Under the pieces are notes generated by a model that ran no database searches, was not told where the DNA came from, and saw only the letters and a list, made by a program, of their open reading frames with translations. Both the position numbers and the translations under genes were made by a program. Shown piece after piece: positions 1 to 34,172 of a stretch of 34,172 nt of DNA. How positions within the stretch are numbered: position 1 is the first letter of the stretch; every line of letters begins with the position of its first letter. This DNA comes from Pseudomonas sp. GM78 (GTDB lineage Bacteria; Pseudomonadota; Gammaproteobacteria; Pseudomonadales; Pseudomonadaceae). The DNA lies in contig NZ_AKJF01000029.1 of assembly GCF_000282475.1 (NCBI RefSeq), positions 1-34,172 of the forward strand, written 5' to 3'.

Positions 1-19
1 CCTGCGGCAGCTCCTACAG
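1..19. repeat. REP-like element (half, cut by window start)
   Basis: The first bases match one arm of the same palindromic family seen complete at 26086-26160 (core GCTGCCGCAGG next to CTGTAGGAG). It overlaps the 3' end of the adjacent sigma-54-type regulator and supplies that gene's TAG stop codon. The rest of the element lies outside the window. Confidence 0.75.
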
Positions 20-937
20 GAGGCCGGCGTTTTGCAGAACGTGTTCCAAGGCTTCTTTATCGGCAGCAGAGCCGCTGTCCAGAATCCGCTTGAGCTGCTG
101 TTCGATCTGCTTCAGGCCTTCATCAGGCAAATTCAAATGCTCCGGCAAAATCTCGTCACCGGTACTCACCAGCAGCGCAAAGTGAATGACATTTTCCAGC
201 TCCCGGGTATTGCCCGGCCAGCTGTGTCGTTCCAGCACCGCTTGCGCGGCCTCGCTGATCAGTGGCACTGGCAGGTCCAGCCGCTGGCTGTAGATGCCGA
301 GGAAGTATTCGGCCAGCGACAGGATGTCGCCCACCCGTTCGCGCAGTGCCGGCAGTTCGAGCTGACCTTCGCTGAGGTAATGGTAGAGCCGCTCGTGGAA
401 TTTCCCGGCGGCGACCGCCTGGGCCAGATCGATGCTGGTGGCGGCGACCAGACGCACGTCCACCGGACTCGGTTGATGCGCACCGACGCGGGTCACTTCG
501 TGGTTTTCCAGGGCGGCGAGCAATTTGATCTGGATCGGCAGCGGCAGGTCGCCGATTTCATCCAGGTACAGCGTGCCGCCGTTGGCCGAACCGAACCAAC
601 CGGCGCGACTGCTGGCAGAACCGCTGTAGCTGCCGGCGGCATAGCCGAACAATTCTGCGTCGGCGTAGGTTGGGCTGATCGCCCCGCAATTGACCGAGAC
701 GAACAAGCCGCCGCGATCACTGGCGCGATGGATGTGCCGAGCCAGCAGCTCCTTGCCACTGCCGGTTTCACCACGGATCAGTACCGAGATCGAGCGCGGC
801 GCCAGCTGTTCCAGCTCCTGGCGCAATTGCCGCGAACGCGGGTCGACGAATACCAGCGCCTTGGCGCGGATGCTCAGGGGACTTTTTTCAGCGTCGGGAA
901 AGGTCAGCAGCGGCTGACCGAAGGTTTCAAAGCTCAT
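14..937 (-). CDS. Sigma-54-dependent-type AAA+ regulator, apparently lacking its C-terminal HTH (SfnR-like)
   Basis: The product has 307 aa from an ATG at 937 that is preceded by a GGGAG ribosome site; an upstream in-frame start lacks one. It is almost entirely an AAA+ sigma-54 activator domain with no N-terminal receiver, the layout of SfnR-type sulfur regulators. Visible motifs are Walker A GETGSGKE, Walker B GGTLYLDE, and the RLYHYLSEGQLELPALRER and WPGNTRELENV segments. The sigma-54 contact loop, normally GAFTGA, reads GSYSGS. The protein stops about 40 residues after the RELENV segment, inside a REP element, so no Fis-type HTH is present. It contains one Cys and no internal Met. It lies 56 bp downstream of the hydrolase gene and is probably co-transcribed with it. 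By inference it is a regulator of organosulfur use that may be non-functional or act without DNA binding of its own. Confidence 0.85.
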   Translation of the reverse strand: MSFETFGQPLLTFPDAEKSPLSIRAKALVFVDPRSRQLRQELEQLAPRSISVLIRGETGSGKELLARHIHRASDRGGLFVSVNCGAISPTYADAELFGYAAGSYSGSASSRAGWFGSANGGTLYLDEIGDLPLPIQIKLLAALENHEVTRVGAHQPSPVDVRLVAATSIDLAQAVAAGKFHERLYHYLSEGQLELPALRERVGDILSLAEYFLGIYSQRLDLPVPLISEAAQAVLERHSWPGNTRELENVIHFALLVSTGDEILPEHLNLPDEGLKQIEQQLKRILDSGSAADKEALEHVLQNAGLL

Positions 938-993
938 GGCAGACTCCCGCCCAAAACCGCCAAAGGACGGGGGCGTTGAAAAAAACAAAAGGT

Positions 994-1575
994 TCAGGCG
1001 CGGCGCAGGGCGTGGTGTTCCATGCGGTTTTGCAGACGATAGAGATAGGCAAAACCCTGCTCCCAACGCTGATGACCCGACTTCACATTGATGTGCCCGG
1101 CACCTCCCAGGATCCCCGCTTCCGCGCCCCAGTTACGCGCCAGCTCCAGGGCCCGCGGCGCGCTGACGGCGCTGTCGTTGTCGGAGCTGACGACCTGGCT
1201 GGGAAACGGCAACAGGTCGGTTGGAATCGGTGCGAAATTGCGCAGGGCCGGCGCGCAGGCCGGTCGCTCGACGTCCGCCGGCGCGACCAGCAAGGCGCCA
1301 CGTACCTGACGCAGAAACTGCACAGGCGCGGTAGCCGCCCAATGCGCGACGGTGATGCAGCCAAGACTGTGGGCGATCAGGATGACGGGGGTGCTGTCGG
1401 TGGCAATGGCCTCGGCCAGCGCCGCCACCCAGTCTTCACGACGCGGCGTCAGCCAGTCCGCCTGCTCCACCCGTGCGCTGTTCGGCAAGCTGTTTTGCCA
1501 GTGGCTTTGCCAATGATCTTCTGGCGATCCTTGCCAGCCCGGCACAATCAGGTAGCGAATTGATTCGTTGCGCAT
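994..1575 (-). CDS. RBBP9/YdeN-family alpha/beta hydrolase
   Basis: The product has 193 aa, the usual size of the RBBP9/YdeN serine hydrolase family (DUF1234/PF06821). It starts with the family-like segment YLIVPGWQGSPEDHWQ. The nucleophile elbow AHSLG supplies the serine, SDND a likely acid, and GGAGHIN the histidine. An AGGAG site lies about 10 nt before the ATG. The substrate is not known. A homologous hydrolase sits beside exbB1/exbD1/tonB2 in P. aeruginosa as far as I recall, which fits a link to this uptake locus. Its promoter region carries the same motifs as the atsK promoter, so it is probably induced by sulfur limitation. It is the first gene of a two-gene unit with the sigma-54-type regulator. 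Confidence 0.85.
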   Translation of the reverse strand: MRNESIRYLIVPGWQGSPEDHWQSHWQNSLPNSARVEQADWLTPRREDWVAALAEAIATDSTPVILIAHSLGCITVAHWAATAPVQFLRQVRGALLVAPADVERPACAPALRNFAPIPTDLLPFPSQVVSSDNDSAVSAPRALELARNWGAEAGILGGAGHINVKSGHQRWEQGFAYLYRLQNRMEHHALRRA

Positions 1576-1612
1576 GGGGGAAGCTCTCCTGCTGCGTGTC
1601 TGTTCCTGATCG

Positions 1613-1681
1613 AGTATAGGGACGGGATTTATATTCGTTAAGGAATAAGAAGCTATTTATTAAGACCTATATCGAATATAA
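1613..1681 (-). promoter_or_regulatory. Promoter region of the hydrolase unit with shared sulfur-locus motifs
   Basis: In the gene's direction there is TTAACG, 17 nt, then TATACT (TATACT is the complement of 1613-1618). This is a plausible sigma-70 promoter with a weak -35. Just upstream lies CTTATTCC (complement of GGAATAAG, 1642-1649), then ATAGGTCTTAA with a flanking ATATTCG (1660-1681). Outer arms TTATATTCG and CGAATATAA form an inverted repeat. Related sequences occur before atsK, atsR and tonB. Binding by CysB or an SftR-type LysR regulator is inference. Confidence 0.5.
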
Positions 1682-1691
1682 GACCAGAGAT

Positions 1692-1728
1692 AAAAAAAGG
1701 GGCCGCACCCTGCCAAGGAGACGGCCCC
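1692..1728 (-). terminator. Rho-independent terminator of tonB-exbB-exbD
   Basis: Reading the minus strand after exbD, a GGGGCCG arm (1722-1728 on the plus strand reads CGGCCCC) pairs with CGGCCCC and is followed directly by seven T residues. It begins about 20 bp past the exbD stop. Confidence 0.85.
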
Positions 1729-1746
1729 GGAAAACTTGAAACGCTG

Positions 1747-2148
1747 TCAGCGCGCGGTGATCACCGACAACTTCGTAATCCCTGCCCGCTCGATCGACGC
1801 CATGGCTCGAGCCACTTCGCCGTAATTCACCCCGTCATCGGCCTGCAATTGCACCCGTACTTCAGGGTCTTTGGCCTTGGCTGCCTGGAGCTTGAACTCC
1901 AGCAAATCAGGCTGGATTTCATCCTTGTTGATAAACAACTTGCCCGCCCCGTCGATGCTAACCACCAGCGGGTCCTTCTGCTCCACCGGCGCCACGGCCT
2001 CGGTCTTGGGCAGGTTGATCGGGATGGCGTTGGTCAGCAGCGGCGCGGTGACGATGAACACCACCAGCAGCACCAGCATCACGTCCACCAGCGGTGTCAC
2101 GTTGATCTCGCTCAGCACCTCATCGCTGTCTTGCGTGGAGAAGGCCAT
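1747..2148 (-). CDS. exbD: Biopolymer transport protein ExbD
   Basis: The product has 133 aa, normal for ExbD. A short cytoplasmic N-terminus (SEINVTPLVD) leads into a single membrane helix, and the conserved proton-pathway aspartate is Asp22 in PLVDVMLVLL. The remaining ~90 residues form the periplasmic domain. The ATG lies 1 bp after the exbB stop and has an AAGGAGG site inside the exbB end, so the two are translationally linked. With ExbB it converts proton motive force into movement of TonB. A strong terminator follows. In this context it probably powers the neighbouring outer-membrane receptor. Confidence 0.95.
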   Translation of the reverse strand: MAFSTQDSDEVLSEINVTPLVDVMLVLLVVFIVTAPLLTNAIPINLPKTEAVAPVEQKDPLVVSIDGAGKLFINKDEIQPDLLEFKLQAAKAKDPEVRVQLQADDGVNYGEVARAMASIERAGITKLSVITAR

Positions 2149-2149
2149 A

Positions 2150-2875
2150 TCAGGACGCCTCCTTCACTTTTTGTGCGTTAGCCGGCGCCGCAACCTTGTG
2201 CGCCGTCGGGTGGATCAACACGCGGAACGCACTCTTCTGCGCCAGGCTGTAGAAGTCGTGGGCGAAGTCGTCCAGGTCCGCCGCCGTCAACTTCAAGCGA
2301 CGCAAAAAGTAGTTGTAGACCAGCACTGCCGGCACCGCGACGGCGATCCCCACACCGGTGGCAACCAACGCTGCACCGATGGGTCCGGCGACTGTTTCCA
2401 GGCTCGCCGAGCCCGCTGCGCTGATGCCCTTCAACGCCTCCATGATTCCCCACACCGTGCCGAACAAACCAATGAACGGCGACGTGCTACCGATACTCGC
2501 AACCACCGCCAGCCCGGTTTCCAGCGACCGGCGCTCGCGCACGATCTGCTGACGCAGGGCCCGCTCGAGACGATCCTGATGATTGATCGCCTGGCTCAAA
2601 TCCGTCGCCTGTGGCGCCTCGCCCACCTGAATCGCCGCATAACCGGCCTGTGCCACCCGCGCCGCGGCGCCTGGTTGGGATTCGGCTAACTCTGCGGCCG
2701 AATCCAGGCTCGACGCGGCCCAGAAGCGCTGATGAAATTTTCGGTCCTGGGCTTTCAGGCGACCGAACTGCACGCCCTTGAGCAACGCCAGGCCCCAGGT
2801 GGCAACGGAAAAAACCACCAGCAGCCAGATCACCGCGCTTTCGATGGATTGGAGTGGAGATGCCAATAACGTCAT
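2150..2875 (-). CDS. exbB: MotA/TolQ/ExbB proton channel family protein ExbB
   Basis: The product has 241 aa. One membrane segment lies near residues 14-35 and two more in the C-terminal half (about 122-145 and 165-190). The conserved stretch GLFGTVWGIMEALKGI and the following GPIGAALVATGVGIAVAVPAV are diagnostic of ExbB/TolQ. It acts in the inner membrane as the multimeric scaffold and proton channel with ExbD and TonB. It sits 44 bp after tonB and 1 bp before exbD in one leftward operon. The product has a single internal Met and no Cys. TolQ is the only realistic alternative, but the tonB and exbD neighbours settle it. Confidence 0.95.
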   Translation of the reverse strand: MTLLASPLQSIESAVIWLLVVFSVATWGLALLKGVQFGRLKAQDRKFHQRFWAASSLDSAAELAESQPGAAARVAQAGYAAIQVGEAPQATDLSQAINHQDRLERALRQQIVRERRSLETGLAVVASIGSTSPFIGLFGTVWGIMEALKGISAAGSASLETVAGPIGAALVATGVGIAVAVPAVLVYNYFLRRLKLTAADLDDFAHDFYSLAQKSAFRVLIHPTAHKVAAPANAQKVKEAS

Positions 2876-2919
2876 GGTGAATTCCTCGTGTAAACGTTTC
2901 GCGCTAAAAAGGTGTCGGT

Positions 2920-3732
2920 TTAATGAATCTTGAAATCGATGGGCACGCTGACCCAGCCGTCCCGGGCCACATCACCCTGCTTGGCGGGCACGAAACTCCA
3001 GCGTTTCACGGCGCTCAGGGCCGCCTCATCGAGGGCCTCGCGGCCGCTGCTTTTTTGAATCTGGATCTCCCCGGGCTTGCCGCTGGCCAGCACATGCACA
3101 CGCAACAACACCGTGCCTTCCCAACCGCGACGCTGGGCCAGCGACGGGTATTCCGGCGCCGGGTTTTTCAAATACCCGGCGCTGGCCGAGGCGGGTGTCA
3201 CCGGGGCCGGCGCGGGCGGTGCAGGTGGCGCCGGGGCCGCGACCGGAGCAGCCGGTTGTGGCGGCGCGGGCGGTTGCGGGGCTGCTTTTGGTGCAGGTTT
3301 AGGCACCGGTTTAACGATCGGTTTTGGCTTGGGAATCGGTTTTGGCGGTGCCAGCTTGGCTGCCAATTCGTCCACCACGGGCGGCGGTGGCTCGACCACG
3401 GGTGGCGGCGGCGGTGGAGGTGGCGGCGGTTCGACCACTGGCGGTGCCGGACGTGAAAACTCGATGGTCATCGGCGGAATTTCCGGCGGCACGACTGGCA
3501 ATTCTTTGGTCGGCTGTTGATTGAGCCAGTAGATCACCGCGCCGTGCACCAGCAACGCCAGCACACCGAGCAGTATCGCTTCGCGTCGGCTCAGGATGCC
3601 CTTGGGCGCACGCTGCAAACGCAGCTGGCCCAAGGGCACGCGGTGCACCCTCCCGAAGTCGACCAACTCGCCACCTGGCGCCTGGCACCAAAGCACCTCG
3701 TGTGCGCCGGCGGCGGTCTGGACATTGCCCAT
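2920..3732 (-). CDS. tonB: TonB energy transducer (TonB2-like)
   Basis: The start is taken at 3732, where an AGGGAG site stands 7 nt before ATG (270 aa); an ATG at 3786 is possible but has a poorly placed site. An N-terminal cytoplasmic part of about 60 residues precedes one membrane helix (ILLGVLALLVHGAVIYWL). A long Pro/Lys-Pro linker that spans the periplasm follows, then the C-terminal TonB domain (EYPSLAQRRGWEGTVLLRV to VPIDFKIH). The extended cytoplasmic N-terminus differs from E. coli TonB and resembles what I recall of TonB2 of P. aeruginosa. The order tonB-exbB-exbD and the adjacent receptor suggest a dedicated energiser for sulfate-ester uptake. Confidence 0.93.
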   Translation of the reverse strand: MGNVQTAAGAHEVLWCQAPGGELVDFGRVHRVPLGQLRLQRAPKGILSRREAILLGVLALLVHGAVIYWLNQQPTKELPVVPPEIPPMTIEFSRPAPPVVEPPPPPPPPPPVVEPPPPVVDELAAKLAPPKPIPKPKPIVKPVPKPAPKAAPQPPAPPQPAAPVAAPAPPAPPAPAPVTPASASAGYLKNPAPEYPSLAQRRGWEGTVLLRVHVLASGKPGEIQIQKSSGREALDEAALSAVKRWSFVPAKQGDVARDGWVSVPIDFKIH

Positions 3733-3859
3733 TGCTTTACTCCCTGCGGTCTCTTTGCGAATTACCCGATACGTCGAACCCGACATCCCCCGTACGACGT
3801 ATCGAGGAGTTAATCATTGGGTTAGACGCTTATCTCTGAAAGTAATCTTTAACGTTAAA

Positions 3860-3880
3860 ATTAGACCTAAAACGAATATG
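3860..3880 (-). promoter_or_regulatory. Shared motif TTAGRYCTAA upstream of tonB
   Basis: The plus strand reads TTAGACCTAA at 3861-3870 followed by AACGAATATG. In the gene's direction this is CATATTCGTT then TTAGGTCTAA. The same core with a flanking GAATAT occurs at the atsK promoter and in slightly altered form at the hydrolase promoter; the core alone is before atsR. It lies about 130 bp upstream of the chosen tonB start. It is a candidate operator; the regulator is not identified. Confidence 0.5.
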
Positions 3881-3934
3881 AAAAATGCCTGGTTCGCTGC
3901 AGGCCCTGTTCCATAAGGGCTGCGGCGAGGCAGC

Positions 3935-3958
3935 CAAAAACACATGCTTTTGAAGCAT
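3935..3958 (-). terminator. Possible weak terminator of the TonB-dependent receptor gene
   Basis: On the minus strand ATGCTT, CAA, AAGCAT forms a 6-bp stem (3944-3958) followed by GTG and five T residues (3936-3940). It is about 50 bp past the receptor stop. The stem is AT-rich and short. Confidence 0.4.
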
Positions 3959-4006
3959 TGAAAATATTCCCCTAGGGCATGGTTCTCGCCTCAGCCGCCG
4001 CATTCA

Positions 4007-6379
4007 TCAGAAGTCGTAACGACCGGTCACACCCAAGGTTCGCGGTGTCCCGAGCAAGCCTTCGTAACCGCCATTGGAAGCGGTCCAGAGGGTGGTGTAA
4101 TAGGTTTTGTCGAAAGCGTTTTTCAGCCACAGTGAGACGTCCCACTGCCCCTGCTTGAAGTCGCCGCGCAGGCCGGTGGACAAGTTGACGACGGCGTAGC
4201 TGGGGATCTGGCCGAAATCGGAATCTTCCACCGTGCCCACCGCTTTGGAGCGGAAGGCGTAGCTGGCGGTGACGTACTCTTCGAAGCCGTTACTCAGGTT
4301 CCATTTGTATTCGCCGTTGGCGTTGCCGATCCATTTCGAAGCGCCGACCACCTGATGGCCGCTGAGATCGCAAGAGGCCGGAGCACCCGGCGCCAGGCTG
4401 ACTTCCGGTGGGCACGGCGCATCTTTGTAGGAGAGGTAGCTGACGTCGTTGTAGGAGCCGTTGATGTTCAGCGTCAGGCCGCGTAACGGGATCAGCGTGC
4501 TGTCGAACTCCACGCCACGAGAGCGCACGGAACCGGCGTTGGTCAGGTATTGCACACGGTTGACGTCGTCGTAGGCGTTGGTTTGATAGCCGTTGACCTG
4601 GGTCCAGAACACGTTGGCGTTGAGTTGAAGGCGACGGTCCCAGAGCGTGCTTTTGAAACCGAGTTCGGCGTTGTTTGCGCGTTCGGTGCCGATCAGCAGC
4701 GAATCGGCACCAGCGACCGGGGCTGTGCCGACGGCCAGGTTGACCCCACCGGATTTCTCGCCATGGGACAGCGTGGCGTAGCCCAGCAGGTCATCGGTGA
4801 AGTGATAACTGAGGTTCAGCAAACCCGAAGGGCTGGAGCTGTATTGATTCAAATCACCGGAGTCGTAAGCCCCGGCGCGACCTTGTCTTACCGCCGATGC
4901 CGCCCCCGCCACCGCCGCACCACCCACTGGCGCGTCGCGGTTCACCCAGGCGCTTTTCTCTTCATAAGTGCCACGCACACCCGCGGTGAAGTCCAACCGC
5001 TCGGTGAGGTGCCAGGTGCCTTGGGCAAACAGGGCGAAGCTGTCGGTTTCGATGTGGCCCTTGCCGATGCTGGTGACGTTGGCCAGTGCGCTCGGGGGCG
5101 TGCCGTTCCAGATGTCCGCTTGCGGGCCGTAGAAGCTGAACGATTTGTTGTCCAGGTCGGAACCGAAGTAATAGGCGCCGAGCACGTAATCGAAGAAACC
5201 GCCGGTGGGCGACGCCAGGCGAAACTCCTGGGAATACTGCTTATCCTCCACCGAAACGCCAGCGTTGTAGAAGGCGGATACGTTCAGGCCGTCATCGTTG
5301 CGCGGGGTGAAGTTCCACCAGCGGTAGGCGCTGATGGACGTCAGGGTAAAGTCGTTCGGCAGCGTCCAGTTCGCCTCGACCGACGTTCCGCCCTGATGCA
5401 CGGTGACGTGTTGTTCGTTGTTAAGGTTGACCTTGCGATGCGTGCCATCGACCAGCGTGGCGCCCGCCGCATTGGCCCGGGCCTGGTACAGGTTGACGCC
5501 ATTGATGGTCGGCCCGGTGTTGTACAACACGCGGGTGCCGGCGCTGGAATCCTCTTCGTTGTAGTCGCCGATCCAGCGCAGATTGAACGCCTCATTGGGC
5601 TTGAACAGCAACTGGCCACGAAAGCCATCCCGTGAGCCGCCGTTCAAGTCATGGCCGTCGAATTCGTTCTTGATGTCGCCATCGCTGCGGGTGCGGTAAG
5701 CGGAAAATCGTCCCGCGAGTTCATCATTCAACGGGCCGGAAATGGTGCCCTTGGTCTGGAAGTAACCGTCCTCGCCCACCGAGGTTTCGATGCTGCGTTC
5801 CGGTGTGAATGAGGGCGCCCGCGTACTGATGTTGATCACGCCAGCCGTGGTGTTCTTGCCGAACAATGTGCCTTGGGGGCCGCGCAGCACTTCGAGTTGC
5901 TCGATGTCCATCAGGTCGAACACCGCCATGCCCGGCCGACCGAGGTAAACGTTGTCGAGGTACAACCCGACGCTGCCCTCCAGGCCATCGCTTGCCGGGT
6001 TGTTGCCCAAGCCACGGATCGACACGCTGGACTGGCGCGCATGCATGTAGGCGACGTTGACGCTGGGCACCAATTGCTGCAGATCCTGGATGCGATAGAC
6101 CCGCTGGGTTTCCAGGACCTGGCCACTGACCACGCTCATCGGGGTCGGTACATCCTGAGAACTCTCTTCACGACGGCGGGTGGTGACGGTCACTGTTTCC
6201 AGCTGAGCGCCATCGTCCTTGACCTGGCCCGACGCGGCTTTTGCCGGTGCCTCTTGGGCAGTGGTGGTCTCGGCCGCATAGCCTTGGGTCCAACTGGCGC
6301 TCCCCGCCAGCAGCAGGGCCAGGGGCAGGCGTTTGAGCCGTCGGGGTGTGAGGGGTGACGCAAGGTTCAACGGACTCAT
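4007..6379 (-). CDS. TonB-dependent outer-membrane receptor, probable sulfate-ester/organosulfur receptor
   Basis: The product has 790 aa from the ATG at 6379, which has AGGAG 7 nt upstream. A signal peptide ends near GYA/AE. It is followed by a TonB-box-like ETVTVTTRRRE, a plug domain (DVPTPMSVVSG, SVSIRGLGNNP, LEVLRGPQGTLFGKN) and a 22-strand-type beta barrel ending in the aromatic GRYDF. It resembles the iron-complex receptor family. It is divergent from a LysR regulator and embedded among ats genes and a tonB-exbBD operon, so organic sulfate esters are a likelier substrate than iron chelates. P. putida SftP is the known precedent for a receptor of this kind. The protein has only a few Met and Cys. 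The exact ligand is inference. Confidence 0.9.
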   Translation of the reverse strand: MSPLNLASPLTPRRLKRLPLALLLAGSASWTQGYAAETTTAQEAPAKAASGQVKDDGAQLETVTVTTRRREESSQDVPTPMSVVSGQVLETQRVYRIQDLQQLVPSVNVAYMHARQSSVSIRGLGNNPASDGLEGSVGLYLDNVYLGRPGMAVFDLMDIEQLEVLRGPQGTLFGKNTTAGVINISTRAPSFTPERSIETSVGEDGYFQTKGTISGPLNDELAGRFSAYRTRSDGDIKNEFDGHDLNGGSRDGFRGQLLFKPNEAFNLRWIGDYNEEDSSAGTRVLYNTGPTINGVNLYQARANAAGATLVDGTHRKVNLNNEQHVTVHQGGTSVEANWTLPNDFTLTSISAYRWWNFTPRNDDGLNVSAFYNAGVSVEDKQYSQEFRLASPTGGFFDYVLGAYYFGSDLDNKSFSFYGPQADIWNGTPPSALANVTSIGKGHIETDSFALFAQGTWHLTERLDFTAGVRGTYEEKSAWVNRDAPVGGAAVAGAASAVRQGRAGAYDSGDLNQYSSSPSGLLNLSYHFTDDLLGYATLSHGEKSGGVNLAVGTAPVAGADSLLIGTERANNAELGFKSTLWDRRLQLNANVFWTQVNGYQTNAYDDVNRVQYLTNAGSVRSRGVEFDSTLIPLRGLTLNINGSYNDVSYLSYKDAPCPPEVSLAPGAPASCDLSGHQVVGASKWIGNANGEYKWNLSNGFEEYVTASYAFRSKAVGTVEDSDFGQIPSYAVVNLSTGLRGDFKQGQWDVSLWLKNAFDKTYYTTLWTASNGGYEGLLGTPRTLGVTGRYDF

Positions 6380-6468
6380 CAAGCGGCTCCTGATCAAAAA
6401 ACACACAGCCACTTTTCAGCAGTGCATATTCTTTAAAGTTATTTATTTATGTTTTTACAAAGATTTAC

Positions 6469-6504
6469 TGCATAAGAGATTGCCTTTATAAGGAGTCGAC
6501 CTAA
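6469..6504. promoter_or_regulatory. Receptor/LysR divergent control region with shared motifs
   Basis: This part of the 166-bp divergent region carries TGCATAAGAGAT (6469-6480), whose complement CTCTTATGCA resembles the CTTATTCC and CTTATGCA elements before atsK, the hydrolase and atsR. It also carries GTCGACCTAA (6495-6504), an imperfect match to TTAGACCTAA that overlaps the leader ribosome site. An ATGCAT, 5 nt, ATGCAT repeat follows at 6504-6520. Regulatory function is inferred. Confidence 0.4.
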
Positions 6505-6542
6505 TGCATATCCAATGCATTTCCCCGATATTTTTAATGTGA
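6504..6542 (+). CDS. Putative 12-codon leader peptide upstream of the first LysR regulator
   Basis: A perfect AAGGAG (6490-6495) stands 8 nt before an ATG that opens a 12-residue reading frame, MHIQCISPIFLM, ending in TGA at 6540-6542. The LysR ATG follows after 3 nt and in the same frame, and the LysR start has no good ribosome site of its own. This arrangement suggests translational coupling. The peptide includes one Cys and an internal Met, which could make it sensitive to charged tRNA-Cys or tRNA-Met supply; that is speculation. Alternatively the ribosome site is a chance match, or the in-frame TGA is a sequence difference that separates an N-terminal extension. Confidence 0.4.
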   Translation: MHIQCISPIFLM

Positions 6543-6545
6543 AAA

Positions 6546-7490
6546 ATGCATATCGACTTGCGCCAGCTTCGCCACTTCATCGCCCTCGCCGACCAGCGCA
6601 GCTTCGTCGCGGGCGCCATGGCCGTGAACCTGTCGCAGTCGGCGTTCAGCCGTAGCATCCAGGCGCTGGAACACAGCGTCGGCTGTCAGTTGGTGGATCG
6701 CGGGCGCAAGGACCTGGCGCCGACCAAGCAGGGCCAGGTGTTGCTCGAACACGCGCGGCGGCTGGTCAGCGGCGCGCAGCAGATGGCCAACGAGATCAGC
6801 CAGTTCAACGGCCTGGAGGCCGGCGAATTGCGCTTCGGTTGCGGCCCGGCGCCAGCGGCGGGTTTGATCCCTCGGGCGATCGGCAGCTTTATTGGTCGCT
6901 ACCCCAAGGCGCGGGTGCAATTTCAAGTGGATGACTGGCAAAGCCTGAGCAAACGCCTGCTGAGCGAAGAGTTCGAATTTTTCGTCGCCGACACCCGGCA
7001 GTTCGAGGCCGACCCGGACTACCTGACCCAACGCCTGCGCCCGCGCAAATGGCATTTCTGCTGCCGCGCCGGGCATCCACTGGCCGCTCGCGAAAGCGTC
7101 AGCGCCGCCGAGTTGATGAGCTATCCGATGGCCGTCACCATTCGCCCGCCCAACCTGCGCAAAGTCATCGTCGACCTGAGCGGCCGGCCGGATTTCGCAC
7201 CCAATGTGGAGTGCGAAAACAGCTACAGCCTGCTCGGTGTGGTGCTGCGTTCGGATGCGATTGGCATCATCGGCGAGTATTCAGATGCACTGCATAATGC
7301 CAAGGGTGAGTTGGTGCGCTTGAAGATCGATGGACTGGCCGATGACCTGGAAGAGCTGTACACCCGCTACGGGATTGTCAGTCGCGCGGGGTATCGGTTG
7401 TCGCCGTTGGCCGAGGCGATGATTGCGCAGATCAAGGAGGTTGATGCTCAGGATGAAGAGGTGTGTTCGCTGGAGAACTTCGCTGTCTGA
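6546..7490 (+). CDS. LysR-family regulator, SftR-like paralogue 1
   Basis: The product has 314 aa, the usual LysR length. The N-terminal winged HTH is typical (IDLRQLRHFIALADQRSFVAGAMAVNLSQSAFSRSIQALE), followed by a LysR substrate domain. The ATG at 6546 gives the canonical N-terminus. It is divergent from the TonB-dependent receptor and co-directional with the downstream sulfatase. It is clearly paralogous to the second LysR protein of the window: both share RFGCGPAPA, the SFSRS-type HTH and CGIVSR/YGIVSR near the end. SftR of P. putida controls sulfate-ester genes; which of the two paralogues is the true SftR counterpart cannot be decided here. The effector is probably a sulfate ester or a sulfur metabolite (inference). 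Confidence 0.88.
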   Translation: MHIDLRQLRHFIALADQRSFVAGAMAVNLSQSAFSRSIQALEHSVGCQLVDRGRKDLAPTKQGQVLLEHARRLVSGAQQMANEISQFNGLEAGELRFGCGPAPAAGLIPRAIGSFIGRYPKARVQFQVDDWQSLSKRLLSEEFEFFVADTRQFEADPDYLTQRLRPRKWHFCCRAGHPLAARESVSAAELMSYPMAVTIRPPNLRKVIVDLSGRPDFAPNVECENSYSLLGVVLRSDAIGIIGEYSDALHNAKGELVRLKIDGLADDLEELYTRYGIVSRAGYRLSPLAEAMIAQIKEVDAQDEEVCSLENFAV

Positions 7491-7491
7491 C

Positions 7492-7595
7492 CGGGCCTCA
7501 TCGCTGGCAAGCCAGCTCCCACAGGGATCGATGGTGTTCACAAATCATGTATCAAACAAACCTTGTGGGAGCTGGCTTGCCAGCGATGAGGCCCG
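7492..7595. repeat. REPIN (paired REP), GCTGGC class
   Basis: Two inverted arms of about 32 nt match perfectly: one begins CGGGCCTCATCGCTGGC (7492) and its complement ends at 7595. They are separated by about 37 nt. The core GCTGGCTTGCCAGC with flanking CTCCCACAGG is typical of P. fluorescens-group REPs. It fills the gap between the LysR gene and the sulfatase gene. Confidence 0.9.
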
Positions 7596-7703
7596 ATCAG
7601 GCGGCGATGCACCTCCTGCATAAAAACCATTCCCCAAACGCACTTGCCTCAACCCCGCCCCAGCAGCGAAAAACCTCGCCTGTCTTTTCGATCGGTGAAC
7701 CCC

Positions 7704-9320
7704 ATGCCCAACACCCAAAACCCGGTGCGCAACGTGCTGTACATCATGTGCGACCAACTGCGCCGCGATTACCTGTCGTGCTACGGCCACCCGCACTTGC
7801 ACACCCCCAACATCGATCGCCTGGCCGCCGCTGGCGTGCGTTTCAGCCGGGCCTATACCCAGGGCACAATCTGCGGCCCATCGCGGATGTCGGCCTACAC
7901 CGGGCGCTATGTCAGCAGTCATCAAGTCGCCTGGAACGCCGTGCCCTTGCCGCTGGAAGAGCTGACTATCGGTGACTACCTGCGCCCCCACGGTATTCGC
8001 ACCGCACTGGTGGGCAAGACCCACGCCACGCCTAATCTCGATGCGTTGCAGCGGCTGGCCATCGACCCTGGCAGCGCGCAGGCCGAGCACCTGAACGAAG
8101 TCGGATTCGAGCCGTACTTGCGCCATGACGGCATCTTCCCCGACGACCCGCTATTCGATGACAAACGCGAATCCGCGCCCTACACCCACTACCTGCGCGA
8201 CCTCGGTTATGCCGGGCGCAACCCGTGGCACGACTGGGCCAACGCTGCCGAAGGCGCACAGGGCGAAATCCTCAGCGGCTGGAAAATGCGCAACGCCCAT
8301 CTGCCGGCGCGCGTTCCCGAGCAGCATTCGGAAACCGTCTACACCACTGACCGCGCCCTCGACTTCATCGCCGAGCAGGGCGAGCAGCCCTGGTGCCTGC
8401 ACCTGTCGTACATCAAGCCCCACTGGCCCTATATCGCCCCGGCGCCGTATCACGCGCTGTATGGCCCGGAACAGGTGATCGAGCCGGTGCGTGCAGCCGA
8501 GGGCGAGGCCAGTGATCACCCGGTGTACAACGCGTTCCGTCAGCACGAGGAGAGCCTGAATTTTTCCCGGGACGAAGTACGCCTGAACGTGATCCCGACG
8601 TACATGGGCCTTATCAAACAGGTCGATGACCAGCTCGGGCGGTTGTTCGATTTCCTGCAGAGCAGCGGTCGCTGGGATGACACCCTGATCGTGTTTACCA
8701 GCGACCATGGCGACTTCCTTGGCGATCACTACCTGGGGGAAAAAGAGTTCCTGCTGGAGCCGGCGGTGGGGGTTCCGCTGATCGTTCGCGACCCGCGTCC
8801 GGAGGCAGATGCAACGCGCGGTTCGGTGGATGAACGACTGGTGGAAACCATCGATGCGCTGCCGACTTTCCTTGAGGCACTAGGATTGCAGGGGGCCGAG
8901 CATCGACTTGAAGGACGCTCGCTGATTCCCCTGCTGCACGGAGTAAAAACTGACTGGCGCCGATTCGCGATCAGTGAATACGACTACGCCTTCCAGGCGC
9001 CTGCGCGGGAACGCTTGCATCAACCGATCGACCGCTGCCGCATGACCATGGTGCGCAGCGAGCGCTGGAAGTACCTGGCGTACGACGGCTTTCGACCGCA
9101 GCTGTTCGACCTGTTGAAGGATCCGCAGGAGCTAAGGGACCTGGGTGCTGACCCGGCGTATGCCTCGGTTCGGGAAGAGCATGCGGGGTATTTGTTTGAG
9201 TGGGTGAGAGGGTTGAAGCGGCGGACGACGATCAGCCATGAGGAGATTGATTTGCGCGGGCAGCGGTTTCGCTACGGAGAGCCGGAAACCGAGAAAATGG
9301 TGCAGATCGGCGTGTGGTAG
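7704..9320 (+). CDS. Sulfatase, phosphonate monoester hydrolase/arylsulfatase-like
   Basis: The product has 538 aa from the ATG at 7704; the ribosome site there is weak, but the start gives the normal sulfatase N-terminus RNVLYIMCDQLRRDYL. The formylglycine signature is C57-GPSR followed by TGR, so Cys57 would be oxidised by a maturase. Metal ligands are likely in MCDQ (Asp17) and in the FTSDHGDFLGDH segment. The segment HLSYIKPHWPYIAPAPYHALY is very like phosphonate monoester hydrolases (PMH), which are promiscuous on sulfate and phosphate esters. There is no signal peptide, so it is cytoplasmic. It follows a LysR gene across a REPIN and probably releases sulfate from an imported ester. The precise substrate is unknown, and choline-sulfatase-like use is an alternative. 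Confidence 0.9.
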   Translation: MPNTQNPVRNVLYIMCDQLRRDYLSCYGHPHLHTPNIDRLAAAGVRFSRAYTQGTICGPSRMSAYTGRYVSSHQVAWNAVPLPLEELTIGDYLRPHGIRTALVGKTHATPNLDALQRLAIDPGSAQAEHLNEVGFEPYLRHDGIFPDDPLFDDKRESAPYTHYLRDLGYAGRNPWHDWANAAEGAQGEILSGWKMRNAHLPARVPEQHSETVYTTDRALDFIAEQGEQPWCLHLSYIKPHWPYIAPAPYHALYGPEQVIEPVRAAEGEASDHPVYNAFRQHEESLNFSRDEVRLNVIPTYMGLIKQVDDQLGRLFDFLQSSGRWDDTLIVFTSDHGDFLGDHYLGEKEFLLEPAVGVPLIVRDPRPEADATRGSVDERLVETIDALPTFLEALGLQGAEHRLEGRSLIPLLHGVKTDWRRFAISEYDYAFQAPARERLHQPIDRCRMTMVRSERWKYLAYDGFRPQLFDLLKDPQELRDLGADPAYASVREEHAGYLFEWVRGLKRRTTISHEEIDLRGQRFRYGEPETEKMVQIGVW

Positions 9321-9326
9321 AAAAAG

Positions 9327-9410
9327 CATCGCTGGCAAGCCAGCTCCCACAGGGTTTCGTGTCGTTCACATCCATTGTGGTCAACACCATTCACTGTGGG
9401 AGCTGGCTTG
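9327..9410. repeat. REPIN, GCTGGC class, right arm degenerate
   Basis: The left arm CATCGCTGGCAAGCCAGC...CACAGG (9327-9353) pairs with CTGTGGGAGCTGGCTTG (9394-9410). After that the right arm diverges. It lies between the convergent sulfatase and atsK genes. Confidence 0.85.
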
Positions 9411-9442
9411 TCGGGTCGCCGCATCGCAGCGATTACTTCAGA

Positions 9443-10363
9443 TCAAACGCCGCCGATATCCGGCCCCTTCACCGTCTGACTACGCTGCCCCGCCACACCC
9501 ACCGGCACCTCGCCCTTGAGCGTCACGCGCCGCACCACGCGGTCCTGGGTGCCATAGTCATCCACCGCGTAATGCTGGGTGGAGCGGTTATCCCAGATCG
9601 CCACATCACCAGCCTGCCAGCGCCAGCGCACAATGTTTTCCTGGCGGACGACGTGGCTCTGCAACAGGTTGAACAGGTGCGCCGAATCACCCTGGGAGTA
9701 ACCCTTGATGCGCTTGACGAAATGCCCCAGCAGCAAGCTTTTCTCGCCGCTGATGGGGTGTACGCGCACCACCGGGTGCTCGGTCTCGTAGATGGTCGAG
9801 GTGAAGATCTTGCGGTAGCGCTCCAGCTTTTCCTCCGACACGTCAGGCTTGGCGCCCGCGTAGTCGTACTCGTTGCTGTGCACCGCCACCAGTTTATCCG
9901 CCAGTTCGCGCAGCTCCGGCGTCAGTTCGTTGTAGGCCGTGGCGGTGTTGGCCCACAGGGTGTCGCCACCAAAAGCGGGCGCAACCACCGAGCGCAGGAT
10001 CGAGGCTTTCGGGTAGGCGTCGACGAAGGTCACGTCGGTGTGCCAGGAGTTGGCGCGCTGGCCTTGGGCACCGTCCAGCTCCAGCAGAAAACGGGTGCCG
10101 TCACGCACCGGCACGGTCGGGTGCGCCACGGGTTCGCCCAGCAGATGGGCGAAGGCTTCCTGGCTCTGATCGTCGAGGTGGGCCTGCTCGCGAAAGAAGA
10201 TCACCTTGTACTGCACCAGCGCCTGCTGGATCGCCTCGACGGTGTTGGCATCCAGTTCACCGGAGAGCTTCACGCCCCGGATCTCGGCACCGATCCGACC
10301 GGCCACCGGATGGATTTCAAGCGCGTGGACAGCGGGTTTTACAGCTAAAGCGGCATTGCTCAT
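9443..10363 (-). CDS. atsK: AtsK, Fe(II)/2-oxoglutarate-dependent alkylsulfatase
   Basis: The product has 306 aa from the ATG at 10363 (GAGGGT upstream); an ATG at 10429 lacks support. AtsK oxidises alkyl sulfate esters with 2-oxoglutarate and O2, giving aldehyde, succinate, CO2 and sulfate. With this start the TauD-family residues fall exactly where known for P. putida AtsK: His108 and Asp110 (WHTD), His264 (TQH) as iron ligands, and Thr135, Arg275 and Arg279 in the 2-oxoglutarate site. TauD (taurine dioxygenase) is the alternative, but the context and the segment WHTDVTFVDAYPKASILRS favour AtsK. The protein has no Met or Cys beyond the initiator, in keeping with synthesis under sulfur starvation. 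It is divergent from the second LysR gene. Confidence 0.95.
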   Translation of the reverse strand: MSNAALAVKPAVHALEIHPVAGRIGAEIRGVKLSGELDANTVEAIQQALVQYKVIFFREQAHLDDQSQEAFAHLLGEPVAHPTVPVRDGTRFLLELDGAQGQRANSWHTDVTFVDAYPKASILRSVVAPAFGGDTLWANTATAYNELTPELRELADKLVAVHSNEYDYAGAKPDVSEEKLERYRKIFTSTIYETEHPVVRVHPISGEKSLLLGHFVKRIKGYSQGDSAHLFNLLQSHVVRQENIVRWRWQAGDVAIWDNRSTQHYAVDDYGTQDRVVRRVTLKGEVPVGVAGQRSQTVKGPDIGGV

Positions 10364-10418
10364 GGGTAGACCCTCGATCGGACTGCTGACGGTTGAGCGA
10401 CAGCGAAACAACGCTCTA

Positions 10419-10475
10419 TCTATATTCAATTTAGGTCTAATAGATATTCGTATGCTTCGTTGACGGAATAAGAGC
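10419..10475. promoter_or_regulatory. atsK/LysR divergent promoter with shared motifs
   Basis: The plus strand has ATATTC, AATT, TTAGGTCTAA and then AGATATTC (10422-10449), and GGAATAAGAGC at 10465-10475. In the atsK direction a TATAGA -10 candidate (complement of 10419-10424) lies just downstream of the TTAGACCTAA core, so a protein bound at the core would block RNA polymerase. The CTTATTCC element is further upstream, as expected for an activator. SftR-type repression plus CysB activation is the inferred reading. Confidence 0.5.
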
Positions 10476-10546
10476 TTGCATTTAAAACCTCAACCAACCC
10501 TCGTCGCAAATGCCTTCGAGCTATTTTTAGGATGCCGGGAAAGCAT

Positions 10547-11467
10547 ATGGATCTTCGCCAGTTGCGCTACTTCATCGCCCTCAACGAACACCGCAGTTTC
10601 GTCCGTGCGGCGGACGCCATGGGCATCACTCAACCGGCGTTCAGCCGCAGTATCCAAGGGCTTGAGCAAGAGTTCGGCTGCGTGCTGGTAGACCGTGGCA
10701 ACAAGGATTTGCGCCCGACCCCCGAAGGCCTGGTGGTGTTGCAACATGCGCGCAGTCTGGTGCAAGGCGCGGCCCTGCTCAGCGCCGAAGTGACGCAGAT
10801 GACCAAGCTCGACGCCGGTGAGCTGCGCTTCGGTTGCGGCCCTGCCCCGGCGGTGAAACTGGTGCCGGATGCGGTCGCGCAATTTATCAACGCGCACCCG
10901 AAAGTGCGCACCTGTTTCGAAGTGGATAACTGGGAAAAACTCAGCCGCGCGCTAAGCCGCGAAGAGATCGAATTCTTCATCGCCGACATCCGCCATTTCG
11001 AAGCCGACCCGAACTTCCAGACCCAGGCCCTGACCCCCAGGCGCGGCGTGTTTTTCTGCCGTCCCGGGCATCCGTTGCTGGCCAAGGAAAGCCTGTCGAC
11101 CAACGACATGTTCGACTACCCGCTGGCAACCACGCTGATTCCGCCGGGCATCCGCAAACTGCTGGCGAACCTCAGTGGGCGCATGGACTTTTCCCCGACT
11201 ATCGAGACCGAGCATTTCCCGGCGCTGGTGAAAATCGTGCTGCAATCGAATGCGATTGGCGTGGGGACGCAAGAGGCCTTTGTCGAAGACATCGCCCAGG
11301 GTTCGCTGGTGTTACTGCACTGGCGCAATCTGCCGCAGAACATCGAGAGCATGAATGCCCGCTGCGGGATTGTCAGTCGCACAGGGTTCAGGTTGTCGCC
11401 GGCGGCGCGGGCGATGATCGAGATATTGGTGGCGGTGGACAAGCAGGAGATTGCTGTCGCGGTTTAG
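10547..11467 (+). CDS. LysR-family regulator, SftR-like paralogue 2
   Basis: The product has 306 aa from the ATG at 10547, which has GGGA upstream and gives the typical MDLRQLRYFIALNEHRSFVR start; an ATG at 10532 is less well placed. A winged HTH (residues ~1-60) precedes a LysR effector-binding domain with FGCGPAPAVKLVPDAV. It is paralogous to the LysR protein at 6546. It is divergent from atsK and lies beside atsR, the position expected of SftR, the repressor of sulfate-ester genes in P. putida; the symbol is not assigned because of the second paralogue. It is probably autoregulated from the shared 183-bp region. Confidence 0.88.
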   Translation: MDLRQLRYFIALNEHRSFVRAADAMGITQPAFSRSIQGLEQEFGCVLVDRGNKDLRPTPEGLVVLQHARSLVQGAALLSAEVTQMTKLDAGELRFGCGPAPAVKLVPDAVAQFINAHPKVRTCFEVDNWEKLSRALSREEIEFFIADIRHFEADPNFQTQALTPRRGVFFCRPGHPLLAKESLSTNDMFDYPLATTLIPPGIRKLLANLSGRMDFSPTIETEHFPALVKIVLQSNAIGVGTQEAFVEDIAQGSLVLLHWRNLPQNIESMNARCGIVSRTGFRLSPAARAMIEILVAVDKQEIAVAV

Positions 11468-11571
11468 GGCCCCATCGCTGGCAAGCCAGCTCCCACAGGT
11501 TTTTCTGGTGCTCACAAAATGCATGTGCACTGGAGATCCCTGTGGGAGCTGGCTTGCCAGCGAAGAGGCCC
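11468..11571. repeat. REPIN, GCTGGC class
   Basis: The left arm starts GGGCCCCATCGCTGGC right after the LysR stop, and the right arm ends CCAGCGAAGAGGCCC at 11571. The core is as in the REPIN at 7492-7595. It lies between the convergent LysR and atsR genes. Confidence 0.88.
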
Positions 11572-11588
11572 GCAAGAGCGCTAGAGAT

Positions 11589-12602
11589 TTAGAGTTTTGC
11601 CGCAGCCAACTCCGGCACCACCCAATCACTCACCTTGAACGACTTGCGAATCAGCTTCTGCTGCGAAGCCAGGTCCACGGCATCCTGCAATTTACCCAGG
11701 AACACCGGGTCCAGGGTCGAGGGGAACACCTCGCTCAGGTTCTGGTCCTTCAAATCCTCGGTCAGAATCACCGACGGATAACTCGCAAGCCCGGACACCA
11801 ACTGAATGTACGCTTGCTTGTTGCTGTCCTGGGTCAGCCATTGCACCGCCTGCTGTTGGGCCTTGAGCAGTTTCGCCACCACCTGCGGGTGCTCGTCGAC
11901 AAACTTGCCATTGGCCACCAATACCGCCTGAACACTGCCCGCGCCACCCAGGTCCTTGGTGTTCAACGGCAACTCGGCCAGGCCTTTGGCTTGCAACGCC
12001 GTCAAATTGGAACCGCCCCACGACGCATCGATCTGCCTGGCGGCGAGCGCGGCCACTGCAGCGTTGAAATCCAGGTTGATGACTTTCAGGTCCTTCTCGC
12101 TCAAACCCTGGCTGGCCAGCGCTGCATCAAACGACAACTGGCTGGCAGTGCCGCGAAAAATCGCCACGCGTTTGCCCTTGAGGTCCTGCAGGGTCTTGAT
12201 CCCCGAGCCCGGCACTACGCCCAGGTAATGCTTCACCCCGCGCGCCGAGGCACTCAGCACCCGCGTATCCAGGCCATTGGACTTGCCGATGATCGCCGCC
12301 AGGTCACCGAGGTATGCCAGATCGACTTGATCGTTGGCAAAGGCTTCGTTGATCACGGGACCTGCGCCCTTGAAGAAATTCCACTGAATCTTGATGCCCT
12401 GGTCGGCAAAGGCCTTTTCGTAAATCTGTTGATCGCGCAACACGTCCACCACGCCGCCTGCGCTGTGTTGCGTGCCGGCGCTGAGGTCGGGCACGGCGAT
12501 GCGGATTTCCTTGAGTTCAGCGGCCTGGGCGGTGAACGCCAGCAAGCCCGCCAGAGCCGGTATGGCGAGCAGGCTGAAGACACGTTTGAAGGGGATGCTC
12601 AT
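11589..12602 (-). CDS. atsR: AtsR, sulfate-ester ABC transporter substrate-binding protein
   Basis: The product has 337 aa from the ATG at 12602 with AGGAG upstream. A signal peptide (KRVFSLLAIPALAGLLAFTAQA) is followed by a mature periplasmic binding protein of the SsuA/TauA/NrtA type (IRIAVPDLSAG, DLAYLGDLAAIIGKSNG, DLKGKRVAIFRGTASQL). It binds sulfate esters and delivers them to AtsBC. The whole product contains no Met or Cys apart from the initiator. The gene is divergent from atsBC and separated from them by 314 bp, whereas P. putida S-313 is described as having an atsRBC operon. Sulfonate (SsuA-like) specificity is the alternative; the AtsA/AtsK neighbours favour esters. Confidence 0.9.
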   Translation of the reverse strand: MSIPFKRVFSLLAIPALAGLLAFTAQAAELKEIRIAVPDLSAGTQHSAGGVVDVLRDQQIYEKAFADQGIKIQWNFFKGAGPVINEAFANDQVDLAYLGDLAAIIGKSNGLDTRVLSASARGVKHYLGVVPGSGIKTLQDLKGKRVAIFRGTASQLSFDAALASQGLSEKDLKVINLDFNAAVAALAARQIDASWGGSNLTALQAKGLAELPLNTKDLGGAGSVQAVLVANGKFVDEHPQVVAKLLKAQQQAVQWLTQDSNKQAYIQLVSGLASYPSVILTEDLKDQNLSEVFPSTLDPVFLGKLQDAVDLASQQKLIRKSFKVSDWVVPELAAAKL

Positions 12603-12916
12603 GGGTACGGCTCCTGGTGACGACGGCGTTGAGGAGCAGAAAGTAGGCTCAATCTTGATCAGCACTTAAATACTATAAATTCACATTTTTATATCGTTTA
12701 GACCTAAGCAAGCAACGACGGGGCTCGTGGAGCGATATGCATAAGCAGCATCAAAAATATTCTTCGAATGCATTGGATGCGTTTTGGCTGGAGGCCTTAA
12801 ATGGTCTGGCTTATCTCCCAATAGTATTGATTTGATTTTTTATAGAACTATTTTGCATACACCCCGCTCCCACAAAAGGCAGGCCGTATTGCAACCCGAC
12901 AACGGAGGTCTCGCCC
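12603..12916. promoter_or_regulatory. atsR/atsB divergent control region (314 bp)
   Basis: No gene is seen here. In the atsR direction there is a TATAGT -10 candidate (complement of 12672-12677), with TTAGGTCTAA (complement of 12698-12707) overlapping its -35, and CTTATGCA further upstream (complement of 12738-12745). AATGCATTGGATGC at 12767-12780 shares 12 nt with the complement of 6509-6520 before the first LysR gene. For atsB, TTGATT (12827-12832), 16 nt, TATTTT (12849-12854) is a possible promoter. The region is strikingly AT-rich compared with its neighbours. Confidence 0.5.
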
Positions 12917-14511
12917 ATGGCTCGTGTTTCCCTGCTCAGCCTGCCGCTCGCCGCGCCACCGCTCAATGGTCGGCGGCTTTGGCCAACCCTGAGCCAGCGG
13001 CTTTTACCCTGGCTGCTGCCACTCAGCCTGTTTGCGCTGTGGTGGCTGGCCAGCCGCAATCAATGGATGAGTGAACAGATCCTGCCGGCGCCCTCGCTGG
13101 TCTGGAACAGTGCGGTGGAGCTGTCGCATGGCGAGCTGTGGAGCCATTTATGGATCAGCCTGCAACGCCTGTTCTGGGGCCTGCTTGCCGGGATCACCGC
13201 GGGCGCGGTATTGGGCGCGGCGCTGGGCTTCAATCGCACGCTCGAACGCCTGGTGTTCCCGATATTCGCCAGCTTGGCGCAAGTCCCGACGCTGGCATGG
13301 ATTCCCCTGTTCATGGTGTTTTTCGGCATCGGCGAAGTGTTGAAACTGGTGGTGCTGATCAAGGCCATCGTGGTGCCGGTGACCCTGCACACCTTGGTGG
13401 GTGTGCGTGATGCACAACCCAGGCTGCGTGAAGCTGCTACGGTACTGCGCCTGCCGCCGCGATTGCTGATCCGCCGCCTGGTGCTGCCCGCCGCACTGCC
13501 GGCCTTCATGGCCGGCGTACGCCTGGCGCTGGCCGCAGGCTGGACGTCACTGCTCGCCGTCGAACTGCTCGCCTCCAGCGAAGGCATTGGTTTCCTGATG
13601 GTCTGGGCGCGACAACTGTTCATGCTCGACACCGTGTTCGTCTGCATCGTCGTGATTGGCTTGATCGGCGTGGTCATGGATCGCGGCATCGGCCTGCTGG
13701 ACAAGAAGCTGGTGCACTGGCCGCATCCGGCCACGGCCGAAATCCGCCGAGGCCCGAAATATCAAGGCTGGCAGCGCCTGCAACCCTGGTTGCTGCCATT
13801 GGCGTTGCTGTTGGTGTGGCAACTGGCGACGAATCAGCAATGGGTCGACGCCAACATCCTGGTCAGCCCGCTGGCGGTGCTGGTAACCACCGGGAACGGT
13901 TTGCTCAACGGTACGTTGATCAGCGGCATGGCCCTGAGCCTGGGTCGCACCCTCGGCGGCCTGTTGCTCGGCGGCGGCCTTGGCTTTGCCCTGGGCTTGT
14001 TGCTGGGGCTGTCGCGCACGAGCGAACGAGTCCTCGGACCAACCCTCGCCGCCCTGCGTCAGATCGCAATTTTCGCCTGGGTGCCGCTGCTCACCGCCTG
14101 GTTCGGTTTGGGCGAACTGGCCAAGTGGGTATTCGTCGCCCTCGCCGCGTTTTTCCCATTGTTCATCGCCACCCAACGCAGCGTCGCCAATCTCTCGCCG
14201 CAATTGAACGAGGCCGCCCGAGTGCTGCGCCTGAATCTGCGGCAACGTCTCGGCCGACTGGTGCTGCCGGGGGCCGCACCGGGTATTTTCGCCGGGCTCC
14301 GGTTGAGCCTGATCTACGCCTGGCTGGGCACCATCGGCGCCGAATATTTCATGCCGTCCAACGGTGGCATCGGCAGCCAGATGATCGGCGCCCAACAACT
14401 GCTGCGCATGGACCTGATCATGGCCGGCATGTTGCTGGTCGGCCTCACCGGCGCCCTGCTCAACCTCATTGGCCAACGCCTCGAAACGCGCGCCACCCGC
14501 TGGAGACACGC

Positions 14512-14515
<4 letters not shown>
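12917..14515 (+). CDS. atsB: AtsB, fused double permease of the sulfate-ester ABC transporter
   Basis: The product has 532 aa, about twice a TauC/SsuC permease, with GGAGG 8 nt before the ATG. It is an internal duplication: each half has five to six membrane helices and an EAA loop that contacts the ATPase. The first is at residues 172-195 (EAATVLRLPPRLLIRRLVLP) and the second at 432-455 (EAARVLRLNLRQRLGRLVLP). One polypeptide thus replaces the usual permease dimer, a feature I believe is also described for AtsB of P. putida. It acts in the inner membrane with AtsC and AtsR. Its TGA overlaps the atsC ATG (ATGA), so the two are coupled. Confidence 0.92.
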
Positions 14516-16952
<2,437 letters not shown>

Positions 16953-16970
16953 GGTTGTCTGAAAGATCGC

Positions 16971-17068
16971 TATCGCTGGCAAGCCAGCTCCCACAGTGAT
17001 TGTGCTGAATGAAAATTTTGCATTCAACGCAGAAACCTGTGGGAGCGGGCTTGCCCGCGATGAGGCCA
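16971..17068. repeat. REPIN with two different arm types
   Basis: The left arm is ATCGCTGGCAAGCCAGC with CTCCCACAG (16971-16996). The right arm is CTGTGGGAGCGGGCTTGCCCGCGATGAGG (17036-17064), that is, the GCGGGC class. The pair lies between the convergent atsA and desaturase genes and touches the desaturase stop. Confidence 0.85.
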
Positions 17069-18142
17069 TCAGACGCGCGCACCCTCTACCGTTTCACCCT
17101 GAACTGCCTCATTACGCACAAACCGGTTCGCCCGCGCAAACGTGCCGAAATCATTGAACCGCACCCCCATCTCACGCATCACCTTGTGCGCCACCGGCAC
17201 GGTCATCTGGCGGATGTAGAACGGTTCCTTCACCACAAAGTGATGAATCCCGTGGCTGCTGCCGAAGTTGAAGCAGAACGCCTGCAACGGCCACAACCAC
17301 CAGGCATTCAGCACCTGGCACTGCTGCATCACGTTCCCCGGCTCGATGTCACCGTAGTAGTGCATGTTCGAACTGATGAAGTGCAGGCAAAAGGTGCGCA
17401 GCACATTCGGGCCGATGATCACCACCGCGGCGATATCAATCACGTTCATCACCGACAACGTGGTCGCCGACCACTCGATCGGCGTGCCCATCAGGTACGC
17501 GATGCCGTTCGCGGCGTGGAAGCCGAGAAACACGTACCACGCGCCCCAGTGCATCAGCGCCAGCGGTGCGTAGACCTTCAGGGTGCGCTGGATGATGCTG
17601 AACTTCATCGCCCAGGTCTTGGCCCGCAACATGCGGATGAACGACGACATGATGTTGTCGCCAATCATCAACAACCGCACGAAACCCCAAGGCTCGCCAT
17701 TAGTGATGGCGCGCTCCTCCATGTCGGTCTCGGAGCCGGATACCTTGTGGTGATTGAGGTGCAGGTGACGACGAATCCACGGATTGATCGTACTCGGACG
17801 CGCCAGCCAGACCAGGCCCATCATCAGGTTGTGCGGCACCCGCTGCTTGCGAAAGTACATGCTGTGAATCAGGTCGTGCTCAAGTTCGTGGGTCAGGGAA
17901 GCGAAAAAAGCATTGAGCAGCAAGCATACCCACCAGGCGATGTAGCCCTCGATGTAGAGCGCTGCGGAACCGATCATGCCGGTCAGCGCGAAGGCCAGGA
18001 TGCCCGCGCCCAAGGCGTCCTGGTGCTTGAGAATCGGGTAGCGCTCGCGCAGTTCGACGCCCTTGGCCAGCAACACTTGGCGAATATGTGCCGATCGCGC
18101 AGCTGCATTCAGTCGCTGGGGACTTGCAGAAGTACCTTGCAT
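17069..18142 (-). CDS. Membrane fatty-acid desaturase family protein
   Basis: The product has 357 aa, with GAGG about 8 nt before ATG. The three histidine clusters of membrane di-iron desaturases/hydroxylases are present: HELEH (85-89) with a further His93, RRHLHLNHH (124-132), and HGIHH near residue 310. Several hydrophobic segments flank them (about 43-80 and the 200-250 region). The substrate is unknown; a fatty-acyl or other lipid desaturase or an alkane-hydroxylase-like enzyme is possible. It is divergent from an AraC-family gene 100 bp away that probably controls it. It is unlike the DesA protein at 28579, so it is not a recent duplicate. Confidence 0.85.
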   Translation of the reverse strand: MQGTSASPQRLNAAARSAHIRQVLLAKGVELRERYPILKHQDALGAGILAFALTGMIGSAALYIEGYIAWWVCLLLNAFFASLTHELEHDLIHSMYFRKQRVPHNLMMGLVWLARPSTINPWIRRHLHLNHHKVSGSETDMEERAITNGEPWGFVRLLMIGDNIMSSFIRMLRAKTWAMKFSIIQRTLKVYAPLALMHWGAWYVFLGFHAANGIAYLMGTPIEWSATTLSVMNVIDIAAVVIIGPNVLRTFCLHFISSNMHYYGDIEPGNVMQQCQVLNAWWLWPLQAFCFNFGSSHGIHHFVVKEPFYIRQMTVPVAHKVMREMGVRFNDFGTFARANRFVRNEAVQGETVEGARV

Positions 18143-18242
18143 GCTTCCATCCTCTGGTTATTGATGTTCGCATCCTGCCCGCTTCACTCGCCTGGAGCGG
18201 TAGCCGAGAACGCCAACCTGTTGACCGGAAGCGCCAATCAGC

Positions 18243-19247
18243 ATGACTGAACCGACCTCCCTCGCCAGCTGGACCCGCGCCCTGCGCAAGCAACTCGACG
18301 CCCTGGGCCTCGACAGCACCGCCCTGTGCCAACAGGCCGGGCTCGACCCGCAACTGATGGACGACCCGAACGCCCGTTATCCGTTGTCCGGCACCACGCG
18401 CCTGTGGGAAATCGCGGTGCAGGTCAGCGGCGATCCGGCGATTGGCCTGCGCGTCTCGCGCTTCGTCAGCCCAACCACCTTCCACGCGCTCGGTTATGCA
18501 CTGGTGGCCAGCGGCAGCCTGCGGGAAGTCTTCGAGCGTATCGTGCGCTATCACCAGGTGGTCAGCGACGCCCTGGAACTGGAACTGACCCGCGCCGATG
18601 ACCGCTACTGTTTCCATCTGAAAATCCCGCCAGGCAATCCGGCCCCGGCCTTCGAAGCCATCGACGCCTTCGTGGCGATTTACGTGCGAACTTGCCGCAA
18701 TCGCCTAGGCCGCGACTATGCACCGCTGGCGGTGTACTTGCGTCGCCCCGAGCCTGCGGACCCGCACCAATGGCACAAGGTCTTTCGCTCACCGGTGTAT
18801 TTCGCCACCGGCGAGGATCGGCTGGAATTCGCGCTGACTGATTTCGACAGTCACCTGGACGATGCCAACCCGGAACTGGCTGAACACAACGAAACCGTGC
18901 TCAACCGCACCCTCGCGCAACTCAAACCGCTGACGTGGGAGCGCAAGGTCCGCGACGCCATTGAAGAGCAATTGCCGGAAGGCGAACCCAGCGCCGAACA
19001 CATCGCCAAGGCCCTGCACCTGAGCCTGCGCAGCCTGCAACGGCACTTGGCGGATGAGGGTTGTCGCTTCGATACGCTGCTCAACGAAAGCCGCGAAAAC
19101 CTGGCGTTGCTGCACCTGCGCGATCCGCAGTGCTCTTTGAGTGAGATCAGCTATTTGCTGGGGTTTGCCGATACCAGCAGCTTCAGCCGCGCGTTCAAGC
19201 GCTGGACGGGGATGACTCCGGGGCAGTTTCGGGATGGATTGCGCTGA
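18243..19247 (+). CDS. AraC-family transcriptional regulator (OruR/ArgR-like, Arabinose_bd N-domain)
   Basis: The product has 334 aa. The N-terminal two thirds match the Arabinose_bd-type domain of large AraC regulators (LCQQAGLDPQLMDDPNARYPL, DPAIGLRVSRFVSPTTFHALGYA). The C-terminus has the double HTH of AraC/XylS proteins (AEHIAKALHLSLRSLQRHLADEG and SEISYLLGFADTSSFSRAFKRWTGMTPGQFR). It is divergent from the desaturase gene and most likely its activator, with a lipid or fatty-acid effector (inference). Its stop codon abuts that of hipA in the hexamer TGATCA. Confidence 0.9.
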   Translation: MTEPTSLASWTRALRKQLDALGLDSTALCQQAGLDPQLMDDPNARYPLSGTTRLWEIAVQVSGDPAIGLRVSRFVSPTTFHALGYALVASGSLREVFERIVRYHQVVSDALELELTRADDRYCFHLKIPPGNPAPAFEAIDAFVAIYVRTCRNRLGRDYAPLAVYLRRPEPADPHQWHKVFRSPVYFATGEDRLEFALTDFDSHLDDANPELAEHNETVLNRTLAQLKPLTWERKVRDAIEEQLPEGEPSAEHIAKALHLSLRSLQRHLADEGCRFDTLLNESRENLALLHLRDPQCSLSEISYLLGFADTSSFSRAFKRWTGMTPGQFRDGLR

Positions 19248-20480
19248 TCAGCGGCTCACAAGACTGCGCGCCATGCCTGATTTCCACTGCTCCACAAGCG
19301 CTTCGCCAACGTTGGCAAAATCGCTGTTGCCCTTGATGTGAGCAGCCATTTCGCTCATCGCCACGTCCATACCATGGGCGACTTGCTGCAACAGCTCTTT
19401 ACAGCGCCCCTCGGTCAGATTGCAGGCCGACCGGCCAAAGCGCATCAGCATTTTGTACTTGGGCCATGCTTTTGATCCGCCTAGCAACAACGCCATGCTG
19501 TCGTTCTTGATATAGACCGAAGTGGTGACGATGTCATAGGCCGGAGCAAGGCTGATTTGCGCATCAGTAGCGCAATCCTCGTACAACACTCCGAAATTTT
19601 TCAGGTGAGCGTCACCATTCTTCAAGCCGGACGAGAGCGCAACAATCTTGAAAAAAGACTCCAGTGCACTGTTGAGCAACGGTGGGGAGACGAATGCTTT
19701 GATCTGCCGCGCGGCACCTTCGTATGAGCCATCGTATTTAGCTTTCGACGGCCAGGCATTCAGGACACAGAAATCTTCGAACCCCAGGTAACCACGGTCG
19801 TTCAGATCGAAACGTTCGACGACCAGGAATTTGCCGTGCTCACTGAGCTCAAACTTCGGCACTTCAAGGCCTGAATGCAATGCGGCCCGCATGCAAAAAT
19901 ACTCGTTGGCCGCAAGCTCAGGGTATTCCTCTGCACGGAATGATTTGACCAGGTGCGTCGCGCCTCGATGAGTCAGCCGGTCGATAGTCGTCGCACTGTC
20001 ACGGATAAGCACCTTCGGCTGCACGCCAGAGACGCCTGAATATCGGCCATAGGTGTGCAATAAATCCTCGAACAAACCTTGCGCACCGTCGTGAACCAGC
20101 AGGTCCGCGAGGCGGGTTTCAGGTGGACGGTCATTTGAGTCTTGCGCGTTTGCGATTCCCACTCGACCGAGCTGGTACGGGCCAACGATCGCAAGCATCG
20201 TAAAATCATCGAAGCCCCTGACTGCCTTGCTGAATCGGCGCACCAACTCATCAAGCAGAGCGCCCTCCGGCAAATTCATTTCGAAAATCGGCGGAACACC
20301 ATTTTCCCACGTGTAACTTTCGAGCCGCGCCGGCATGGTCAACGAAACCGAGTTTTCCTCCTGCGTGCTTTCGACATAGGTGAACACTGAATCACTGCGC
20401 GATTGACCACGACCGAGTGTGCCGGCCAAGGCGCCGGAGACACTGATGAACAGCCGGTCCTGCTCCTGCGCCTCATCCAT
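19248..20480 (-). CDS. hipA: HipA-family kinase toxin
   Basis: The product has 410 aa, slightly shorter than E. coli HipA (440). The kinase elements are visible: the phosphate-loop region SGVSGVQPKVL (148-158), VVERFDL (220-226), the catalytic motif GDAHLKN (Asp290, His292, Asn295) and the metal-binding PAYDIV (Asp316). HipA phosphorylates glutamyl-tRNA synthetase and blocks translation, and it binds HipB as corepressor. The canonical autophosphorylated serine, three residues before the Gly of GAQEK-type motifs, is Gly149 here; Ser148 and Ser151 flank it. The ATG overlaps the hipB end by 8 bp. Base composition is somewhat less GC-rich than the neighbours, which suits an acquired module. Confidence 0.93.
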   Translation of the reverse strand: MDEAQEQDRLFISVSGALAGTLGRGQSRSDSVFTYVESTQEENSVSLTMPARLESYTWENGVPPIFEMNLPEGALLDELVRRFSKAVRGFDDFTMLAIVGPYQLGRVGIANAQDSNDRPPETRLADLLVHDGAQGLFEDLLHTYGRYSGVSGVQPKVLIRDSATTIDRLTHRGATHLVKSFRAEEYPELAANEYFCMRAALHSGLEVPKFELSEHGKFLVVERFDLNDRGYLGFEDFCVLNAWPSKAKYDGSYEGAARQIKAFVSPPLLNSALESFFKIVALSSGLKNGDAHLKNFGVLYEDCATDAQISLAPAYDIVTTSVYIKNDSMALLLGGSKAWPKYKMLMRFGRSACNLTEGRCKELLQQVAHGMDVAMSEMAAHIKGNSDFANVGEALVEQWKSGMARSLVSR

Positions 20481-20721
20481 GGAAGTTTGCCTTTTTCAGA
20501 GAGTCCAACGTTGGACGCTTCGTCTGACGAGGCACGGCAATGAGCTCGTACCCGAAACCGTTGAGAATCGCCTCAACCTTGCGCAGACCTATTTCGGAGA
20601 TGGTGTTGTTCTCGATTCCCGAAATCGTTGAGCGGCTCATTCCGTACTGTTTTCCCAATGCCTGCTGGGAAAGCTTTTGCTCTTTACGTAGCGAGCGGAT
20701 CAGTTCACCAAGGTTTTCCAT
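20473..20721 (-). CDS. hipB: HipB-family antitoxin, XRE-type HTH
   Basis: The product has 82 aa. The HTH is KEQKLSQQALGKQYGMSRSTISGIENN (about 14-40). The C-terminal tail, typical of HipB, ends at the hipA start; the 8-bp overlap ATGGATGA holds the hipA start and the hipB stop. HipB neutralises HipA and represses the operon by binding operators upstream. The ATG follows a weak ribosome site. Confidence 0.92.
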   Translation of the reverse strand: MENLGELIRSLRKEQKLSQQALGKQYGMSRSTISGIENNTISEIGLRKVEAILNGFGYELIAVPRQTKRPTLDSLKKANFHG

Positions 20722-20753
20722 TTATCAACCTGCATCATATACCGTGCAAAACT

Positions 20754-20766
20754 CCACGAACCGTGG
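20754..20766. promoter_or_regulatory. Short palindrome upstream of hipBA, candidate operator
   Basis: CCACG, AAC, CGTGG is a perfect 5-bp inverted repeat about 33 bp upstream of the hipB ATG, where a HipB operator would be expected. A looser pair, GTGCAAAAC (20744-20752) and AGTGCAGTTTT (20782-20792), lies around it. Operator identity is a guess. Confidence 0.3.
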
Positions 20767-20835
20767 ATATGCATTGTATTTAGTGCAGTTTTGGGGCGAT
20801 GTCCAGCTGGTTTTTAACCGTTCTCTGCACAGTCG

Positions 20836-21522
20836 CTAAACGACAACCAATGCCCGCAACCGTTGCGCATCGAGGATTTCGATCTCGCCATAACCGAGAC
20901 GCAATATCCCCTGCCCCTGCAAATCCTTGAGGATCTGGTTGGTGGTCTGGCGCGACAGCGACAACATGGCGGCAAGCTGCTCTTGCGGCAGTTGCAGAAC
21001 GCGCCGCGGTTCGTCGAGCTGGCCGTAGCCTTCGGCGATCATCAGCAAGCGATGGGCCAGACGGGCCGGGGCTGGCAACAGGCTCAGCTGTTCGAGATTG
21101 ATGAAGGTCATGCGCAGTTTCTGGCTCATCAGCAATGCCAGTTGCCGCCAATGCCCGGGCTGTTCGTCGAGCATCTTGAGCAGCACGGTTTGCGGGATGT
21201 GCAGCAGTGTGCTCTGCCCCACGCCGAACGCATCATGGGTACGTGGCTGACCGTCGAACAGGCAGATCTCGCCGAACCAGTGCGGCGGTTCCACCAGGCC
21301 CAGCAATGCCTCCTTGCCCTGTTCGTTCACGGCGCCGACGCGTACCGCGCCTTCAAGCACCGCGTACAGTCCACACGGCGGATCGCCACGCTGGAACAAA
21401 AGCTGACCCGCTGACAGCTGCCGCACCCGCGCAGCATTGAGCAGACTATCCTGTAGGGACACAGGCAGATGGCTGAACCACTGACCACGCATCAGGCGCG
21501 CACGCCAGACCTGCTTATCCAT
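20836..21522 (-). CDS. Crp/Fnr-family transcriptional regulator
   Basis: The product has 228 aa from the ATG at 21522, preceded by AGGAG 6 nt upstream; the frame stays open upstream but codes nothing recognisable. The N-terminal cyclic-nucleotide-binding fold is seen in LSAGQLLFQRGDPPCGLYAVLEGAVRV and HWFGEICLFDGQPRTHDA. The C-terminal winged HTH is LPQEQLAAMLSLSRQTTNQILKDLQGQGILRL. No Fnr-type cysteine cluster is present, so it is unlikely to sense oxygen through an iron-sulfur cluster. The ligand is unknown. It is divergent from the DUF962 gene with 84 bp between and may regulate it. Confidence 0.9.
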   Translation of the reverse strand: MDKQVWRARLMRGQWFSHLPVSLQDSLLNAARVRQLSAGQLLFQRGDPPCGLYAVLEGAVRVGAVNEQGKEALLGLVEPPHWFGEICLFDGQPRTHDAFGVGQSTLLHIPQTVLLKMLDEQPGHWRQLALLMSQKLRMTFINLEQLSLLPAPARLAHRLLMIAEGYGQLDEPRRVLQLPQEQLAAMLSLSRQTTNQILKDLQGQGILRLGYGEIEILDAQRLRALVVV

Positions 21523-21606
21523 GAAAACTCCTAGAGATTGTCGCCTGGCTGACAGAGCGTGAAACGGCCGCAAGGCATGATCAGTCACCCTACAGGAGGA
21601 ATAACA

Positions 21607-22128
21607 ATGAAAAAAAGCCTCGTTGACCATCTCAGTCAATACGCCGCCTACCACCGCGATCCGCGCAACATCGCCAGCCACTTCGTCGGCATTCCATTGA
21701 TCGTCGTGGCGGTGGCGGTATTGCTGTCCCGTCCGCAATGGGCCGGGGGCTGGCTTTCGCCAGCAGTGCTGGTGTCTTTGGCGTCGGCGTGGTTCTACCT
21801 GCGCCTGGAGTTGCGCCTCGGCCTGTTGATGACGGTGTTGCTGGGGCTGTGCGTTTGGGCAGGTCAGGCACTGGCGCAGCAAAGCACGCTGGTGTGGCTG
21901 GCGAGCGGCGTTGGGATGTTTGTGATCGGCTGGGCGATTCAGTTTGTCGGGCATCACTACGAAGGGCGCAAGCCGGCGTTTGTCGATGATGTGACGGGGT
22001 TGATTGTCGGGCCGTTGTTTGTGGTGGCTGAGTTGGCGTTTTTGCTGGGGTTGCGGCATAAGCTCAAAGAGCAGATCGAGGCGCGAGCTGGTGGGGTGCG
22101 GGTCAATCCGAATCGCGCTGCTGCATAA
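21607..22128 (+). CDS. DUF962/Mpo1-like membrane protein
   Basis: The product has 173 aa from the ATG at 21607, with a strong AGGAGG upstream. The start LVDHLSQYAAYHRDPRNIASHFVGIPL is the hallmark of the DUF962 family (yeast Mpo1/YGL010w), as is the later IQFVGHHYEGRKPA. Four or so membrane helices follow. Yeast Mpo1 is an Fe(II)-dependent dioxygenase that alpha-oxidises 2-hydroxy fatty acids, and the conserved His residues (His17 in YHRDP, His26, and the GHHYEGRKPA pair) are kept here. A lipid role in this bacterium is inferred. Confidence 0.88.
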   Translation: MKKSLVDHLSQYAAYHRDPRNIASHFVGIPLIVVAVAVLLSRPQWAGGWLSPAVLVSLASAWFYLRLELRLGLLMTVLLGLCVWAGQALAQQSTLVWLASGVGMFVIGWAIQFVGHHYEGRKPAFVDDVTGLIVGPLFVVAELAFLLGLRHKLKEQIEARAGGVRVNPNRAAA

Positions 22129-22132
22129 CACG

Positions 22133-22230
22133 TCATCGCGAGCAGGCTCACTCCCACAGGGGTTTTCGGTCGGTCACATAACATGTGTACAACACCGATC
22201 CCCTGTAGGAGCGGGCTTGCCCGCGAAGCT
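22133..22230. repeat. REPIN, GCGGGC class
   Basis: A degenerate left arm TCATCGCGAGCAGGCTCACTCCCACAGG-type (22133-22160) faces a right arm CCTGTAGGAGCGGGCTTGCCCGCGAAGC (22202-22229). It lies between the convergent DUF962 and cysA genes. Confidence 0.8.
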
Positions 22231-22236
22231 TTTGCT

Positions 22237-23226
22237 TTAGATGTTGGCGACTTTCTGCCAGACCTTCGGCTTGAAGAACAGCGTCTCGCCCTTCGCCAGG
22301 CCGATCAGGCTGTCGTGATCCTTCACCACTTCGGCCTCGATCAGATCGCTCTGCCCTTCGACCTTCAGCGTCACGCGAGTGGTCGCGCCCAGCGGACGGA
22401 TATCCCGCACTTCGGCCGCATGGTGATCTTCCAGTTCATGCCGCGACAACGACACTTCGTGCGGACGGAACAGCACGTGATTGTCTTCGCCCAGATGCAG
22501 GCGGTTCGAATCGCCGAGGAAGTGATAGACGAAATCGCTGGCCGGATTTTCGTAGACGTCGCCCGGTGAACCGATCTGCTCGATCACGCCCTTGTTCATC
22601 ACCACGATGCGATCGGCCACTTCCATCGCCTCTTCCTGGTCGTGGGTCACGAACACCGAAGTCAGGTTGATGTCTTCGTGCAGGCGCGCCAGCCAGCGAC
22701 GCAGCTCTTTACGGACCTTGGCGTCGAGGGCGCCGAAGGGTTCGTCGAGCAGCAGCACTTTCGGCTCCACCGCCAGGGCGCGGGCCAGGGCGATACGCTG
22801 ACGCTGGCCACCGGAGAGTTGTTCCGGGTAGCGATCCGACAACCAGTCCAGCTGCACCATGTTCAGCAGTTCGTGCACCTTGGTTGCGATCTGGCTTTCG
22901 CTCGGGCGCTGGTTTTTCGGCTTCATCCGCAGGCCGAACGCGACGTTGTCGAACACCGTCATGTGGCGGAACAAGGCGTAGTGCTGGAACACGAAACCGA
23001 CATTGCGGTCACGCACATCGTGGCCGGAGACGTCTTCGCCGTGGAACACGATGTTGCCCTGGTCCGGGGTTTCCAGGCCGGCGATGATCCGCAGCAACGT
23101 GGTCTTGCCGCAACCGGACGGGCCAAGCAACGCCACCAGCTCACCGCTCTGAATGTCCAGGCTGATGTCATTGAGCGCCTTGAACGCATTGAAATTCTTG
23201 CTGACATTACGCACTTCGATCGACAT
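22237..23226 (-). CDS. cysA: CysA, sulfate/thiosulfate ABC transporter ATP-binding protein
   Basis: The product has 329 aa. Walker A is GPSGCGKT (residues 35-42), the Q-loop is [13 protein letters not shown], the signature is [15 protein letters not shown], Walker B is [12 protein letters not shown] and the switch is [14 protein letters not shown]. The C-terminal TOBE-like regulatory region starts around residue 240 ([12 protein letters not shown]). It powers CysT/CysW for sulfate and thiosulfate uptake. It is last in the leftward oscA-sbp-cysT-cysW-cysA unit, 4 bp after cysW. Confidence 0.96.
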
Positions 23227-23230
23227 GAAA

Positions 23231-24103
23231 TCATTCCTCCGCGGCGCTGGCGCGCAGGCGGTTAATACGGTTTTCGCTCCACTGCTTGAGCAGCAGGATG
23301 AAGAGCGCCAGGATCAGCAACAGGCTCGCCACGGCAAACGCGGCCACGTGGTTGTATTCGTTGTAGAGGATCTCGACGTGCAGCGGCAAGGTGTTGGTCA
23401 CCCCGCGAATGTGCCCGGAAACCACCGACACCGCACCGAATTCACCCATGGCCCGCGCGGTACACAACACCACGCCGTAGATCAGGCCCCATTTGATGTT
23501 GGGCACGGTGACGTGCCAGAACATCTGCCAGCCATTGGCCCCGAGCAAACGCGCGGCCTCCTCCTCCTGAGTGCCCTGCTCCTGCATCAGCGGAATCAGC
23601 TCACGGGCCACGAACGGCACGGTGACGAAAATCGTCGCCAGCACGATGCCCGGCAAGGCGAAGACGATCTGGATGTCGTGATCCTGCAGCCACGGGCCGA
23701 ACAGCCCCTGGGCGCCGAACATCAGCACATAGACCAGACCGGCGATTACCGGCGATACCGAGAACGGCAGGTCGATCAGGGTCACCAGCATGCTTTTGCC
23801 GCGGAACGAGTACTTGCTCACGCACCACGCGGCACTGACACCGAACACCAGGTTCAACGGCACCGAAATCAGTACGGCAATCACCGTGAGTTTCAGCGCC
23901 GACAGTGCGTCGGGCTCGAAGATCGCGGTGAAGAACGCACCCAGGCCATTTTTCAAACCCTGGGACACCACGATGAACAGCGGCAGTAACAGGAACAGCG
24001 CAAAAATCAGCCAGCCAAGGCCGATCAGGATTCGCCGCGAGGTTGCACTGCCACGGCGGGCAGCGTTGGCCGAAGAGGCGGCAGCAATAGACGATTGGGA
24101 CAT
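23231..24103 (-). CDS. cysW: CysW, sulfate ABC transporter permease
   Basis: The product has 290 aa, with AAGGAGG before the ATG at 24103. There are six predicted membrane helices and an EAA loop ([22 protein letters not shown]). The stretch [19 protein letters not shown] is conserved in CysW. It pairs with CysT in the inner membrane. It is 13 bp after cysT and 4 bp before cysA. Confidence 0.96.
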
Positions 24104-24116
24104 TGTTCGCGCCTCC

Positions 24117-24935
24117 TTATGGGGTTTCGATGCGCCGCTGCAGCAAGTTGATCAGCAGCAACAGAATGAAGGAAACCACCAGCATCAGTACACCAATGGA
24201 GGTAGCGCCGGTGTAATCGTATTGGTCGAGCTTGACCATGATCAGCAGCGGCAGGATCTCGGTTTTCATCGGCATGTTGCCGGCGATGAAAATCACCGAA
24301 CCGTACTCGCCGACCCCGCGGGCAAAGGCCAGGGCGAAACCGGTAAGCCAGGCCGGAAGCAGTGCGGGCAACAGGATATGCCGGGCAACCTGCCAGGGCT
24401 TGGCACCCAGGCACGCCGCCGCTTCTTCCACTTCACGGGGTATATCGGCCAATACCGGCTGTACCGTACGTACTACGAATGGAAGTGTCACAAAAGTGAG
24501 GGCAAGAGTGATGCCCAGGGGGGTGTAGGCGATCTTGAAACCCAGATCCGCTGCAAACTGCCCTACCAACCCGGTGGGGGTATACAGCGCGGTCAGCGCA
24601 ATACCGGCCACGGCGGTGGGCAATGCGAAGGGCAAGTCGATCATCGCATCGATGACCTTGCGCCCAGGGAAGGTATAGCGCACCAGCACCCAGGCCAGCA
24701 GCGTGCCGATGATGCCGTTGATGATCGCGGCGTACAGGGCGGTGCCGAAGCTCAGCTTCAACGCCGCCAGCACCCGTGGCGCCGAGATGATTGCCCAGAA
24801 CTGATCCCAGGTGAGTTGAGCGGCATGCACGAACATCGCCGCCAGTGGTATGAGCACAATCAGGCTGAGGTACACCAAGGTGTAGCCCAGCGTCAGCCCG
24901 AAGCCGGGTATGACGGGGGAGATACGACGCGACAT
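24117..24935 (-). CDS. cysT: CysT (CysU), sulfate ABC transporter permease
   Basis: The product has 272 aa from the ATG at 24935, preceded by AGGGAC; this gives [20 protein letters not shown], the usual N-terminus, rather than the ATG eight codons upstream. Membrane helices and an EAA loop ([21 protein letters not shown]) are clear, as is [19 protein letters not shown]. It forms the sulfate channel with CysW. It lies 69 bp downstream of sbp across a strong hairpin. Confidence 0.96.
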
Positions 24936-24962
24936 AAAAGTCCCTGGTTGAGAATGCACAAA

Positions 24963-24984
24963 GCCTCGAATCGCGATCCGAGGC
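24963..24984 (-). terminator. Intercistronic hairpin between sbp and cysT (possible partial terminator)
   Basis: GCCTCG at 24963-24968 pairs with CGAGGC at 24979-24984, and the loop contains the self-complementary ATCGCGAT. On the minus strand the stem is followed by only TTTGTG. It could partly terminate or protect the sbp message so that the binding protein is made in excess of the permeases. Confidence 0.5.
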
Positions 24985-25004
24985 TCCTTGATGGCTATTT
25001 AAGA

Positions 25005-26018
25005 TTACTGCGCCTGGTAAATCTGGTCGAATACGCCGCCGTCGTTGAAGAATTTCGGCTGCGCGGTTTTCCAGCCGCCGAAGTCTTTGTCGATGGTGAC
25101 CAGGTCCAGTTTCGGGAACTGCTGGGCGTATTTGGCGGCCACATCCTTGTCACGTGGACGATAGAAGTTTTTCGCGGCAATTTCCTGGCCGGCAGGGCTG
25201 TACAGGTGCTTGAGGTAGGCTTCGGCGATCTGCTCGTTGCCCTTTTTCTCGGCGTTCTTGTCGACCACGGCCACTGGAGGCTCGGCAAGGATCGACAGCG
25301 AAGGCACGACGATCTCGAACTTGTCGGCGCCGCCATCTTCTTTCAGTGCCAGGAACGCTTCGTTTTCCCAGGCCAGCAACACGTCACCCTGACCGTTGTT
25401 GACGAAGGTAATGGTCGAGCCACGAGCACCGGTGTCCAGCACAGGCACGTGCTTGAACAGGGTTTGCACGTATTCCTTGGCCTTGGCTTCGTCACCGCCG
25501 TTGGATTTCAGGCCATAGGCCCAGGCCGCGAGGAAGTTCCAGCGCGCACCGCCGGAGGTTTTCGGGTTCGGGGTGATCACCGATACGTCGTTCTTGACCA
25601 GGTCGCCCCAGTCCTTGATCCCTTTAGGGTTGCCCTTGCGCACCAGGAACACGATGGTCGAAGTGTATGGCGTGCTGGCTTCCGGCAGACGCTTCTGCCA
25701 GTCGGCCGGCAGGGTCTTGCCGAGCTTGGCGATTTCGTCGATGTCGCCGGCCAGGGCCAAGGTCACCACATCGGCGCGCAGGCCGTCGATCACCGCCCGG
25801 CCCTGTTTACCCGAGCCACCGTGGGACTGCTGGATTTTCACGCTGTCGCTTGGATTACTTTTCTTCCAGAAATTTACGAATTCAGCGTTGTAATCCTGGT
25901 ACAGCTCACGGGTCGGATCGTACGACACGTTGAGCAGTTCGTAATCCTTGGCAACGGCGGAACCGGCAAACAGGGCGCTGGCCAGGGCGGCCAAAGCGAA
26001 ATGGCGAATCGACGACAT
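25005..26018 (-). CDS. sbp: Sbp, periplasmic sulfate-binding protein
   Basis: The product has 337 aa, with AGGAG upstream of ATG. A signal peptide ends at AVA/K (residue ~23). The mature protein shows the Sbp/CysP signature [18 protein letters not shown] and [16 protein letters not shown], then [17 protein letters not shown] and [16 protein letters not shown]. It binds sulfate in the periplasm for CysTWA. The product has no Met or Cys apart from the initiator, a known property of the Salmonella sulfate-binding protein. It is preceded by oscA across a 153-bp gap that contains a REPIN. Confidence 0.96.
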
Positions 26019-26085
26019 GGTGAAAGCTCCTGGAATTCTTAAATGTGTTGGCTTTTCTTATGATCTGGAATCGGGTTGCCTGCTC

Positions 26086-26160
26086 AAAGATCGCAGCCTT
26101 CGGCAGCTCCTACAGGGAATTGCGTGCCTCTGTAGGAGCTGCCGCAGGCTGCGATCTTTT
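26086..26160. repeat. REPIN, GCTGCCGCAGG class, between oscA and sbp
   Basis: The left arm AAAGATCGCAGCCTTCGGC...CCTACAG (26086-26115) faces the right arm CTGTAGGAGCTGCCGCAGG...GATCTTTT (26130-26160), with a 14-nt centre. It is the complete version of the half element at the window start. It lies inside a presumed operon, unlike the others, which sit mostly between convergent genes. Confidence 0.88.
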
Positions 26161-26171
26161 GATCTTTCGCT

Positions 26172-26354
26172 TCAGCCCGGTTTATTGCCCGGCTGCTGCA
26201 AGCGGAATTTTTCCTTGCGCTCGATCTGGACCACCTGGGCGTTGTGCACGGTGATTTCCACCGCACCAAACCGCAGGTCGCGCAAGGCGCTCTGGATTTC
26301 GCGCAGGATGGTTGCTTCGTCCTGGCCGTCAACGCTACGTAGAGATGCGCTCAT
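26172..26354 (-). CDS. oscA: OscA, small sulfur-starvation protein (DUF2292/YezD family)
   Basis: The product has 60 aa, with AGGAG 7 nt before ATG. It matches the OscA/YezD pattern: a short helix (EATILREIQSALRDLR) followed by FGAVEITVHNAQVVQIERKEKFRL. OscA was described in Pseudomonas corrugata as needed for organosulfur use during chromate-induced sulfur starvation, upstream of sbp, the same position as here. The molecular function is unknown. It has no Met beyond the initiator and no Cys. It is the first gene of the sulfate-uptake unit, with a candidate CysB site upstream. Confidence 0.92.
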   Translation of the reverse strand: MSASLRSVDGQDEATILREIQSALRDLRFGAVEITVHNAQVVQIERKEKFRLQQPGNKPG

Positions 26355-26436
26355 GGTGCTGCTCCTTCGACTGAGAGATTGCCTGGCAGTGGCGGCACTG
26401 CTTGCGGCGTGAGACCAATAGTAGAGAGGCGCGGAT

Positions 26437-26461
26437 ATTCTTAAAAAGACTATTTAAGAAT
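26437..26461 (-). promoter_or_regulatory. Inverted repeat upstream of oscA, candidate CysB site
   Basis: ATTCTTAAA (26437-26445), a 7-nt spacer, TTTAAGAAT (26453-26461): a perfect 9-bp inverted repeat in an AT-rich patch about 83-107 bp before the oscA start. Size and position suit a LysR-type activator such as CysB. The ATTC-TTAA half resembles the ATTCCTTAA seen at the hydrolase promoter. Confidence 0.55.
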
Positions 26462-26511
26462 GTTTATATAACCAGAAGAGATTATTCGGTGGGACAAGGG
26501 TTTGCGGTTGT

Positions 26512-28443
26512 TCAAGCGATTACCGGAGCACGTGACCAATCCAATTGCCCAGCCGGCACCGGCCGCCCAAACCAGTAACCCTGCCCCAGGTGACTACCGT
26601 GTTCGAGCAGGAACGCCGCCTGCTCGACCTGCTCGATGCCTTCGGCTTGCACCTGCATGCCCATGCTCTGCGCCAGGGCGATGATTACCCGCACGATGGC
26701 CGCGTCGTCATCGTCCAACGGCAACCCGGCGACAAAGCCCTGGTCGATCTTGAGTTTCTGTACCGGGAGGCGCTTGAGCCGCAACAGCGACGAATAACCG
26801 GTGCCGAAATCATCAATGGCCAACTGCACACCCAACTCCCGTAGCCGGTGCATTTGCTCGAGCGCGACCTCTGGATCTTCCATCACCGCGCTCTCGGTGA
26901 CTTCCAGCTCCAGGCAGATTGGGTCCAGGCCGGTTTCGCGCAGCACCTGCGCAACCTGTTGGTAGAGCTCACGGCCGGCGAACAAACGCGATGACACATT
27001 CACCGCGACAAACGACAACGCCACGCCCGCCTGCTGCCATTGGCACATCTGCTCACAGGCCTGGCGCATCACCCAGGCGTCGATCTGGGCGATCAGCCCG
27101 GTTCGCTCGGCAACCGGAATGAATTGCGCAGGTGACACCATGCCGCGCTGCGGATGCTCCCAGCGCACCAGCGCCTCGACGCCGACCAGGCGACGGGTCT
27201 TGAGATCGTGAACCGGCTGGTAAAACACCCGTAGCTCGTCCTGCTCAAGCGCCCTGCGCAGCTCAGAGGCGGTCTCGACCCGCTGCTGGGCATGGGCGGT
27301 CAATTCTTCGGTGTACAGGGCATAGCCATTGCGCCCGGCGCTCTTGGCCTTGAACAGTGCCGAATCGGCGTTACGCAACAACTGCTCGGCACTCAATGCA
27401 TCACTGGGGAACTGGCTGATACCGATACTGGCGTTGATGAACAGCCGATGCCCCTGAATGTCGAAAGGCTCCTTGAGGCCCTCGATGATCCGCTGGGCCA
27501 GCGCCGCGGCCTGCATCAGTTGCGGACAGCTTTCGGCCAGCACGGCGAACTCATCGCCCCCCAGGCGCGCCAGGGTGACCCCAGGGTCGAACATGGCACG
27601 CAAGCGCTCGGCCACCGCCTTGAGCAATTGGTCACCCATCGAGTGCCCGAGGCTGTCGTTGATCATCACGAAGTGATCCAGATCGATCATCAGCAAGGCA
27701 CAGCCACGCTTGTGGATCTGCGCCGATGCCAGGGCTTGCGTGGCGCGGTCGGTGAACAGTAGTCGATTGGGCAGGCCGGTGAGCGGATCGTGATGAGCCA
27801 GGTGCCTCAATTCATGTTCAGAGTCCTTGATCGCGCTGATGTCGGAAAACACCGCCACGAATTGACTGCAACGCCCCTGGTCGTCGTGGATGATGCGGAT
27901 GGTTTGCCATTGCGGGTAGATTTCGCCGCTTTTGCGCCGGTTCCAGATTTCCCCGCTCCACTCGCCGACGCTGTTGAGCGTGGCGAACATCGCCTGGTAG
28001 AACGCGGGTGGATGATGCCCCGACTTGAACAGGCTGGGCTGACGTCCCAGCACTTCTTCACGCTGATAGCCGGTGATCTCCATGAAGGCGCGGTTCACAT
28101 GCACGATCCGCCCTTGGTGATCGGTGACCAACACCCCTTCACGGGTGCAATCGAACACGGCGGCGGCCTGGCGCAGACGCTCGCGGTCTTCGCTTCGTGC
28201 ACGCCATTTCGCGCCGACGCCCAGGCAACGCAACAGTCGACTCCGTACAATGAAGATCACGCCCGCGCTCAGCACCACCCAGGCATAACCGTTGATCAGT
28301 TGCCAGCGTAAGCGCTCGGCCGAGTTATCGAATAAACTGCTCAATAAATAGCCACTGAGCAGCATCCAGGCCACGGAAATCAGCAGGTAAAGCAGCGCTG
28401 CACGCATGGCATCGCGATAGCTGGCAGACATAAGGCTGTCCAT
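26512..28443 (-). CDS. Membrane PAS-GGDEF-EAL protein (PA0285/PipA-like phosphodiesterase)
   Basis: The product has 643 aa. Two N-terminal membrane helices (about 14-36 and 52-68) are followed by a PAS domain (~95-205), GGDEF (~215-375, GGDEF at 295-299) and EAL (~395-635). The EAL catalytic residues look intact: EAL 423-425, the DDFGTGYSSL loop 544-553, Lys565 and the EGIE glutamate at 601. The GGDEF motif is intact but the RxxD product-inhibition site is missing. It therefore probably degrades c-di-GMP, with GGDEF as an active or GTP-sensing partner. Position between oscA and desA matches PA0285 of P. aeruginosa. The ATG at 28443 has a poorly spaced AGGGA; the ATG at 28431 is an alternative. 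Confidence 0.92.
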   Translation of the reverse strand: MDSLMSASYRDAMRAALLYLLISVAWMLLSGYLLSSLFDNSAERLRWQLINGYAWVVLSAGVIFIVRSRLLRCLGVGAKWRARSEDRERLRQAAAVFDCTREGVLVTDHQGRIVHVNRAFMEITGYQREEVLGRQPSLFKSGHHPPAFYQAMFATLNSVGEWSGEIWNRRKSGEIYPQWQTIRIIHDDQGRCSQFVAVFSDISAIKDSEHELRHLAHHDPLTGLPNRLLFTDRATQALASAQIHKRGCALLMIDLDHFVMINDSLGHSMGDQLLKAVAERLRAMFDPGVTLARLGGDEFAVLAESCPQLMQAAALAQRIIEGLKEPFDIQGHRLFINASIGISQFPSDALSAEQLLRNADSALFKAKSAGRNGYALYTEELTAHAQQRVETASELRRALEQDELRVFYQPVHDLKTRRLVGVEALVRWEHPQRGMVSPAQFIPVAERTGLIAQIDAWVMRQACEQMCQWQQAGVALSFVAVNVSSRLFAGRELYQQVAQVLRETGLDPICLELEVTESAVMEDPEVALEQMHRLRELGVQLAIDDFGTGYSSLLRLKRLPVQKLKIDQGFVAGLPLDDDDAAIVRVIIALAQSMGMQVQAEGIEQVEQAAFLLEHGSHLGQGYWFGRPVPAGQLDWSRAPVIA

Positions 28444-28578
28444 GTCCCTACGAAAAAGTCGGGATTATAGTTTAAAGACACATCCTGCCACTCATATCTG
28501 AAAGGGCGACTGGTTTTATCTGTCCGCTTAGTGATAATGCATCGGCTGTTTTTTTCTTTTTCGAGGGCCCTATAGCCT

Positions 28579-29763
28579 ATGTGGTACGAAGGTTTTCTCG
28601 GCTTGTCGCCCTGGTCACTGGTGGCAGTCACCCTGCTGATGACCCACGTCACGATTATCGGCGTCACGGTCTATCTGCACCGTTACTCAGCCCATCGCTC
28701 GCTTGAGTTGAATGCCGGCCTGAAACATTTCTTCCGCTTCTGGCTGTGGTTGACCACGGCGCAGAACACCCGCGAGTGGACCGCCATCCACCGCAAGCAT
28801 CACGCCAAATGCGAAACCGTCGATGACCCGCACAGCCCGGTGGTCAAGGGCTTGTCCACCGTTCTGCGCAAAGGCGCCGAGCTGTACCGAGCCGAAGCGG
28901 AAAACCCCGAGACGCTGCGCATCTACGGCAAGAACTGCCCGGATGACTGGATCGAACGCAACGTCTACACCCGTTTTCCACTGCTGGGTGTAGCGATCAT
29001 GGCCGTTATCGACCTGCTGCTGTTCGGCACTATCGGCATCACCATCTGGGCCATCCAGATGATGTGGATCCCGGTGTGGGCCGCCGGTGTGGTCAATGGT
29101 CTGGGCCATGCCGTCGGCTACCGCAACTTCGAGTGCCGCGATGCGGCGACCAACCTGGTGCCCTGGGGCATCCTGATCGGTGGTGAAGAGCTGCATAACA
29201 ACCATCACACCTACCCTAACTCTGCAAAACTGTCGGTGAAGAAGTGGGAATTCGATCTGGGCTGGGCCTGGATTCAAATGTTCAGCTTCCTGCGCCTGGC
29301 CAAGGTCCAGCGGGTCGCGCCGATTGCCCATCGTGTCGAAGGCAAGGGCAACCTGGACATGGACACCGCCATGGCGATCCTCAACAACCGCTTCCAGATC
29401 ATGGCCCAGTACCGCAAGCTGGTGATCGGGCCGCTGGTCAAGCAAGAGCTGGAAAAGGTCGATCACTCGGTCCGCCACCAGTTCCACCGCGCCAAGCGTT
29501 TGCTCTCGCGGGAAACCAGCCTGCTGGACGACAAGCACCACGTACGCATCCAGAACATGCTCGAGCACAGCCAGGCACTGAAGGTAATCTACGAGAAACG
29601 CCTGGCCTTGCAGCAGATCTGGGTCAAGACCAGCTCAAATGGCCACGACATGCTGGCCGCCATCAAGGATTGGGTACACGAAGCCGAAGCCAGCGGTATT
29701 CAATCGCTGCGCGACTTCGCCGACCAGCTGAAAACCTATTCCCTGCGCCCAAGCGCTACCTGA
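28579..29763 (+). CDS. desA: DesA, delta-9 phospholipid/fatty-acid desaturase
   Basis: The product has 394 aa. The three His boxes of delta-9 desaturases are HRYSAH (34-39), HRKHH (71-75) and HNNHH (~210). Hydrophobic segments lie around 10-33 and 133-165. The C-terminal ~140 residues are charged and helical, as in DesA of P. aeruginosa (PA0286), which desaturates acyl chains of membrane phospholipids aerobically. It is divergent from the PAS-GGDEF-EAL gene with 135 bp between; the start ATG has only a weak, distant GAGGG. Confidence 0.93.
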   Translation: MWYEGFLGLSPWSLVAVTLLMTHVTIIGVTVYLHRYSAHRSLELNAGLKHFFRFWLWLTTAQNTREWTAIHRKHHAKCETVDDPHSPVVKGLSTVLRKGAELYRAEAENPETLRIYGKNCPDDWIERNVYTRFPLLGVAIMAVIDLLLFGTIGITIWAIQMMWIPVWAAGVVNGLGHAVGYRNFECRDAATNLVPWGILIGGEELHNNHHTYPNSAKLSVKKWEFDLGWAWIQMFSFLRLAKVQRVAPIAHRVEGKGNLDMDTAMAILNNRFQIMAQYRKLVIGPLVKQELEKVDHSVRHQFHRAKRLLSRETSLLDDKHHVRIQNMLEHSQALKVIYEKRLALQQIWVKTSSNGHDMLAAIKDWVHEAEASGIQSLRDFADQLKTYSLRPSAT

Positions 29764-29774
29764 AGCCGTTGATC

Positions 29775-29799
29775 GGTGCGCCCAATGCCCGGGCGCACC
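29775..29799 (+). terminator. Hairpin downstream of desA, possible terminator
   Basis: GGTGCGCCC (29775-29783) and GGGCGCACC (29791-29799) are perfectly complementary with a 7-nt loop, 12 bp after the desA stop. No T tract follows, so an intrinsic terminator is uncertain; it may stabilise the 3' end. Confidence 0.45.
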
Positions 29800-29911
29800 C
29801 TTCGGAACTTCGCTCTAAATCCCTTATCTCAATGACACTTCGCCATCCAGGCGGGCTTCGCTGTGGCCGCTTCGAACCCTGAGCGGTGCACGCCCTTGAG
29901 ATTTGGTGCCG

Positions 29912-30898
29912 ATGGTCAACAACCAGCAAGACTCATCCCTCACGCAGTGGCCCGAGGCCGCGCAAACCCTGATGGCGCTGATGCACGCCCAAGGCGAGGT
30001 GGCGCGCCTGAGCGAACGCGAACAGCTGCTCAACACCTTGCTGGTGAGCGTCAACGCGGTGCTGTGGGCATTCAATTGGGAAACCCGCCAGGTGCTGTAT
30101 GTCAGCCCCGCCTATGAACGGATTTTCGGCCGCAGCGCCGACCTGCTGTTGGCCGACTACAACCAATGGCGCGACAGCATTTACCCCGACGATCTCGAGT
30201 ACGCCGAGCGCAGCCTGGCGGACGTACTGGACAAAGGTGCCGTTGAAGACCGCGAGTACCGAATCATCACCGCCGATGGCCAGCTGCGCTGGATCAGCGA
30301 CAAGTGCTTCATCAACCGGCAGGCCGAGCCTGGGCAGCCGGTGATCATTGTCGGCATCGCCGAAGACATCACCGACAAGAAACAGCTGGAGTCCGAACTG
30401 CATCGGCTGGCGACCACCGACGCCCTGACCCGCAGCAGCAACCGCCGGCATTTCTTCGAAGGCGCCGACCACGAATTCGAACAGGCACGACAACAGTGCA
30501 CTCCGCTATCGTTTCTCATGCTGGACATCGATGACTTCAAGGTCATCAACGACACCTACGGCCACCAGGAAGGCGATAACGTGCTGCAGCACATTGCCGA
30601 AAGCGGCCGTGCTGCACTTCGCCGCGGCGATCTGTTCGGCCGCATTGGCGGCGAGGAGTTCGCCGCGGTATTCCCCGGCTGCACGCCGCAGATGGCGCTG
30701 CAAGTGGCTGAGCGCGTGCAACGGGAGATTCAGGCCTTGACCTTCAACCACGACGGCCAGACATTCGGCATCACCGTCAGTCAGGGGCTGACCAGCCTCA
30801 CGGCCGAGGATAAAAGCGTGGAAAGCCTGTTTGCCCGCGCGGATGCGGCGATGTATGAAGCCAAGCGCCAAGGCAAGAACCGAATCATCACGGCCTGA
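29912..30898 (+). CDS. PAS-GGDEF diguanylate cyclase (PA0290-like)
   Basis: The product has 328 aa from the ATG at 29912; GTG or TTG two or three codons upstream are possible and no clear ribosome site decides. A PAS_3-type domain with its PAC end (~45-155, IYPDDLEYAERS and EDREYRIITADGQLRWISD) is followed by a GGDEF domain (~165-325). The active site is GGEEF at 246-250, and the inhibitory site RRGD at 237-240 is intact, so it should make c-di-GMP with product feedback. There is no signal peptide or membrane segment, so it is cytosolic. It follows desA in the same direction, 148 bp on. Confidence 0.92.
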   Translation: MVNNQQDSSLTQWPEAAQTLMALMHAQGEVARLSEREQLLNTLLVSVNAVLWAFNWETRQVLYVSPAYERIFGRSADLLLADYNQWRDSIYPDDLEYAERSLADVLDKGAVEDREYRIITADGQLRWISDKCFINRQAEPGQPVIIVGIAEDITDKKQLESELHRLATTDALTRSSNRRHFFEGADHEFEQARQQCTPLSFLMLDIDDFKVINDTYGHQEGDNVLQHIAESGRAALRRGDLFGRIGGEEFAAVFPGCTPQMALQVAERVQREIQALTFNHDGQTFGITVSQGLTSLTAEDKSVESLFARADAAMYEAKRQGKNRIITA

Positions 30899-30916
30899 CC
30901 CGTCCAACACATAACT

Positions 30917-30999
30917 CCTGTAGGAGCTGGCTTGCCAGCGAAGGCGGTGTATCAGACTCACCGAGTCGTCTGGATTCGCTGGCAAGCCAGCTCCTACAG
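30917..30999. repeat. REPIN, GCTGGC class (TAGGAG variant)
   Basis: CCTGTAGGAGCTGGCTTGCC to 30942 faces its complement at 30975-30999. It fills the gap between the convergent diguanylate cyclase and HDOD genes. Confidence 0.88.
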
Positions 31000-31014
31000 A
31001 GGTCTGCGCCAGCC

Positions 31015-32229
31015 TTATTTCTTGCGCATCCGCACCAACTCCGGCAAGCCGATCTTCAGCAGCCGCGCCGTTCGGCTATTGGCCAACGCCTCAAGGCCCT
31101 CATGCTCGGTCAGGCGTGCCAGTTGCGCCGCCATGTTCATCACCAGGGCCTCGCGGGAGTAAACCCCGCCACCGAGCTGGTAAACCGCCGCAATCAGCTG
31201 CCGCAGCTCCAGCGGCAGGCGCCAGCGGGTGCGCAGCGCCGAACCGTAGGCGGCACCGAACTCGGCCAACGCCTCGCCCACTTGCTCCTGCTCGTCCAGG
31301 TCGCCACCGGCCTGTTTCCACTCCTGCAAACAACGCAGCAACGCCAGGTCGCCCAGCCGATGCAGCATGCCGGCGCAGTAGCAACGTGCCTGATCCAGAT
31401 CCAGCAAGCGCGCCAGCGTTCGCGCGTACTCAGCGGTGTGCAGCGACAAATCCCAGTAACGCTCGGCATAGTCCGCCAGCTGTGGATCGCTGAGCCGCGA
31501 ATTGCGCTTGAGTGTCAGGCCCAGGATAAGGTTCATGCTCTGCCCGGTGCCCAAACGGTGCAGTGCCTGGGACAGCGTCTGCACGGCGGTGCCATGGTGC
31601 TGGGCAGCGCTGTTGGCGGCGGCGATCAGCACGGCGGTGACCTGTGGATCGGTGCGGATCTCATCTTCCAGCACCGTCAAATCCAGACCATTGGGATTGA
31701 GGCTTCGCTTGACCGCCACTTGCACGTCGGTCATCAGCGGCGCGCCTTCCGCCAGTTCGCGACGGCGCTCGAGGAACACGGACAACGTCATGCCCGGCGC
31801 CAGCGTCGGCACCTCGCACGATACCTCTTCCCCGGCGTTCAGCAGCAAAGCCTGCAGGCGCTGGGTCAGGCTTGCCATGTTCAGGGGTTTGGTCAGGTAC
31901 GCGGCGGGGGCCAGCGGCAAGGCCTCTCGTACGCTCGCACTGTCATTGCGGCTGCTCATCAGAATGAAGGGCAACGGTGGATTGCGCTTGCGCTGGCGCA
32001 CACTGCGCAACACATTCAGGCCATCGACGCCTGGCAACTCCCAGTCGGCGATGACCAGGTCGTAAGGGTTCGACGCCAGCAACGCCAACGCCTGCTGACC
32101 ATCGGCACACAAATCCAGCCGCGCATCGCAGCGAACGTTCAACAACACTTCCTTGAGCAGATCGCGGGTCCATGGGTCGGCCTCGGCGATCAGCACTCTC
32201 GGAATCGCGGGTAAAATGACGACTGTCAT
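31015..32229 (-). CDS. Receiver-HDOD domain protein (PA0267-like)
   Basis: The product has 404 aa, with GGGAG about 6 nt before ATG. The N-terminal receiver domain (~10-130) has the phosphoacceptor Asp62 in VIADWELPG, a Ser in LMSSRND and the Lys in YLTKPLN. The HDOD domain (~160-370) shows the typical helical pattern (LEDEIRTDPQVTAVLIAAANSA, LSQALHRLGTGQSMNLIL, YCAGMLHRLGDLAL). HDOD proteins usually lack catalytic HD residues and signal through protein contacts. The partner kinase is not in the window. The position next to gabT-gabD matches P. aeruginosa as I recall it. Confidence 0.9.
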   Translation of the reverse strand: MTVVILPAIPRVLIAEADPWTRDLLKEVLLNVRCDARLDLCADGQQALALLASNPYDLVIADWELPGVDGLNVLRSVRQRKRNPPLPFILMSSRNDSASVREALPLAPAAYLTKPLNMASLTQRLQALLLNAGEEVSCEVPTLAPGMTLSVFLERRRELAEGAPLMTDVQVAVKRSLNPNGLDLTVLEDEIRTDPQVTAVLIAAANSAAQHHGTAVQTLSQALHRLGTGQSMNLILGLTLKRNSRLSDPQLADYAERYWDLSLHTAEYARTLARLLDLDQARCYCAGMLHRLGDLALLRCLQEWKQAGGDLDEQEQVGEALAEFGAAYGSALRTRWRLPLELRQLIAAVYQLGGGVYSREALVMNMAAQLARLTEHEGLEALANSRTARLLKIGLPELVRMRKK

Positions 32230-32317
32230 ACAGCTCTCCCTGGCAATGCGTGAACCTTAGCCAAAGCCGGCCATCGGTTACAGCGCTAATACGCGGTTTT
32301 GCCTTTTAGAGGGCATG

Positions 32318-32343
32318 AAAAAACCCGCCGAAGCGGGTTTTTT
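32318..32343 (-). terminator. Rho-independent terminator of gabT
   Basis: AAAAAACCCGC, CGAA, GCGGGTTTTTT forms a perfect stem with T tracts on either strand, about 25 bp past the gabT stop. It separates gabDT from the HDOD gene, which runs the same way. Confidence 0.92.
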
Positions 32344-32366
32344 GTGAAGCAGGTCACACTCGGTGA

Positions 32367-33644
32367 TCAGAGCTCGGAGAAGCACTCTTCGATGATCGCC
32401 AGACCTTTGTCCAGTTGCTCGTCCGGCGAAGTCAGCGGTACCAGGACGCGCAGAACGTTGCCGTAGGTGCCGCAGGACAGCAGGATCAGACCCTTGTCGC
32501 GAGCCTTGGCCACAACGGCTGCCACGGCGGTCGGGTTCGGCTTGTGGCTGTCGCCACCTTCGAACAGCTCGACAGCGATCATCGCGCCCAGGGCACGCAC
32601 TTCGCCGATCACCGGGTACTTGGCCTGGATGGCTTTCAGGCCAGTCACCAGACGCTCGCCGACAGCCTTGCAGCGGTCCAGCAGGTGCTCTTCTTCGAAC
32701 ACTTCCATCACGGCCAGGGCCGCGGCGCAAGCGATCGGGCTACCGGCGTAGGTGCCGCCCAGGCCGCCTGGAGCGATGGCGTCCATGTATTCAGCCTTGC
32801 CGCACACACCGGCCAACGGGAAGCCGCCAGCGATGGATTTGGCGAAGGTGGTCAGGTCGGCAGCAACGCCCATCTGTTCCATGGCGAAGAAAGTACCGGT
32901 ACGGCCTGCGCCGGTTTGTACTTCGTCAGCGATCAACAGGATGCCGTGCTGGTCGCACAGGGCACGCAGACGCTTCATGAATTCTTTTGGAGCGACGTAG
33001 AAACCACCTTCGCCCTGAACCGGCTCGATGATGATGGCAGCGATGTCACGCGGCTCGGCGTCGTTCTTGAAGATGCGCTCGATGCTGGCGATCGAATCGT
33101 CGATGCTCACGCCATGCAGTTCGTTCGGGTACAGCGCGCGGAACACGCCGCCTGGCATCAGGCCCATGCCGGCCGAGTAAGGCACGACTTTACCGGTCAG
33201 GCCCAGGGTCATCATGGTACGGCCGTGATAAGCGCCGGTGAACGCGATCACGCCGGCACGGCCAGTGGCGGCACGGGCGATCTTGATGGAGTTTTCCACG
33301 GCTTCGGAACCGGTGGTCACCAGCAGGGTTTTCTTGGCGAAATCACCTGGCACCTTGGCGTTGATTTTTTCGCACACTTCTACGTACGGCTCGTAGGCCA
33401 GTACCTGGAAGCAGGTGTGGGTCAGCTTGTTCAGCTGCTCGGTCACGGCGGCGATGACTTTCGGGTGCACGTGGCCGGTGTTCAGCACGGCGATACCGCC
33501 GGCGAAATCGATGAACTCGCGACCTTCAACGTCGGTCACAGTCGCGTTCTTCGCGGACTCGGCGAAGATCGGGTGAATCTGGCCAACACCACGTGGAACT
33601 GCATTGGTACGGCGGGCCATCAAATCAGCGTTAGTCTTGCTCAT
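32367..33644 (-). CDS. gabT: GabT, 4-aminobutyrate (GABA) aminotransferase
   Basis: The product has 425 aa from the ATG at 33644, with GAGGAA upstream; an ATG four codons earlier is less well placed. It is a class III PLP aminotransferase: GSEAVENSIKIARAATGR, GAYHGRT, IIIEPVQGEGG, LIADEVQTGAGRTG (Asp240 to the pyridine N), and the PLP lysine Lys269 in FAKSIAGGFPLAG. It converts GABA and 2-oxoglutarate to succinate semialdehyde and glutamate. GabD, just upstream in the same direction, oxidises the semialdehyde to succinate. Confidence 0.96.
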   Translation of the reverse strand: MSKTNADLMARRTNAVPRGVGQIHPIFAESAKNATVTDVEGREFIDFAGGIAVLNTGHVHPKVIAAVTEQLNKLTHTCFQVLAYEPYVEVCEKINAKVPGDFAKKTLLVTTGSEAVENSIKIARAATGRAGVIAFTGAYHGRTMMTLGLTGKVVPYSAGMGLMPGGVFRALYPNELHGVSIDDSIASIERIFKNDAEPRDIAAIIIEPVQGEGGFYVAPKEFMKRLRALCDQHGILLIADEVQTGAGRTGTFFAMEQMGVAADLTTFAKSIAGGFPLAGVCGKAEYMDAIAPGGLGGTYAGSPIACAAALAVMEVFEEEHLLDRCKAVGERLVTGLKAIQAKYPVIGEVRALGAMIAVELFEGGDSHKPNPTAVAAVVAKARDKGLILLSCGTYGNVLRVLVPLTSPDEQLDKGLAIIEECFSEL

Positions 33645-33773
33645 TACATTCCTCATTCGCCGCTCATCGGTCGGCGTGGTTCAAGGATTAAGCGGCGGGG
33701 AAGCAACCGCAGCAGCATGCGATGATCGACTGCTACAGCGTTCCCGGCCACAGAGAAAATTCCGGTTGAAGCA

Positions 33774-33805
33774 CGCAAAGGGTCAGCGCTCTCGTGCCCT
33801 TTGCG
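33774..33805 (-). other. Intercistronic hairpin between gabD and gabT
   Basis: CGCAAAGGG (33774-33782) and CCCTTTGCG (33797-33805) form a 9-bp stem with a 14-nt loop. There is no T tract on the minus strand, so it is probably an mRNA-stability or partial-attenuation element rather than a full terminator. Confidence 0.5.
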
Positions 33806-33828
33806 TTTGAAGCAATCTCTTACCGGGC

Positions 33829-34172
33829 TTAGATGCCCAGGCAGAGGTATTTGATTTCCAGGTAATCTTCGATGCCGTACTTGGAACCTTCACGGCCCAG
33901 GCCCGAGGCCTTGATGCCGCCGAATGGCGCGACTTCGTTGGAGATCAGACCGGTGTTGACGCCGACCATGCCGTATTCCAAGGCTTCTGCCACGCGGAAC
34001 ACGCGACCCAGGTCACGAGCATAGAAGTACGAAGCCAGGCCGAACTCGGTGTCGTTGGACATCGCGATTACGTCGGCTTCGTCTTTGAAGCGGAACAGTG
34101 GAGCCAGTGGGCCGAAGGTTTCTTCCTTGGCCACGGCGGCGTTGTTCGGCACGTTGGTCAGGATGGTCGGCT
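33829..34172 (-). CDS. gabD: GabD, succinate-semialdehyde dehydrogenase (C-terminal part, 5' end outside window)
   Basis: About 114 C-terminal residues are present and the frame runs off the window end. The sequence PTILTNVPNNAAVAKEETFG then GPLAPLFRFKDEADVIAMSN is the conserved C-terminal aldehyde dehydrogenase region, followed by NDTEFGLASYFYARDL, EYGMVGVNTGLISNEVAPFG and GIKASGLGREGSKYGIEDYL. The EETFGP segment carries the catalytic glutamate region of the NAD(P) site. NADP-dependent GabD is preferred because gabT follows in the same direction 184 bp on. Confidence 0.95.
   Translation of the reverse strand, partial: PTILTNVPNNAAVAKEETFGPLAPLFRFKDEADVIAMSNDTEFGLASYFYARDLGRVFRVAEALEYGMVGVNTGLISNEVAPFGGIKASGLGREGSKYGIEDYLEIKYLCLGI

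Follow-up and report, generated by a model that had tools for sequence, protein, structure and literature searches.

The window analysed here, a stretch of 34,172 nucleotides from Pseudomonas sp. GM78, contains an ats-sft gene cluster together with tonB (2920..3786, minus strand), the first gene of a tonB-exbB-exbD unit running to 1747, and a gene encoding an RBBP9-type serine hydrolase (PF06821; 994..1575, minus strand). An SftR-governed sulfate-ester regulon was reportedly described in Pseudomonas putida S-313 by Kahnert et al. in 2002. The likeness of the present cluster to that regulon lies in the order of the genes, atsACBR-sftR-atsK-sftP in the nomenclature used for strain UW4 (PMC3596284), with the LysR-family gene lysR2 (10547..11467, plus strand), encoded beside atsK within the ats-sft cluster, in the position of sftR. 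As lysR2 occupies this position, it was assigned as the SftR orthologue on the basis of gene order. A second LysR gene, lysR1 (6546..7490, plus strand), encodes a protein which is 51-53% identical to SftR in cross-hits, has 44 of 70 N-terminal residues in common with it and carries an identical recognition helix (AFSRSIQ). The first sulfatase gene is located at about 7704-9320.

A preliminary description of this DNA had proposed that a palindromic 10-mer with GAATAT/ATATTC flanks precedes four transcription units (the hydrolase, tonB, atsK/lysR2 and atsR) and acts as the operator of an SftR-type protein. The core TTAGACCTAA is indeed found at 3861-3870, 10431-10440 and 12698-12707, and with two mismatches at the hydrolase (1661-1670) and, as GTCGACCTAA, at 6495-6504, while the flank adjoins three cores (1674-1679, 3874-3879 and 10422-10427) and is absent beside that of atsR (12698-12707). 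With regard to a random frequency in the genome, exact TTAGACCTAA occurs only three times in the 7.29 Mb scanned, all inside the window, but with up to two mismatches the 10-mer by itself shows only a slight excess in the window (13 matches against a shuffled mean of 6.1, a number reached in 3 of 100 shuffles). The exact core is rarely kept in orthologous promoters (0/58 for tonB, 0/27 for the hydrolase, 8/76 for atsK, 9/80 for the lysR2 side and 1/73 for atsR), and the palindrome was rejected as the unit. Loss of the core from orthologous promoters, named beforehand as evidence against the idea, is thus true of the 10-mer and untrue of a longer element, the asymmetric ATATTC-N2-T-N3-GRTCTWA (motif A).

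Motif A is present at the hydrolase promoter (1660..1679, minus strand; ATATTCGATATAGGTCTTAA; PWM score 27.0), upstream of tonB-exbB-exbD (3860..3879, minus strand; 27.6) and in the atsK/sftR intergenic region (10422..10441, plus strand; 28.8), where it overlaps a putative atsK -10 (TTAGAC, 17 nt after TCAACG) that was read by eye and is unlisted by the promoter scan. Held-out matrices recovered it in 25/27, 37/58 and 79/80 orthologous promoters, respectively, and in 0-3 promoters of each of six control sets; the training sites, here as for motif B below, were picked with a seed from all promoters, so that the hold-out concerns the matrix and not the seed. Two of the cores fall outside this family. 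The atsR core scores only 7.9, and the weaker site placed at 6495-6504 before the first LysR gene gives way to a conserved weak copy between sftP and lysR1 (6426..6445, plus strand; PWM 17.1), found within 1 nt in 62/62 loci; both were rejected as members on the basis of PWM scoring and the position of this copy. The claim of a motif shared by four units therefore holds for the places of the cores and for the presence of conserved elements, but neither for the 10-mer, which is rarely kept, nor for the unconserved site at atsR. Matches to motif A above the shuffle threshold are also seen in 23-24 of 71 atsB and 10-15 of 73 atsR promoters. That the repeats merely represent chance or general AT-rich promoter sequence would fit the mild enrichment of the mismatched 10-mer, but is extremely unlikely given the leave-one-promoter-out matrices for motifs A and B, tested with shuffled and control promoters, and the column-shuffled motif B matrices described below.

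A second conserved element, box C (YTTAAAT-N8-CTTATYYC), accompanies motif A at several of these promoters. At the hydrolase (1633..1664, minus strand), whose promoter carries motif A and box C only, it is near-invariant in 50 regions from genomes without and 47 from genomes with detected SftR (SftR-minus and SftR-plus), and overlaps a promoter-like site, TTAACG-17-TATACT (1641-1613); the promoter scans listed this promoter alone among the units discussed, and a single match on the plus strand between atsK and sftR. Further copies are assigned to sftP (6460..6491, minus strand; profile E 0.013), atsK (10456..10487, minus strand) and the atsBC-sulfatase genes (12795..12826, plus strand; PWM 22.9, with a weak profile E of 2.5). 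The atsK copy is the best match in the genome to profile R1 (E 2.5e-5), although R1-R3 were all trained on orthologues and matches within the window are therefore expected. Below the three window sites, the motif A profile ranks lsfA-ssu (E 0.63) and a SLAC1 transporter (E 1.1) next in the genome. Motif A, box C or both precede lsfA-ssuEADCBF and msuEDC, in GM78 as well as in related genomes where SftR was not detected. The copy of box C at msuEDC in GM78 is a weak one (E 2.3), ranking below an unrelated-looking match (C101, E 0.67). This match, another to box C at C75 and a further own-genome match near an XRE-cupin gene (C142) are either unexplained or attributed to chance.

The distribution of motif A in genomes lacking SftR bears directly on its regulator. 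The absence of SftR rests on a search at E<=1e-150 in 40 of 50 regions and 12 of 20 genomes, and on cut-offs down to E 1e-70 in the others. The 20 SftR-minus genomes contain 46 motif A matches at E<=2, and of the 30 fetched, 15 lie at the hydrolase (14 of them placed by coordinates), two in the hydrolase-desaturase gap and 13 before sulfur genes (lsfA 11, ssuE 1, msuE 1), four of the latter in genomes without any SftR-like protein down to E 1e-70. Motif A is thus not confined to SftR-bearing genomes, and at the hydrolase 41/50 SftR-minus against 34/47 SftR-plus regions retain the WTATTC half (29/31 against 33/46 where TTAACGAATAT is intact, p 0.02); in distant SftR-plus genomes the ATATTC half is often missing there. 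These observations make it quite improbable that motif A is the SftR operator, defining a sulfate-ester regulon that includes the hydrolase, despite its presence at sftR/atsK, tonB and the hydrolase. The same reading would draw on four loci without ats genes in which motif A is still readable upstream of lysR2 (it is degenerate in locus L080), and on the lack of a clear motif A, on reading, at the tonB paralogue (75-79%) of five SftR-minus genomes. It is also favored by the RTCTT part at the hydrolase, which SftR-plus regions retain more often than SftR-minus ones (42/47 against 25/50, p 2.5e-5; 41/46 against 21/31 where TTAACGAATAT is intact, p 0.037; both uncorrected for descent), and SftR may for this reason have some effect on motif A.

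As motif A is found upstream of lsfA-ssuEADCBF and msuEDC as well, including in genomes where no SftR was detected, it is best read, together with box C, as a general sulfate-starvation operator, which is probably bound by CysB. The repeat first noticed is in this sense partly confirmed: it appears to be a real control element, but one whose outline was misdrawn and whose regulator was misassigned. The likeness to CysB-dependent sulfate-starvation promoters rests on promoter context, that is, on motif A and/or box C before ssu and msu; no CysB consensus, nor any CysB or SftR site sequence, from Pseudomonas was among the matches listed in a literature search covering few subscription papers. 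In P. aeruginosa, msu and sfn are putatively regulated by CysB according to one report (PMC12581299); another states that a distinct CysB motif is lacking in proteobacteria (PMC3773388). The own-genome profile matches at E<=10 include no classical cys or tauABCD promoter, and this weakens the CysB assignment, since such matches could be anticipated for a simple CysB operator. A different sulfur regulator, for instance a LysR protein dedicated to organosulfur genes, would account for this, and for the fact that the sulfur-gene sites found belong to organosulfur units (ssu, msu, ats and a TauD-type operon); this reading is nevertheless unlikely, as no candidate for such a regulator was found and as CysB has been put forward for msu.

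The element which does follow SftR was missed by the preliminary description. Motif B (ATGCNTT-N6-ATATTTT-N2-ATG-N6-ANGCAT) spans 37 bp and comprises two tandem T-N11-A boxes of LysR type, 22 bp apart. It abuts the start codon of sftR at 10547 (10510..10546, plus strand; profile E 1.3e-6), overlaps that of lysR1 at 6546 (6515..6551, plus strand; E 5.1e-6), and lies upstream of tonB (3944..3980, minus strand; E 1.0e-5) and between atsR and atsBC (12737..12773, minus strand; E 6.0e-7), with held-out recoveries of 79/80, 61/62, 57/58 and 71/71 in the corresponding loci, measured against shuffles made of two-base blocks. A degenerate copy before the first sulfatase gene (7607..7643, minus strand; PWM 19.0) exceeds the shuffle threshold in 59/62 loci and is unlisted by the profile at E<=0.5. 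Motif B was recovered in 0/27 hydrolase promoters and in none of five other control sets, and column-shuffled matrices gave no match in any of five trials against 72 real matches in the same 20 loci. A profile match in the GM78 genome (C69) was discarded, as the PWM finds no motif B there.

At E<=1e-3, motif B is found in 19/20 SftR-plus and 0/20 SftR-minus genomes, and thus only where SftR or a paralogue occurs; weak or partial matches (E 0.005-0.27, the best being a partial one at E 0.005) appear in six of the latter. Among the SftR-plus genomes it abuts sftR in 14 of 20 and lies beside tonB instead in five, while one (G203) has a partial match only. In divergent genomes it precedes sulfate-ester genes in 16 of 17 further stretches (tonB 5, atsR/atsB 8, sftP-type receptor 2, sulfatase 1), and in distant genomes this placement before tonB, ats, sftP or sulfatase genes holds even when the genes are scattered. 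Such conservation and co-occurrence, together with its tandem dyads adjoining a regulator gene, suggest that motif B is most likely bound by SftR, and probably by its paralogue LysR1 too. The proposal that tonB-exbBD belongs to the sulfate-ester regulon is accordingly supported, through motif B upstream of tonB, whereas nothing points to the hydrolase as an SftR target; this candidate was rejected, as its promoter lacks motif B and keeps the WTATTC half without SftR. A related reading, in which motif B is recognised not by SftR alone but by LysR1 or by both proteins, has an appreciable though lesser chance of being correct. It is consistent with the shared N-terminal residues and identical helix, with the overlap of motif B and the lysR1 start, and with one genome (G155) in which a single SftR-like protein is found at E<=1e-70, resembling LysR1 more closely, and a motif B-like site lies at the start of its gene. 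However, in 12 loci without lysR1 between atsK and sftP, motif B is still found at 12/12 sftR, 10/10 ats and 11/12 tonB promoters scored.

The spacing between the elements is nearly constant. Motif B lies 21-23 bp from box C in 79/79 sftR/atsK, 61/61 lysR1/sftP and 55/56 atsB promoters, while the copy at tonB has the opposite orientation and is without a box C partner in 57/57. LysR operators usually combine a recognition site with an activation site. At atsK, sftP and atsBC, where motif B is upstream of box C, its strong ATGC-N7-GCAT dyad, distal to the promoter, and its weaker, promoter-proximal box could correspond to these two. We consider it likely, judging from the arrangement of the sites, that these genes are controlled in two LysR-type layers, the binding proteins, ligands and sign of control being those that we infer. 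The first would consist of motif A and/or box C at the hydrolase, sftP, atsK, atsBC, lsfA-ssuEADCBF and msuEDC (with motif A alone at tonB and box C alone at atsBC), would probably be read by CysB and would convey low sulfate; the second would consist of motif B, read most likely by SftR and probably by LysR1 as well, and would convey sulfate esters. At sftR and lysR1, where motif B abuts or overlaps the start codon, its position suits autorepression. A more far-reaching and somewhat doubtful extension is that SftR and CysB, seated side by side about two helical turns (21-23 bp) apart, act as a single combined switch, thrown only when sulfate is low and a sulfate ester is present. This switch would have acquired a TonB-ExbB-ExbD energiser of its own to serve the SftP receptor, and would have been retained in three genera, also where the genes do not lie together.

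Compared to the tandem T-N11-A operators of LysR-type regulators, motif B shares the two boxes 22 bp apart, the stronger far dyad and the location beside the regulator's own gene, but differs in its own sequence, ATGC-N7-GCAT, and in the nearly constant gap of 21-23 bp to a sulfate-starvation box. An excerpt of a study of Pectobacterium versatile mentions a potential SftR operator (data not shown), given without sequence and only in the atsR-atsBCA gap (PMC7843439), whereas four clear copies and one degenerate copy of motif B are present here. Relative to the SftR regulon of S-313, the features proposed here are an operator sequence, the membership of tonB-exbBD, the presence of a second LysR gene and a fixed spacing to the starvation box. 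A general starvation signal would thereby be separated from a substrate-specific one in the sulfate-ester genes of soil pseudomonads, with a testable candidate operator supplied for each of the two layers, and the addition of tonB-exbBD to this regulon implies a dedicated energiser for a receptor which probably does not carry iron.

From left to right, the window encodes a sigma-54 activator, an RBBP9-type hydrolase, exbD, exbB, tonB, a TonB-dependent receptor (taken by its position as sftP) and lysR1, followed by a sulfatase, atsK (TauD family), lysR2, atsR, atsBC and a second sulfatase. Because the order atsACBR-sftR-atsK-sftP is named for Pseudomonas sp. UW4 in a passage of PMC3596284, lysR2 was taken as SftR on the basis of gene order, and 80 loci of this gene formed the orthologous set. 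Intergenic inverted repeats of type CTGGCAAGCCAGCTCCCACA, seen by eye at about 7500-7595 and 16970-17066, look like REP elements. A single open frame at 28579-29763 matches both fatty acid desaturase and ISL3-type transposase models (Pfam), which could reflect a fusion or an artefact of the reading frame.

The preliminary description had proposed a TTAG-RY-CTAA motif as a possible operator of an SftR-type LysR protein. Every core it stated is found in the window, and the 7.29 Mb genome has three exact copies of the 10-mer, all of them inside the window. The core does not hold as a conserved unit, being exact in 0/58 tonB, 0/27 hydrolase, 8/76 atsK and 1/73 atsR orthologous promoters; alignments instead reveal an asymmetric conserved element, ATATTC-N2-T-N3-GRTCTWA (motif A). 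A weight matrix (PWM) built from two of three promoters and scored on the third, with the 99% level of shuffled sequence as threshold, recovered motif A in 25/27 hydrolase, 37/58 tonB and 79/80 lysR2 loci, while six control promoter sets gave only 0-3 matches each. It also matched 31-61 of 62 lysR1 regions, 23-24 of 71 atsB and 10-15 of 73 atsR promoters, the window's own atsR core scoring only 7.9. The best lysR1 copy (6426-6445) keeps its position within 1 nt in all 62 loci. At atsK, motif A overlaps a putative -10 (TCAACG-17-TTAGAC, our own reading, absent from the promoter scan's list). A weak motif A (26435-26454, PWM 12.5) lies in the gap before a minus-strand PAS-GGDEF-EAL gene (26512-28443).

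Comparison of the conserved blocks near sftR, lysR1, atsR/atsB and tonB revealed a 37-bp element (motif B), in which an invariant terminal ATGC is followed 22 bp later by ATG and, at the opposite end, by GC.T; together they form two T-N11-A boxes. Copies lie at tonB (3944-3980), lysR1 (6515-6551), sftR (10510-10546) and atsR/atsB (12737-12773), and a degenerate copy precedes the first sulfatase (7607-7643; 59/62 loci). Hold-out recovery was 79/80 at sftR, 61/62 at lysR1, 71/71 at atsR/atsB and 57/58 at tonB, with 0/27 at the hydrolase and none in the sulf2, desaturase, araC, exbB and exbD promoter sets. Within 1.57 Mb of loci, 289 matches scored at least 25; a script assigned 281 to these genes and left eight unassigned. 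A second box common to the window's promoters, YTTAAAT-N8-CTTATYYC (box C), lies on the opposite strand 21-23 bp from motif B at sftR/atsK (79/79), lysR1/sftP (61/61) and atsB (55/56; 17 of 64 further matches beyond the distances set in the script likewise give 21-22 bp). The strong dyad of motif B is on the side distal to the atsK, sftP or atsBC promoter. The tonB copy is oriented the other way round, and no scoring box C partner was found for it in 57/57 promoters.

Across 41 genomes (the profile search applies stricter filters above 40), motif B occurred at E<=1e-3 in 19 of 20 SftR-plus genomes and in none of 20 SftR-minus genomes, 12 of the latter tested for SftR at E<=1e-150 only. The SftR-plus exception (G203) has a partial motif B (E 0.027), six SftR-minus genomes gave weak matches (best E 0.005, partial), and in the 41st genome (G155) a weak site (E 0.5) lies at the start of a lysR1-like gene. 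Of the 20 SftR-plus genomes, 14 have motif B abutting sftR and five, by coordinates, have it beside tonB instead. Seventeen further stretches from divergent genomes comprised all rows at E<=0.0015 away from sftR/tonB and one at E 0.009. Motif B precedes tonB (5), atsR/atsB (8), a receptor of sftP type (2) or a sulfatase (1) in 16 of them, and the last (L315) has an extra, unassigned site 3' of atsK at a contig end. Where lysR1 is absent from the atsK-sftP interval (12 loci), motif B is present at sftR (12/12), ats (10/10) and tonB (11/12 scored, the exception being L023); L032, tabulated with these as a thirteenth locus, stops short of this interval. Four loci without ats genes carry it at sftR in three (not L080) and at tonB in 3/3 scored. 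A potential SftR operator reported only in the Pectobacterium versatile atsR-atsBCA gap, given without its sequence in a passage of PMC7843439, fits motif B at atsR/atsB.

The family survey of 248 genomes placed SftR in 64 at E<=1e-130 and the hydrolase in 213 at E<=1e-60, and hydrolase upstream regions were inspected in 20 SftR-minus and 20 SftR-plus genomes, then in 40 and 20 more. The SftR-minus count (n=50) combines the later 40, where absence was judged at E<=1e-150 only so that an SftR below about 75% identity would escape, with the first half (n=10) of the earlier 20, the second half, for the most part more distant, being excluded; of those earlier 20, 19 lack any SftR-like protein at E<=1e-70 and G155 has one of 52% identity. 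The SftR-plus count (n=47; 42 distinct sequences) joins the new 20 to 27 loci from the lysR2 set, 20 distant ones being excluded. WTATTC is retained in 41/50 SftR-minus versus 34/47 SftR-plus regions (p 0.33, descent ignored), which speaks against the proposed operator; motif A is probably not that of SftR. RTCTT was found in 25/50 versus 42/47 (p 2.5e-5, descent ignored). Among rows with intact TTAACGAATAT the counts were 29/31 versus 33/46 for WTATTC (p 0.02) and 21/31 versus 41/46 for RTCTT (p 0.037), descent again being ignored in both. The flank outside motif A has no comparable conservation in these 50 and 47 regions.

Across the window's own genome, the motif A profile gives its top ranks to the three sites in the window; lsfA-ssuEADCBF (E 0.63) and a SLAC1-family transporter (E 1.1) come next, and a TauD-type operon is preceded by a pattern match with two mismatches. 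With the box C profile, three units of the window score E<=0.013, followed by C101 (0.67), msuEDC (C57, 2.3), the window's atsBC (2.5) and C75 (7.9); the msuEDC promoter also carries motif A (PWM 17.6). On contig C201, motif A (L176:2853-2872) lies about 35 bp 5' of a SLAC1/TDT-family transporter gene that may encode a sulfite exporter, and on C142 two motif A-like sites (L178:3834-3910; PWM 22.6 and 15.6) lie 5' of an XRE-cupin regulator gene. Twenty SftR-minus genomes gave 46 motif A matches at E<=2, spread over 19 genomes. Thirty were fetched, 14 being assigned by coordinates and 16 by the genes read: 15 lie at the hydrolase (14 by coordinates, one by genes), two in the hydrolase-desaturase gap and 13 before lsfA-ssu (11), ssuE (1) or msuE (1), four of these 13 (L259, L267, L277, L281) in genomes where the SftR search went down to E 1e-70. 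Together, these matches in the window's own genome and in SftR-minus genomes suggest that motif A and box C mark general sulfate-starvation promoters. CysB is the likeliest candidate binder; a passage of PMC12581299 describes it as putatively regulating msu and sfn in P. aeruginosa. In the SftR-minus relatives L273 and L261 (G217) and L275 (G574), the hydrolase-desaturase interval lacks the cluster and retains a motif A-bearing stretch; in L273 this stretch is similar to the tonB promoter, as if left behind by a deletion.

Which proteins and ligands act at these elements, and whether control is positive or negative, is what we infer from sequence. The window's tonB is present in 12/13 SftR-plus genomes besides the window's own. 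Of the SftR-minus genomes 6/20 have a tonB match, five being a 75-79% copy on a contig other than that of the hydrolase and the sixth, G155, having both on one contig. Because SftR and tonB co-occur and motif B stands at tonB, the earlier suggestion that tonB-exbBD belongs with the sulfate-ester genes is supported, its tie to SftR probably running through motif B.
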